DNA of 64,000 bases from positions 37,254,173 to 37,318,172 of the forward strand of contig OX031070.1 of NCBI GenBank assembly GCA_943736015.1, read 5' to 3'. Positions within the stretch are counted from its first letter, which is position 1. Every line of letters begins with the position of its first letter. Source of the DNA: Tridacna crocea (Eukaryota; Mollusca; Bivalvia; Cardiida; Cardiidae). Under the pieces are notes generated by a model. It worked only from the letters and a program-made list of their open reading frames with translations, did not search any database and was not told the origin of the DNA. The translations under genes were made by a program, and so were the position numbers. Shown here one piece after another: positions 1-64,000 of the stretch.

Positions 1-69
1 CATGATGACAGATACGAGGCCATGTTTGCCAGGAACAGATGTGAGTAGTTTGTCATCACCTTTCCTTTG

Positions 70-234
70 GTCCTTTACCAAACAATCCCGTGGTTTGATG
101 ATCCTGAGGAAGAGACCTTTTGTAAACATTGCGGGAAAAGGAGAAAATGCTGGCTACCAACTTTTTTCTTTCCTCACAAAGGAATCGGATTGAATTTGGA
201 AGAGTCAAAAATGTCTTGTTTGAGAAAGGGTTAA
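70..234 (+). mobile_element. TP element, degenerate
   Basis: Short arm CTTTACCAAACAATCCCG, damaged palindrome, and right end GAAAGGGTTAA; the long arm is shortened. Confidence 0.6.
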
Positions 235-449
235 CAAACAATGCAATGGTTTGATGAAGCTGAGAATGAGGGCTTTTGAAAACATTGTGGGAAATGGAGA
301 AAATGCTGGTAACCAGCATTTTCTCCTGTTTTCCCACAATGTTTTCTACTCTATCTTCAACATAGATCATCAATTGAGTTAAATCTGATTTGTTGTCTGC
401 AGATGCTTTCAATTTCGTCAAGTCCATTTTTTTGTCGTCTTGTAAAAGT
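231..449 (+). mobile_element. TP element sharing TTAA with the preceding copy
   Basis: Starts at the TTAA that ends the previous copy. The palindrome has one inserted base in the right arm (CTCCTGTTTTCCC). The right terminus is eroded. Confidence 0.65.
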
Positions 450-811
450 AAAAAAGCACATACACAGATTGTTTAAGAAAGATAACTCCATTTCTTTTTA
501 TTAGATTCAAATTGAGAGTTACTGTTCTTTATGAAATTATTGTAAAAGCAATATCAGGACTTGCATTTTAACTGGTAAATTTTGTAAATTGGAGTGTAGT
601 TCGAAGAAGGCGAACTATTTATTAACTTACTTTTTGTAAGTAGAAATTTAAATCATAGAGGTAAAAAGTATCTGTTTGAAACATGCACTTTGCTCCTTTT
701 TCCACAGTATTTTAGAGAGACGTTGCTTTTCTGACAGTGTAAAAAGAAACTTCTTTGGTGTGCAAGCAGAAAAACTTCTTTACCGCAAAGTAATAAGTCA
801 TTGGAAATATG
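450..811. other. Nothing recognised
   Basis: AT-rich DNA without a convincing frame, repeat or RNA gene. Confidence 0.4.
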
Positions 812-998
812 TTTCGTATTCACCAACCATTCTTAAGTTTATTCCCAGTCATATTCTTAAGAATTTCATAGATTTGAAAGTAATACAACTTCTGATTGGC
901 TAAACCATTTGGTTTAGCCAATCAGAAGTTGCATAACTTGCAAATTCAGAAAATCTTGGAGACTAAGACCAAGAACATTCTTAAGAATGTTTCTTTTA
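812..998. mobile_element. Family T foldback element
   Basis: Inverted repeat: CGTATTCACCAACCATTC at one end, long pairing arms, and a centre where GATTGGCTAAACCATTTGG meets its complement. Other copies at 31499, 36713 and 48630. Confidence 0.7.
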
Positions 999-1330
999 TA
1001 TTCAAAACAGACCCTGAATTCAGAAAAACAGACTTGCATCAAAAAACAACAGAGAGACACATTTATATTAACTCTTTATCGAAAAACAAAATTTAAGACA
1101 TGTCAAAATAAAAAAAAACAAACAAGCACAAACATCACATGTACATTTTGAATGGTGGGATGTTCTTTGAAAGGAAAAAAAACATTGTCAGAAAGAAAGA
1201 AAATGCTGCTTCCCAGAATTTTCTTCTTTTTCCCATAATGTTTTCAAAAGCTTTCCCTCTAAGGGTCATTAAAACACAGGATTTTTGGTTAAAGGGTAAG
1301 GTAAAAATTGATGAATAAATATTCTTATGA

Positions 1331-1535
1331 ACAACGTCCGTAACAAAGAAACAAATGAATAAATGCATGGCAGAAATAAGGATCGGAGCAGGATTCGAAC
1401 TCCGAACTCCCGGACGCAAAGCCAATACCCTAACCACTGAGCCAAAGAGATATCTCCCTGACGCAGTAGCCAGGTATTGTATTTAAATCGGGAGTATACC
1501 ATGCAGGAAGGAGTGGTCTGTCGTAACACACCCCC
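1331..1535 (-). mobile_element. tRNA-derived SINE, copy 1 of a local pair
   Basis: Minus strand shows an A-box-like TGGCTCAGTGGTTAG and a B-box-like GAGTTCGAATCC. Flanks are AT-rich. It matches 1650-1852 nearly base for base. Confidence 0.75.
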
Positions 1536-1649
1536 TCTTAAAGTCATCATTTATTGATGACTCAAAGCCTTATTAGGCAGGAAGTCCAATTTTGGACAAC
1601 AAATGGGATTAATGGCTCAATGGCCAATCCCGGACGAGCCCCCATCTTA

Positions 1650-1852
1650 CGAACGAAGTCCGTAACAAAGAAACAAATGAATAAATGCATGGCAGAAATA
1701 AGGATCGGAGCGGGATTCGAACTCCGAACTCCCGGACGCAAAGCCAATACCCTAACCACTGAGCCAAAGAGATATCTCCCTGACGCAGAAGCCAGGTATT
1801 GTATTTAAATCGGGAGTATACCATGCAGGAAGGAGTGGTCTGTCGTAACAAT
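1650..1852 (-). mobile_element. tRNA-derived SINE, copy 2 of a local pair
   Basis: Same sequence as 1331-1535 with a few substitutions (GGAGCGGGATT for GGAGCAGGATT, CAGAAGCC for CAGTAGCC). The two are separated by about 115 bases in the same orientation. Confidence 0.75.
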
Positions 1853-2139
1853 ATGCAAATAAATTTCATGTCAATCTTCCACACTGATTTCTATACCTTC
1901 ATTGGCTGCTTTTCCAACATTTTTTTACAGATAAAAATGTCTGACTTGTTTATAATATAGTACTATTATATGTATTATGGTTTGGCATAGTATATATATC
2001 ATAATAGAGCTCTATCAGAATTCGTACCAAATGTTTATTATTTTGTTACGCTACACTGATTTCTTTACCTATCTACATATCATTTATCGCTTGACGCTTT
2101 ACCCTTTCAAGACAGCATGACATGTTTATTGTGGATAAA

Positions 2140-2200
2140 AGTTTGATTAAGATCAGACTGTAAGGAGGATGCAGTCTGATCTTAGATTTAATCCGGATTT
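2140..2200. repeat. Family C hairpin
   Basis: AAGATCAGACTG ... CAGTCTGATCTTAGAT inverted repeat around a short loop. Confidence 0.6.
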
Positions 2201-2275
2201 TTTGTTTTGTTTAACTCACCATTTCTAAAAGATCTTTATCCTTGCTACAAGGTGAAATCTTGTGTTCAGCCAAGG

Positions 2276-2500
2276 TTGCCTTTACCACACAATCCTGTTT
2301 CTAATGAACTTGATAAAACTGGCTTTCGAAAACTTTGTGAGATAAGGAGAAAATGCTGGTCACCAGCATTTTCTCCTTTTCTCACAATGTTTTCAGTCCG
2401 TTTACTCACAAATCCTATCATTTGAGCCCACACAAAATTTGTCAAATGCATGTACCCTCAATTTTGATTTCTTAAATTTTGTTGTGTGGTAAAGTGATAA
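2276..2500 (+). mobile_element. TP element
   Basis: Short arm CTTTACCACACAATCC. The palindrome centre is GGTCACC, with a matched GTGAGA / TCTCAC change in the arms. The right end is GGTAAAGTGATAA. Confidence 0.75.
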
Positions 2501-2945
2501 TATTACAGTGTATTCTGGTATATTTTTATTGAGAACCCAGTAGTGAAGGGAGAAAATTGACCATAAAAGGGAAACTAAACTGTTTATCGCCGTAATTAGA
2601 TGCTGCTCCTGTGTTATATGAGATGCTATAAATAACGTCGCGAATAATGTAGTCGTACCGAAGCCGAAATTGTTACAGCACTGTATTTACTGTGTGTGGA
2701 TCGTAAAAAAGTGTGAAAAAGTGACTGATGTCATTTGATCTGGAAGGTCTCAGTGTTCTGTTTGATGATGTGGAAATAATAAAATTTTAATGTTTATAGT
2801 GTGTGAAAAAAAATTGAGCGTGAATTTTTTTTATCTATTAACCAGTGAAGCCCTCGAGGTTGGATAATTCATTATATTTTTGTGAATCCTTTTTAACATT
2901 TTACCTTTATATGGTCTGTTTGTTTGACTGTTTGTATAGTGTTTA
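2501..2945. other. No gene recognised
   Basis: AT-rich spacer with no supportable frame or repeat match within the window. Confidence 0.4.
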
Positions 2946-3397
2946 TTAACTCTTCACCAAACAACAAAATTTAGACTAGTCAAAATTTAACCCATTACAA
3001 TACAATCTCTACTTTTGACGACTCTGAGAAAGAAGCCTTTAGAAACCATTGCGGGAAAAGGAGAAAATGCTAGTGATCAGGATTTTCTCCTTTTCCCATA
3101 GTGTTTTCTACCCACCACAAAACAAATTTCAAATTTTTAGTCAATTTATTTTGACGTCAGCAAATGCTTTCGATTTGGACAAACCTAGAATTTTGTTATT
3201 TGGTAATGAGTTGAAGTATTTGCAGATGACAAAATAACACTGTCGGGAAAATTGAAATTTGTTTTGAGAAGGGTAGAATACATTGTGGGAAAAGGAAAAA
3301 TTGCTAGTTACCAGCATTTTCTCCTTATCCCACAATGTTTTCAGAAGGCTTCTTTCTCAGGGTTGTTAAAGGTCAGGATTATGTGGTAAAGAGTCAA
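2946..3397 (-). mobile_element. TP element interrupted by another TP copy
   Basis: Left piece 2946-2990 (long-arm end, TTCACCAAACAACAAAAT) continues after the inserted copy at 3211 (GAAGTATTTGCAGATGAC) to GGTAAAGAGTCAA. Confidence 0.8.
2987..3214 (+). mobile_element. TP element nested in an older TP copy
   Basis: TTAACCCATTAC start, GGTAATGAG end. It lies exactly in the outer copy's CAAATT-GAAAG region, where some other copies carry a TTAA (CAAATTTAAAG at 21846). Confidence 0.8.
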
Positions 3398-3465
3398 CAC
3401 TGTTTTTGACTTTGTATCATTAACATTGCAGGAGAAAGTGCAACTATCAGTGCTTTCCTTGGGTC

Positions 3466-3570
3466 TTCTTTTACTGTTTCTTTGCAGAAGTGTTCTTCCA
3501 AAGCTACTGGCTGCTTTCCTGCATAACAACTGTCAAAAACTGATGGTTGATGAGAGATGAATCCTATTAT
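3466..3570 (-). mobile_element. SINE fragment (family S1 body)
   Basis: CTACTGGCTGCTTTCCTGC and GATGAGAGATGAATCCT match the body of the S1 SINEs at 6719 and 8628. Confidence 0.5.
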
Positions 3571-3585
3571 AATAACAAATTTTTC

Positions 3586-3817
3586 TAAACCCTTTATCAC
3601 ACAATTACGTCTTTTTTTTTTAATACAAAAAAGAAAGCTATTGAAAATACTGTGAGAATAGGAGAAAATGCTGGTTGCCAGCATTTTTTTTCCTTTTCCA
3701 CAATGTTTTCCACCCTATCAAAGAAAAACAATTTGATATGAGCCACATTGAAACTGTCATCTGCAAATGCTTTGAATTTGGACCAGTCTAAAATTTTTGT
3801 TGTGTGGTAAACGGTAA
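3586..3817 (+). mobile_element. TP element
   Basis: CCCTTTATCACACAATTAC start, GTGTGGTAAACGG end. The right palindrome arm is expanded by a T run. Confidence 0.75.
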
Positions 3818-3840
3818 ATATCTTTGTAGATGGATAATTT

Positions 3841-4064
3841 GTTCTTTACCACACAATTCCTAGTTGTAAGGACTCTTTAGTAAGAAGCTTTTGAAAACAT
3901 TGTGGGAAAAGGAGAAAATGCTGGTAACCAGCATTTTCTCCTTTTCCCATAATGTTTTCTATCCTTCCAAAAATCAATATCAGTTTTTAGTCACAGTTAT
4001 TTTGTTTGATGCGAATGCTTTCAAATTGGACAAGTCTAAAATTTTGTCATTTGGAAAAACGTTT
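3841..4064 (+). mobile_element. TP element
   Basis: Near-perfect palindrome. The terminal TTAA is lost at both ends. Confidence 0.75.
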
Positions 4065-4175
4065 AGGGTTATTTTCCTCAAAGAATGTCACAACATATTG
4101 GGCAGTGTTCTCCTCAGATTAGACTACAAATTTTGTACAATCTGATCTATAATCTACTACATTTAAACAGGCAAC

Positions 4176-4404
4176 TTAACCCTTTCCCAAACAATCCCTG
4201 GTTTTTACGGTTCTGGAATAGTAGCCTTTTGAAAACATTGTGGGAAAAGGAGAAAATGCTGGTAACCAGCATTTTCTCCTTTTCCCACAATGTTTTCTAC
4301 CCTATCATAGACAGAAATCATCAATTGAGCAACAGTTGAATTGTCGTCTGCAAATGCTTTCAATTTGGTCTAGTCCAAAAGTTTGTCGTTTGGGAAAGGG
4401 TTAA
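4176..4404 (+). mobile_element. TP-2 element, reference-quality copy
   Basis: TTAA at both ends (4176-4179, 4401-4404). Ends are CCCTTTCCCAAACAATCCC and TTTGGGAAAGGG. The palindrome at 4231-4297 is perfect: 33-base arms about a central A at 4264. The long arm has GTCGTCTGCAAATGC. Confidence 0.9.
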
Positions 4405-4450
4405 AGCAACTTAGGAAAATAATTATGGTATTCAAAGCATTGATATGCGG

Positions 4451-4896
4451 TTAACTCTTTACCACAAAATTCTGATTTTTAAAGACCCCGCAGAAGTAGG
4501 CTTTTAAGAGCATTGTGGGGGGGGGAAAAATAGAGAAAATGCTGGTAACCAGCAATTTCTCCTTTTCCCGGGACAATATATTCTAACTTTTTAATCCTTT
4601 AACAATCCCGGGTTTTTATGACCCTGAGATAGAAGCCTTCGAAAACATGGTGGGAAAAGGAGAAAATGCTGGTAACCAGCATTTTCTCCCATTCCCACAA
4701 TGTTTTCTACCCTGTTGGAAACAAATTTTAATTTTTGAGTTTCTTTTATTTTGTCGTCTGCAAATGCTTTCAATTTGCTCTCAATTTGGACCTGTCTAAA
4801 ATTTTGTCGTTTGGTAAAGGCTTAATATTCAAGTTGTCATCAGCAATTTCTTTCAGTTCGGTCAAGTCCAAAGTTTTATTGTTTGTGAAGAATTAA
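4451..4896 (+). mobile_element. TP element interrupted by another TP copy
   Basis: Left piece 4451-4594 has a damaged palindrome (G run). Right piece 4822-4896 resumes with GTTGTCATCAGCAATTTC and ends TGAAGAATTAA. Confidence 0.75.
4591..4825 (+). mobile_element. TP element nested in an older TP copy
   Basis: TTAA at 4591 and 4822. The first terminus is shortened (TCCTTTAACAATCCC). Confidence 0.8.
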
Positions 4897-4954
4897 GCTT
4901 GTATTATACTTGGGAAGAATCCAAAATCTTTTTAACAATGAATGGGATTTACCA

Positions 4955-5140
4955 TAACCTATTTTACCAAACAATCACAATTTAAGTTTCAATGACTTGA
5001 TCATCAAGTCCTTCGAAAATATTGTGGCTAAAGTAGAAAATGTGGGAAAAAGGAAAACAAATGATGAGAATTGAAAACTAGCAATTTCCCTTTCCCTGCA
5101 TTGTTGTTTACTTTTTAAAATCTTAAGATTTTTTAGATTT
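4955..5140 (+). repeat. TP fragment, strongly degenerate
   Basis: TTTTACCAAACAATCACAA start; the palindrome arms are disrupted by a direct repeat and the long arm is lost. Confidence 0.5.
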
Positions 5141-5157
5141 TTGTTTTTTGAGCCACT

Positions 5158-5385
5158 TTAACCTGTTACCACACTTCAAAATTTTAGACCTGTCCAAATT
5201 GATAGTATTTGCAGACGACAGTTTTAAAGTGGCTCAGATGGTGCACTTTTGCATGGATAGGGTAGAAAACTTTGTGGGGAAAGGAGAAAATGCTGATTAT
5301 CAGCATTTTCTCCTTTTCCCACAATGTTTTCAAAAGGCTTCTTTCAAATGGGTGTTAAAGTTGTGATTGTGTGGTAAAGGGTTAA
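5158..5385 (-). mobile_element. TP element
   Basis: TTAA at both ends, long arm first. The palindrome centre is GATTATC, matched on both sides. Confidence 0.85.
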
Positions 5386-5430
5386 TCCATCTGTTTGGTA
5401 AGTCTGACATTTTTGTTGTCTGGTAAAGAG

Positions 5431-5887
5431 TTAACTCTTTACCAAATGACAAAATTTTGGACTGTTCCAAAAATTGAAAGCATTTGCAGACGACAATTTA
5501 AGTGTGGTTCATATAGTGCAATTTTTCTTTGACAGGGAAGAAAACATTGTGGGAAAAGGAGAAAATGCTGTTTACCAGCATTTTCCCCTTTTCCCACAAT
5601 ATTTTCTAAAGGCTTCTTACCAAGGGGTTTTAACCCTTTCCCAAACAAGCCCTTATGTTTTTACGTGTCTGCAGTACATGTCTTTTGAAAACACTGTGGG
5701 AACAGGAGAAATTGCTCGTAACAAGCAATTTCTCCTTTTCCCACAGTGTTTTCTACCCATTTTGAGAACTTTCTGCCATTTTTATCAAATTTGAAATTGT
5801 CGTCTGCAAACTCTTTGAGTTTGGAAGAGCCTAAAATTTGTCGTATAGTAAAAAGTTAAAAGTCGGGATTGTGTGGTAAAGACTTAA
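5431..5887 (-). mobile_element. TP element interrupted by a TP-S copy
   Basis: 5431-5633 holds the long arm and palindrome. The short arm is split; AAGTCGGGATTGTGTGG resumes at 5860 and ends GACTTAA. Confidence 0.9.
5630..5859 (+). mobile_element. TP-S element nested in a TP copy
   Basis: TTAA at both ends. The palindrome uses the variant core GAAATTGCTCG. Uninterrupted copies read CGTTAAAAGTCGGG at the insertion point, so the target TTAA is visible. Confidence 0.9.
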
Positions 5888-6190
5888 AGGAAATTATTGG
5901 TCATGACATAATTAAGAGTTGTGAAAAGCCCAGCTTATATGAAGATATAAATCTTTAATCCACACTGTAGTAAAAGTGACCCTTTATGCGATTTATAAAG
6001 GAAAGGAAGATCCAGATTAGAACAAACCAGGAATACAGTATGATCTTGAATGTCTGTATTTCTGACGGAAACTGACTTTCAAAGAAAGCATTATGCCAGG
6101 GTACTGTCTTACTGCCTAAAAATGCTTATTTCAATCTTTTGACATACAAAATAAAGTCCATGAGGCATTGACACAAATTAGATTTAATAC
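5888..6190. other. Nothing recognised
   Basis: AT-rich spacer without supportable genes. Confidence 0.4.
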
Positions 6191-6423
6191 TTAACTCAAT
6201 ACCAAACGAGAAATTTTTAGGTTTGTCAAACTCAAAAGCATTTGCAGACAACAAAAAAAAAAAAATGACTGTAAGTTTGAAATTTGTTTTATGAAGGGTA
6301 GAAAACATTGTAGGGAAAAGAAGAAAATGCTGGTTACCAGCATTTTCTCCTTTTTCCACAAAGTTTTCTAAAGGCTTCTTTCTCAGGATTGTCAAAAGTA
6401 GGGATTGTGTGGTAATGGGTTGA
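6191..6423 (-). mobile_element. TP element
   Basis: TTAA start, TTGA end; an A run has expanded in the long arm. Confidence 0.8.
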
Positions 6424-6525
6424 AGTGTCAAATCTAGTCTCAGCAGACTTTTTCAGTTTCAAATTAATTCCAAGATAATTTCAGTTTCAAGGTTGTTTTG
6501 TTTTAGAATGTTTAAGCAAAGTTGA

Positions 6526-6590
6526 CAGTATAGATCAAAGATCAGAATGCATGTTTTGTGCAGTTTGATCTTTGGACCTACACTGGTACC
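6526..6590. repeat. Family C hairpin, degenerate
   Basis: AAAGATCAGAATGCAT ... GTGCAGTTTGATCTTTGG. Confidence 0.5.
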
Positions 6591-6635
6591 AAAGGTATTT
6601 AAATTTTTATGATTGCAAAAGAATTCATTAATTGT

Positions 6636-6718
6636 TAATTCTTTATCACAGGGCAAAATTTTAGACCTATCTAAATTGAAAGCATTTGAAGACGACAATT
6701 TCAAAGCACTCCACACAA
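6636..6718 (-). repeat. TP long-arm fragment
   Basis: GCATTTGAAGACGACAATTTC and flanks; cut off at the SINE that follows. Confidence 0.6.
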
Positions 6719-6902
6719 TTTTTTTTTCAAGCCACCGGACACTTTCCACATAACCATTGTTGAATTGATGGTCACCAGTAGGAGAGGAATGAATCCTGTC
6801 GCAATGACAATCATCAGTAAAGAATTTGGCCAAGCCAGGTATCGAACCCATGACCCCCTGTTCTCAAGTCCTGCGTGCTACCGACTGAGCTACTGAGGCT
6901 TG
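6719..6902 (-). mobile_element. tRNA-derived SINE (family S1)
   Basis: Minus strand starts with a tRNA-like head: TAGCTCAGTCGGTAGC A box and GGGTTCGATACC B box. The S1 body (GCGACAGGATTCATTCC) follows. It sits against a truncated TP arm. Confidence 0.75.
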
Positions 6903-6983
6903 GCATTAAAGGTGGCCCTTCAGTGTTTGCGACAAAAATTTTACAAAAATGCAAAAAAAATTATCCTATACTCCCAAAGCCTT

Positions 6984-7212
6984 TTAACCCTTTCCCAAAC
7001 AATCCCTGGTTTTTACGGGTCTGGAATAGTAGCCTTTTGAAAACATTGTGGGAAAAGGAGAAAATGCTGGTAACCAGCATTTTCTCCTTTTCCCACAATG
7101 TTTTCTACTCTATCAAAGACAGATATCATCTTTTCAGCAAGAGTTGAATTGTCGTCTGTAAATGCTTTCAATTTGGTCCAGTCCAAAAGTTTGTCGTTTG
7201 GGAAAGGGTTAA
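6984..7212 (+). mobile_element. TP-2 element
   Basis: TTAA at both ends, perfect palindrome; nearly identical to the copy at 4176. Confidence 0.9.
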
Positions 7213-7677
7213 TTGGCGTTCATAAAACCCCCGTAGTTGAAAACACATCCGACAACACGAGAAATTAGAGATTTACTACGGCCCAGGTTGACACCAACGG
7301 GAGACACGTTCTATTTTTAGATGATCAATTCTCTCATTTAAATGCAGGAATACCCAGACAAAGTTTCAAACACAGCGTCAAAAGAAGATATTCTGGAAAA
7401 ATAACCATTACATGTTTGTTATGTAATGGAATTTAAGCGTTGTCAGGCACATGTCAGTTACTTGGCATTCCCACAATGCTTTATTGATTTTTGGCGTGAA
7501 ATCTAAAAATATCTTAAGAGGCTACATAGCCTTTTAGGGGAACACCATCAAAATTTTTTTTGTAATCTTATGAGTCTTAATTATTGATGATTTGTGTTAT
7601 TTTTTCATGCAAATTTTCAGTGACATAATTATATAGTTTTTAATTTGGTGAGATGTAAAAATTCTACATACCCAACT
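7213..7677. other. Unique spacer, no gene recognised
   Basis: No convincing frame or repeat relation. Could contain unannotated 5' untranslated sequence. Confidence 0.35.
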
Positions 7678-7906
7678 TTAACTCTTAATCAAACAATCCC
7701 TGGTTTTTATGACCCTAGGACAGAAGCCTTTTGAAAACATTGTGGGAAGAGGAGAAAATGCTGGGAACCAGCATTTTCTCCTTTTCCCACAATGCTTTCC
7801 ATCCTGCTGGAAACAAATTTCAATTTTAGAGTCATGTTTATTTCGAAGTCTGCAAGTGCTTTCAATTTGGACCAGTCTGAAATTTTGTCATTTGATAAGG
7901 AGTTAA
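7678..7906 (+). mobile_element. TP element
   Basis: TTAA at both ends. The centre is GGGAACC, otherwise near-perfect. Confidence 0.85.
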
Positions 7907-8094
7907 AGAAGGAAATAATTGTAATTAAATTGAGCAATGAAGGGCTGTTATATTCCTCTTGTTCTTTACTTTATCTTTTATGTAACAGGCAGAGTGAAAT
8001 TACCCATTTTATTGTCTATCAGAAGCAACGCTAATTAGATTAATAAGTATCACTTGCAAGCAGGTACCATTAATTGACCCCCTTTATGGCTGTT

Positions 8095-8215
8095 GTCTCT
8101 TTACCAGTCTGAGATTTAACGAAGAAATATTGCTCTTGAAAACATTGTAGGAAAAGGAGAAAATGCTGGTAACCAGCATTTTCTCCTTTTCCCACAATGT
8201 TTTCTGGTTTTTACG
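8095..8215 (+). repeat. TP fragment with intact palindrome
   Basis: CTTTACCAGTCTGAG start; the long arm is missing after the palindrome. Confidence 0.65.
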
Positions 8216-8311
8216 GCTTCAATGTTGGAGACTTTTGAAAAACACTGGAATCGAGACACAATTGAATGATTTGTAAGAACTTGTTTCTCAATAAATGTAA
8301 AATAAATATAT

Positions 8312-8510
8312 TTAACTCTTTACCACACAATCCCAACTGTTAATGACCCTGAGAAGCAAAGCTTTTGAAAACATCGTGGGAAAAGGAGAAAATGCTGGTT
8401 TTTCTACCTGTCCCAAAACAAATTTCAATTTTGAGTCACTTTGATTTTGTCGCCTGCTAATGGTTTCAATTCAGACCAGTCCAAAATTTTGTTGTTTGGT
8501 AAAGAGTTAA
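8312..8510 (+). mobile_element. TP element lacking the right palindrome arm
   Basis: TTAA at both ends; the sequence jumps from AGGAGAAAATGCTGG to TTTTTCTACC, a clean loss of one arm. Confidence 0.85.
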
Positions 8511-8627
8511 ACTAAAACTGGCTTTTGCACTTTCAAGAAAAGAACCTGAATAGTTGCACTTGTGAGATTGTTTTTGGCCAGAATTCTACAGTTGTGCATG
8601 TTTTGTATAATCTAACCTACTTTCAGC

Positions 8628-8880
8628 ATTGTTTCAGTTATGTCGTGGTGGCCAGTGCATCTATCTATGCCTTCCAGGAGCTTCTTTTACCAGTAGTTTA
8701 CAATATATTCTCTAAAAGCCACCAGCTGCTTTCCTTCATAGCCATTTTTGAAATTAATGGTGAAAGAGGAATGAATGTGTCACAATGACGTACATCAATC
8801 CTTGGACAGAACTTGGCCGAGCTTGAGATCTGAACCAGCAAAACCCTGACTACTTTTCTCACATGCAACTGAAGTGTGAG
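8628..8880 (-). mobile_element. S1 SINE
   Basis: Body (GCCACCAGCTGCTTTCC, AGAGGAATGAATG) followed by a degraded tRNA-like head. Confidence 0.6.
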
Positions 8881-8911
8881 GCAAACAGTCGCCACCAAAA
8901 AAAAAAGTAGA

Positions 8912-8992
8912 GTCAACCAGGTATTAAACTCACAATGAAAAGGTCATGACTCCGATATGCTAACCACTGAGCCGCCCAGGTTGGTTACCAAG
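8912..8992 (-). mobile_element. tRNA-like SINE head
   Basis: Minus strand reads GGCTCAGTGGTTAGC (A box) and GTGAGTTTAATACC (degenerate B box). Confidence 0.5.
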
Positions 8993-8994
8993 GC

Positions 8995-9298
8995 AGGATA
9001 GGTCTGTCAGTAGCATAAAGGACTTGAGAACAGTTGGTTGCAGGTTTGATCCCAGGCTTGGTCATTTTTTTCTTTAAGGATTGATGATAGTCATTGTGAC
9101 AGGATTCATTCCTCTCTCAATGCTGACCACTCTTTCTATGATGGTTATTTTTGAAAAGCAGCCAGCGGCTTGGAAAGAATACTGTGCAGAGTAATGGTTA
9201 AAGAAATTCCAGAAAAGCATGGATAGATGCCCTGTCTGTCGTAATATTATTGAAATAATCTTGAAAATGGTGTTAAACACCTTGCAATCAATTAATCA
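8995..9298 (+). mobile_element. S1 SINE, near full length
   Basis: tRNA-like head (CTGTCAGTAGCATAAAGGAC, GGTTTGATCCC) and body GACAGGATTCATTCCTCTC ... CAGCGGCTTGG ... CATGGATAG. Confidence 0.7.
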
Positions 9299-9399
9299 AA
9301 TACCTGTGTCCGCCTATAGGGGACAGAGTGTCTATAATGAAGATAGATGGAACACCTAGTTAGATGTACCCTCACATTAATCATTTTGCTTAAAATATT

Positions 9400-9505
9400 T
9401 GGACCATACCCTGAGAAAAGGGGTTTTAATGCATTTGCAAAAAGTATCGACCCAGGTCAGCCTGCGCAGTCCACGCAGGCTGACCTGGGCCGAAACTTTT
9501 TGCTA
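9400..9505. repeat. Family E repeat with short hairpin
   Basis: GAAAAGGGGTTTTAATGCAT, then the inverted repeat GTCAGCCTGCG ... CGCAGGCTGACCTGGG. Confidence 0.6.
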
Positions 9506-9607
9506 CTGGTCAATTTTCTGTTTGTCAAATGACCAGTTTAGTTCATGATTCAGTGCATTGTTATACAGACAAAATAAACAAAATGGATTTTATGGATTCT
9601 TAATTAT

Positions 9608-9735
9608 GTGAAGACTACATGAAAACATTGTGGGAAAGAAAGAAAAATGCTAGTAACCAGCATTTTCTCACTGTGATTGTGAAAGTATTTTTCCCAGAGC
9701 TATTAAATCTCAAAATTGTGCTATGAAGGGTTTTT
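9608..9735 (+). repeat. TP fragment
   Basis: GAAAACATTGTGGGAAAG with CTAGTAACCAGCATTTTCTC; the flanks are degenerate. Confidence 0.55.
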
Positions 9736-9900
9736 TGTTAGGTTAGCATATTTTGCTACTGTGGTGGCTATTTCTTTGATCCCCAATGCCTGGTTTTAAA
9801 TTGAATTTAATTAAAAAAATTTAACTATCTCTACAGGATGCTGATCTTTACCTTTTTACAGAAGGATCACACATTTTTATGGTCTTGATAAAAAAGGCTT

Positions 9901-10127
9901 TTAACCCTTTACCACTATTGACAACTTTCAACGACCCTGGGAAGGAAGCCGTTTGAAAACATTGTGGGAAAAGGAGAAAATGCTGGTAACCAGCATTTTC
10001 TCCTTTTCCCACAATGTTTTCTACCCTACCAAAGAAAAATACACCATTTGAGCCATAATGAAATTGTCATCTGCAAATGTTCTCAATTTGGACAAGGCTA
10101 AAATTTTGTCGTCTGGTAAAGGATTAA
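9901..10127 (+). mobile_element. TP element
   Basis: TTAA at both ends, perfect palindrome. Confidence 0.85.
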
Positions 10128-10340
10128 ATCTTTACCGAATGACATGATTTTAAAATGGTCCAAATTGAAAGTACATGTATTTGCAGACGAAAAATTGAAG
10201 GTGTGTGAAATAATAAAACTTGCTCTTGATAGGATAGAAACAAACCACATGAGTTGAGCCACATTTTCTTTCTCCTTTTCCCATGATATTTTCAAAAGTC
10301 TAAATTCCAGGGATTTTAAACATTTGGGATTGTGTGGTAG
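10124..10340 (-). mobile_element. TP element, left palindrome arm lost, sharing TTAA with previous copy
   Basis: Begins at the TTAA closing the preceding copy. The long arm is intact, the left palindrome arm is replaced, and the right arm and short arm remain. Confidence 0.7.
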
Positions 10341-10509
10341 AGGTAAACTTCAATAAACAAACAAAATCTGTTGGAGAGAAGGGGAGGGCTCAACATCTGA
10401 AACCCTGTAATTTCAATATCAAGATCCATCAATTTGATTGTCACCTGTAGATATCTGTTTACCTTGTCCTCTAGTTCTTTACCTATATATGGTCGTTACT
10501 CTGGTTTGA

Positions 10510-10740
10510 TTGACTGAATGGTGTTTGATGCAGCTTTCAACATTAATTCATTTATATCATAGTGATAGTTCACAGCCATATTCGGGTATGTCCTGTGTTT
10601 CTCCAGTACTAGGCTAGGGCTTTGAAGTGTCTTGCCCAAGGACACTCCAATGAAAAATCCAGCGCATCCAATGAGGCTCAAACCTGGGATCTCCAGATTT
10701 CAAGTTCCACACTTTACCACTGAGCCAATCAGGACCCCCT
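10510..10740 (-). mobile_element. tRNA-derived SINE (family S2)
   Basis: Minus strand: TGGCTCAGTGGTAAAG A box, AGGTTTGAGCC B-box-like, then CAAGACACTTCAAAGCCCTA shared with 30310 and 53640. Confidence 0.65.
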
Positions 10741-10759
10741 GGTGCTGTTGGAACAGGAT

Positions 10760-10994
10760 ATTCCTTACCACGTAATCCCGACTTTTTAACGACTCTGAGA
10801 AGTAGGCCTTCTGAAAACATTGTAGGAAAAGGAGAAAATGCTAGTAACCATCATTTTCTCTTTTTCCAACAATGTTTTCTATCCTTTCTAAATCAAATTT
10901 TCATTTGTTAACCACATTTTTTTGGTCGTCTCACAGTCTGCAAATTCTTTCAATTTGGTCTGGTCCAAAATTTTGTTGTATGGTAACAAGTTAA
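10760..10994 (+). mobile_element. TP element
   Basis: CTTACCACGTAATCCCGAC start, GGTAACAAGTTAA end. Confidence 0.75.
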
Positions 10995-11099
10995 TGCATC
11001 TCTGGTTACCAGCATTTTCGCCTTTTGCTACATTGTTTACAAAAGCCTTTTTAGTCAGTGAAGTTATAACTCGGGACAAGTTATGATAAAAAGGGTTAA
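10995..11099 (-). repeat. TP half (right palindrome arm and short arm only)
   Basis: GGTTACCAGCATTTTCGCC then a rebuilt end AAAAAGGGTTAA. The last part recurs at 12131-12243. Confidence 0.55.
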
Positions 11100-11165
11100 T
11101 TTCAATGGGTCTAGAAGGTCTGTCTGGTAAACATAATGGTAATTAGCGTGGGTGTTTTGCAACAT
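11061..11165 (+). repeat. Local duplication, copy 1
   Basis: GAAGTTATAACTCGGGACAA through TAATTAGCGTGGGTGTT; same segment at 12131-12243. Confidence 0.65.
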
Positions 11166-11265
11166 GACTTAACTTAGCCAAAAATCAAAATGATTTATGA
11201 TATATGGTTATGATGGTGCCAAAATAAACCTTTTCAACCACTTTACCACCAAACCTCCCAAATAG

Positions 11266-11605
11266 TTAAAATCTTTACCACACAACCCAGAATTTCAACA
11301 ACTCTTTAGAAAGAAGCCTTTTAACTCATTACCAAACAACAATATTTTAGGCTTGTCTAAATTGAAAGCATTTGCAGACAACAAAATAAAACTGACTGAA
11401 AATTTGCAATTTATTTTGTGAAGGGCAGAAAACAATGTGGGAAAAGGAGAAAATGCTGGTAACCAGCATTTTCTCCTTTTCCCACAATGTTTTCTAAAGT
11501 TTTCTTTTTCAGGGGCGTCAAAAGTAGGGATTGTGTGGTAATGGGTTAAAAACATTTTGGGAAAAGGAGAAAATATGGTGGTAACCTTTCGAAAGACTAA
11601 TCCCA
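11266..11605 (+). mobile_element. TP element interrupted by another TP copy, right side lost
   Basis: TTAAAATCTTTACCACACAA start; short arm to AGAAGCCTTTTAA. It resumes after the insert as AAACATTTTGGGAAAAGGAG. Confidence 0.75.
11321..11549 (-). mobile_element. TP element nested in an older TP copy
   Basis: TTAA at both ends. It sits where the outer copy's CCTTTTGAAAAC would read CCTTTTAAAAAC. The palindrome is perfect apart from its first bases. Confidence 0.85.
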
Positions 11606-11789
11606 TTACATTTTATGAAATTTTTGTGATTTCAAAAATTTCGCAAACTTTCTTGTTTGAATATTTTATAACAGGTATACCAACAAATGAAAATTGTCTT
11701 GAATTCACAAACCTTTCTGTATGCAAAATGTCTGTAATCAGCAATTTCGCCACATGTATATTATATACTAGTACAGTATTTGATTGACA

Positions 11790-12019
11790 TTAATCCATTA
11801 CCACACAATCCCTACTTTTGACGCCCCTGAGAAAGAAGCCGGTAGAAAACATTGTGGGAAAAGGAGAAAATGCTGGTAACCAGCATTTTCTCCTTTTCCA
11901 ACAATGTTTTCTACCCTTCACAAAACAAAATGTCAAATTTGCAGTCACTTTTATTTTGTCGTCTGCAAATGCTTTCAGTTTGGACCAGTCTATAATATTG
12001 TTGTTTGGTAATGAGTTAA
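11790..12019 (+). mobile_element. TP element
   Basis: TTAA at both ends; right arm CTTTTCCAACAATG has one mismatch. Confidence 0.85.
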
Positions 12020-12130
12020 TTTTGACTTGTCTTTATAATTACATTCTGTACCATTGGACTAGTGTACTAATTTTGTGGTTGGAAAAAGTGTTATATTTTA
12101 CTTGTATAAATGAAACAAATACCCTTGTCT

Positions 12131-12243
12131 TGAAGTTATAACTCAGGACAAGTTATGTGAAAAAGGGTTAATTTTGATGGGTCTAAAATGTCTGTCTCGT
12201 AAAGGTAATGGTAATTAGCATGGGTGTTGTGCAACATCAGTAA
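12131..12243 (+). repeat. Local duplication, copy 2
   Basis: GAAGTTATAACTCAGGACAA through TAATTAGCATGGGTGTT, matching 11061-11165. Confidence 0.65.
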
Positions 12244-12512
12244 TAAGCTGGTAACTCAGTCGGTAGCATACAGGACTTCAGAATAGGGGGGTCACTGGTT
12301 AGATCTTCTGCTTGACCAGTTTCTTTCTAAGGATTGATGACAATCATTGCGACAGGATTCATTTCTCTCTGACAACTTGCTGTTGCTTTGGAGATGGTTA
12401 TATGGGAAAGAAGTCTATTACTTGGGAACAATATTGCAGGTAGAAATGGTAAAAGAGACTCAATAAAAGCATGGATAAGTGCTTTGGCAGCCACAAAATG
12501 ACATTAAACTCC
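12244..12512 (+). mobile_element. S1 SINE, near full length
   Basis: Head GGTAACTCAGTCGGTAGCAT, then body TTGCGACAGGATTCATTTC and CATGGATAAGTGC. Confidence 0.7.
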
Positions 12513-12558
12513 ATACATCAACAACGATTTGAATGTAACATAAAGGGTTAAAACTGTG

Positions 12559-12784
12559 TTTAGCCCTTTACCGCACCATTCGAAGTTTTGTAAGTGACCT
12601 TGAGGAAGAAGCCTTGCAAAAATAATTTGAAAAAAAAAAGAGAAAATGTTGATCATCAGAATTTTCTCCTTATCCATCAATGTTATCGATCCTTCCAAAG
12701 ACATATTGTAGTTTTTGTTGTCTGCAAATGCTTTGAATTTAAATGGGCCTAAACTCTAAATTTTGTCTTTCGGTAAAGAGTTAA
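12559..12784 (+). mobile_element. TP element, diverged
   Basis: CCCTTTACCGCACCATTCG start; the palindrome is diverged (TGATCATCA centre); TTAA end shared with the next copy. Confidence 0.7.
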
Positions 12785-13009
12785 CCCTTTACCAGACGAC
12801 AAATTTTTAGCCCTTTTCAAATTGAAAGCATTTGCAGACGACAATTTCAATGTGGATCAAATGGTGCAACTGTTTATTGATAGGATAGAAAACATTGTGG
12901 GAAAAGGAGAAAATGCTGGTTACCAGCATTTTCTCCTTTTCCCACAATGTTTTCAAAAGGCTTGTTTCCAAGGGTCGTCAAAAGTCGACATTGTGTGGTA
13001 AAGGGTTAA
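12781..13009 (-). mobile_element. TP element
   Basis: TTAA at both ends; long perfect palindrome centred on GGTTACC. Confidence 0.9.
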
Positions 13010-13114
13010 TTAACATAGGAGTCTATCTTCTGACTCAACATAGGCAAAAACTTGTCTACATCACCTGTGCTGTGAACCCTTAGGGTGCTAAGAGTGAATC
13101 AAATCCCTTTTGTG

Positions 13115-13190
13115 GCCAGTATAGATCAAGATCAGACTGCACAGAACGTGCAGTCTGATCTTGGATCTTCACTATCTGATAAGGAGTTAT
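13115..13190. repeat. Family C hairpin
   Basis: AGATCAGACTGCACAGAACG followed by its complement TGCAGTCTGATCTTGGATC. Confidence 0.65.
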
Positions 13191-13282
13191 TTTTCCCCAC
13201 TAATAAATAACATGAAATTGCAATATTTGGGTTTTGGACTATTGGTTGTAAAGTTTTATGTAACTTGTTAGGAGGTTGAGGG

Positions 13283-13507
13283 TTAAATCTTTACTGCATA
13301 GTATGGGCCTTTAACAATCCTAGGAAAAAAGCCTTTTGAAAACATTGTGGGAAAAGGAGAAAATGCTGGTAACCAGCATTTTCCCCTTTTCCCACAATGT
13401 TTTCTACCCTTTCAAAGAACAATTGCACCATTTGAGCCACATTGAAATTGTCGTCTGCAAATGCTTTCAATTTAGACAAGGCTAAAATTTTGTCATCTGG
13501 TAAAGGG
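13283..13507 (+). mobile_element. TP element
   Basis: TTAAATCTTTACTGCATAG start; the right end GGTAAAGGG lacks TTAA. Confidence 0.75.
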
Positions 13508-13749
13508 CACACAAGCATGATTTTCTTTACTTATTCATTTTGCTTTAAATTTGTGCTGAGCTTATGAAGCATTTGAAGCAGTTATATATATGGAAATATC
13601 TGTACTGTGAGTGGTACTATTTTTTGGCGAGTAGTGACTGTCTTATCGCTGGGTACTATATTCCGTGGGTAAACATGTCATTTTTCTGTTACATCTTGGA
13701 ACTAAGATAAAAGTTCATTTTTTTTTTTTTAAATTAATTCTGTATGACG

Positions 13750-13915
13750 AGATTTAATGACCATCAAGAAGAAGGTTTGAAAAAATTGAGTAAGGCAGTT
13801 TTGTCTCCTTTTCCAGCAATGTTTTCTGCCATATAACTCGTAAAATTTCATCATTCTGTCATCAGTGGTTCCTTCGTTACAAATATATCAATATGCAAAA
13901 GTCTAAAATGTTTAT
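13750..13915 (+). repeat. TP fragment, degenerate
   Basis: CATCAAGAAGAAGGTTTGAA and CCTTTTCCAGCAATGTTTTC. Confidence 0.45.
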
Positions 13916-14151
13916 TTAACCCTTTTCCAAATGACAGAATTGTAAACTGGTTCAATTTGAAAGCACTTGCAGACAACACATTAAATATGGTTCAAATGAT
14001 TGCTTTTGTCTTTTAAGTAAGGGTACAAAACATTGTGGAAAAAAAGGAGAAAATGCTGGTTACCAGCATTTTCTCCTTTTTTTCCACAATGTTTTCAATA
14101 GCCTTCTCCCTCAGGGTTGTTCAAACTAAGGATTGTATGGAAAAAGGTTAA
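13916..14151 (-). mobile_element. TP element with matched arm changes
   Basis: TTAA at both ends. GTGG plus seven A plus GGAG in the left arm is mirrored by CTCC plus seven T plus CCAC in the right. Confidence 0.85.
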
Positions 14152-14407
14152 CTTGCAAGCTTGACCTTTTGAAAGACAGTTTAGCTGATAAGATTCAGTT
14201 TTGTTAAAAGATTAAGCATGCATTTTGTTGTCAGCAAGTTGAACATTTTGTTATATTTTTTACTTTGACTAAAGCAAGTTTGCCATAAAAGTGGAAGCTC
14301 AAGGGATTTTTATTGTCGTGCCTTTTGGCCCCTGGCCTAGTACTTGCTTGCCATATGAATACTTTGAAACATTTTAGAACAAAAATATCAGGGATACCAT
14401 TTTCACA

Positions 14408-14634
14408 TTAACTTGTGTATCACACATTATTTTAGACTCATCTGATTTTAAACCACTTGCAGATGGCAAAATATGTGTGACTAAATAATTAAAATTTGTT
14501 TTTGAAAGGGAAGAAAACATTTTAGAACAAGGAGAAAATGATGTTAACCAGCATCTTGGCCTTTTCTCACAGTAGTTTCAAAAGCTTTGTTTCTCTGGGT
14601 TGTTAAAACTCTGGGTTGTTTGCTAATGGGTTTA
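14408..14634 (-). mobile_element. TP element, diverged
   Basis: All parts recognisable (GCAGATGGCAAAAT, AAGGAGAAAATG, GCTAATGGG) but no longer palindromic; one of the oldest copies. Confidence 0.65.
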
Positions 14635-14781
14635 GACATCAGGTTGTAAGGATCAAAAGAACTGTAAAGAATATAGATTAGTTTGACAGTGACTTATTAT
14701 CAGAATTTACAACTTCTTCAGTCACCATCAGCATTTCAAACTAGACATCTATCTTGGTAATTACCTCATTAGACAAAAAAC

Positions 14782-15891
14782 ATGAGTAAGGACAGTGAAA
14801 GTACATCTAGTGAAAATAACAATGTGTATAAAACACCACCTATCAGGATTGGGACTGGACTTCATAGGTCTAAACTTGTCTCTGGTGGATCACAAATAAA
14901 AACCTCTACAAGGCTCAGTTCTGCTTTAACAACACCAACTAGAGTAAATATCTCTAGTTCTGGATTGACACCAGTTAGTCGGACAAATTCTGAACGATAT
15001 CAAAGTGCATACAGTCGTCTGGGTGCAAATAAAAACACTAGTTCCCCATCGCTTAATGACCAAGATACTCTCACTGATGACACAAAAGGAGGAAGAAGTT
15101 TCCAGACATCGACTGACACATACAGAAAATATTCCGCTAAGAGAGCAAGTTATCCAGCAGTGCTATCTCCAAACTTAGGAGATACACCAACTCAGGGATT
15201 AAAGGCTTACTCATCCACTGAAAAGCTGAGGGGAAGCATACAGCAAGAAGGTCCAACTGGTGTACAAAAAGGTTCATTAGATGGAAGTAATACCAATGTT
15301 GTTGAGGGTGACATTGCAGACAGAAAAGGACATGATCTACCAGTGAACTCTCTGTTAGATGAACAAGAAAAACTGAGCAATAATACTAGGATGCCAAACA
15401 ATATGGTGTCACCTGCCAAGATGTCTCCGTATGTCACAGAAATTAATCAAGAGACTTCACCTCAAATACCTAATAGCACTAACAGGAAAGAAAATGACAA
15501 ACTAAATATCAACAGTAACATAGAAAACACTGATAGGGCTAGAAAACCTGGATCTTACACAAATAGTATTCAATCTGACAATGATGGTTTTGCACTTCAG
15601 AACTATGTCATTCCACCAAGACGTCGTCATGGCAACAAATTTAAAGAGACACATGATTCACCAAAAGAAACAAGTGTGGTTGAAAAAAGTGTACAAAATG
15701 ACACAATTAAAACTAGCAAAGATTTGGGAAGTGGGACCTTAGGAATCGTTAACTCAGCACCTGTTTCAAGTGTTGTAAGAAATGAAAACAATAACCTGAT
15801 TGACTATACAGATGATATAGATGGTGTACCTAAGCCTATGCAGAGAACAAGAAGGAGGTTGACAAAACGGAAGATGAGTTTCAAAAAACTG
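14782..15891 (+). CDS. SEPTIN4/5-like: Septin coding exon 1 (N-terminal extension, residues 1-370)
   Basis: Open for 370 codons, then CTG|GTAAGA donor (phase 0). Composition is Ser/Thr/Asn/Lys-rich without a recognisable domain. It ends with a basic patch, [16 protein letters not shown]. The frame runs on 21 codons into the intron before a stop. It is the longest open frame in the window and the largest stretch free of repeats. Confidence 0.93.
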
Positions 15892-18800
15892 GTAAGATCT
15901 CTTAATTATGAGATGAATTGTTTCATGTTTAATGTGTATGTAGATATACTTAAGTAAAAGAAAAATAGCCCAGAATTCAGTCAGATTTTAAACTTGTACC
16001 ATCATAGATTGGCAAAAGTTCAGATGGAAGGGAAACAATTGTACATCATGTCTTTGTAGTTCATATTATTTACACTTAACCCTTTACCCCATAAGGCATT
16101 TCTATGGTATCTCTAATTGACCCTAAATAACAGCAAGGATGAAGCCGTTTCTTATGTGTATATGACACCTTTTGAAAATGTAGAAAACATTCGTCAACAC
16201 TCGTCACGAGCAATTTCACCTTTTGCCACAATGTTTTCCAAAGGCTCCTACAAGCAATGTGTAGAAATGAGTATCTATGGAGTAAAGGGTTAACTCAACC
16301 AGAACCAGGAAGGCTTTGATAATTGCCTTCTTCAGTAAAAAAGGATCTGACATAACTGAGATAATTTGAGATAAACTGTTATGAAATAAGTCATCTTCTT
16401 TAATTTAAAAGTAGTACATGTATTGGTTAATTATACCCCCCACACCATAGTGGAGGGGGTATACTGGAATCGCCATAACTATCTGTCTGTCTGTCCGTCC
16501 ATAGACGCAAATTTGTCTCGAGCAATATCCCAACAGTTTTTTATGTACTGAACTCAAATTTATACACATGTTCCTATATTTATGAAATTGTACATGTGCA
16601 ATTTTCATGACCCTGACACGATTTGTTACAGAATTATCTCTCCTTGAACTTTTTTCAACTCTTACTTTTGTACCAAACCATTCTGCATTCTGTAACAAAG
16701 ACCTGTCTTTGTGACAAGGAGCTGGTGGAGGGTATAATCACTTTCAGTGATAGCTCTAGTTGGATGACACTTCAGGAAATAGTAGATTTCCAAATAGAAC
16801 AGTTAACCCATTACCACACAATCCCTACTTTTGACACCCCTGAGAAAGAAGCCTTTTGAAAACACTGTAGGAAAAGGAGAAAATGCTGGTAACCAGCATT
16901 TTCTCCTTTTCCCACAGTGTTTTCTACCCTTCACAAAACAAATTTCAAGTTTTCAGTCACTTTTATTTTGTCATCTGCAAATGCTTTCAATTTGGACCAG
17001 TCTAAAATATTGTCGTTTGATAATGACTTAACTTATTTACAGTGGTTTCATAAAAGTCTGAAAAAATAAAATGGCATCAGGGACCTGCCCAATAAACATA
17101 TATACATATTTTTAACCAGTTGCATATTACCTTCTATTCACTCTTTATCAGTGCTTAAAAGTAAGTCAAAAAGTGTGGTGTCCGTGGTTGTGAGGTAGAG
17201 CGTTGGCCTCGTACCAGTAGGTCCTGAGTTTGATACCCGGGAGTGGGTGTAAACTTTGTGACTTTTCATTGGCCCACACATTCAGCACAAGTACTGGTGT
17301 AGTTCCCAGAATCGAGAGAGATTAGTATCAGTTGTAAGAACTTGTTTCTCGTTTAAAGATAAATAAATATGTTTAGGTCAAAAGCCCGCACATTCAGGTA
17401 GCTGAAAAATCAACAGAGGGGTAGTGCCATACAAGTAAATATTTGGCAAAGAAGGTGGTCATACCTTCAGAGACACTCTTGCATTGTGGAGGAGAAAATG
17501 TTGGTAACCAGCATTTTTTCCTTTCTTCTCAATGTTTTCTACTGTATGAGCTAGATTTCTTGTTATGAATGAAGTTTAATTTGTAGTCTCATAATGCTCT
17601 CTCTTTTGACGTGGCTAAAATTTTGTTGTCTGATAAAAGTGTCGAAGTAATTGGAGCAGAAAGTTGTAAATATAGAAGCTGATGTGTTATAAAAGATAAT
17701 TTAATCCTTTACCTGACAATCCCAAGTTTAATGGATATGGGGGAAAAAGGCTTTAAAAACACTGGGGGAAAAGGAGAAAATGCTGGTAACCAGCATTTTC
17801 TCCTATTCCACAGTGTTTTCTACCCTTCCAAAGACGAATTTTAGTGTTTTTAGGTCAAACAGAATTCATTGTCTGCAAAATATGGTTTCAATTTGTACCA
17901 GCCTAAAATTCTGTCGTTTAAATAATAAAGATTGAATACTTACTTTGCCTTATTACTTGCAAAAAACCCTAAATTGGGTTTGAGTTATGTCCTTATGGAA
18001 ATTTGTTTTTAGATTTTGTCCACAAAGAATATTTAAAGTTTAGAAAAATCTGATGTTGCTTTTTGAAAAAAAATGTAAATTGAAATCCTGGACCATATCA
18101 TAATTGAGTGGTCAGCTGTTGTTCAGTAACATTCAAGTGTCATCCAGCCCAAATGAAATTTCATTTCTCAAAGAAAAAGTAATTTACAAACTTCACACAA
18201 AAAGTTAGAGTGGTGCCCCCTGGCAAAGATCTTAACTTCTGATTTGTAAATCTTTGTAGTTGACGTTTTAACTCTTTACCACACAACAAAATTTCAGACT
18301 GGTTCAAATTGAAAGCATTTGCAGACGACAAAATAAAGGTGACTAAAAAGTTGAAATTTGTTCTGGGAAGGGTAGAAAACACTGTGGGAAAAGGAGAAAA
18401 TGCTGGTTACCAGCATTTTCTACTTTTCCTACAGTGTTTTCAAAAGGCTTCTTTCTCAGGGGCATCAAAAGTAGGGATTCTGTGGTAATGGATTAACCCT
18501 TTATCTCACAATCCAAAATTTCAACGACTTTGAAAAAGAAGCCCTTTGATAACATTTTGGGTGAAAAGGAGAAAATGCTGGTAACCAACATCAGATCTTC
18601 TCTGTTCACCCCCGCTATGTTTTCTACCATATCAAAGACATATGCCACACTTTAATTTGCTGTCTGCATATTCTTTCAATTTGGACTAGTCAAATATTTT
18701 GTTGCTTGGTGAAGAGTTAACTGATATAGATTTATTTTCAAAATCTTGTCGCCTTCAAACCTGAATAAAATGGACATGTTTTGTCAGTATGTTAGAGTCG

Positions 18801-21800
18801 CTGGCCAGCCGGTTCATTAATTTAAATGACAGAAGGGGCAAAATAACTAGTCAACAGAATCAGTTCCTTGCTGCGTCAATGCAATAAGATGTAAGATGAT
18901 TTTTATACCCCGCAAAACGAATGTTTTCGGGGTTATACTGAAATCAGCCTGTCTGTCCGTTTGTCTGTCCGTCTGTCTGTGCATTGGTCCATGTATCCAT
19001 CTGTGTACAAAATTAGTAATTTTGTGTCGCAAACTCCTCCTACAGTTTTCCTTCAATTATATTTGAAACTTTGCACATATACTGATCATATATTGAAGAC
19101 TTGCAAGATGCAATTTTCAAATGTGAACTCCTCCTGGTTTAGGAATTATCTTCCCTTGAATTTGACACTTTTTTTTTCTGTCAAAGCACTATCGGGGGGA
19201 ATTAAGTCACATTCAGTGACGGCTCTAGTTCTGTATTTATAACTATGATGACTTGATATTAATTAAGCAAAATTATGCAATATACATGTATTGCCAGCGG
19301 AGAAATGTGCGTAGGTTCATAACCCTTTACTACTTGGCAGAATGTTAGGCCCATCCAAATCAAAAGTATTTGCAGACGATAATATCATAGTGGCCCAGAC
19401 GATGCAATTTTTCTTTGATAGAGTAGAATTAAAACTTTGTGGGAAAAGAAGAAAATGCTGGTTACCAGCATTTTCTCCTTTTCCCACAAAGTTTCCAAAA
19501 GGTCTCTTCCTCAGGGTCGTTAAAAGTCGTCACTGTGTGGTAAAGGGATAATTAGCCCATCATAATTCAGGTAAGGGATTTGATTAATGGATCACCCAAG
19601 GTTTGCCGTAAGCACAGTTTGGTGGTCAAACCTGAATTGCGTTATACTGTATAACAAATCCGGCACCTTGGCCACTGAGCCATGAGGACCCCCAATGCAA
19701 TTACAGGTAAATGTATCGAAAGACATTTGTCATGTTGAAAAAGATGTCATCTTTCTCCCTGGGGTCAATTGATAATGCTGCATACCTTTACCATTTGCCA
19801 AACGATCCTTTGCCTTTTTAGAGAGAAAGGGTTTTGAAAACACTGTGGGAAAAGGAGAAAATGCTGGTTACCAGCATTTTCTCCTTTTGCCACAATGTTT
19901 TCTACCCTTCCTACAAACATTATGGTACGGTACTACAAAATTATGAGATGCACCAATTTTGATTAATCTTACAAATGTTTCGTTTGGTAAAGAGTTAACT
20001 CTTAGATTTGTACATGTTAATGACTGCTATACTTTATGAAAAAAATGTGAAAAATGGAAGAGTCATTGAGACACCATAACAGTTCTATTTCTCACAATAA
20101 CTTCAATGATTTCTATTTTATCATCTCTAAAACAGGTATCATTTGGGCAATTAGTTTTGGGACAATTATGTCAGATTTTCTTGCACAGAAAGACTGTACA
20201 GAAAAGGGAAACCACTGCACAGAGCATGCAGTTCCTAACGCAGTGACACATTACAATGTGACAGGTCATCGATTTACTCAAAAACCTCGTAACTACAGCT
20301 CGAAACAAGTGCGGAAATTATGATGCCGTAAAATCTGATGGAATAAAAATAGATGGAATAATCCATTGCAAACTGACCATCTCATTATTAAATGAAAAAA
20401 ATCTCAAGGCAAAGAAAAATATGAGCCATGCTTTGTAAAAAGGGGGCTTAATGCATCTCTGTGATGCATGATTTCAAGCAAGTAATCGCATAATTAAGGA
20501 TCCATTAATCCATTTTATCAAACTGCCATCTCAATCATGAGGCAGAATGATCCTTTGGCATGTAAAGAAAATGTAAAGATCACTAAAAGTTCAGGCCTTT
20601 GTCAGGCTGACATGGGTCGATACTTTTAGCAAATGCATCAAGCCCCCTTTTCACAGAGCATGGCTCATATCTACTTGTATTTGGTAAAACCGTGACAAAT
20701 ATCTGTGTGGTTGGCATATCTGACTCTTGACTTCATGGTTGCGGGTTGGATACCTTTCATCTCTGATGCATTTGAGAAAAGAATTACTTGGTAAGAAAGT
20801 GTGTGTGCACTGATTTGAGAAAACAAGGAAACAGACATATAGGTGCACTTGGCACTGTGATATGATCTCAGCTGTTGATATGGTGTTTAACACTAATTCA
20901 ATTAATTCTTAGTGTTCATGCCCTGAAAAAGAAAGCTTTTGAAAATATTGAAAAGGAGAAGATGCTAGTTACAAGCATTTTCTCCTTTTCCCGCAATGTT
21001 TTCTACCCTCCCAGAATGAATTTCAATTTTTGAGTCACATTAATTTCGCCGTCTGCAAATTCCTTCAGTTTGGATCAGTCTGGAATTTTGTCTTTTGGTA
21101 ATGAGTTAAGGGTGAAACATTAACCCATTACCACACAATCCCTACTTCGACGCCCCTGAGAAAGAAGCCTTTAGAAAACATTGTGGGAAAAGGAGAAAAT
21201 GCTGGTAACCAGCATTTTCTCCTTTTCCCACAATATTTTCTACCCTTCACAAAACAAATTTCAAATTTTCAGTTACTTTTATTTTGTCGTCTGCAATTGC
21301 TTTCAATTTGGACCAGTCTGAAATATTGTTGTTTGGTAATGGGTTAATGACATAATGTAACCTGTCAATTAGTTAGTCAACTTAAAGGTATGTTAGACAA
21401 ATTGGCTTTATTTGTAAACGGAGACAGCTGGAAATTATGCATGAAAGGAAAGTGTTTAACCCATTACCAAACGACAATAATTTGGACTGGTCCAATTTGA
21501 AAGCACTTGCAGACGACAAAATAAATGTGACTGAAAAATTGAAATTTGTTCTGGGAAGGGTAGAAAACACTGTGGGAAAAGGAGAAAATGCTGGTTACCA
21601 GCATTTTCTCCTTTTCCTACAGTGTTTTCAAAAGGCTTCTTTCTCAGGGGCGTCAAAAGTAGGGATTGTATGGTACTGGGTTAAATGGACTCAGCCGGTA
21701 AGAGTTATCTACCTTTAGACTTTGAAATATGTTTTGCATGATCAGTATTTAATAGAACGAGTCTGTGTGTTTACCACACTGAGGAGGATTGATTGATTGC

Positions 21801-24800
21801 ATGGTGTGTAACTCTTTACCAAACGACAAAATTTTGGACCTATCCAAATTTAAAGCATTAGCAGACGACAAAATAAGTGTGAATCAAAAATTAAAATTTG
21901 ATTTGGAAAGGTTAGAAAACATTTTGGGAAAAGGAGAAAATGCTGGTAACCAGCATTTTCTCCTTTTCCCACAATGTTTTCAAAGGTTTTCTTTTTCAGG
22001 GTCGATAATAGTCGGGATTGTGTGGTAAAGAGTTAACACTGTTTTCAACATTATTTCAGTTATATTGCCATGACCAGTGTACTTATCCATGCTTTCTTGG
22101 AGTTTCTTTTACCAGCACTCCCTACAATACTCTTTCCAAGCCACTGGCTGCTTTCACACATAACCATCATGGAAACTATGTTCAAGGATGAGAGGGGAAT
22201 GAATCTTGTCACAATCAGTCCTCGGACAGAAATGAGCCGAGTTGGGGATTGAACCAGCGACCTCTTGTTCCCAAGAGAACAGCAAGTATAAGTCAGGCTA
22301 ATGAGTAAATTTTTACTGATAACAGCAAGTGCAAGGAAGGCCACTGAGTAATTTTTTACTGATAACAGCAAGTGTAAGGAAGGCTAATGCGTAAATTTTT
22401 ACTGATAACAGCAACACTTTGTGTAAGGAAGGCTAATGGGTATTTTTTTAATGATAACATAAAGTGTAAGTCAGGCTAATGAGTAAATTTTTACTGATAA
22501 CAGCAAGTGTAAAGAAGGCTAATGGGTAAATTTTTACTTATAACAGCAAGTGCAAGGAAGGCTAGTGGGTAAATTTTTACTGATAACAGCAAGTGCAAGG
22601 AAGGCTAGTGGGTAAATTTTTACTGATAACAGCAAGTGCAAGGAAGGCTAGTGAGTGAATTTTTACGGAAAACAGCAAGTGTAAGGAAGGCCAATGGGTA
22701 AATTTTTACTGATAACAGCAAGTGCAAGGAAGGCTACTGAATAAATCTTTACTGATAACAGTGAGTGTAAGGAAGGCTAATGGGTAAATTTTTCACTGAT
22801 AACAGCAAATGTAAGGAAGGTTAATGAGTAAATTTTCCACTGATAACAGCAAATGTAAGGAAGGCTAATGAGTAAATTTTTCACTGATAACAGCAAATGT
22901 AAGGAAGGCTTATTAGTAATCAATAGCAGAGACTGTAGGTTACCAACATGATTTCAACCTTTTTAGCATTGTCTATCATTTCATCCATGCTATCTATAAA
23001 TTTTTATACATTAACATGTCTGAAATTTTGTAGTTAGATAGAATTGAGAGGAGGGAGAGGAATGTGGGAGCAAAGGCTATGTTGATAGATTGGAACTAAC
23101 CACATTTTTTCTCATCAATTTTATTTTTATTAACAAAATAATCTTGTCACTGGGGTAATTAAAAGAATAGGGAATTCTCCAATAAAATATTATTTTTTCT
23201 GTCTAAAAGGCCAGTAACAAATCATAAATTTTGCTTGTCCTTAGAGCATCCTGTCTCAGTAGGAAAAGTTGAATTTGATAACGTAACTTTAAACCATGAC
23301 ACAGTTTTCACTGAATTTGCATTTCAAAAGTTATCAATCTGATAAACGTTGAATTTGGGTCACGTCGCAGACAGTGTAAAAAAGGATCAGACTGCACATG
23401 ACTGAACCGATCTTGGATCTACTGCATTTGCTTTCCAAGATATCTGGAAGAAAACAAATTTACAATGACAGAGAATGTCCGTTTAGTCCTGTACCATATA
23501 GTAAAATTATAGTTCCAAGTTTTAATAACCAGATGGAAGAATTATTTTTTAAAACATTGTGAGAATAGGAGAAAATGCTGTAAACCAGCATTTTCTCCTA
23601 TTCCCACAATGTTTTCTACACTTCCTGAGACAAAATTTCAATTTTTGAGCCATAATTAGGTTGTCATCGGCAAATGCTTTCAATTTGGACTGGTCTACAA
23701 TTTTGTCGTTTGGTAAAGGGTTAAGCGTCATCTCCATACCAAGCAATCCTAGTGTTTGCATCATCCTGTGGTAGAATTTAAAGCCTTTAGAAATATTGTG
23801 GGAAAGAGAAATGCAACATATTCTCCTTTACCCATAATGTTATCTACTATAATATTAACCCTTTACCTCATAAGGCATTTCTATGGTATCTCTAATTGAC
23901 CCTAAATAAAAGCAAGGATGAAGCCGTTTTTTATGTGTATATGAAACCTTTTAAAAACATAGGAAACATTGTGACAAAAGGTGAAATTGCTCGTCACGAG
24001 CAATTTCACCTTTTGCCACAATGTTTTCCAAAGGCTTCTACAAGCAATGCGTAGAAATGACTATCTATGGAGTAAAGGGTTAAAAGGTACTACCCATTTT
24101 TTGAGCCACATTTGAATTGCCGTCTACAAAAACCTTTGAGTTCAGATTAACCCTTTCCCAAACAAGCCCTGGTATTTACGTGTCTGCAGTTAAAGTCTAT
24201 TGAAAACACTGTTTGAAAAGGAGAAATTGCTCGTAATGAGCAATTTCTCCTTTTCCCACAGTGTTTTCTACCCTTTTTGAGAACTTTCTGCCATTTTCTC
24301 CAAATCTAAAGTTGTCGTCTGCAAGCTCTTTTGGTTTGGAAGAGTCCAAAATTTTGTTGTTTGGTAAAGAGTTAAGTCCAGAATTTTGTCATCACAAAAA
24401 GGGTTGATAATTGTATGAAACAGCCAGGATTCTGTCCCCAATAGAACCCAATACCTCAAAATGCATATTTTCACTTAATTTATATAAACCGTTTATTTTT
24501 GTAAATAGAAGTGACGTGCTCCGGCAAAAGGGGGCTTTATGCATCTCTGATCCGCTTTACAAGGCAAATCATTACATGACTGTGGATCTGTAATATCCAC
24601 TCCTCCGTCCAACAAACGGCTTAACCTTTAACCACACAATCCCTACTTTTAACACCGCTCTGAAAGAAGCCTTTTGAAAACATTGTGAAAAAAGGAGAAA
24701 ATGCTGGTTACCAGCATTTTCTCCTTTTTTCACTATGTTTTCTACCTTTCCAAAACCAATTTCAATTTTTTTCAGTCACGTTAATTTTATTCTGTTGTCT

Positions 24801-27800
24801 GCGAATGCATTCAATTTGGACCAGTCTATAATTTTGTCTATTGATAAAAAGTTAACAGAGAAGGCTCCTTGGAAATGCAGAAAATGTGCCAAAAGTAAAA
24901 AGTTTTGACTAAACGTGTCAGCCTGCATGCACTAGGCAGGCTGATCTGGGTTGATACCTTTTGGCAGATGCTTTTAGCCCCTATTACATAGAGTTTTGCT
25001 CTTCTATTTTCAGTTTGTTTTATGTTGCCTCAGTATTTGTCCAAACGGCTGTTGTCTGCGCATGTCATATTCTTCGAAGATTCGTCTGTCTTATATGACG
25101 CATCACTAGCCCCGAAAGAGGGCTGACTGTAATATTACGCTCTATTAAGTAGTAATGTAGAAAACAGCTTTTATCAATACGTTTGAGGAGAAATGAGACC
25201 TGCTTTAGCTCCAGATTTCTCTAGACTGCTGATCATAGCTGAGTGAATTGCACGAGGTAGCATTTTATTGAGTAAACATTTATCTTAGTTTGAAATTCAA
25301 AGTAACGGTTGTCGCATAGGAAAGTGGTTCGGTTCTGTACCCAGGATGCCCAAATTAGATAGATGAGTATTTATAGAATGCCATCTAGCGGGAGATAATG
25401 TCCAAACGACAAATTTTACATTCTTACATATTCTAAACATCTGCAGATGACAAATTCAAAATTGGTTCCAATAAGGCTAAGTTCTCTAAAAACAGGCCTA
25501 GAAAACATTGTATGAAAATCAGAAGTTGGTTACCAATATTTTCTCCTTTTCCTACCATGTTTACAACCCTACCAGAGAAATACAATTTGTCCCAATATTG
25601 AATTTGTCATTCTGCAGTTACTTTGAATTTGGAAGAGTCAACATTTCATTGTTCTGGAAAAGGGTTTAAAGATGCTACTGTGTGAAGTGTGATACACTAA
25701 TTTGAATGTCAAGGGGCTACCTGTGGCCTCGAAATTTGATATTCCATCCGTACAACCCTTCACCAAACAGGTCGGAGATTTAACAATTCCGAAGAAAAAA
25801 GACTGGCAAAAACATTGTGGGAAAAAGGAGAAAATGCTGGTACCCAGCATTTTCTCCTTTTTCCCACAACGTTTTCTACCATTTCTAAAACAGAAACCAT
25901 CCTTTGAGCTACAAGTTAATTTGTCATCTGCAAACACTGTCAATTTGGAAGAGTCTAAAACTTTTGCCGTAAGGTGAAGAGTTTACATAAATATTAAATG
26001 ACATATTTGATGAATTTGTTTCAAATTATGAGAATGTCTAACTTTTCCACATTTTTTTCACCTATACCACAGGATGTTTTACCTGAGCTGATAATAATTA
26101 TTATGCAGAAAGTGAATAGAAAAAATGTGCTTGAATATTAATCAAATTGTGCGGAAAGATTTTGTGTGTCTGCATTAATTTCGTCCGAGTCTGTGTGAAT
26201 ATGTGTATGAATATATGATAGTAATGTTAAATTTATTCAATTCTTTACCAAACCATAAAATTTTAGACATGACAAAAGTGTAAGCATTTACAGATGATAA
26301 AATAAATGTGACTTAAAATGTGGATTTGATTTTTTGCTTGAAAAGGATAAAAAACATAGTGGAAAAAGGAGAAAATGCTGGTTTACCTGCATTTTCTCCT
26401 TTTTTGACAATGTTTTTTAAAGGCTTTTTCTGTGGGGATGTTAAAATTCACGATTTTTATGTACATGTCCTAATTCTACTTTCTCTGGATACAGCTGGAT
26501 TTACAAATTGACGGATTGAAAATGATTCATCATCATCATTCATAAAAAAATGAAAAAAATAAATCAATTTTTTTTGAATATTTTTTTTCTTAACCCTTTA
26601 CCATACAATCCAATGTTTTGAGAACCATAGCAAAGAAAGCTTTTGAAAACATTGTGAGGAAATGCTGCTAACGAGCATTTTTGCCTTTTTCAATCATAGT
26701 TTCACTGTTTAATTTCATCTGAATATGGTCAACTCGCGCCTCATAAGACATCAAAGTAAATGTGGCTCACGCGAAAGAAGTTGTCCGTGAAAGATTTGCA
26801 AACAATTTTTGGAAAAGGAGAAAAGTTCTGTTACTGTGTAAAAACACAGGACTGTTTTATGAAAGTTTTTCTTTAAAAAATGGTCTGCAAAATTGGGTTA
26901 TTTTTCATCCTTTGACGAATACTAGCACTTTCTTTAGTTCAAAGAGTTTTTGAAAAGTATCGTTTTTCTGGGTTATAGATAGAAATTGCTTGTTAAAGGA
27001 TTAATTTTTTTTCTCTATTTTTGAGATTGAAAAAAGAACATGGTAAAATTGATAAGTGGTGGTTAATTTTAAGTTCCTGTGGAGATATACTGGGACAATC
27101 AGGTACACTGTGTGTTTATTATAAAAAGGATTTAACAAGACCTTGAGGATGTATAAGAGAACGCTGCAGGTAGCTGGGACTTTTTCGGTTTTTCATTTTT
27201 CCCTGACCCCAGGTGAAGAAAAGTGTGGTCATTAATTAAGATGATGTAGAGAATTTTGCCCACTCACCTATACTTTTAAATTCGTACCAAAGACAGGGAT
27301 TGCAGAATTATTTTTAAATTACATGTGATGCCAGGTTTACCTGATCTGCTCATGAGGGAGAAAATGAGAAAAGCATTTAAAAATAATGCTTGCATTTTGT
27401 TTCATGCTTTTTGGTAGTTTATTAAGAAATAATGGTGTGTCATGGTTTTATATTTTATGGTTACAACAGTGAAAAATACCAATTTCATATTTTTCAACTC
27501 TTCAATTGAAGGCAGAAATGTTATTTTCCATGCAATAGTAACATATGTAAACAGGGTGTGCCATTTAACAAGATGGAAATATGACATAATTATATGCTTT
27601 ATCCGACGTTACTTGCGCTTTACGTACTGTTGTAATGCGTTATTATGTTGAGGTGATATGCTATGAAAAATTTGGTCCCGACAAGAAAGGGGTAAGAAGC
27701 ACTAAAAATGCACTTTTGTTTGGGGGGAGGGGTGGGGGTCGAAATTCTTTCTTCTCGTTAACATGATCATTGACAATATTACCACTTGTGGCTGCACCAC

Positions 27801-30800
27801 ATGTGAAAATATTGCCATTGATGTCCACTTGATGAATAAGTGTAAATCAGTCACAGAAAGAAACAAATATCTTTTATATTTAAGCTAAAAACTGCCCTTG
27901 AATCTTCTTGTTAACATGATCATTGACAATATTTCCACTTGTGGCTGCACCACATGTGAAAATATTGCCATTGATGTCCACTTGATGAATAAGTTTAAAT
28001 CTGTCACAGAAAGAAACAAATATCTTTTATACTTAAGCTAAAAACTGCCCTTGAATTCCATCAGATTTTGATCTTGATCTACATTGTCAATATCTGAGGT
28101 AACAACCACAGCATCCAGTAGGTTAAACTAAGGTAAATTTTACAAAAATGTCCTGATAGATAGATACACGAGACATGGCTGACCAGGAGTCAATTGTCAG
28201 ACCATTTATATTTTTCTGTTCATAGCTGGTCATGGCTACCATTAGCGGGCATTAACATGAATAAAATATGTCAGTTATAATATAGATGTTGAAAATATCA
28301 CTTGAGGCTGTTGTTATGGCTACACATATATTATGATTGACGACACATTGAAATAAACCCATTTGCTTCACAATTCATTGTTTTAACTACCATGTGCAAT
28401 GAGGCTTTTGAAAACGTTTTGGGAAAAAGAGAAAATGCTGGTAACCAGCATTTTCTCCTTTTCCCAAAATGTTTTCCACCCTTTCATTGAGATATGTCTA
28501 GATTGTAGCCAGGTGTTTTACAAATCGGTGTGAATGGTCGTAAATAACTGCCAGTAAAAGGCGGCCTGATAGGTTCCGGGTGGCGCCAGGCAGTTTCTTA
28601 AGTTCAAGGGGTGTGTGACATCATCAGGGTGTCAGCCGGTTGCAGTTAGGCGACAGGCCGACAGCCATCAGATTTTACCTGCCACTGCCCTGGCAGACAC
28701 TTTTTCTTAAAACTTCAGCAGCGTCCTAGCATTGTCTAAAATGCTGCCTGTCAATTGTGCCTACCATTGAGCTGCCACCAGCCGAATTTGAGTGAAAAAT
28801 GGCAGTTACCATGCCAGCAGAGGGCATTTAGTGATTCGTGACTGTACTATTAGGGTTCGTAATCGTTAAGTTGCACTGCTCACAAAACATAAAATGGTCG
28901 GCTCCGTTATGCCTCAGTCATCGCATTCACTCTTTACCACACAATCATGATTTTCCATGAGCCCAAAATATAGAGCTGAACGAAAAAAAATGCAGAAAAA
29001 GGAGACAATGCTGCCAACCAGCATGCAGCGTTTTATCCTTTTACCACATTATCATCTAACCTTAAAAGATGAATTTCATGTTAGATAAAATGCATTTTAA
29101 TGTTTGCAAATGCTTTCAGTTTAAACAAGTGTTTGATTTTGTCACCTGTTAAAAGGTGAATAGAGGAAATGAGGCAACAGTTGTCAAGTATGGTAATTTT
29201 GGGCTACAATTGTTACTTTTATCAGATCTGCTACAGGCAACTGAGGTTAGTAATTGAACCCACGGATTGTATAACCCATTACTAAACAGTCCCAACTTTT
29301 AATGATGTTAGAAGAAAAAGGCTTTTGAAAACATTGTGAGAAAAGGAGAAAATGGTGGTAATCAGCATTTTCTCCTTTTCTCTCAGTGTTTTCTATTCTT
29401 GTGTTGGTAAGTGAATCCCTGGATTGTTCAGCCTTTTACACACAATTCGGAGTTTTAAGAGCCAGGAGGAAGAAGACATTTGAAAACATTCAAAATTAAT
29501 GCTGTCTAAATGGACAAGCCAAAAAATTTGAAATTTCTTGAGAACCTAATTGAAATAAATGTTGCAAAAATGATGATTTCTGTCTTTGACAGGGTAGAAA
29601 TCATTGTGGGAAAAGGCAAAAAATGCTGGTTACCAGCAGCTTCTATTCATACATTTGTTTTCAAAAGCCCACTTTCTCATGATGAGCCAAAGCTCCACAA
29701 ATTATTGTCGGTTAATACTTTACCCGATGGCAAAATTGTAAAATCATTCATATGCAAAGCATCTGAAAAGAACATAATTTAATGTGGCCCAGCATTTTCT
29801 CCTTTTCCCACAGTGTTTTTAAAAGATTCCTGTCAAAGGGTTGTTAAAACCTGGGATTGTTTGGTAAAAGGTTAGTAATAAGAAATAAACTTAAAAATCT
29901 TTTGTCAGATGATTTGCTAATGGTGGGTTTGCCGTTGACGAGATTTTCTAGATAACCCTGCACTCATGGGAAAAAGATGTCTGACCCTGGAGCTTTCAAC
30001 TTTTAATTACCATACAATCCAAACTTTTAAGGACCCTGAGAAAAAAGGCTTTTGAAAACATTGTGGTGGAAAAAGGAGAAAATGCTGGTAGCCAGCATTT
30101 TCTCCTTTTTCCCACAATGTTTTCAACCTACCCAATACAATTTTTGTCCATATAGCAACCTTTAATTTTTCTTTTGCAGATACTTTCAATTGGACTTGAG
30201 TCTAAAATTTTGTCTTAAAGATGTTAGCGTTCTGCAAGATCTGTTACAGGCCCATTTTTGTTGCAGAATAATTGTCAGACTGCTTTTATGTCAAATTTAT
30301 TAGCAACATTTTCTGCTTTTACTGATGTCCTGTGGACAAGACACTTTAGAACCCTAGCCTAGCACTGGTTAAACCCAGGGAATACATGAATATACGGGCT
30401 ATTGCCATGATATTACTGAAAGCTGCTTAACTCTTTACCACATGGGAACATTTTAGACCGGTCCAAATTGAAAGCACTTGAAGACGACAAAATAAATGTA
30501 ACAGAAAAATTGAAATTTGGTTTGGGAAGGGTAGAAAACATTGTGGGAAAAGGAGAAAATGTTGGTTACCAGCATTTTCTCCTTTTCCCACAATGTTTTC
30601 TAAAGGCTTTTTTCTCAGGGTCATTAAAAGTCAGGATTGTGTGGTAAAGAGAACACCAATCAATCAACCAAACAACCAGTCAACTCACTAACCCATTACC
30701 TCACAATCCCTACTTTTGATGACCCTAAGAAAGAAGCCTTTAGAAAACATAGTGGGAAAAGGAGAAAATGCTGGTAACCAGCATTTTCTCCTTTTCCCAC

Positions 30801-33800
30801 AATGTTTTCTACCCTTAACAAAACAAATTTCAAATTTCCAGTCACTTTTATTTTGTTGTCTGCAAATGCTTTCGATTTGGACAAACCTAAAATTTTGTCG
30901 TTTGGTAACAAGTTAATAAAACAATCAATCAATCAATCAATTTTTCTCATGCCTGAATGTTTTCTGAAGCTTTCCTCCACGGTTGGTAAATTCACGAAAA
31001 TCGTTTGGTAAACAGGTTATTTTGTGTTATATAATTTCAGGAAGACGATGAATACATTGGGTTTGCCTCACTTCCAGAACAAGTACACAGAAAAGCTGTT
31101 CGGAGAGGGTTTGAGTTCACATTGATGGTTGTTGGTATGATTTTCTATACTCACTGAAACACATTCTTTAGGAATTCTGGTCTGCCAGGGTGGCTCAGTA
31201 GTGAGCGTGTCGGACTCATGACCTGTTGGTTGTGAGTTCAATACCCGGTTAGCTGTGAAAGTGGCGTTAAATCCCAATACAACCAACCAACTTTAGGAAT
31301 TCTGACCTAGTTTTTAGGCTGTGTAATTCACACGGATGTGATCCAGTAATTTATTTGATATTCTGTAAGTAAATATTGACTATAGTCTATATTTACTTTA
31401 TATAAGATGCAAAACAAATTACTGGATCGAGTCCCTGTGGTGTAATTGGGTCCATACAAAGCAAAGCATTTCTTTTCCATGATGTTCTCACTGAGCCCTG
31501 GGCCTGTATTCACCAACCATTCTTGAGAATATTCTCAGTCTTATTATCCAAGGTTTTCTGAATTTGTAAGTAACACAACTTTTGATTGGCAAAAGCAAAT
31601 GGTTTAGCCAATCGGAATTTGTGTTACATACAAGTGTAGAAAATTCTGGAGGATAAGACAGACAAAGTTTTTAAGAATCGTTAGTGAATATGGGCCCTGG
31701 GAGCACATGTATCCCTGAATTTTTTTTGATAGTTATCCCCCTTTTTCCACTCAAAATTTCTTTCTGTTAACCCTTTACCAAGCAATTCCTGGTTTTTATG
31801 ACACTGAGATAGAAGCCTTTTGAAAACATGGTGGGAAAAGGAGGAAATGCTGGTAACCAGCATTTTCTCCTCTTCCCACAATGTTTTCTTCCTTTCAGTT
31901 TTTAAGTTACGTTTAATTTGTCGTCTGCAAGTGTTTTCAATTTGGACCAGTCTAAAATTTTGTCATTTGGTAGAGAGTTAATTTAAGTCTTTACCAGATG
32001 AGGTAATTTTGGTCTGATGAAATTGAAAGAATTTGCAGACGACAAAAATTAAAGTGGCAAAAAAGATGGTATTTTTATCTGTAGGGGAAGAAAACATCTC
32101 ATTATGAGCATTTTCTCCTTTTTCCAGAGTGTTTTCAGTGCCTTTAACCTCAGAGCCGTAAAAACCAGGGCTTATCTGGGAAAGAGTTCAAGGCTCCTAA
32201 GGCTGAGTGATGGTATCCTCATGCATTTCACTTTATTTTTTAACATTTGTCAACTTATCTTTGTTTTACAGGTGAGACTGGCCTGGGAAAATCTACCCTC
32301 ATCAATAGTTTATTCTTAACAGACCTATACAAGGACAGAAAAGTCGGAAAAATTGAAGGTAGGATAAAAGTAGAAAATAAAAAAAAAATCAAACCCAAGA
32401 TCTGTGTTTTCTTCTGATGTGAAATTTTGAGGATCATTTTTTTATCCTAAATTTTGAAGGTCAGCTGTCAAAGCTGGAGGTCAGAGTTCTTTCTGCAGTT
32501 TTCAAATAAATGATGAATAAATGAATTTATAAAGTTCTTTTTTTAAATGTCATCAAATATCAGTACAACAACTAATTTTGGAAAAGTGAATTTTCATAAA
32601 AATCCCTATTACAAAAGTTCCTTCTTCAGTGCCAAAGATATTTTATACCACATAAAAGTTAAGGTTTTTTATCTCTTTATGTTGACCTGTCCTAAAGTTT
32701 GTTAAATTTACCATTTAGATCAGATTGTTTGCTCTCTGATGCTAAAAACAGTGTCAATGCAGATTACATTTTATGTAATATTGCAATATATATGTTTCTT
32801 TTATGATTGAATTGAGCTGGGCTAAATCTGTTTCAAGGGTAAAAATGTCCAAGGACTTTGTAAGTCTGACATAAGTCTTTATGACAAACTGTTGTTTCTT
32901 TTCATAGAGAGAGTGCAGAAAACTGTGGAGCTTGAAAAGAAAGAGCTAGAGATAGAGGAGCGAGGTGTCAAGTTAAAACTGACCATTGTAGACACACCAG
33001 GTTTTAATGATGCTGTTAATGCAGAGGAAAGGTAAACACTGCAGTTTCCTTGATTGAATGAATTTGCATTTATTTATCGTCTCCTCCAGTTTCCCATATC
33101 ACGGCGGGGAATCACGTGACACAACAACAACAACAACAACAACAATGACCGTTATTTGAAAAAAATCCCCGACTTTAGGTAAGAAAATCTTCAATAATTC
33201 CGTTAATACATGACCGATTGGAATTTGGTTTGAAGCAGAGAAGGCGGAAGGACTCCAGGGATTTGCTTGGTGTGTTAGATTTTTTAAACAACACCTGATA
33301 AAAAAGTTATTGACGAGCAAACAAATTTTTTACCCTGGATAATTTGTTTGCTCGTCAATAACTTTTTTATCAGGTGTAGCTTGTAACAGATCAAGCATAT
33401 CCCCAGAGTCCTTCCGCCTTCTCTGCTTCAAACCAAATTCCAATCGGTCACGTATTAACGGAATTATTGAAGATTTTCTTACCTGACGTTGGGGATTTTT
33501 TTCAAATAACGGTCATTGTTGTTGATATTGTGTCACGTGATTCCCCGCCGTGCATATGGGCAACGCCCCCTGAAGACTATTAGTATTGTTACAGGGGGGA
33601 ATAGTGCAGATACAGGACAAAACCCTTAAAAGTTTCGCCTGGTTCTTTAACGTGCGCTGTGTATAGCACCATCACACGAGACCTCAGTTTAACATCACAT
33701 CCGAAAGACTATTAGTAATTTTAGATGGCCAGCATTTGGGATGGAACCAACACCCTTATGATCATGAGTTGTATGCTCTGCCAACTGAGCTATACGGACT

Positions 33801-36800
33801 GGTCAGACACTTCAGTGTCATCTTTTGTATAGAGGGCATATCTTGCTTCTTAACCCTATATCAGACAGAAAAATTTTAGACCTGTTCAAATTGAAAGCAT
33901 TTGCAGACAACAATTTCAAAGTGACTCAAATGGTGCAATTTTGCGTTGATTGGGTAGAAAACTGTGGGAAAAGGAGAAAATGCTGGTTACCAGCATTTTC
34001 TCCTTTTCTCACAGCGTTTTCAAAAGACTTGTTCTTCAGGGTCATTAAAAGTCGTCATTGTGTGGTAAAGGGTTAACCCTATACCACACAGTACAGTACT
34101 GTAGTGAACTTGAAGAAAACATTTTGAAAACATTGTGGGAGAACGATAGTATATTGACCCTTCCAAGGTTTTACAAGAAGCAATTTATAATTATAGCATG
34201 AGCAGGAAAAAAAAACAGTGTGCCTAAACACAATTTCTCTTTGAGATAAATTCTAGGCAATTTCTGTACATTTCACATAGTTTTCTAAAGACTTAACTTT
34301 CGATACACAATGTATACACAGTTAACCTTTTACCAAACACTCAAGTATTTAACTCATTACCAAACAACAAAATTTTAGACTTGTCCAAATCGAGAGCATT
34401 TGCAGATGACAAAATAAAAGTGAGTGAAAATTTGAAACTTGTTTTGTGAAGGGTAGAAAACATTGCGGGAAAAGGAGAAAATGCTGGTTACCAGCATTTT
34501 CTCCTTTTCCCACAATGTTTTCTAGAGGCTTCTTTCTCAGGGGCATCAAAAGTAGGGATTGTGTGGTAATGGGTTAAACAACCCTTAGGTTTGAAAGCAA
34601 TGTGAGAAAAGGAGAAAATGCTGTTAATCAGCATTTTCTCCATTTCCCACAATGCTTTTTAAACCCCTCAGAGAACTTAACCCATTACCACTCAATCCCT
34701 ACTTTTGACGCCCCTGAGAAAGAAGCCTGTAGAAAACACTGTGGGAAAAGGAGAAAATGCTGGTAACCAGCATTTTCTCCTTTTCCCACAGTGTTTTCTA
34801 CCCTTCCCAGAACAAATTTCTAATTTTCAGTCACCTTTATTTTGTCATCTGCAAATGCTTTCAATTTGAACCAGTCTAAATTTTTCTTGTGTGGTAAAGA
34901 GTTAAGCTCATTTGTACCAATTTTGAAATTTTCATCTTACGATGTTTTGAATTTAGGAGAGTCTAAAATTAGATATATGAGAGAGGGTTAAGGGCTTTTA
35001 TTCATAATTATACACCAAAATTTTAAACTTGTCCAACTACAAAACAGCTGTAGATGAAAAATCAGATATGCCCCAAATGATGGGATTTGCCTTTGAAAGG
35101 ATAGAAAACAATGCGGAAAAATGAGAAAATGCTGGTTACCAGCATTTTCTCATTTCTCCACATTGTTTTCAAAATACCTCTTCCTCAGGATGATTAAAAC
35201 TTGGGATTGTATGGTGAACATGAATGGTCAAGATCATTGTACAAGTTTGTTATATATTTCAGTTGGAAGCCAATTGTTAGCTACATCGACAAACAGTTTG
35301 AGTCCTATTTCAAGGCAGAAAGTGGTCTCAACCGAAAAAACATTCATGACACAAGGGTTCACTGTTGTTTGTACTTTATCTCACCGTACGGTCATGGGTA
35401 AGTAATGCGGTCATTGAACAATGATGGTCAAATCTCAGAGGTGGTCTTTGAACAGAGGTGGTCCTTCATTCAGTCATTGACCTGGAGATTATGTAAAAGT
35501 TCTTTCATGTGAACTAAAGCAACATAAGCGAGCAAAAATTGAATTCAACAATTTTGTAGACAGCTTAGATTAACAAAGAAAAATTTGTGGAAGCTCATTT
35601 TTAGCTCGGCTGTTTCGTAGACAATGTTGAGGTATTTTCATGGCCCTGGCATCATTTGAGTCGTAGCCCGTGTCGTGCAGAAGCTTTTGAGGATATTTAG
35701 CGTCTCTTTCATCACTTCTGTCATCACTGAAAATATGTACTTAAGACTTAACTCTTTACCACACGACAAAATTTTAGACTGGTCCAAATTGAAAGCATTT
35801 GCATACGACAAAATAAAAGTGACTAAAAATTTTAAACTTGTTTTGGGAAGGGAAGAAAATATTCTGGGAAAAGGAGAAAATGCTGATAACCAGCATTTTC
35901 TCCTTTTCCCATAATGTTTTCTACAGGTTTCTTTCGCAGGGGCGTCAAAAGTAGGGATTGTGTGGTAATGGGTTAAACTAGTTGTTAACATGTCAGTGAT
36001 GCATGATACCAAGCAAGTTGTTACATAATTATGGGCCCAGCTGGGAAGATCAGGGGTTTGTGTATCTTACTCCTGATCTAGAGGTTGCAGGTTTGATACA
36101 TAGTTATGGAGAACTTTCTTTATGGCAGTTTTTCGCCTCTCACCTCTGATGCGTGTGAGAAAAGTAGTCAGTGGCTTTTAAAAGAAATTTGTGTCAGCAC
36201 TGATGTGAAAAAGCCAAGAAACACATGGAAGCATCACTGACCGGCATGATATGATCTGAGCTGTTAAAATGGCGTTAACTCTTTCCCAAACAAGCCCTGG
36301 TTTTTACGTGTCTGCAGTAAAAGTCTTTTGAAAACACTAGGGGAAAAGGAGAAATTGCTCGTAACGAGCAATTTCTCCTTTTCCCACAGTGTTTTCTACC
36401 GTTTTTGAGAACTTTCTGCCATTTTCTCAAAATATAAAATTGTCATCTGCAAACTCTTTCAGTTTGGAAGAGTCCAAAATTTGTTGTTTGGGAAAGGGTT
36501 AAGCTCCAATACAAACCAAAGAAACATAATTATTGATATATAAAGTCCATTTTGTCTAACTAACAACTACCGTACATCATAAACTTCGAAAATCAGTGTC
36601 ATTAACACCTGACAATCCAAAAATACCCCTCACTTCTGATAACATTATAAACTTTCTGCTACAAAATACTTGTCAAGTAACTTGAAAAAAAAGTTAAGAA
36701 ATTCAAAGATCTGGGTCCGTATTCACTAACAATTCTTAGGGACATTCTTTGTCTTATTCTCCTAGATTTTCTAAATTTGAAAGTAACACAACTTCTGATT

Positions 36801-39800
36801 GGCTAAACCAAATGGTTTACCCAATCAGAAGATGTGTCACTTTCAAATTTAGAAGATTTTGGAGAATAAGATAGAATGTTCGTAGAATGAATACAGACCT
36901 AGTTTGATACTTTTAGTAGAAGCATTGAATCTTCTTTTCACAGATGGCAGTTCATATCAATGGTTTCTGGTATATGATTACTCTATGTATTGCAGATTAA
37001 GACCAGTAGATATTTTAGTTATGAAGAAACTTCATCATAAAGTTAACATTGTTCCACTGGTAGCCAAAGCAGACATGTTGACAAAAAAGGAAATTAAAGC
37101 ATTGAAAGAAAAGGTAACTATATGTATTTGTCTATTTAGTTAAAACCCTTTCCCAAACAATCCCTGGTTTTTACGGGTCTGGAATAGAAGCCTTTTGAAA
37201 ACATTGTGGGAAAAGGAGAAAATGCTGATAACCAGCATTTTTTTTTTCTTTTCCCACAATGTTTTCTACCCAATCATAGACAGAAATCATCTTTTCGGCA
37301 AGAGTTGAATTGTCGTCTGAAAATGCTTTCAATTTGGTCTTGTCCAAAAGTTTGTCGTTTGGGAAAGGGTTAAAAAACATGTACTAGTGTCTATTCTAAC
37401 ATCTGATTTGAAAGCATTAAAATCTTTGTAAACTTAACTTATAGAACTTGTTCTTAAACTGTTAGAATAACATTGTTGGATGAGGAGAAAATGCTGGTTA
37501 CAGACATTTTCTCCTATCCCTCAGTGTTTTCAAAAGCACTCTGCCTCACGGTCCAATAAACTTGGTATCATTACATCATGATGGGTTGAATAGTGGTCCT
37601 AATGTGTTAGTTTATTTTCGAACAGTTTTTCATGTCATGTTTATGGTAATTATTGTAACATAACATGTATCTTTATCATAGATTTATGTTTTTAACTCTC
37701 TAGAAGACAACCAAATTTTAGATTCATCTATATTTAAATGGTCTAACTCTTTACCAAATGACAAAATTTTAGACTGGTCCAAATGGAAAGTGTATGTAGA
37801 CTACAATATGAAAGTGACTGAAAACTTGAAATTTGTTTTGTGAAGAGTAGAAAACATTGTGTAAAAAGGAGAAAATGCAGGTCACAGTTGTGAGTTATGA
37901 GGCACAGTGAATAATCCATGAGGGTGATAAACCAAGTGGGTTATTAATTGTGCCTCATAACTCACAACTGTGGTTTTTTAAATGAGAAACCACAGTAGAA
38001 AGAAGATTTATTTTTATTCTAACATGAAAGGTAAACAAGTTTATACTTGGTGTAAAAATGCACATGCAGATTTTATTATTGAATAACTTACCTTATACAG
38101 AAAGGCATCACTCTATATAGAATGGCACAGATTTTACCATGCTTTCGTTGCACTGTGTTTATAAAGCCGAATTCACATGTCATGTTAGAACAGAGGTTAA
38201 CCCTTTCCCAAATGACAAATTTTAGACTCTTCCAAACTCAAAGAGTTTGCAGATGACAATTTGAAATTCGATAAAAATGGCAGAAAGTTCTCCAAATGGG
38301 TAGAAAACACTGTGGGAAAAGGGGAAATTGCTCGTTATGAGCAATTTCTCCTTTTCTCACAGTTTTTTCAAAAGACTGCAGGCACATAAAAACAAAGGCT
38401 TGTTTGGGAAAGGGTTAGAGCACAAATTTATAATGCCTTGAATTCTGCAGGTGCTATCAGAGATACAGAAACACAAAATACAGATCTACCAGTTTCCAGA
38501 CTGTGACAGTGATGAGGACGAAGATTTCAAACAACAGGACCAGGAACTCAAGGTCTGCTTATCATTATTTTATTGTTTATTGTGTAACAAATACAGGTAG
38601 TGGGTTCTTCAATTTTTGTTTATTCTCTTTTTCTTTTTGTCCTCTCTATCTGTCTCCCTGCCTCCACCCCACACACCTCCCCTTCCTCCTCCCCTTTTTG
38701 CCTTACTTGGCTCAGTGATAATCAAGGGAGAAAAACCTTCTGAAATGCTTCATGGTTACCAGTTGTTGTCTCCCTTAGATTGATTATATCATTTCAAGGC
38801 AAAGCAGCCTCTGCTTTGGTTTCTTCCCACATATTTACTTCTCTTAAGATTCTGTCAAAAAAGTTCAGAGATATCCTTGATAGTATGACAAAAGGATACA
38901 AGTCGTACTATAACAAAAAGGCAGCTTAGTGCATCTGCGTGATACCCAAAAAGCAATCAGACACGTGCGTATCCATCATTTGCATCTTCTATAACAATTA
39001 ACTTAACCCTTTACCCCAAAGATACTCATTTTGACGTATTAACAACAGACAGCTTTTGAAAACATTGTGGAAAAGGATCGTAACGAGCAATTTCTCCTCT
39101 TCCCACAATGTTTTCCACTGTATCAGATATTTGTATTGTCATTTGTCCATATTTTTGACATCATATTTCCATTTGCTGCTGAAATGTAAGAGCCTCAAAC
39201 TGGCATATCAGGTATAGGGATAAATCAGATGGTAGAGTGGGCTCTAGGCATTCAGAAAATTGACAAATAGTGAAAAGCTAACCTGGGTCGATACTTTTCG
39301 CAGATGCATTAACTCTTTTCCAAACGACAAAATTTTGGGCTAGTCCAAATTGAAAGCATTTGCAGATGACAGAATAAATGTTACTCAAAAATAGAAATTT
39401 GATTTTGGAAGGGTAGAAAACATTGTGGGAAAAGGAGAAAATGCTGGTTACCAGCATTTTCTCCTTTTACTACAATGTTTTGGAAAGCTTTCTTTCACAT
39501 GGGCGTTAAAAGTCGGAATTGTGTGGTAAAGAGTTAAACCTGCCTTTAAGAGTTTGGCTCGTATGTATTGGTATAGTAGAACATAAATTTATCATCAGTA
39601 TTTTACAGGTAGATTTTGAAAATTGATTGCTGCAAACTGTTTTCATGAAGTAATGAGTAGATGCCAGTAATCCTTCACCATGTAATCTGCAGTTTTAACA
39701 AATCCTAGATAGAAACATTTTGAGTTCATTGTGGGAAAAGGAGCAGCATTTTTTTCCTTTCCCCACAAGGTTTCTCATCCATTCACAGATAGATTTCAAT

Positions 39801-42800
39801 ATTTCAATTTTTAGAGTAACATTTATGGTTGCACCAGCAAATGCTTGTTATTTGGGCAAGTCCAAAATTTTGATACTGGTAAAGAGTTAATTGAAAAAAA
39901 AGTTTGCTTCCATAATTTGTGCCTGCAAGAGATTTAGGTTCCTTGAGAGCTGTCTGTTTTGTTATTTCAGAAAGCCATTCCGTTTGCTGTAGTGGGTAGT
40001 AATACAGTGGTAGAGGCTGGTGGGAAAAAGATACGAGGGCGGATGTATCCATGGGGAATAGTAGAAGGTGAGTCATAAAATCTCATTTTCATGCAGTGTT
40101 TTACATATGAGCCCTGTTCTGTGAAAAGGGGGTTTGATGAACCTCTGTCATGCATAATGTCAAGCTAGTCATTGCAAAATTATGGGTTACATAACATAAG
40201 TTTTGAATCATAAGGTAGAATGGTTTTTGGACATGCAGAAAGTTGACCTGTAGTAAAATGATTGACCAAAGTCAGCCTGAGCAGACTGTGCCGGATGACC
40301 TGGGTCGATAGTTTCTACAGATGCATTAACTCTTTACCACAAGACAAAATTTTAGACTAGTCCAGATTGAAAGCATTTAGAGATGACAAAATAAAAAGTG
40401 ACTGAAAATTTGAAATTTGTTTTGTGAAGGGTAAAAAACACTGTGGGAAAAGTAGAAAATGCTGGTTACCAGCATTTTCTCCTTTTCCCACAATGTTTTC
40501 TAAAGGCTCCTTTCTCAGGGGTATTAAAAGTCAGGATTTTCACAATGCAGGGCCCATATCATGCGTTAACCCTTTTCCACACAATCCTAACTATCAAAAA
40601 CCCTGAAAAAAGAGACCTTTTGTGAAAACATGTTGGGAAAAGGAGAAAATGCTGGTAGCCAGCACTTTTCCCTTTTTCCCCACAATGTTTTCTAATCTTC
40701 TCAGAGCAAGTTTCAAGTTTTGAGCCACATTTATTATGCGGTCTGCAAATACTTTTCAGTTGGACAAGTCTAAAATTTCATTGTTTGGTAAAGAGTTAAC
40801 CCTTTACCACACAGTGACGACATTTGACGACCCTGAGATAGAAGCCGTTTGAAAACCATGTGGAAAAAGGAGAAAATGCTGGTAACCAGCATTTTCTCCT
40901 TTTCCCACAATGTTTTCTACCCTCCTCAAATCAAATTCCGATTCTGTAGTCACATTTATTATGTCATCTGCAAATACTTTCAATTTGGACGAGTCTAAAA
41001 TTTTGTCATTTGGCAATGAGTTAACCCTTTCCCAGATGACAAACTTTTGGACTAGACCAAATTGAAAGCATTTGCAGACGACAAATCAACCCTTGCTGAA
41101 AGGATGATTTCTGTCTATGATAGGCTAGAAAACATTGTGAGAAAAGAAGAAAATGCTGGTTACCAGCATTTTTTCCTTTTCCCACAATGTTTTCAAAAGG
41201 CTACTATTCTAGACCCGTAAAAACCAGGAATTGCTTGGGAAAGGGTTAAACCACATTTTTACCTGTAACATATTTTACCATTTTTCTCACATTTCTCCAA
41301 CTGCAGCTTGATTTTCCGGTAGTTTCTAGTACCGGTACTTGTAAAGAGAGTACAAAATATATTTAACCCTCTATTATACCTGTACAATCCAAAATTTTAA
41401 ATATCTTGATGAAGAAAGCTATGAAAACATCGCAGGAAAAGGAGAAAATGCTGGTAACCAGCATTTTCTCCTTTTACCTACTATGTTTTCTACTCTCCCA
41501 AAGACAAACATTTGGGTTTTTAGCAGAGCTTAACCCATTACCACACAATCCCTACTTTTGACGCCCTTGAGAAAGAAGCCTTTTGAAAACATTGTGGGAA
41601 AAGGAGAAAATGCCGGTAATCACAATGTTTTCTATCCTTCACGAAACAAATTTCAAGTTTTCAGTCATTTTTATTTTGTTGTCTGCAATGCCTTTCAATT
41701 TTGACAAACCTAAAATTTTGTTGTTTGGTAATGGGTTAATTTATCACCTACAAATACTTTGTCATTTGGTAGAGTAACCTTAGATCAGTTCCATCCTCAC
41801 ATGAGAGAATAACATGGCATTGTGTTTATTATGCTTTTATGTGTTTACAGTGGAAAACCCAAGTCATTGCGACTTTGTCAAGCTTAGACAGATGCTTATA
41901 AGGTATGTTGAGATTTATCTTTTACCATTTTTTAGCTGGGATATTTTTAAAAAAAAAAAACAAAACACTAAGGTCTTGTCATAGCCCTGATTTCGTCCGA
42001 GTTGAGATACAAAAAGTGTCACAGTTTATGATACATGTGTCTCTGTCATTACTTTTACTTGGACTAGTTGTTTTATTGTACTACAAAGAAATTTCTCATG
42101 ATCTGATTGGATAATATTCCCCGAACATATATATAATGTAGACTTGCAAAAGCAGTTTCCTTTTTGGGAGCCCTGTATACATGACTACACTATCAACACA
42201 TCCAAATGGCAACGTTGATCAAGATTAACATCAAGATTATGCGCCAAGCTACATGTTTTAGCACATATTACGAAGATTTCAGTGAAGTTAGTTCTCAATG
42301 ATGCCAGTTTTCATTGAATTAAGGCACTCAGAAGGGAAATTCTTCTTCGTCCTCAATTTTTTAAACTATAAAAAAGGTAAAAATTGCTTATCAAAGGTTG
42401 GAATGGTAACTCTTTGCTGTAAAATAAATTTGTTGTACAGTCAGGTGGCAGAGGACTTAGAAACCTGTTCACAGCTGTGGTGAATCATGTAGCTACATGT
42501 ACCTTACCTTTGACTCGGGGCGATCTGATTCACCACAGCAGTGAACAAGTTTCCAAGTCCCCTGTCACCTCAACGTTCAACTAATAATGTATCAAAAAGC
42601 AAACTCAGACAATACAGGCAGGTAACTATCAAACTATTTTTGATACAGTTATGCCCCCTTCCTTTTACTAATATTAATCTGTTTTCAAAAACCAACCTGC
42701 ATGGGTTACTATTGTTTTTTCTGTGACAAGTCTTTTGTACTGTTGATTTTGATTACTTATGTATGAGCAAAAAGCTTACACTAGAAGATATTTAACTCTT

Positions 42801-45800
42801 TACCAAACAACAAAATTTTAAACAAGTCCAAATTCAAAACACCTGCAGACAAGAAAATAGTTATGACTAAACAAATGAAATTTGTTTTGGGAAGGGCAGA
42901 AAACATGTTGGGGAAAGAAGAAAATGCTGGTAACCAACATTTCTTCTTTTTCCACAATGTTTTCAAAAAGGATTCTTTTCAAGGAGTGTCAAAAGTTGGA
43001 TAATGTGGTAAAGGGTTAAATTGTCACATATCAAACCATTACCAAAGAATCCTGTATTTTGATGACCCTGCAACAGGAAAAAGTCCTAATAGCCAGCATT
43101 TTCTCTTCTTTGCACAGTGTTTTTAGCTCACCTGAGCACAACATGCTCAAGGGGAGCTTTTAGGGTCACTGGGTGTCCGTCGTCCGTCGTGCGTCGTGCG
43201 TCATCAACAATTCTTTAAACATCAACTCCTCCTAAACCGCTGGGCCAATTTGGACCAAACTTGGCAGGAATGTTCCTTGGGAGGTCCTCTTTAAAAATTG
43301 TTCACAGAATTTGATTCCGTCAAAAACTCTGGTTGCCATGGCAACGAAATGGAATTTTTTAGCAAATTCTTTAAAAATCTTCTCCTCTGAAACCGCTGGT
43401 TGGATTTTGAAATAATTTCACAGATATGTTCCTTGGGTGACCCTTTTCAAAAACTGTTCGTGAAATTTTGATTCGTCAAAAATTGTGGCTCTGGTGAATG
43501 GGGGCTACTTGCACTATACAGAAATCAAGGAATTCTTTGAAAATCTTCTCCTCTGAAACCGCTGGTCGGATTTTGAAATAATTTCACAGATATGTTCCTT
43601 GGGTGACCCTTTTCAAAAAGTGTTCGTGAAATTTTGATCCGTCAAAAAATGTGGCTCTGGTGAATGGGGGCTACTTGCACTATACAGAAATGAAGGAATT
43701 CTTAAAAAATCTTCTTCTCTGAAACCGCTGGTCAGATTTTGAAATAATTTCAGAGATATGTTCCTTGGATGACCCTTTTCAAAAATTGTTCGTGAAATTT
43801 CGATCCGTCAAAAATTGTGGCTCTGGTGAATGGGGGCTACTTGCACTATACAGAAATCAAGGAATTCTTTGAAAATCTTCTCCTCTGAAACTGCTGGTTG
43901 GATTTTGAAATAATTTCAGAGATATGTTTCTTTGGTGACCCTTTTCAAAAAATGTTCATGAAATTTTGATTGGTCAAAAAATGTGGCTCTGGTGAATGGG
44001 GGCTACTTGCACTATACAGAAATGAAGGAATTCTTAAAAAATCTTCTTCTCTGAAACCGCTGGTCAGATTTTGAAATACATGTAATTTCAGAGATATGTT
44101 CCTTGGATGACCCTTTTCAAAAGTTGTTCGTGAAATTTTGATCCGTCAAGAAACATGGCTCTGGTGAATGGGGCCTACTTGCACTATAGGGAAATGAGGA
44201 AATTCTTAAAAATTTTTCTTCTCTGAAACCGCTGGTCAGATTTTGAAATAATTTCTCAGGGATGTTCCTTGGGTGACCCTTTTCAAAATTTGTTCACAAA
44301 ATTTTGATCCGTCAAGAAACATGGCTCTGGTGAATGGGGGCTACTTGCACTATAGGGAAATGAAGAAATTCTTAAAAATTTTCTTCTCTGAAACGGCTTG
44401 ACAGATTTTGAAATGATTTCACAGAGATGATACTTGGGTGACCCTTTTCAAAAAAAGTACACAAAATTTTGATCCGTCAAGAAACATGGCTCTGGTGAGT
44501 GGGGGCTACTTGCACTATAGGGAAATGAAGAAATTCTTGAAAATTCTTTTTCTCTGAAACCCCTAGTCAGATTTTAAAATAATTTGACAGAGATGTTCCT
44601 TGGGTGATCCTTGCTCTTGTGAATGGGAGCTACTTGCACTATATGGACATGATGAAATTCTTGAAAATTCTCTTTCTCTGAAACCCCTGGTCAGATTTTA
44701 AAAGAAATTTTCCGAAATGTTCCTTGGGTGACCCTTTTCAAAACTTGTTCGTAAATTTTGATCCATCAAGAAACATGGCTCTCGTGGATGGGGGATACTT
44801 GCTCTTATACAGAAATGAAGAATTCTTAAAAATTCTTCTTTTTGAAACTGATGGTCAGATTTCGAAATGAATTTTACAGGTGACCTTTTGAAAATTGCTT
44901 AGCAAAATTATAAATTTGGTTCCAATGTTTCAATACCTCAAAAAAAAAAGGCTATGGTAATCTCAAAAATTCAGGTGAGCGATCCAGGGCCATCTTGGCC
45001 CTCTTGTTTATCCTTTCTAAGACCATTTTTGTGGTCACATTTACTTGATTGCAAATTCTTTCAGTATGGTTTTGTGTAAAATTTTGTTGCATGGTAAAGA
45101 ATAAAAGACCCATAGATTGGAGATATAGATTATATAGACAAATAGCAAACTCCTTCTGAAAAAAAAAAAAATTTACTACAAAAGCCCAAGATAAATTCAA
45201 AATAAACTTGTAAACTCTTTTCTACTTTCAGCACACATATGCAAGATCTGAAAGACGTCACTTGTGATGTTCATTATGAAAATTATAGAGCAGAACATAT
45301 TTCTGAACAAATCACAGGACAACAGAAAGAGAGAGGGTACGACCTGAACAGTATCATGATTAGTTGCTTAACAGCTATTGTTAACCCATTACCACACAAT
45401 CCCTACTTTTAACGACCCTGAGAAAGAAGCCTTTTGAAAACATTGTGGGAAAAGGAGAAAATGCTGGTAACCAGCATTTTCTCCTTTTCCCACAATGTTT
45501 TCCACCCTTCCAAAACCAAATATCAATTTTTCGGTCACATTTGATTTTTCGTCTGCAAATGCTTCCAGTTTAGACCAGTCTAAAATTTTCTCGTGTGGTA
45601 AAGAGTTAACTCTTTACCAAACAACAAAATTTTAGACTGGTCCAAATTGAAAGCACTTGCAGATGACAAATGAATATAAATAAAAAATTGAAATTTGTTT
45701 CAAGCGGGATAGAAAACATTGTTGGAAAAGGAGAAAATGCTGGTTACCAGCATTTTCTCCTTTTCCATCAATGTTTTCAAAAGGCTTTTATTTCAGGGTT

Positions 45801-48800
45801 GTAAAAAACAGGGGTTGTTTGGCAAAGGGTCAAAGAAATTGATAAGGTTGGTCCGTGGGTCAGTTAGCTAGTTGGTCTGTCAGTTTATCCTGTTGTGAAA
45901 TTCATTTCAGTTATATTGCATAGGCCAATGCAAATATTGATGCTCAGGGACTTCTTATTACCACTTCTTAGCACAATAATGTCTCCAAGCCACTGGCTGC
46001 TATCCCACATAACCATGGTCAGAAAGATAATCGGTGGTGACAGAGGAATAAGTCCTGTCACACTGACTATTTTCAGCTCTCAAAGAAAATTGCCTAATTT
46101 GGGATATGAGCCAGCTACCCTCCTTTTCTCAAGTCATCCACTGCCATGTTTTCCAAAGAAATTATCAAGGTACATGTAGATCTATTGTCATAGCCTTAGG
46201 TATGACCATAGTCATGGCAGCCATTGGTATGAGAAAGCTTTCACATATTAACATTTATCACATCACCTCCCTTGTTTTCAGTGTAATATACCTATTATGA
46301 ATTTTCTTATCAGCCTGTCGGTGGTCGGTCGGGCGGTCGGTCTGTCCGCAAAATCTTGTCCGGACAACTCCTCCTACAGTTTCAGTCCAATTCGCTTGAT
46401 ACTTGGCAGAAGTGTTCATTAGGAGCTGTAGATGTGCAAGACACACATTTTGTGAAAATTCCATCAAGAATTACTGAGTAATTGCCCCTGATTTGACTTA
46501 TAAATGCTTGTCCAGACAACTCCTCCTACAGTTTCAGTCTGATTCACTTTAAACTTGGCAGAAGTGTTCATTAGGAGTTGTAGATGTGCAAGATGCAACT
46601 TTCGTGAAAATTCTATGAAGAATTCATGAGTTATTGTCCCTGATTTACATTTAAAATGCTTGTCCGGACAACTCCTCCTACAATTTCAGTCCCATTCACT
46701 TTATACTTGGCAGAAGCGTTCACTTTATACTAGGCAGAAGTGTTCATTAGGAGTTCTAGATGTGCAAGACGCAAATTTTGTGAAAATTCCTTCAAGAATT
46801 ACTGAGTTATTGCCCCTGATTTGACTTGAAAATGCTCGTCCGGACAACTCCTCCTACAGTTTCTGTCTGATTCACTTTAAACTTTACAGAAGTGTTCATT
46901 AGGAGTTGTAGATGTGCAAGACGCAATTTTCATGAAAATTCTATGAAGAATTAATGAGTTATTGCCCCTGATTCAGATTTAAAATGCTTGTCTGGAAAAC
47001 TCCTCCTACAATTTCAATCCAGTTCACCTTATACTTGGCAGAAGTGTCCATTTGGAGTTGTAGATGTGCAAGACGCAAATTTTGTGAAAATTCCATTAAG
47101 AATTACTGAGTTATTGCCCCTGATTTGACTTGAAAATGCTTGTCTGGCCAACAACTCCTACAGTTTCTGTCTGATTCACTTTAAACTTGGTAGAAGTGTT
47201 CATTAGAAGTTGTAGATGTGCAAGACGCAACTTTTGTGAAAATTCTATGAAGAATTAATCAGTTATTGCCCCTGTGACATGAAATATAGGGGCGGGGGTA
47301 TACATGTATATCACATTTAGTGATAGTTATTCTAGTTTTAACAGAGTTATGCCCCTTTCTAAGCTTAACCCTTTACCAGACAATAAAATTTTAGCCCTGT
47401 ACAAATTGAAAGCATTTGCAGACGACAATTTCAGTGTGGCTCAATTGTCGCAATTGTTTATTGATAGGGAAGAAAACATTGTGGGAAAAGGACAAAGTGC
47501 TGGTTACCAGTATTTTATCCTTTTCCCTAAATGGTTTCAAAAGGCTTCTTTCCAAGGGTCATCAAAAGTCGTCATTATCAGGATTAATGCTCTTCATTAA
47601 CCCTTATCAAACAATCCCTGTTTTTTACGACCCCAAGATAGATGCCTTTGGAAAACATTGTGGGAAAAGGAGAAAATGCTGATAACCAGCATTTTCTCTT
47701 TCTCCCACAATGTTTTCTACCCTGCTGGAAACAAATTTCAATTTTCAAGTTGCGTTTAGTTTGTCGTCTTCTTTAAGTGCTTTCAGTTTGGACCAGTCTG
47801 AAATTTTGACTTTTGGTAAAGGAATAAATAAGCACACATAGTCAAGGTTTGGTGCTCTCATATATTTGTCATCAGTCCAAAATTAGGATGTATGTAGAAG
47901 AAACAACCCAAGTAAAATAACTGTTATTTTGGTTAATTTGTAGAAAATTAAAGAGAGATTCTGTGACCAATATGGACAAAATGATGGATACTGAAAAACT
48001 TCTCCAGGAAAAGGAGGCTGAGGTAAAAAGTTTATGATTTTCTTCTCCAAAGGCGGGTGAAAGTTCATTTTAATCTGTAACTATGCCATAGACAGTGTTT
48101 AACTCTTTACCACACAATCGCGACTTTTAACGACCCTGAGAAAAAAGCCTATTGAAATCATTTTTGGAAAAGGAGAAAATGCTGGTATCCAGCATTTTCT
48201 TCTTTTCCCTCAATGTTTTCTACTCTATTAAAGAAAGATTGCACCATTTGAGCCACAATGAGGTTATCGTCTGCAAATGCTTTCAAGTTGGACAAGTTTA
48301 AAATTTTGTCATTTGGTAAAGGGTTAACCATTTACCAAACAAATTGTCAAACACCCTAGGGAATAAAGCCTTTGAAAACATGAGAAAGTACACAGAAATG
48401 TAGACTTTTTATAATGTTCATATTATTATTATCTTTCCCTTTATAACTGCATAAAAAAATCACACACAGAAAAAATTTTTTTACAAGATGGAAAAAAACG
48501 TAAGAGCCGTACATTTGACAGAGAGGGCTGAATCCAAATACTTAAGTCGTTCACAAGCCTGATGATTTCCACACAGAATCCATGTGTGATACGGTGTACT
48601 TCCTGTTAAAAAAAAATATTCACCAACTTTTCTTTTTATTCTTGAGAAGTTTCTAAATCTGAAAGTAAGATGATTTCTGATTGGCTAAGCTAATCAGAAT
48701 TTGCATTACTTTCAAAAGCTAGAATTGGACAAAAAAAAAGAAAAGGGACCATCTGGGAAGTGAGAAAAGTGACAACCCTGGTCAGCCTGCATAAATTGCG

Positions 48801-49320
48801 CAGGCTAACCAGGATCGATACTTTTTGCTTTCATGATATTTTCTGCATGAAAAGTGGTCATTCTACCTTGATGTACAATCATTTTTAAACTATCAACTTA
48901 AATTGACCTGCACTAGAGTGATTTGTGAACACAGACCCTGTTCAGTTATATATATGTTTAACTCATTACCAAATGACAATATTTTAGGCTTGTCCAAATG
49001 GAAAGCATTTGCAGATGACAAAATAAAAGTGACTGAAAATTTGAAATTTGTTTTGTGAAGGGTAGAAAACATTGTGGGAAAAGGAGAAAATGCTGGTTAC
49101 CAGCATTTTCTCCTTTTCCCACAATGTTTTCCAAATGCTTCTTTCTCAGGGTCGTTAAAAGTCGGGATTGTGTGGTAATGGGTTAAAGAAGGATTCACAA
49201 CATTTAATATTTCACTTGTTTTCCTTTCAGATTAAACGAATGCAAGAAATGCTGGCCAAAATGCAGTCCCAATTGAACCAGAACAGCCCAAAACTCAATG
49301 GAAAAGTAGCCGCTATATAG
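14782..49320 (+). CDS. SEPTIN4/5-like: Septin, SEPT2 subgroup (septin-4/5-like), 12 coding exons, 730 aa
   Basis: Filament-forming GTPase of the septin cytoskeleton (cell cortex, cytokinesis furrow, membrane scaffolds). Twelve exons with GT/AG borders and compatible phases join into one 730-residue frame. Residues 1-370 form a Ser/Thr/Asn-rich, probably disordered extension. Then come a polybasic segment (386-393, HRKAVRRG), G1 P-loop GETGLGKST (402-410), Thr436 at the switch I position that carries the catalytic Thr in SEPT2-group septins, G3 DTPGFND (459-465), G4 AKAD (540-543), the septin unique element (about 600-655, with GRMYPWG at 613-619) and a C-terminal coiled coil (about 686-718). 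Vertebrate relatives are about 360-480 residues, so the excess is N-terminal. The ATG has A at -3 and an in-frame TAG ends 9 bases upstream; that TAG could also be a 3' splice site (CATTAG), so a 5' untranslated exon upstream is possible. Family and subgroup are firm; one-to-one orthology within vertebrate SEPTIN1/2/4/5 cannot be decided. Confidence 0.96.
16076..16293 (+). mobile_element. TP-B element, left palindrome arm shortened
   Basis: TTAACCCTTTACCCCATAAG start, GGAGTAAAGGGTTAA end. The interior differs from standard TP, but the GCAATTTCACCTTTTGCC arm is related. The left arm is mostly deleted. Confidence 0.85.
16424..16745. mobile_element. Interspersed element with GGGGTATACTGGAAT start
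   Basis: Starts TATACCCCCCACACC/GGAGGGGGTATACTGG, ends ATCACTTTCAGTGATAGCTC. Related to 18903-19232 and 46290-47335. Confidence 0.65.
16803..17031 (+). mobile_element. TP element
   Basis: TTAA at both ends; CACTGT and ACAGTG are a matched change in the palindrome arms. Confidence 0.85.
17176..17375 (+). mobile_element. tRNA-derived SINE
   Basis: Head GTTGTGAGGTAGAGCG and GAGTTTGATACCCGGG. The tail GTAAGAACTTGTTTCTC recurs at 8277. Confidence 0.65.
17462..17642 (+). repeat. TP fragment, left terminus lost
   Basis: GCATTGTGGAGGAGAAAATG palindrome remnant, long arm and GTCTGATAAAAG. Confidence 0.6.
17701..17933 (+). mobile_element. TP element
   Basis: TTAATCCTTTACCTGACAAT start. ACTGGGGG / CCACAGT arms share the C-for-T change. 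The right terminus is eroded. Confidence 0.75.
18268..18496 (-). mobile_element. TP element
   Basis: TTAA at both ends, with CACTGT / ACAGTG matched. It shares its right TTAA with the next copy. Confidence 0.85.
18493..18720 (+). mobile_element. TP element
   Basis: TTAA at both ends; the right palindrome arm is replaced around CATCAGATCTTCTCTG. Confidence 0.8.
18903..19232. mobile_element. Interspersed element, GGGTTATACTGAAAT type
   Basis: TATACCCCGCAAAACGAATG start with a TCTGTCCGT-rich segment, ends CACATTCAGTGACGGCTC. Confidence 0.65.
19319..19551 (-). mobile_element. TP element
   Basis: ACCCTTTACTACTTGGCAG start, GGTAAAGGGATAA end; arms AACTTTGTGGG / CCCACAAAGTTT share a T-for-A change. 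Confidence 0.8.
19570..19697 (-). mobile_element. tRNA-like SINE
   Basis: Minus strand TCATGGCTCAGTGGCCAAGG resembles an A box. The B box is degenerate. Confidence 0.45.
19784..19998 (+). mobile_element. TP element
   Basis: CTTTACCATTTGCCAAACG start, GGTAAAGAGTTAA end; the centre is GGTTACC, unusual for this orientation. Confidence 0.8.
20268..20320. repeat. Family D half element
   Basis: CTCAAAAACCTCGTAACTAC matches one arm of the family D hairpins near 57100-58192. Confidence 0.55.
20419..20672. mobile_element. Family E element with inverted ends
   Basis: ATGAGCCATGC..GGGGGCTTAATGCATC at one end and GATGCATTAAGC-type GCATCAAGCCCCCTTTTCAC..GCATGGCTCAT at the other: terminal inverted repeats of about 30 bases, roughly 254 bp in all. 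Confidence 0.7.
20673..20908 (+). mobile_element. tRNA-derived SINE (family S3)
   Basis: GGTTGGCATATCTGACTC and GGTTGCGGGTTGGATACC head. Body CTGATTTGAGAAAACAAGG and TGATATGATCTCAGCTGTT shared with 36035. Confidence 0.6.
20915..21109 (+). mobile_element. TP element, left end lost
   Basis: Begins in the short arm (CCCTGAAAAAGAAAGC). The left palindrome arm is shortened. The TTAA right end is intact. Confidence 0.7.
21120..21347 (+). mobile_element. TP element
   Basis: TTAA at both ends and near-perfect palindrome; very close to consensus. Confidence 0.9.
21456..21684 (-). mobile_element. TP element
   Basis: TTAA at both ends; CACTGT / ACAGTG matched. Confidence 0.9.
21808..22036 (-). mobile_element. 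TP element
   Basis: TAACTCTTTACC start, TTAA end. The long arm reads CAAATTTAAAGC, an internal TTAA of the kind other copies insert into. Confidence 0.85.
22039..22275 (-). mobile_element. S1 SINE
   Basis: Body GCCACTGGCTGCTTTCAC, GAGGGGAATGAATC, then head GGGGATTGAACCAGCGACCT on the opposite strand; it runs into the minisatellite. Confidence 0.7.
22273..22918 (+). repeat. 43-bp minisatellite, about 15 units
   Basis: Unit begins AGCAAGTGTAAGGAAGGCTA and ends TTTTTACTGATAAC. Units vary at GTAAG/GCAAG and TAATG/TAGTG and are contiguous with no spacers. Confidence 0.9.
22921..23487. other. Mostly unique AT-rich sequence
   Basis: Only a weak family C-like patch near 23385-23425 (GGATCAGACTGCACATG). 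No gene. Confidence 0.4.
23488..23724 (+). mobile_element. TP element with matched arm change
   Basis: GAATAGGAG and CTCCTATTC share an A-to-T change. The left end is eroded, the TTAA right end intact. Confidence 0.8.
23855..24083 (+). mobile_element. TP-B element, nested
   Basis: TTAA at both ends, full palindrome with core AGGTGAAATTGCTCG about centre TCA. Confidence 0.9.
24147..24375 (+). mobile_element. TP-S element, nested
   Basis: TTAA at both ends, core GAAATTGCTCGTAATGAGC; CACTGT / ACAGTG matched. Confidence 0.9.
24515..24560. repeat. Family E end fragment
   Basis: CAAAAGGGGGCTTTATGCAT. Confidence 0.5.
24621..24855 (+). mobile_element. TP element
   Basis: TTAA at both ends; GTGAAAAAAGGAG / CTCCTTTTTTCAC share a G-to-A change. 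Confidence 0.85.
24900..24995. repeat. Family E fragment
   Basis: GTCAGCCTGCATGC ... GGCAGGCTGATCTGGG, then GCAGATGCTTTTAGCCCC. Confidence 0.6.
25051..25400 (+). repeat. Dispersed repeat F, copy 1
   Basis: About 350 bp matching 55331-55679, e.g. CCTGCTTTAGCTCCAGATTT and ACCCAGGATGCCCAAAT. No frame or family recognised. Confidence 0.7.
25395..25675. mobile_element. TP isomer with two long arms
   Basis: Left CCAAACGACAAATTTTAC..CTGCAGATGAC and right GTCATTCTGCAG..TTTGAATTTGGAAGAGTC are both long-arm sequence, so this copy is palindromic end to end. Confidence 0.65.
25754..25985 (+). mobile_element. TP element with matched arm change
   Basis: ACCCTTCACCAAACAGGTC start. One extra A in GGGAAAAAGGAG is mirrored by one extra T. 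Confidence 0.8.
26236..26467 (-). mobile_element. TP element, diverged
   Basis: TTCTTTACCAAACCATAAA start; right terminus lost. Confidence 0.7.
26590..26735 (+). repeat. TP fragment
   Basis: TTAACCCTTTACCATACAAT, shortened palindrome (GCTGCTAACGAGC); long arm lost. Confidence 0.65.
26736..27750. other. Longest repeat-poor non-coding stretch of intron 1
   Basis: Only a TP-like scrap (TTTTGGAAAAGGAGAAAA, 26808-26825). No splice-flanked frame; unique AT-rich intron. Confidence 0.4.
27751..28056 (+). repeat. Two-unit tandem duplication, 153-bp period
   Basis: GTTAACATGATCATTGACAA starts at 27757 and again at 27910. The units differ at only a handful of positions. Confidence 0.9.
28380..28495 (+). 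repeat. TP fragment with palindrome
   Basis: ACGTTTTGGGAAAAAGAG / CCTTTTCCCAAAATGTTT: the GTGGG-to-TTGGG change appears in both arms. Outer arms lost. Confidence 0.65.
28496..28928. other. Relatively GC-rich spacer, no gene recognised
   Basis: Short inverted pieces (e.g. CACTGCCCTGGCAGACAC, GGCGCCAGGCAG) and a base composition unlike the surroundings; possibly a separate repeat. Confidence 0.35.
28929..29160 (+). mobile_element. TP element, diverged
   Basis: CACTCTTTACCACACAATC start, GCAAATGCTTTCAGTTT long arm; the palindrome carries an internal insertion. Confidence 0.65.
29273..29405 (+). repeat. TP fragment
   Basis: AACCCATTACTAAACAGTCC, palindrome GTGAGAAAAGG / CCTTTTCTCTCAG; long arm lost. 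Confidence 0.65.
29430..29878. repeat. Mosaic of several TP pieces
   Basis: Short-arm piece, long-arm/palindrome piece (GTAGAAATCATTGTGGG), another long-arm start (CTTTACCCGATGGCAAAAT) and a right palindrome arm to TTTGGTAAAAGG. Order suggests nesting followed by deletions. Confidence 0.55.
30003..30224 (+). mobile_element. TP element with matched arm change
   Basis: TTAATTACCATACAATCC start. GGAAAAAGGAG / CTCCTTTTTCC has a shared extra A:T. The right end is lost. Confidence 0.75.
30310..30425 (+). mobile_element. S2 SINE fragment
   Basis: GACAAGACACTTTAGAACCC and ATTACTGAAAGCTGC match 10510-10740. Confidence 0.5.
30427..30650 (-). mobile_element. TP element
   Basis: TTAA start; the right end GTGTGGTAAAGAG lacks TTAA. 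Confidence 0.85.
30689..30916 (+). mobile_element. TP element
   Basis: TAACCCATTACCTCACAATC start, TTAA end; ends 124 bases before septin exon 2. Confidence 0.85.
31041..31134 (+). CDS. SEPTIN4/5-like: Septin coding exon 2 (residues 371-401 and first base of 402)
   Basis: Acceptor TATAATTTCAG, donor GTTG|GTATGA, leaving phase 1. Encodes the acidic start [20 protein letters not shown], the polybasic HRKAVRRG segment and the first beta strand FEFTLMVV leading into the P-loop glycine. Confidence 0.95.
31178..31297 (+). mobile_element. tRNA-derived SINE
   Basis: GGTGGCTCAGTAGTGAGCG A box and GTGAGTTCAATACCC B box. Confidence 0.65.
31499..31692. mobile_element. Family T foldback element
   Basis: GGGCCTGTATTCACCAACC at one end and GTTAGTGAATATGGGCCC at the other; arms pair through TTGATTGGCAAAAGC. 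Confidence 0.75.
31767..31981 (+). mobile_element. TP element
   Basis: TTAA at both ends; palindrome nearly perfect. Confidence 0.85.
31983..32191 (-). mobile_element. TP-2 element, palindrome shortened
   Basis: TTAAGTCTTTACC start, GGGAAAGAGTTCAA end. The left arm is mostly missing (CATCTCATTATGAGC). Ends 80 bases before septin exon 3. Confidence 0.7.
32272..32358 (+). CDS. SEPTIN4/5-like: Septin coding exon 3 (P-loop, residues 402-430)
   Basis: Acceptor TTGTTTTACAG, donor GAAG|GTAGGA, phase 1 to 1. Completes the G1 motif GETGLGKST and continues [15 protein letters not shown], a near-invariant septin block. Confidence 0.96.
32359..32907 (+). other. Septin intron 3, no repeat recognised
   Basis: AT-rich intron, one of the few without a TP copy. 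Confidence 0.5.
32908..33031 (+). CDS. SEPTIN4/5-like: Septin coding exon 4 (switch I and G3, residues 431-471)
   Basis: Acceptor TTTCATAG, donor AAAG|GTAAAC, ending in phase 2. Contains Thr436 in the switch I region and DTPGFNDAV. Most septins have Gly where this has Asn464. Confidence 0.95.
33093..33560. mobile_element. 468-bp foldback element in septin intron 4
   Basis: Two arms of roughly 215-230 bases are near-perfect complements around a loop near 33335. Ends are CCCATAT..CGGCGGGGAATC and GATTCCCCGCCG..ATATGGG. The left arm carries a (CAA)n run that is shortened in the right arm. Confidence 0.9.
33561..33810 (-). mobile_element. tRNA-derived SINE abutting the foldback
   Basis: Minus strand head: TATAGCTCAGTTGGCAGAGC A box, GGTTCCATCCC B box. 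Body includes CGCCTGGTTCTTTAACGTGC on the plus strand. Confidence 0.7.
33850..34076 (-). mobile_element. TP element
   Basis: TTAA at both ends; left arm lost three bases of CATTG. Shares its right TTAA with the next piece. Confidence 0.85.
34073..34300 (+). repeat. TP fragment, degenerate
   Basis: CCCTATACCACACAGTAC start, then GAAAACATTGTGGGAGAACG; palindrome and long arm not recognisable. Confidence 0.45.
34349..34577 (-). mobile_element. TP element, nested
   Basis: TTAA at both ends; inserted where intact copies read ACTTTTAACGACCC. Confidence 0.9.
34677..34905 (+). mobile_element. TP element, nested
   Basis: TTAA at both ends; CACTGT / ACAGTG matched, otherwise perfect palindrome. Confidence 0.9.
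34999..35220 (-). mobile_element. TP element with two matched arm changes
   Basis: ACAATG / CATTGT and AAATGAG / CTCATTT are shared by the arms but differ from consensus. Ends 42 bases before septin exon 5. Confidence 0.8.
35263..35397 (+). CDS. SEPTIN4/5-like: Septin coding exon 5 (residues 472-516 plus part of 517)
   Basis: Acceptor TATATATTTCAG, donor CATGG|GTAAGT, phase 2 to 2. Encodes [27 protein letters not shown] and [15 protein letters not shown], all diagnostic of SEPT2-group septins. Confidence 0.96.
35758..35976 (-). mobile_element. TP element
   Basis: TTAA at both ends; palindrome centre GATAACC. Confidence 0.85.
36035..36275 (+). mobile_element. S3 SINE
   Basis: GTTGCAGGTTTGATACATAG head region. 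Body CTGATGTGAAAAAGCCAAG and TGATATGATCTGAGCTGTT as at 20673. Confidence 0.6.
36275..36502 (+). mobile_element. TP-S element
   Basis: TTAA at both ends; core GAAATTGCTCGTAACGAGC. Confidence 0.9.
36713..36901. mobile_element. Family T foldback element
   Basis: GGGTCCGTATTCACTAAC and ATGAATACAGACCT ends; the arms meet at GCTAAACCAAATGGTTTACC. Confidence 0.75.
36996..37113 (+). CDS. SEPTIN4/5-like: Septin coding exon 6 (G4 motif, residues 518-556)
   Basis: Acceptor TGTATTGCAG, donor AAAAG|GTAACT, phase 2 to 0. Contains [12 protein letters not shown] and [11 protein letters not shown], the guanine-specificity AKAD motif. A TP-2 element begins 27 bases after the donor. Confidence 0.96.
37140..37373 (+). 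mobile_element. TP-2 element
   Basis: TTAA at both ends; right arm has a T run expansion. Starts 27 bases after the exon 6 donor. Confidence 0.9.
37434..37575 (-). repeat. TP fragment
   Basis: ACATTGTTGGATGAGGAG / CTCCTATCCCTCAGTG: palindrome diverged, right terminus lost. Confidence 0.55.
37743..37884 (-). repeat. TP long arm plus left palindrome arm
   Basis: CTCTTTACCAAATGACAAAA to GGAGAAAATGCAGGTCA, where it meets the next hairpin. Confidence 0.7.
37883..37975. repeat. Imperfect hairpin breaking a TP copy
   Basis: CAGTTGTGAGTTATGAGGCA and its complement TGCCTCATAACTCACAACTG, with about 40 bases between. Confidence 0.8.
38197..38417 (-). mobile_element. TP-S element
   Basis: TTAACCCTTTCCCAAATGAC start; core GAAATTGCTCGTTATGAGC; TTAG end next to septin exon 7. 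Confidence 0.85.
38451..38552 (+). CDS. SEPTIN4/5-like: Septin coding exon 7 (residues 557-590)
   Basis: Acceptor GAATTCTGCAG, donor CTCAAG|GTCTGC, phase 0 to 0. Encodes [20 protein letters not shown], the conserved acidic septin segment. A TP-S copy ends only 33 bases before the exon. Confidence 0.95.
38553..38894 (+). other. Septin intron 7, repeat-free part
   Basis: Contains a pyrimidine-rich stretch near 38620-38700; nothing else recognised. Confidence 0.4.
38895..39002. repeat. Family E fragment
   Basis: AAAAAGGCAGCTTAGTGCAT and CAATCAGACACG; its other end may be GGTCGATACTTTTCGCAGAT at 39287-39308. Confidence 0.45.
39003..39190 (+). mobile_element. TP element, left arm shortened
   Basis: TTAACCCTTTACCCCAAAG start; core GATCGTAACGAGCAATTTC; right end lost. 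Confidence 0.65.
39309..39537 (-). mobile_element. TP element
   Basis: TTAA at both ends. Confidence 0.85.
39671..39890 (+). mobile_element. TP element, palindrome centre deleted
   Basis: CTTCACCATGTAATCTGC start, GGTAAAGAGTTAA end; AGGAGCAGCATTTTTTTCC shows loss of the inner left arm. Confidence 0.75.
39971..40067 (+). CDS. SEPTIN4/5-like: Septin coding exon 8 (start of septin unique element, residues 591-622)
   Basis: Acceptor GTTATTTCAG, donor GTAGAAG|GTGAGT, ending in phase 1. Encodes [20 protein letters not shown] and [10 protein letters not shown]. Confidence 0.96.
40107..40329. mobile_element. Family E element
   Basis: ATGAGCCCTGTTCTGTGAAA..GGGGGTTTGATG at one end and CTGGGTCGATAG..AGATGCATTAA at the other. 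Confidence 0.6.
40326..40542 (-). mobile_element. TP element
   Basis: TTAA start; right end lost after AAAAGTCAGGATT. Confidence 0.8.
40566..40799 (+). mobile_element. TP element, first of a chain of three
   Basis: TTAA at both ends; the second TTAA is also the first of the next copy. Confidence 0.85.
40796..41024 (+). mobile_element. TP element, second of a chain
   Basis: Shares TTAA with both neighbours; short arm ACCACACAGTGACGAC. Confidence 0.85.
41021..41249 (-). mobile_element. TP-2 element, third of a chain
   Basis: Opposite orientation; GACCCGTAAAAACCAGG short arm; TTAA end. Confidence 0.85.
41360..41776 (+). mobile_element. TP element interrupted by another TP copy
   Basis: Left part to TTTTTAGCAGAGCTTAA. 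Remainder TTTATCACCTACAAATAC..GTCATTTGGTAGAG after the insert, with an internal deletion. Confidence 0.75.
41530..41739 (+). mobile_element. TP element, nested, right palindrome arm mostly lost
   Basis: TTAA at both ends; GGAGAAAATGCCGGTAATC jumps directly to ACAATGTTTTC. Confidence 0.85.
41851..41902 (+). CDS. SEPTIN4/5-like: Septin coding exon 9 (residues 623-639 plus part of 640)
   Basis: Short 52-base exon: acceptor GTGTTTACAG, donor ATAAG|GTATGT, phase 1 to 2. Encodes [17 protein letters not shown], a septin unique element block. Confidence 0.95.
41903..42434 (+). other. Repeat-poor part of septin intron 9
   Basis: Nothing recognised. Confidence 0.4.
42435..42575. repeat. Foldback element
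   Basis: AGGTGGCAGAGGACTTAGAA with GTGGTGAATCA pairs with TGATTCACCAC and TCCAAGTCCCCTGTCACCT. Confidence 0.75.
42792..43019 (-). mobile_element. TP element
   Basis: TTAA at both ends; palindrome diverged (AACATGTTGGGG). Confidence 0.8.
43033..45110 (+). mobile_element. TP element split by a 1.9-kb repeat element
   Basis: Left piece 43033-43121 (ACCATTACCAAAGAATCC to CACAGTGTTTT). Right piece about 45008-45110 (TCCTTTCTAAGACC, GATTGCAAATTC, GGTAAAGAATAAAAG). Confidence 0.7.
43122..45009 (+). mobile_element. 1.9-kb element with internal 166-bp tandem units
   Basis: AGCTCACCTGAGCACAACAT start and GGTGAGCGATCCAGGGCCAT..CCCTCTTGTTTA end. CTGGTGAATGGGGGCTACTT starts at 43491, 43657, 43823 and 43989, an exact 166-base period; about nine units, decaying towards the 3' end. 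No coding frame. The end motif is one I associate with bivalve repeats. Confidence 0.85.
45232..45336 (+). CDS. SEPTIN4/5-like: Septin coding exon 10 (residues 640-674 plus part of 675)
   Basis: Acceptor TCTACTTTCAG, donor AGAGG|GTACGA (a weaker donor), phase 2 to 2. Encodes [20 protein letters not shown], the end of the GTP-binding and septin unique region and most like vertebrate septin-5. Confidence 0.94.
45381..45609 (+). mobile_element. TP element
   Basis: TTAA at both ends, perfect palindrome, 45 bases downstream of exon 10. Confidence 0.9.
45606..45833 (-). mobile_element. TP element sharing TTAA with previous copy
   Basis: ACATTGTTGG and CCATCAATG share a G-to-T change; right end GGGTCAA. 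Confidence 0.85.
45893..46145 (-). mobile_element. S1 SINE
   Basis: Body CCAAGCCACTGGCTGCTATC, AGAGGAATAAGTCC; head GGATATGAGCCAGCTACC on the opposite strand. Confidence 0.65.
46290..47335 (+). mobile_element. Element with six internal units of about 152 bp
   Basis: CAACTCCTCCTACAG-type unit starts fall near 46364, 46516, 46668, 46844, 46996 and 47151. The 176-base step contains a small duplication (CACTTTATACT). Ends ATCACATTTAGTGATAG, linking it to 16424-16745. Confidence 0.8.
47365..47585 (-). mobile_element. TP element, right end lost
   Basis: TTAACCCTTTACCAGACAAT start; palindrome with several mismatches. Confidence 0.8.
47597..47827 (+). mobile_element. TP element
   Basis: TTAACCCTTATCAAACAATC start; right end GGTAAAGGAATAA. 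Confidence 0.8.
47944..48022 (+). CDS. SEPTIN4/5-like: Septin coding exon 11 (linker and start of coiled coil, residues 676-701)
   Basis: Acceptor GTTAATTTGTAG, donor GCTGAG|GTAAAA, phase 2 to 0. Encodes a Lys/Met-rich linker and [11 protein letters not shown], which aligns with the start of the septin C-terminal coiled coil. Confidence 0.93.
48099..48327 (+). mobile_element. TP element
   Basis: TTAA at both ends; TTTTTGG / CCCTCAA arm starts differ. Confidence 0.85.
48324..48400 (+). repeat. TP short-arm fragment sharing TTAA
   Basis: ACCATTTACCAAACAAATTG to GAAAACATGAG; rest lost. Confidence 0.6.
48630..48735. repeat. Family T partial copy
   Basis: TTGAGAAGTTTCTAAATC and GATTGGCTAAGCTAATCAG centre. 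Confidence 0.55.
48765..48925. repeat. Family E variant
   Basis: GAAAAGTGACAACCCTGGTC, GCGCAGGCTAACCAGGATCG, TGAAAAGTGGTCATTCTACC; sister of 59220-59400. Confidence 0.6.
48958..49186 (-). mobile_element. TP element
   Basis: TTAA at both ends, perfect palindrome, 45 bases before septin exon 12. Confidence 0.9.
49231..49320 (+). CDS. SEPTIN4/5-like: Septin coding exon 12 (C-terminus, residues 702-730, TAG stop)
   Basis: Acceptor TTTTCCTTTCAG. Encodes [18 protein letters not shown] (coiled coil) and a short tail ending GKVAAI, stop at 49318-49320. A TP element lies 66 bases after the stop and is probably in the 3' UTR. The first AATAAA downstream is at 49667; use of it is unproven. Confidence 0.95.
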   Translation: MKRMQEMLAKMQSQLNQNSPKLNGKVAAI

Positions 49321-49385
49321 ACATACACAGATTTAAAAAAAGTTGTTAACAGATTTTATTGAGGAAACTTGTAGTTTAATTTTAT

Positions 49386-49613
49386 TTAACCCTTTACCGA
49401 TCAACGAAATTTGACACAGGTCTAAATTAAAATCACTTGCAGACAACAAAATGAATGTAACCCATAAATTGAAATTTGTTTTAGAAAGAACAGAAAACAT
49501 TGTGGGAAAAGGAGAAAATGCTGGTTACCAGCATTTTCTCCTTTTCCCACAATGTTTTCAAAAGGCTTCTATCTCGGGATCGTAAGAATCAGGGATTGTT
49601 TGGTAAAAGTTAA
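49386..49613 (-). mobile_element. TP element just after the septin stop
   Basis: TTAA at both ends, perfect palindrome; probably transcribed in the 3' UTR. Confidence 0.9.
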
Positions 49614-49763
49614 ACATAAAATACAGTTTTGACCTGACATTTTTCCAGACTTTGAATGGTCCTGAGAATAAAAGTTTTTTAAAACATAGCGGGGAAAAGG
49701 AGAAAATGCTGGTAAGCAGCATTTGCTACTTTTCTCACAATATTTTCAACTCTGTAAAGGTTG

Positions 49764-51004
49764 CTAGGTTGGCGCCAGCCAAAAATTTTTAGTAGCCAAA
49801 AGTTTTGTCAGTCCAAACCCGGGATCAGTCTCTGAGCCTTATTACTTTTAAAGTTTGACTTAGTGTCAATTTCTGAGTATTTCATGGCAATGAGTCCTGT
49901 ATGGTAAATATAAATCTAGATCTACAGCTTTGCATCACTGATATAATATTTAAGGCGTTGTTCTTTTAAGATATTTTTGATGGTCTCATTACATACATGA
50001 GAAAGCCAAGTATTGAAAGTCAGCTACAAATTCCTGTGCTTAAAGGCTGGTGAATGATCAAAAAGTTCCATAAAAGAAAATAAAATGCATATTTTAATCA
50101 GGCTTAACCTTTCACCACACCAGGGATCGTATATCCTCAGTTTGAACAATCCTGAGGAAGAAGGCTATCATTAATTCTAGGAAAAGGGTGAAAATGGTGG
50201 AAACCAGCATTTTTTTTCTTTTTCCAACAATGTTTTCTACCTTTGAAAAGGCAGCTCAACAGCTCTTTCAATTTCTGCATACCAGTCATTAATTCATGCA
50301 TTGCTAGAGATATTTATACTTATGATTTATTTATGATTTTGATTAAATGCAATGCAAAATATCTGTTTTGTCTTGCAAATGATCTAAGAAATACCCTTTC
50401 ACACTTTACCTTTCTTGAAGATGCCGATCTCCGAAAATTATCAGATAACGGGTTACATATATAACTCATTTGACGAAATATAGACCCAGCATTCATTATT
50501 ACAAAAGGGACTTCATTAGAAAAGAATCTTATAAGGCCACACAAACCTTAAAAGGTTAAGTATTTGAGAAAAATCGCCATTGATGCTGTCAAATTTACTC
50601 GATAAACGAAAGTAAAACTTCACTTTCATGTACATAATTCATTCAGCACCACACTGTCCAAAGAATTGCGATTGTTCACGAATGTATTCTATTTATAGAA
50701 CAAGCTCACTCGGTAACTGGCAGAGCGCAACTCTTATCCGGTCTTGGTCTATCGGATAGTTAAGGGAGATACAAGGGTTTAAGAGCTTAGGATAGCCGGT
50801 ATATATGGTAATCAAGTTGGCGTAGGCCGATTTCACAGTTATGAAAGTGTTCAATATACAAACCTGATAACAATTTGACAGTCGGCCATTTTCTATGATC
50901 ACATTTCTTACAATCGCCAATATCGGCACTTTCCTTGTTTTTAGTCGCCAGCAATAAGATTTAATCGCCAATGGCGATTTTGGCGATCGGTAACGCCAAC
51001 CTAG
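49764..51004. mobile_element. 1.24-kb element with TIR CTAGGTTGGCG and GGTTG target duplication
   Basis: CTAGGTTGGCG at 49764-49774 and its complement CGCCAACCTAG at 50994-51004, with GGTTG directly outside each end and TP sequence on both sides. It contains a TP fragment, repeated CGCCAAT/GGCGAT words near one end and only short frames (longest 92 codons on minus). No transposase recognised. Confidence 0.7.
50104..50245 (+). repeat. TP fragment inside the 1.24-kb element
   Basis: TAACCTTTCACCACACCAG start and GGGTGAAAATGGTGGAAACC palindrome remnant. Confidence 0.55.
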
Positions 51005-51030
51005 GGTTGGATTTTAGTTTTAAGTAATAT

Positions 51031-51259
51031 TTAACTCATTACCACACGACAAAATTTTATGTTTATCCAAATTGAAAGCATTTGCAGACAACAATATAAA
51101 AGTGACTGAAAATTTGAAATTTATGTAGTGAAGGGTAGAAAACATGGTGGGAAAAGGAGAAAATGCTGGTTACCAGCATTTTCTCCTTTTCCCACAATGT
51201 TTTCTAAAGGCTTCTTCCTCAGGGTCGTCAAAAGTAGGGATTGTGTGGTAAAGGGTTAA
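51031..51259 (-). mobile_element. TP element, nested
   Basis: TTAA at both ends, good palindrome. Confidence 0.9.
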
Positions 51260-51320
51260 ATTGTCATCTTTAAATGCTTTCAATTTGGACTGAGCTAAAA
51301 TTTTGTCCTCTGCTAAAGAG

Positions 51321-51550
51321 TTAACCCCTTTACTAAACAATCCCTGGTTTTTACATTCCAGAGGAAGGAGCCTTCTGAAAACATTGTGGGAAAAGGGGAA
51401 AATGCTGGAAACCAGCATTTTCTCCTTTTTCCCCACAATGCTTTCAATACTTCTAAAGTCATGTGTCAATTTTTGAGTCACATTTATTGTGTTGTCTGCA
51501 AATGCTTTCAGTTTGAACAAGTCCAAAATTTTGTCGTTCGGTAAAGATTT
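51321..51550 (+). mobile_element. TP element
   Basis: TTAACCCCTTTACTAAACAA start, shared with the preceding TP piece; right end GGTAAAGATTTA. Confidence 0.8.
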
Positions 51551-51599
51551 ATTTCAGTTGGCCCTGGACCCGAAATAGTGCAATATTTTTAGCACATTG

Positions 51600-51680
51600 A
51601 GGCTGTCGAAAATGTTGAGGAAAAGGAGAAAATTATTTCAAAAGTTACTGTCAGAACCATAAAGACTCTGTAGGGTTAAA
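51600..51680 (-). repeat. TP fragment
   Basis: GAAAATGTTGAGGAAAAGG then right-arm remnants to TAGGGTTAA. Confidence 0.4.
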
Positions 51681-51984
51681 CCTTTGTTCATGAAACTCTG
51701 TTTTGAGGGTTTCATATTGCTATAAGAATGAAGTAAATACATGTATCATATATACATGTAGGAAGCGTAGACACAAGCAGACATCAGTCCTACGATGACA
51801 CAAAAACTCTTGACCCTTGTTTTGTGAAAAAAAAAAAGTTGAGTCTTTCATTTTGCTCAAATCCGTTAATCCTTATCCTGCTGAAAAACTAAAATTAAAT
51901 CATCAGTTTCGATCATGATAACTTAAATATTGGTGTTTCAAAATTGTATGGTTTTGGGAATAATATCTCCTGATGGGACAGCAT

Positions 51985-52050
51985 AGATCTAATATCAGAC
52001 TGCACACTCTGTGCAGTCTGATCTTGATCTACACCGTCCGCAAAATGTCA
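51985..52050. repeat. Family C hairpin
   Basis: ATCAGACTGCACACTCTGTG followed by CAGTCTGATCTTGATC. Confidence 0.65.
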
Positions 52051-52154
52051 GCTAGTCATGCTTAGCAGCCGGAGGGTTAACAGATTTGTCTTTTTACTTA
52101 GCAGAGGTTTGTCTCTTTTTTTTTAAACACTTTTCACTTATATTAGCAGAAGTA

Positions 52155-52290
52155 AGTAGCATTCTCGAATCTGAGGTAGCTTACACGATGTTTCAGACTC
52201 AACTCAGTTTAAAGACTTTAGTCAAATATTTTGCTGAGTTGAGTTTGAAATATTATGTTAACTCAGGAATTGAGAATGTTACCAGAGTCT
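52155..52290. repeat. Foldback repeat
   Basis: GTTTCAGACTCAACTCAG pairs with CTGAGTTGAGTTTGAAAT; outer pieces CATTCTCGAATCTGAGG / CTCAGGAATTGAGAATG also pair. Confidence 0.7.
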
Positions 52291-52526
52291 GTTAATGTAA
52301 TCAAAATACATGAAATAAGATGTTGAAAAATAAGTCTAGTAAAGGATTGGTGCCAAATAAGGGACTTGAGCTTTTTCGTGAAATGGGGGCCCGAAATGGG
52401 TACTCGAACAGCTGTAAAATAGTATTAGCCTGAATAACAGGTTTATTTCTTTATACTTTTACTGGTTTATTGAATTGTTTGTGATTCTAATTTAAGAAAT
52501 CTTTGGTCATATTTGAATTTCTTATC

Positions 52527-52755
52527 TTAACCCATTACCACACAATCCCTACTTTTGACGACCCTGAGAAAGAAGCCTTTCGAAAACACATAGGAAAAGG
52601 AGAAAATGCTGGTAACCAGCATTTTCTCCTTTTCCTGCATTGTTTTTCTACCCTTCCCAGAACAAATTTCAATTTTTCAGTCACCTTTATTTTGTTGTCT
52701 GCAAATGCTCTCAATTTGAACCAGTCTAAAATTTTGTCATGTGGTAAAGAGTTAA
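52527..52755 (+). mobile_element. TP element
   Basis: TTAA at both ends. Confidence 0.85.
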
Positions 52756-52761
52756 TTTTAT

Positions 52762-52968
52762 ATTAAAAATCCCAAGGTTGAAAGATCCAAAAGAAAAGGA
52801 TTTTTTTGTTAAGTATTGTAGTGCTGATATCAGGCATTTTCTCCCTTTTTCAGTTTTTCTATCCTTCCAAACATAAATTTCAATGTTTGAGTTAGTCATT
52901 TATTTTGCCATCTGCAAATCCTGCCTAATTGGACCGGTTTTAAATTTTGTCGACTAGTAAGGAGTTAA
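52762..52968 (+). mobile_element. TP element, diverged
   Basis: Weak short arm and palindrome (GCTGATATCAGGC); clear long arm and GTAAGGAGTTAA end. Confidence 0.6.
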
Positions 52969-53111
52969 AGAATATAGGGTTCATGATATACAAGTTAATG
53001 TGTGTTTGTGTGTATTTGGGAAAGTAGCCAAAATGATAGACTAACTGGGTGTTGAATACATTGCAATATATAGATTTTTTTAGGGGGCAGATTATTTTTG
53101 CAGGTGTCCTA

Positions 53112-53616
53112 GGGCGTATTCCATTCACCTGTTCTTGTGCAGTTTTCTGTGTTCTGGAATGCTGTCCTGGAATGTGCAAAAGGAATATTTCAGAACACAT
53201 ACACTGTTCTGGAACTATGTTCCGAATGGAGCATTTTCGGAACACTGTTCTAATCAATACCGAAATGAATGTACATGTACATTGCCATGATGGCTGTTGC
53301 AAACTTGCAAGAGCCACTGTCTTAGCTGTACTAGTGTAGAATATGATTTGCTGCGAAGAGGGAGTAGATGGAAGTCTGCAATGCTCCTATCAATGGTGTT
53401 TATATCGCATAAAAAGACAATTGCAAGTTTTGCAATGAAAAATTGTCCGTCTTTCAACCATCCTGTATCACCTAGCAACAGTTCAGCAGATGTGCTGCAC
53501 CTCGATTGAATTAGAACAGTCAGAACATGTTCTGAAGAACACAGCACAGTGTTCTAAAATATTCCATTAATCTAGAATACATTCGGAATGTTTGGAGTAG
53601 TGAAAGGAATACACCC
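53112..53616. mobile_element. 505-bp TIR element, possibly PIF/Harbinger-like
   Basis: GGGCGTATTCCATTCAC and, inverted, GTGAAAGGAATACACCC (15 of 17 match); flanked by CTA and TTA. Short frames inside show no recognisable transposase. Superfamily is a guess from the GGG start and 3-base flank. Confidence 0.5.
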
Positions 53617-53639
53617 TTACATGGCACAGCAGTGATAGT

Positions 53640-53810
53640 GTGATATTTAAAACCTGGAGGTACAGAGTTCTAATATCACTCAAAGTGCTGGGTTCTTTAT
53701 TTGAGTGTCTTTGGGCGAGACACTTCAGTGCCCTACACTGTTGCCATTGTAACCTAGGGCACGCAGGGATAAGCATTTACATTGAAATAATGTTGAGAGC
53801 CGCTTAAACC
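53640..53810 (+). mobile_element. S2 SINE
   Basis: GGCGAGACACTTCAGTGCCC and TGTTGAGAGCCGCTT; tRNA-like head degraded. Confidence 0.5.
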
Positions 53811-53837
53811 ACCATTTGTGTGTATGTTTTATTGCAG

Positions 53838-54115
53838 ACCACTTTGGAAAACTTTGTGGCAAAAGGAGACATTGGTTTTAAAAATATGGTTATTTCTGTC
53901 TTTTGTATGATGTTTTTATATCTGTTGATTAATGAACCCTAAAACACAAAGTCCTGATCTTAGAAGACTTTGGAAAACATTGTGGTAACCAGCATTTTCT
54001 CTTTTTCCCACAATGTTTCTTTACACTTCAGAAAGACAGAAATCACCATTTTAGCAACAGTTAATTTGTCACGTGGTTATGATTTGAATTTGATCCAATC
54101 CAAAATTTTGTATAG
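53838..54115 (+). repeat. TP remnants (two partial copies)
   Basis: GGAAAACTTTGTGGCAAAAGG, then GGAAAACATTGTGGTAACCA with the inner left arm deleted, and a weak long arm. Confidence 0.5.
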
Positions 54116-54356
54116 GTTTCAACCATATAATGTTTTGATAAAACGATAATTTACAACAAATGTTGTCAAGGTTTTATGTTGCACATCTGTTTCAGGTGGG
54201 TTTTACATATTGTTTAAGAATTGTTGTTTTTTTTCTGACAGAAATATATGAAGGGCTAATTCTGAGGTATAAATCATTTGTATGATTGGGAAAGTAGCCA
54301 AGATGATATACGTATGTTTTGAAACCACATGTATTCGGGAAAGAAGCCACACATGC

Positions 54357-54560
54357 TTAATCATATACCACACAATCCTGACTTTAAACAACCCTGAGAG
54401 AGAAAGCGTTTGAAAACATTGTGAGAAAAGGAGAGATTTCTCCCTTTCCCACTATGTTTTCTACCCTTGCCAAATCAAATTTTCAATTTTTGATTAACTA
54501 TTAAATTGTCTTCCGCAGCTGCTTTCAGTTTGGACAATTTGTCATTTGGTAATGTGTTAA
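54357..54560 (+). mobile_element. TP element with central palindrome deletion
   Basis: ACCACACAATCCTGACTTT start; GAGAAAAGGAGAGATTTCTCC lost the inner arms; TTAA end. Confidence 0.8.
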
Positions 54561-55330
54561 GGAGCAAATCTGTTCATTATCATTGACTGACCATTTTTTT
54601 CTTTGACTAATTAGAAGTTCCTGAGCTAACCACCATCCCATGAAAACTGGAAGTTGTGGCGATATCTTTATTTATTGTAGTACAGTAAATTTTCCAGCTA
54701 CAATACATGCATTGTAATTAGATGAAACACACACATGACGGAAAAAAAATCTGTATCTACACGCTGTAAAATACTGTGCTAAATATGGTATAAAAGCCTA
54801 ACAAGAATACAAAATAGGAATTTTTACACAAGTAAATCACTGTTAAAACCAGTGTTTGGTTAAATAACTACTGCTTTTCACAAACAATTGCTCTTTTCCT
54901 ATTGATGTTTTCTAGACCATTTGTTGATGGAATTTCTTTTTTCTTTGCTTTTCAAATGGTTTGTAGTGTCTTTTTTTCTGAAATTTCTTTTATTTTCTTT
55001 GCTTTAAAAATCTGAATGATGGGATAGTTAAACATATGCGGTACTTCATTTAGGATTGTCAAAACCATTAGAGCATAAAGTAGCTATTTTTCACGTATCA
55101 ATGTTGTCTTAGAATTTGAAAGTTGTGTGTTGTAAAAAGAAATGAATGTTTTTATAGACATTCCTTTAAAAATTAATATATATTGTAAATTTGTTATTAA
55201 CTTCATGTTTACTTGAATTATAGAAGGGTAATAAAAACCAGTGTTTAGTTGTCTGTTTAGCTCCACTGGCCAAAGGGCAGCAATCTCATGTCATGGCCCT
55301 GTGTCAGACCTGTGTGAGTAAATGTGCGTT
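54561..55330. other. Nothing recognised
   Basis: AT-rich intergenic DNA; short frames only. Confidence 0.4.
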
Positions 55331-55679
55331 GTATGTGCATGTCATAGTCTTTGAAGATTCGGCATGTCTTATATGATGCATCGCTCTCCCCAATATCAGG
55401 GAGACTGTAATAATATGAGCTATAAAGTAGCAACGGAGAAAATAGATCTAGTTTCTATCAATATATTTGAGGAAAAATCAGGCCTGCTTTAGCTCCAGAT
55501 TTCTCTAGACTACTGATCACAGCTGAGTGAATCACACCCGTAGCGTTTTATTGAGTAAACATTCATTTTAGTTTGAAATTCAAAGTCACGTAGAAATGTG
55601 GTCCGGTCCTGTGTACCCAGGATGCCCAAATAAGATAGTTGGGTATTCATAGAATGCCTAGTCTAGTGGGAGATAATGA
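55331..55679 (+). repeat. Dispersed repeat F, copy 2
   Basis: Matches 25051-25400; also followed directly by TP long-arm sequence. Confidence 0.7.
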
Positions 55680-55688
55680 GTACATGTT

Positions 55689-55880
55689 TTAACTCTTTAC
55701 CAAAAGATAGAATTTTAGACTAATCCAGATTGACAACATTTGTTGATGACAAATGCAACTGAAATATTGAAATTGGGTTTTTGGAAGGGTAGAAAACATT
55801 GTGGGAAAAGGAGAAAATGCTGGTTACCAAATGCTTTCAATTTTGATGTCCATCTAAGAGTTCACCGCGTTCAGAAAGAG
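55689..55880 (-). mobile_element. TP element, right palindrome arm lost, long-arm sequence on both sides
   Basis: TTAA start and long arm; after GGAGAAAATGCTGGTTACC comes AAATGCTTTCAATTTTGATG, which is long-arm sequence. Confidence 0.65.
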
Positions 55881-55881
55881 C

Positions 55882-56118
55882 TGACCCTTTATCATTCAAA
55901 TACGAATATCAATGATCCGGCGAAAAAAAAACTGCCTTTGAAAACATTGTGGGAAAAGGAAAAAATGCTGGAATCCAGCATTTTCTACTTTTCCGACAAT
56001 GTTTTCTTCCCTTTTCAAGAAAATCCCTATCATTTGAATAACATTTGATTTCTCGTCTTCTAATGCTTTCAATTTGGTCTTGTCCTTAAACTTTGTCGCC
56101 TGGAAAATAAGGCTTTAG
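55882..56118 (+). mobile_element. TP element
   Basis: Eroded ends; palindrome centre GGAATCC matched. Confidence 0.7.
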
Positions 56119-56175
56119 GCTGCTGTCATAGGCAGGAGTCCCTTGTGAATCGGTTGTGTGCTTGAACATTTCATA

Positions 56176-56397
56176 TTAACTCATAACCAAACGACAAAAT
56201 TTTAGGTTTATCCAAATCGAAAGCATTTACAGACGACAAAATACAAGTGACTGGAAATATGAAATTTGTCTTGTGGAGGTTAGATAACATTGTTGGAAAA
56301 GGAGAAAATGCTGGTTACCAGCATTTTCTCCTTTTCCCACCATGTTTTCCAAAGGCTTCTTAGAGTCGTCAAAAGTAGGGACTGTACGGTAATGGGC
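56176..56397 (-). mobile_element. TP element
   Basis: TTAACTCATAACCAAACGAC start, GGTAATGGG end. Confidence 0.8.
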
Positions 56398-57099
56398 ATC
56401 TCGGCAAACTATCCACCCTAGATCTGCGAACTATACTGACTACTTGCTATCCTTTTTGTTATGGCCAAAAGTATCTTCTTATACTGTGGAATTGTCCAGA
56501 TCACAAGCACCTGTTTTTTTTTTTGACAAACTTTGTCCACTTTAACCGGATAATATGTGTATGAGACTACGGAATGCGGGAAAAATCAACTGCCTTTAGA
56601 AAAGACTTAGGATTAAATTGAATTTGTTCAGGTTGCGACGAGAGTCAACACATCAATGGTAAGGCCTTTGGCCAATAACTTCTGGTTAGACCTACGACAT
56701 CTGTATGCCGCTTGCAAACAGGCAGTTGTGTCTTGTGTCAAATTTTCCACTTTGAAATCTAATATTATATTATTTAATAAAGACAAGTTTGTCAGGACAC
56801 AACTACCTGTGCCGCAGTAGTGCTTGTAGATAACCCGGAAGTGTGAGGGATGAAAATGATTGTAAAATCATAGGGAGGTAGATGGAATATTGGGTGTATT
56901 TAGGGAAAACTTTCGATTAACTTAATTTACCAAAATGAAATATATTTAATTAGATTCCTTTCCAAAAGGTCATGCACTTTAAGTTTACAAAAAAAAACAC
57001 ATCGTTTTACACTGACATTGAATAGTAGATTTCTATTTTGATAGATCTGGTTTTCTTAGGATTGAGTGAGCAAACAACCAATGTGAAGATTCTTTGAAA
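56398..57099. other. No gene recognised; weak inverted repeat
   Basis: GGCAGTTGTGTCTTGTG near 56720 pairs imperfectly with AGGACACAACTACCTG near 56795. Confidence 0.4.
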
Positions 57100-57183
57100 A
57101 TATCGTCGGTTTTCTTCAAAAACCTCGTAACGACAGCTTGTTTCAAGGCGTAGTTACGAGGTTTTTGAAGTAAACCGACGATA
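57100..57183. mobile_element. Family D hairpin, copy 1
   Basis: ATATCGTCGGTTTTCTTCAA and its complement around GCTTGTTTCAAGGC; about 84 bp. Confidence 0.85.
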
Positions 57184-57377
57184 TGTAGAATTCTTTTTGT
57201 TTTTGCTCTTACTTCCCAAAACATATCTGTCTAAAACATGTTGCGATACAACAGCTTCGTCTGAATTGTAGTGAGCAGTTCGGTTCTAGAACATCGGTCA
57301 GCATCATTCTGTCTTTAAAGTATAAATATGCAAATAATTGTATGTTGTACCTTAATCTTATATCATTGAAAATTTGT

Positions 57378-57872
57378 TCACTCATGAAAAATAGCATAAA
57401 CAGTAGCCACTGCTGCTAGACTTCCGTTAGCGAAGTGCGCAGTCGCGTAGGAATCGGAACTGGAATTCCAGAGACACCTACTGGCGGAAATCATGCTTTG
57501 CTCTGATTGGCTAGTTATTGTCACGGTCACAATAAACTTATACCGCGGGAATTTCATAGTCTTTACTTTGCTTTTGATACTATCCGAGAGACTTTTCACC
57601 AGAATCCCAGCTCTTTTTGGTTCGTATTTTACTCCTTTAAGGGCCGTTTCGAGGATTCGTTCCACCTCGGTCGAGACTTCCGCTGGAATAAATTTTCTCA
57701 ATGGCGTCTGTTTCGTGACATTGCCTTTCATAACCAATGTCCGTTGTCTTAAGATGCTCATTTTATTAAGGGACGCTAGGACAGTCGTTAAACTGCGGGG
57801 GTTTATCGGATCTTGCACGTCGCTTTCTCCCGCCTTATGTTTGTGTTGGTGGAAAAAGCCATGGTCGGGCCC
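57378..57872 (-). CDS. Tctex1-type light chain terminal exon (164 codons plus TGA)
   Basis: On the minus strand a pyrimidine-rich acceptor ending TTTCATTTCAG opens a frame starting GPDHGFFHQHKHK that stays open to FHE-TGA. It has the whole Tctex1 domain: about residues 60-164 of the exon, RYK at 110-112 and SRCLW at 131-135. The Met in LNKMSILRQR is not likely the start because the frame is open through the acceptor. Confidence 0.9.
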   Translation of the reverse strand, partial: GPDHGFFHQHKHKAGESDVQDPINPRSLTTVLASLNKMSILRQRTLVMKGNVTKQTPLRKFIPAEVSTEVERILETALKGVKYEPKRAGILVKSLSDSIKSKVKTMKFPRYKFIVTVTITSQSEQSMISASRCLWNSSSDSYATAHFANGSLAAVATVYAIFHE

Positions 57873-60497
57873 CTGAAATGAAAAGTAAAAAAGAATATGT
57901 CGTCGGTATACTTCAAAAACATCGGAACTACAGCTTGTTTCAAGCTGTAGTTACGAGGTTTTTGAAGTGAACCGACGATATTATGCTTAAAAAACGAGAC
58001 TAGATATAGTCATTATTTACCGATCATTTAAAAAAAAAACACTAGTGGTACTCTGGCAAAAAAGACTCTGCGTGATGCATCTCATCGAGCAAGTCATCAA
58101 ATACCGGTATATCGTCGGTTCGTTTCCAAAACCTCGTAAGTACAGCTTGTAACAAGCTGTAGGTAAGAGGTTTTAGAAGCAAAGCGACGATATGTGGATC
58201 CATTAACCCCTAGGCTGTTAAGCGCGACTCACTGACCTTTTGCGGACAGTGTGGATCAAGATCAGACTGCACAGAGCGTGCAGTCTGATCTTAGATCTAC
58301 ACCGTCCGATTAGGAGATATTTTTCCCCAAAACATAACTTTTAACCCTTTCCCAAACAATCCCTCGTTTTTACGGGTCTGTGATAGTAGCCTTTTGAAAA
58401 CATTGTGGGAAAAGGAGAAAATGCTGGTAACCAGCATTTTCTCCTTTTCCCACAATGTTTTCGACCCTATCATAGAAAGGAATCATCTTTTAAGCAAGAG
58501 TTGAATTGTCGTCTGCAAATGCTTTCAATTTGGTCTTGTCCAAAAGTTTGTCGTTTGGGAAAGGGTTAGATAGCATTATGTAGGTTTTCACCATCGAATT
58601 GCAAATTTCAATTTAGTTATTCAGCAGGATAAGAGTTTACCCTTTACCAAACAAGCCTTGGTTTTTACGACCCTGAGATAGAAACCTTTTGAAAACATTG
58701 TGGGAAAAGGAGAAAATGCTGGTAAACAGCATTTTCTCTTTTTCCCACTATGCTTTGTACCCTTCACAAAACAAATTTCAAAATTTCATTCACTTTTTAT
58801 TTTTTATTTTTCCGTCTGCAAATGCTTTGAATTTGGACCAGTCTAAAATTTTGTCGTTTAGTAAAGGGTTACATCCATTTTCGTCTGACGACCGACTGAC
58901 TTATGAGGTAGAATGATCCTAGGACATGCAGGAAATTGACAAATAGCAAAGGCTGGCATGAGTCGATGCTTTTTGCAGACGCATGGCTAATATAGAATAA
59001 TAATCAAACTAGGCACATGGCATCTTCGCAAGCCAAGGGTGACGATCCACTACGCTACTGTAAGATCCACGTAGTGATCGTAACCTTAGCTCGCGAAGAT
59101 GGGCGTACAGCGAATTTATAAACTGCACGAGTCCTAACACACTATATACGGAGCTAGGCGGGCTGGTCAAAATTAAGTGAAACGTACCCATACAGAAATA
59201 ATTTGTGACCCCATCACGCAAAAAGGGACCTTCTGGGAAATGCGAAAAGTGTCAACTCTGGTGAGACAGCGCGAACTGCGCAGGCTGATCAGGGTTGAAA
59301 CTTTTCGCTTTAATGACAATTTCTGTATGAAAAGTGGTCATTGTACCTTGTTATGCAATTATTTTTGAATTATCAGCTTAAAGTGTCCTGCACTATCGCT
59401 GATCTGTTTTCATCTAATTGATGTACTGAATTCCAAGATGCTCACTTTTTGCGTGATTGGTCACAATTGTTTATTAAAAAGAGATTTACAAAGAACACCC
59501 CCCCTTCAGATTATCTCCCTTTGAAAATTAGCAGAAAAAAAACAATTTTCAGAAATTTGCATGTTTTCTTTGGTTTTCCTTTGGTTGGACGTCACTCACC
59601 AATAATCAAAGCTTCTTTTCCACCAAAAGAATTTTTGGTAACTAGTTTGTACAAAGAACCTTGCAAAACTGCAGTTAACCTTAAAACTTACTTGACAGTC
59701 ATATTACTTCATTGAAATTGGTTGTGGTATTTTGCGGTCTATTTTAGCTGTTAATACTAATAGTTAGGAATAATTTCCATCTGTTTGAATGTTTGTTAGA
59801 CATTTAAGGTAGTGGACCCGTAATACAAAACACTGTTTCCATTATAATATTATCCTACAAAATTTTCTATTATTAAAAATGAGTGTCATTGTACTATTTC
59901 AACCGAGCCACTTTTTCTCTTTTTTTTTTTCCCCTTCTTAGAAATATCATTTATAAATCTAAAACCACTGTATTCTCATTACAAAGGAAGATAATAATTA
60001 CCTCCCTTTTCTGTAAACTAACAAAAGTATCAACAAATAATTTCAAGGTAGACATCAAGGGAATTTCTGGTCCCTTAAAAATGTGCAAAGGTATTATATC
60101 TGTATAAATATGTATTTATCAACTATCAAGAAATTTTATTCCATGTTGGACTAGAAGTGTTACGGGTCTACCACCTTAACCCTTTCCCAAACAGCAAATT
60201 TTGGACCAGACTAAATTGAAAGCATTTTGCAGGTGACAAATAAACAGTTGCTAAAAAGATGATTTTTTTCTATATGAGAGGGTAGAAAACATTGTGGGAA
60301 AAGGAGAAAATGCTGGTTACCAGCATTTTCTCCTTTTCCCACAATGTTTTCAAAAAGCTTCTATTCCTGACCCGTAAAAACCAGGCATTGTTTGGGAAAG
60401 GGTTATGAACTATATCATAACATAGGCCTACCTTTGACTGGGATGCTCTTTCAGACGAAGCCGAGGCTGACCTTGAACTCACTGATAGGACTGGTTT
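57378..60497 (-). CDS. Tctex1-domain dynein light chain (DYNLT4/DYNLT5-like), 3' part of gene
   Basis: Axonemal or cytoplasmic dynein light chain family member; Tctex1 domains dimerise and bind dynein intermediate chains or cargo. Two exons are seen, 60497-60432 and 57872-57378, separated by a 2.56-kb intron, giving 186 residues without an initiator Met. Upstream comes a Ser-rich stretch (SVSSRSASASSERAS), then a basic/His linker, then the Tctex1 domain over roughly the last 110 residues, with PRYKFIVTVTI, SASRCLWNSSSDSYA, FANGSLAAVATVYAIFHE and the usual end at the last strand. The SRCLW and final AVATVYA.. motifs are family hallmarks and fit the DYNLT4/DYNLT5 branch better than DYNLT1/3, but the branch is uncertain. 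The 5' exon with the start codon must lie above 60497 and was not identified. Confidence 0.85.
57898..57982. mobile_element. Family D hairpin, copy 2
   Basis: GTCGTCGGTATACTTCAAAA..ACAGCTTGTTTCAAGCTGTA..GAACCGACGATAT; starts 26 bases upstream of the Tctex1 terminal exon. Confidence 0.85.
58108..58193. mobile_element. Family D hairpin, copy 3
   Basis: ATATCGTCGGTTCGTTTCCA..ACAGCTTGTAACAAGCTGTA..AAGCGACGATATG. Confidence 0.85.
58245..58330. repeat. Family C hairpin
   Basis: AAGATCAGACTGCACAGAGC with its complement, then CTACACCGTCCGATTAGG. Confidence 0.7.
58341..58568 (+). mobile_element. TP-2 element
   Basis: TTAA start, TTAG end, perfect palindrome. Confidence 0.9.
58636..58872 (+). mobile_element. 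TP element
   Basis: ACCCTTTACCAAACAAGCC start, GTAAAGGGTTA end. Confidence 0.8.
58905..58990. repeat. Family E fragment
   Basis: GGTAGAATGATCCTAGGACA and GAGTCGATGCTTTTTGCAGA. Confidence 0.5.
59021..59101. repeat. Palindromic hairpin
   Basis: CATCTTCGCAAGCCAAGGG..CCACTACG pairs with CGTAGTGATCG..CCTTAGCTCGCGAAGATG. Confidence 0.75.
59220..59400. repeat. Family E variant
   Basis: GAAAAGTGTCAACTCTGGTG, GCGCAGGCTGATCAGGGTTG, GTATGAAAAGTGGTCATTG as at 48765. Confidence 0.6.
59804..60179. mobile_element. 376-bp TTAA element with 16-20 bp TIRs, unrelated to TP
   Basis: TTAAGGTAGTGGACCCGTAA and, inverted, TTACGGGTCTACCACCTTAA: 19 of 20 match. No palindrome or TP interior. Shares its right TTAA with a TP-2 copy. 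Non-autonomous; TTAA ends suggest a piggyBac-type element. Confidence 0.8.
60176..60405 (-). mobile_element. TP-2 element
   Basis: TTAACCCTTTCCCAAACAGC start, GGGAAAGGGTTA end, perfect palindrome; ends 27 bases from the small Tctex1 exon. Confidence 0.9.
60432..60497 (-). CDS. Tctex1-type light chain upstream exon (22 codons)
   Basis: Minus-strand acceptor with a long T run, TTTTTTTTCCCATAG, and donor CAAAG|GTAGGC bound 66 bases open in phase 0. Encodes KPVLSVSSRSASASSERASQ then SK and joins in frame to the terminal exon. Ser-rich linkers before the Tctex1 domain are common in DYNLT4/5-like proteins. Assignment rests on splice sites and frame only. Confidence 0.65.
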
Positions 60498-60584
60498 CTA
60501 TGGGAAAAAAAAGAATGTTCTTTTAATGTTTACGTTGTAAGGCTGACTAAGTGTTTTTTTTTTTTATTATTAGGTATGGCAGAG

Positions 60585-60650
60585 ATCCAAGATGTGACTG
60601 CACAGAATATGCAATTGGATCTTGCAGGCTGATCTTAGATTTACGGCATG
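60585..60650. repeat. Family C remnant
   Basis: GACTGCACAGAATATGC and GGCTGATCTTAGATTTACGG. Confidence 0.45.
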
Positions 60651-60694
60651 CACCCGTGAAATGCTGTGAAACTATGACCGAAAAAATAGTTTAT

Positions 60695-60892
60695 ATCAAA
60701 GCTTCAGATAGAGGGAGTGGTTTTGATTTCAAAATTGAAAATACTAATAATTCTCCACTAAACCCTATGTTATGGGTACTCATTAGAATCGTCTCTTCGA
60801 GACGATTCTAATGAGTACCCACAACATAGGGTTTGGAAGAGAAATAATGGATATAGAAATTCATCACTCCCTCTTATCTGAAGCTCTGTTAT
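60695..60892. mobile_element. Foldback element with 37-bp perfect inner arms
   Basis: Core near 60796: AACCCTATGTTATGGGTACT..ATCGTCTC then GAGACGAT..CCCACAACATAGGGTT. Outer GCTTCAGATAGAGGGAGTG / CACTCCCTCTTATCTGAAGC also pair. Confidence 0.85.
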
Positions 60893-60903
60893 ATACATTG
60901 TAT

Positions 60904-61250
60904 GTAGTGGACATTTTTTTTTTACCTTCCGGTAACATTTTTTTTTTTTGGCAAAACATCTAATAGTGTTTCCACGTATACAAGATCAGTCTAATTTCAT
61001 GTTTTTCCAATTGAAACATATTTCTCCCAAATTCCTAAACAATAATTAAAATTATCTCTCTCTCTCAATGTATAGTATTTTAGTTAAAATTAATGACTTG
61101 TACTCGTTTGTTAAGGCTATCAACTTGAAGAAGAACATTATAAGCACTGCTTTCGATCTTGTCCATTTTGCATAAAATTTTTAACCGTATTTGTAAATTA
61201 TCTTGTACATTTTAGTGAATCTGCAAATAAACTATGTTTAAGTCTTTATC
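60904..61250. other. Nothing recognised
   Basis: AT-rich with T runs; where the missing Tctex1 5' exon might start is not visible. Confidence 0.35.
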
Positions 61251-61477
61251 AGTCTTTACCACACAATCCCGACTTTTAACGACCCTAATAAAAGAAGCCT
61301 TTTGAAAACATCGTGGGAAAAAGAGAAAATGCTGGTAACCAGCATTTTCTCCTTTTCTCACAATGTTTTCTACACTTCCCAAATCAAATTTCACTTTTTG
61401 ATTCATGTTTATTTTGTCGTCTGCATATGCTTTCAATTTAGATTAGTCTAAAACTTTGTCATTTGGTAAAGAGTTAA
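61251..61477 (+). mobile_element. TP element
   Basis: TCTTTACCACACAATCCCGA start, GGTAAAGAGTTAA end. Confidence 0.85.
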
Positions 61478-61483
61478 ACTAAG

Positions 61484-61580
61484 ATCAGACTGCAAGACGT
61501 CGTTGGAGATACACTTAATTTTGTCGTCTGCAAACGCTTTCAGTTTGACCGAAACCGTAAAACGTTAGCGTCTTGGTAAT
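61484..61580. repeat. Family C half and TP long-arm fragment
   Basis: AAGATCAGACTGCAAGACG, then TTTTGTCGTCTGCAAACGC and CTTTCAGTTTGACC. Confidence 0.5.
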
Positions 61581-61678
61581 ATTGGCCCCGACTTGCGTAA
61601 GAAATCTAATTTGCTGACGATAGAAAGAGCGTGAAATCTCATCTATCAAATCTACAAAGAAAATCTGGATGGGCGAAT

Positions 61679-61912
61679 TTAACCCTTTACAAAACAATCA
61701 CTGGTTTTTACGACCCTGAGATAGATGCCTTTTTGAAAACATTGTGGGAAAAAGGAGAAAATGCTGGTAACCAGCATTTTCTCCTTTTCCCCACAATGTT
61801 TTCTATCCATGCTGGAAACTAATTTCAATTTTTTGAGTCACAGTTATTTTGTTGTCTGCAAGTATCTTCGATGTGGACCAGTTTAAAATTTTGTCGTTTG
61901 GGAAAGAGTTAA
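61679..61912 (+). mobile_element. TP element
   Basis: TTAA at both ends; one extra A in the left arm. Confidence 0.85.
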
Positions 61913-61914
61913 TA

Positions 61915-61997
61915 TAAGCTATGTTCTGAGAAAAGGGGGTTTAATACGTCTTAGTGGTGAGTTGTATGAGGAAGTCATCATTGATTGCTTGTATGGT
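61915..61997. repeat. Family E fragment
   Basis: TTCTGAGAAAAGGGGGTTTA. Confidence 0.5.
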
Positions 61998-62172
61998 GTT
62001 TAAAGCCATTTTTAACATTATTTCAGTAACATCGCAGCGGCCAGTACACCTATCTATTCTTTCATAGAGTCTCTTTTACCAGTACTCCAAGCCACTGGCT
62101 GCTTTCCCACATAACCGTCACCGAAACAATGAATCCTGTCGCCGCGAATGACTATCATCAGTCCTAAAATCC
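61998..62172 (-). mobile_element. S1 SINE fragment
   Basis: CAAGCCACTGGCTGCTTTCC, CAATGAATCCTGTCGCCGCG. Confidence 0.65.
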
Positions 62173-62189
62173 ATTTTGTACAACAGCTG

Positions 62190-62310
62190 ACTGAATCGTG
62201 ACGTAGAACGGTCCTTGACAAAGTTTCGACAAAGCTCAGCCTGCCCTGTGAGGACAGTTTTCGCAGATGCATTAAGCCCCCTTTTCACAGAGCATGGCTC
62301 ATATGTATCA
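62190..62310. repeat. Family E end fragment
   Basis: CAGATGCATTAAGCCCCCTT then CACAGAGCATGGCTCATATG. Confidence 0.65.
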
Positions 62311-62389
62311 ATGGTTCCCAACTCAGAGATCACAGTTTTATCCTCGACCATTGCACGCATGCTTCTTTGTCTAGACTGTCCTTTAGCAA

Positions 62390-62480
62390 GGCATGCCATT
62401 GGGGAGGCTGATATGGGGAGATACTTTTTTTGCAGATGCATTAAACCCCCTTTTCACAGAGTCTGGCCCGTATCTTTCAA
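62390..62480. repeat. Family E end fragment
   Basis: CAGATGCATTAAACCCCCTT then CACAGAGTCTGGCCCGTAT; same orientation as 62190-62310. Confidence 0.65.
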
Positions 62481-62552
62481 TCAAATCTCATTGTAAAACT
62501 TTCTATATAAAGTACTATGCTTCATTAAACCATTACGTCACGTACATTACAT

Positions 62553-62784
62553 TTAACCCATTACCAAACGACAATATTTTAGACTGGTCCAAATTGAAAG
62601 CATTTGCAGACGACAAAGAAAAAAAATTGACTGAAAATTTGAAATGTGTCTTGTGAAGGGTAGAAAACATTGTGGAAAAAGGAGAAAATGCTGGTTACCA
62701 GCATTTTCTCCTTTTTCCACAATGTTTTCTAAAGGCTTCATTCTGAGGGGCGTCAAAAGTAGGGATTGTGTGGTAATGGGTTAA
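62553..62784 (-). mobile_element. TP element with matched arm change
   Basis: TTAA at both ends; GTGGAAAAAGGAG / CTCCTTTTTCCAC share a G-to-A change. Confidence 0.9.
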
Positions 62785-62935
62785 TGACGACCCAAACATT
62801 CCTGTGAGATAGAAAAGCCCATGAATGAATTTATATTGAATACATAGAAACGTGCAAAAACATTGAGGCAAGAGAAGAAATTGCTCATTAAGAGCAATTT
62901 TCCCTTTTTCGCCAATGTTTTCGCCTGCATGGTAA
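62785..62935 (+). repeat. TP-S-like fragment
   Basis: AAAACATTGAGGCAAGAG and GAAATTGCTCATTAAGAGC core; ends lost. Confidence 0.55.
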
Positions 62936-63115
62936 TAATCTATTTATCGACTTCTTTTCCTCCTACAGTAGACGCCCAAAAATGAGAAGAGAATAACAAG
63001 GTTGAAGAGAGCGTTAAATCAATTGAATAGACAAATTCTATGGGGTTACTGCTACTACTACTAGTATTAATGCTAATAATAATAGTAACACTTATAATAA
63101 TCAAGAAGAGTGAAG

Positions 63116-63247
63116 AGTGATGATGATGATGATGATTATGATTATGATGATGATGATGACGACGACGACGATGATTATGACGATGATTATGATGACGATG
63201 ATGATGACGACGATGATGATGATGATTATGATGATGATGATGAGGAC

Positions 63248-63278
<31 letters not shown>

Positions 63279-63279
63279 T
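63116..63279. repeat. Imperfect GAT trinucleotide microsatellite
   Basis: About 160 bases of GAT with GAC, TAT and GAG variants. Confidence 0.95.
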
Positions 63280-63299
63280 GACTTGAACCCTTCTTTAAC

Positions 63300-63420
63300 A
63301 TTCCTAAAATCTTTACCAGAGAATAACATTGTATGTCAAATTGTTGGATTTACGTCAGAAGGGATAAAAAAATATTGTGGGAAAAGGAGAAAAATGCCAG
63401 TGAAACTTTTACATTTTTTT
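63300..63420 (+). repeat. TP fragment
   Basis: ATCTTTACCAGAGAATAAC and AATATTGTGGGAAAAGGAG; right arm lost. Confidence 0.5.
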
Positions 63421-63422
63421 TA

Positions 63423-63654
63423 CTCTTAACCAAACAAACAAAATTATGGGCCTGTGCAAATTGAAAGCCCTTGCTGACGAAAAATGTTACATAAATAATT
63501 GGAATTATCTAAGGGAGGGTAAAAAATGTTGAGGGAAAAAGGAGAAAATGCTGGTTACCAGCATTTTCTCCTTTTTCCCTCAATATTTTTTTTTCAAAAC
63601 GCCTTCTTCCTCGGTTTCCTGAAAAAGTCACAGAATTGTTCAGTTCAGTGTTAA
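63423..63654 (-). mobile_element. TP element with matched arm changes
   Basis: TTGAGGGAAAAAGG / CCTTTTTCCCTCAA: two changes shared by both arms. Shares its last TTAA with the TP-B copy. Confidence 0.75.
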
Positions 63655-63878
63655 CCCTTTACCCCATAAGGCATTTCTATGGCATCTCTTATTGACCCTA
63701 AATAACAGCAAGGATGAAGCCGTTTCTTATGTGTATATGACACCTTTTGATAGCATAGAAAACATTGTGACAAAAGGTGAAATTGCTCGTCACGAGCAAT
63801 TTCACCTTTTGCCACAATGTTTTCCTAAGGCTCCTACAAGCAATGCCTAGAAATGAGTATCTATGGAGTAAAGGATTA
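63651..63878 (+). mobile_element. TP-B element
   Basis: TTAA at both ends; palindrome core AGGTGAAATTGCTCG, nearly identical to 23855-24083. Confidence 0.9.
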
Positions 63879-64000
63879 ACGAAGTGAAACGTAAATCAGA
63901 AGCATGCCATGACAGCTTTTCAATTCAGCCATGATTCAGTAAACTGGTTTGAATTTTCATAGATGGTTATCTTAATAACTTTAATCTTTGATGAAATGTA

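Follow-up and report, generated by a model that had tools for sequence, protein, structure and literature searches.

Inherited and private matched changes in the palindrome arms of a putative TTAA-target MITE of Tridacna crocea

The repeat family and its palindrome

The window analysed here is a 64-kb stretch of Tridacna crocea DNA, rich in introns and repeats as expected of an animal. At positions 13916–14152 (minus strand) it contains a full copy of a repeat with TTAA at each end (profile hit to model positions 1–230). The palindrome core of this copy (14026–14096, 35 + 1 + 35 nt) folds as DNA into one hairpin (−37.5 kcal/mol, z −16). Reading of the arms showed two matched changes in the core, an AA insertion (runs of seven A and seven T) and G13A.

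The repeat is about 231 bp long, and 127 copies were found in the window (24.4 kb of summed profile hits, after overlaps of half or more were dropped). Its termini, TTAACCCTTTACC and GGTAAAGGGTTAA, are inverted, and the element is non-coding. TTAA flanks many copies on either side, and the conservation stops at TTAA. TTAA-target MITEs of the piggyBac or Kolobok superfamilies have TTAA on both sides, short inverted termini starting with CCC and no coding sequence, and the same was found here. Judged by these sequence features, the repeat fits a TTAA-target MITE with short inverted ends and a probable TTAA target duplication. Off-centre within the MITE lies a palindrome of 67 nt (33 + 1 + 33 nt). 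A long perfect palindrome in the interior is not known to define piggyBac or Kolobok MITEs. The palindromes of five copies were folded as DNA, and each formed a single hairpin of −30 to −38 kcal/mol. The element matched no Rfam family at gathering score, and pattern scans of viral and prokaryote collections with the palindrome core gave 0 matches.

The family is abundant in the host genome (1.05 Gb, 31 contigs). In 240 kb of arbitrary DNA (24 stretches of 10 kb, L009–L028 and L109–L112), 263 copies with a summed length of 47 kb were found, that is about 1.1 copies per kb and about 20% of the sampled DNA. The number of copies per stretch ranged from 0 to 20 in the first 20 of these stretches. 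By extrapolation, the genome-wide copy number is on the order of a million. At four places in the window (hit coordinates 12560–13009, 40565–41249, 45380–45833 and 63420–63880) MITE copies abut, apparently with one common TTAA, as if younger copies had inserted into the TTAA of older ones.

Other features were also observed in the window. An open frame of 391 aa at 14782–15957, the sole one of at least 150 aa in the window, has one protein-database relative (70% identical) and is possibly a coding exon; no listed MITE copy overlaps it. Tandem arrays lie at 22278–22919 (43-bp unit, 14.7 copies), at 27750–28056 (153-bp unit, two copies 96–97% alike), and at 43365–44736 and 46350–47274 (units of 166 bp with 7.5 copies, 124 bp with 2 and 152 bp with 5.9). 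A tRNA-like match on the minus strand at 33727–33799 (32.2 bits versus a gathering score of 29) is possibly a tRNA-derived repeat.

Matched changes, single-arm changes and inherited markers

Events were listed for every arm from its alignment with the consensus arm, and those identical in the two arms of a copy were counted as matched. The window set contained 98 two-armed copies, after 10 of the 108 core copies had been left out because an arm was too short. In these copies we found 60 matched events versus 417 single-arm events (211 left, 206 right). Random re-pairing of arms among the window copies gave 11.3 matched events on average and 23 at most (2000 trials). A larger sample, with 27 further loci (seven relatives of one copy and 20 arbitrary ones), contained 268 two-armed copies among 318 core copies. 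Here 141 matched and 1368 single-arm events were found, and re-pairing expects 33.8 matched ones. Single-arm changes were 7–10 times as frequent as matched changes in these sets. Matched changes are therefore real, at about five times the chance level, yet they are the minority of arm changes. The preliminary description had cited six sets of matched changes, all of which are present in the sequence as described, and had attributed them to more than random mutation, which the re-pairing bears out. Its proposed check, whether matched changes outnumber single-arm changes, gave a negative answer (60 versus 417).

Several copies in the window illustrate the matched changes. The copy at 23488–23724 (plus strand; arms and ends read) has a matched A16T (AATAGG/CCTATT) and a degraded left end, and the copy at 25754–25983 (plus strand) has an extra A:T pair in both arms. 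Matched T7A, G13A and G18T were found at 35002–35218 (minus strand; from arms, ends and fold), where the ends are degraded and the arms read ACAATG/CATTGT and AATGAG/CTCATT. The copy at 63420–63655 (minus strand) carries four matched changes (G0A, C5T, T10A and an A insertion at 14), with TTGAGGGAAAAAGG present in each arm; the larger sample scores three of them, the outermost one being unscored. A matched G13A was found at 62553–62784 (minus strand), in a copy which has close relatives and no unmatched arm change, and matched G12A and G13A were found together with a central T at 24621–24856 (plus strand).

Some of the matched changes are inherited. Five types account for 26 of the 60 matched events in the window (T7C 9, G30C 7, A25T 6, G13C 2 and A20T 2) and for 71 of the 141 in the larger sample. 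The mean nearest flank distance of their carriers was 0.08–0.10, versus 0.21–0.25 for random sets (0 of 500). Since the carriers are this close in their flanks, the five types are subfamily markers. One of the six cited sets, CACTGT/ACAGTG, is the marker T7C; it was found at 16802–17032 (plus strand, with G11A in the left arm only), 21456–21684 (minus strand) and 34677–34905 (plus strand). The copy at 24147–24375 (plus strand) belongs to a subfamily marked by three such inherited changes (T7C, A25T and G30C), and that at 23855–24083 (minus strand) to one with four (G13C, A20T, A25T and G30C). Inheritance accounts for roughly half of the matched events, so the case named in advance as refuting, a few inherited subfamilies, holds for that half and leaves the private matched changes. 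Outside the markers, the carriers of the shared types examined (G13A, G19A, G11T, G11A, an insertion at 14, G18A and G9T) were not flank neighbours, and these types look recurrent.

Private matched changes and their carriers

Matched changes outside the markers were compared with a null in which the event number of each copy was kept per arm, the events were redrawn from the observed spectrum and the strata were re-formed (1000 runs). The stratifying step was repeated in the null because strata set after the removal of matched pairs favour carriers. In the 245 copies with usable flanks, 58 non-marker matched events were found versus 30.1 expected (sd 5.2; 0 of 1000 runs). When a further 40 kb was added and all copies were realigned, the result was 61 versus 30.4 (255 copies). 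The excess persisted with substitutions only.

Copies were then classed by nearest-neighbour distance of the flanks as close (<0.12), middle (0.12–0.2) or divergent (at least 0.2). Close-flank copies had 3 private matched changes versus 1.8 expected, and the middle class had 8 versus 3.2 (13 of 1000 runs), or 6 versus 3.8 after realignment (350 of 2000). The 32 divergent copies that had no more than four unmatched events, 17 of them carriers, contained 24 matched changes versus 2.2 expected (0 of 1000). With five or six unmatched events the numbers were 4 versus 3.4. In the 51 divergent copies with at least seven, 19 were found versus 19.6, which is the chance level. That the arms carry matched mutations copy by copy, as first described, is correct in that private matched changes exist; it is too strong for these heavily mismatched copies and for a family with so many single-arm changes. 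Early strata of the window alone gave 24 matched changes versus 2.6 for at most five unmatched events, and 10 versus 7.9 for more than five.

The size of the excess differed with the source of the copies. The window alone gave 29 private matched changes versus 9.3 expected. Copies outside the window gave 29 versus 21.3 (89 of 2000 runs), and 12 versus 3.2 (0 of 2000) with at most four unmatched events; with the 40 kb added, these values were 32 versus 22.8 (72 of 2000) and 13 versus 3.7 (0 of 2000). No excess was found in the 13 copies of the added 40 kb alone (1 versus 1.2). The stronger excess inside than outside indicates that the window overstates the effect.

Matched changes could also coincide by chance at common mutational hot spots, for example where the purine tract changes from G to A. 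The recurrence of matched G13A and G19A in copies which are not flank neighbours fits this, as does the chance level of the heavily mismatched copies. However, the null already draws on the spectrum of observed events, and the excess survived the exclusion of G to A (25 versus 13.4, 2 of 2000 runs; for copies with four or fewer unmatched events, 19 versus 6.3, 0 of 2000). We consider such coincidence a quite improbable source of the excess.

Nine copies had at least two non-marker matched changes, which may have arisen at once in one continuous tract or in separate events. Of 42 matched changes placed along the arm, 25 were in the middle third, 14 in the outer third and 3 in the inner third. 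Arm mismatches were lowest in the inner third (0.037 versus 0.077 in the outer third at a load of 1–4, and 0.251 versus 0.318 at a load of at least 7). Within subfamilies, private changes were found at 62 of 2741 arm site-copies versus 305 of 6673 flank site-copies, which is about half, and few matched changes were found there. This deficit is what selection for pairing locus by locus, with for example each hairpin in use, would give. Such selection is nevertheless extremely doubtful: the copies occur at about one per kb in arbitrary DNA, 59 of the 245 copies have at least seven unmatched arm events, single-arm changes dominate, and Rfam offers no match at gathering score. The deficit is left out of the case for copying between arms, because close-flank copies have no matched excess.

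The terminal repeats provided a measure of age. Mismatch was measured over 12 pairs, with two polymorphic pairs left out. Paired copies with close flanks had 55/792, the 15 divergent paired copies 38/180 (7 carriers 21/84, 8 others 17/96) and the 16 divergent decayed copies 39/192. Core unmatched events per pair were 0.069 in divergent paired copies and 0.309 in divergent decayed ones. The similar terminal mismatch makes the divergent paired copies as old-looking as the decayed ones, on a clock that is imperfect because source elements can carry unequal ends (pair 5 is mismatched in half of 154 copies). Terminal mismatch was 24/144 in carriers that had three or fewer unmatched events versus 98/1065 in others (p 0.03). 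Restricted to the window and to stricter ends, the comparison gave no significant difference (8 carriers 0.144, 41 others 0.119, p 0.39).

The terminal repeats lie about 200 nt apart and form no local hairpin, and they also carry matched changes. Matched markers in 154 copies were T7A (34), C5T (19), A10C (11) and A13C (6), and the element ends covary between subfamilies (CCCATTACC/GGTAATGGG and CCCTTTCCC/GGGAAAGGG). Private matched changes numbered 14 versus about 6.1 expected, or 14 versus 4.1 on re-pairing (0 of 3000), and some of them fall in carriers of core changes. Divergent copies had 9 versus 3.7 (p 0.013), and those with decayed cores 5 versus 1.8 (p 0.03). In divergent paired copies, the terminal repeats gave 4 versus 1.9 and the core 10 versus 0.8, with expectations uncorrected for strata.

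These terminal changes bear on the main rival explanation, that all matched changes come from source (transposing) lineages. A symmetrical binding site or hairpin would be selected there, or arms would be corrected during transposition, and carriers without siblings would be the last of rare or extinct lineages. The five markers are clearly of this type, and the terminal repeats have matched subfamily variants together with private ones, some in the same carriers. In a tree built from the flanks of 86 window copies (median support 70), the ratio of matched changes to the rest was 5:10 for internal branches and 27:277 for terminal ones (Fisher p 0.011), and the matched excess did not grow with arm mismatches.

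To look for siblings, the genome was searched with each carrier; 40 candidate places were scored each time, very common words were skipped, and a subset was compared in full. The same search lists relatives of 94–98% for two other MITE copies. For 63420, the best listed relative was 80% identical over part of the element, and the flank identity of 20 relatives was 0.62–0.70 (family consensus 0.70). For 13916, listed relatives were 78–82% identical, and 10 compared ones had a flank identity of 0.70–0.77 (consensus 0.75). For 35002, the corresponding values were 76–88%, with the top ones over short parts, and 0.62–0.72 in 10 (consensus 0.68); for 25754, they were 77–84% and 0.55–0.73 in 12 (consensus 0.72). 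For these four divergent carriers, no sibling was found among the 40 places listed for each or the 52 relatives compared, and none of the 52 had the full matched set of any carrier with several matched changes. Moreover, 35 non-marker matched events fell in copies that had five or fewer unmatched ones; the copy nearest by flank lacked the change in both arms for 34 of them and had it in the right arm only for one.

Parts of the matched sets were shared by copies which had been chosen by likeness to the query and so give no rates. With flanks unrelated, the A insertion of 63420 was found in both arms of L064, with T10A in the left arm only, and both changes were found in the right arm only of L055 and L056. 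Likewise with unrelated flanks, the A insertion of 25754 was present in both arms of L116 and in the left arm of L113. Again with flanks unrelated, T7A was in both arms of L072 and L069 as in 35002, L069 also having paired changes of its own, and the seven-A run of 13916 was in the left arm only of L079. The matched G13A of 62553 was missing in 17 of 20 relatives and present in the left arm of L032, the right arm of L033 and both arms of L040.

For the four divergent carriers, no compared relative rose more than 0.04 above consensus-level flank identity. If matched changes came from source lineages alone, the well-paired arms of these carriers would imply youth, so that siblings should outrank consensus-like copies. 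The carrier at 23488 also speaks against this origin. Its 20 compared relatives differ at 6–14 of about 107 right-flank sites, and the matched change was found in none of them, L091 showing it in its right arm alone and L105 in its left arm alone. We therefore consider source lineages an unlikely origin for all matched changes. A first reading of the window alone, which rested on the strata and the internal/terminal contrast and invoked source lineages alone, was overturned by the terminal-repeat measure and the genome searches.

The one-base centre of the palindrome was also scored. In the 245 copies it was A in 197, T in 26, G in 9, C in 8 and a gap in 5. Central-T copies did not lie closer together than random sets matched by flank (p 0.30), and the nearest neighbour had A in 24 of 26 cases. 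T was more frequent than G and C together (26 versus 17; p 0.0007 in a binomial test with an expected share of 0.35, from rounded flank A/T shares). Within the window, the centre had changed from A to T more often than arm A/T sites had (p 1e-5) but not more often than flank sites (p 0.14). Spacer inversion would give A to T, which is indistinguishable from a substitution in any single case.

Proposed copying between arms and its place among known systems

The private matched excess is limited to divergent but paired copies, four carriers have no sibling among the relatives searched, and the change of the centre from A to T recurs. On this basis, we think it fairly probable that arm-onto-arm copying, templated by the hairpin, occasionally takes place in resident copies, besides the five markers of source lineages. 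The five marker changes arose in source lineages and were passed on within subfamilies. In a resident copy, a mutation would first strike one arm. Later, with the palindrome folded into a hairpin or cruciform, copying between the arms would either pass the mutation on to the partner arm and make it symmetrical or erase it; replication template switching or hairpin repair is a candidate for this step. The same switching may now and then invert the one-base centre. With excess mismatches, the hairpin would stop serving and the arms would decay independently. From these observations we infer when copying happens (after insertion), by what molecular step, how likely erasure is and how many mismatches are tolerated. 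Of the two mechanisms proposed in the preliminary description, arm-onto-arm copying fits best, and there is no need to invoke locus-by-locus selection for pairing.

More tentatively, in a suggestion that we rate slightly less likely than not, paired copies may self-correct long after insertion, with flips of the centre, and their arms may diverge once past the mismatch threshold, so that old copies would fall into a self-corrected and a collapsed class. Several results stand against copying. The all-copies excess is weak outside the window, that of the middle flank class shrank on realignment, terminal mismatch is an unclean measure of age, and A to T at the centre is not above flank sites in the window. 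The inner third of the arm is rarely matched (3 of 42), where a hairpin nucleated at the centre should act most. The private matched excess of the terminal repeats arises where there is no local hairpin, and copying does not explain the lower number of private changes in arms than in flanks within subfamilies.

The process is already known from inverted-repeat template switching, and the MITE would be a new setting for it. Template switching homogenises imperfect inverted repeats in yeast strains (quasipalindrome correction, PMC8604942). In the yeast quasipalindromes, arms are made identical and the spacer can be inverted; the MITE has private matched changes in both arms, and its recurrent A to T at the centre may reflect spacer inversion. 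The yeast cases are events in genes of one lineage, whereas the MITE offers many insertions as replicates with mostly single-base changes. Template switching has also been proposed to maintain RNA hairpins (PMC8794818). Compensatory changes would arise there, as proposed for the MITE, by copying from the opposite arm, but those stems belong to RNA genes under selection and the MITE has no sign of a functional RNA. In DINE-1 of Drosophila, a transposon stem varies among species, which PMC2374699 ascribes to compensatory mutations. Its stems are 7–11 nt and were compared between species, whereas the MITE has arms of 33 nt compared copy by copy. At piggyBac-type ends, palindromic transposase-binding motifs are bound by paired domains (PMC11707139). 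Such binding of symmetrical sites would make symmetry selectable in a source element; however, those motifs are short (19 bp or imperfect) and near the ends, and the MITE has one internal palindrome of 67 nt without a known binding protein. A literature search for MITEs together with covariation found no paper, which is not a claim of absence from print.

Inherited subfamily markers must first be separated from other matched changes. If copying is true, one animal genome would hold replicate palindromes of varied age, in which the rate and direction of copying and its tolerance of mismatches would be measurable in nature. Matched stem changes, usually taken to prove a selected structure, may then come from copying alone.
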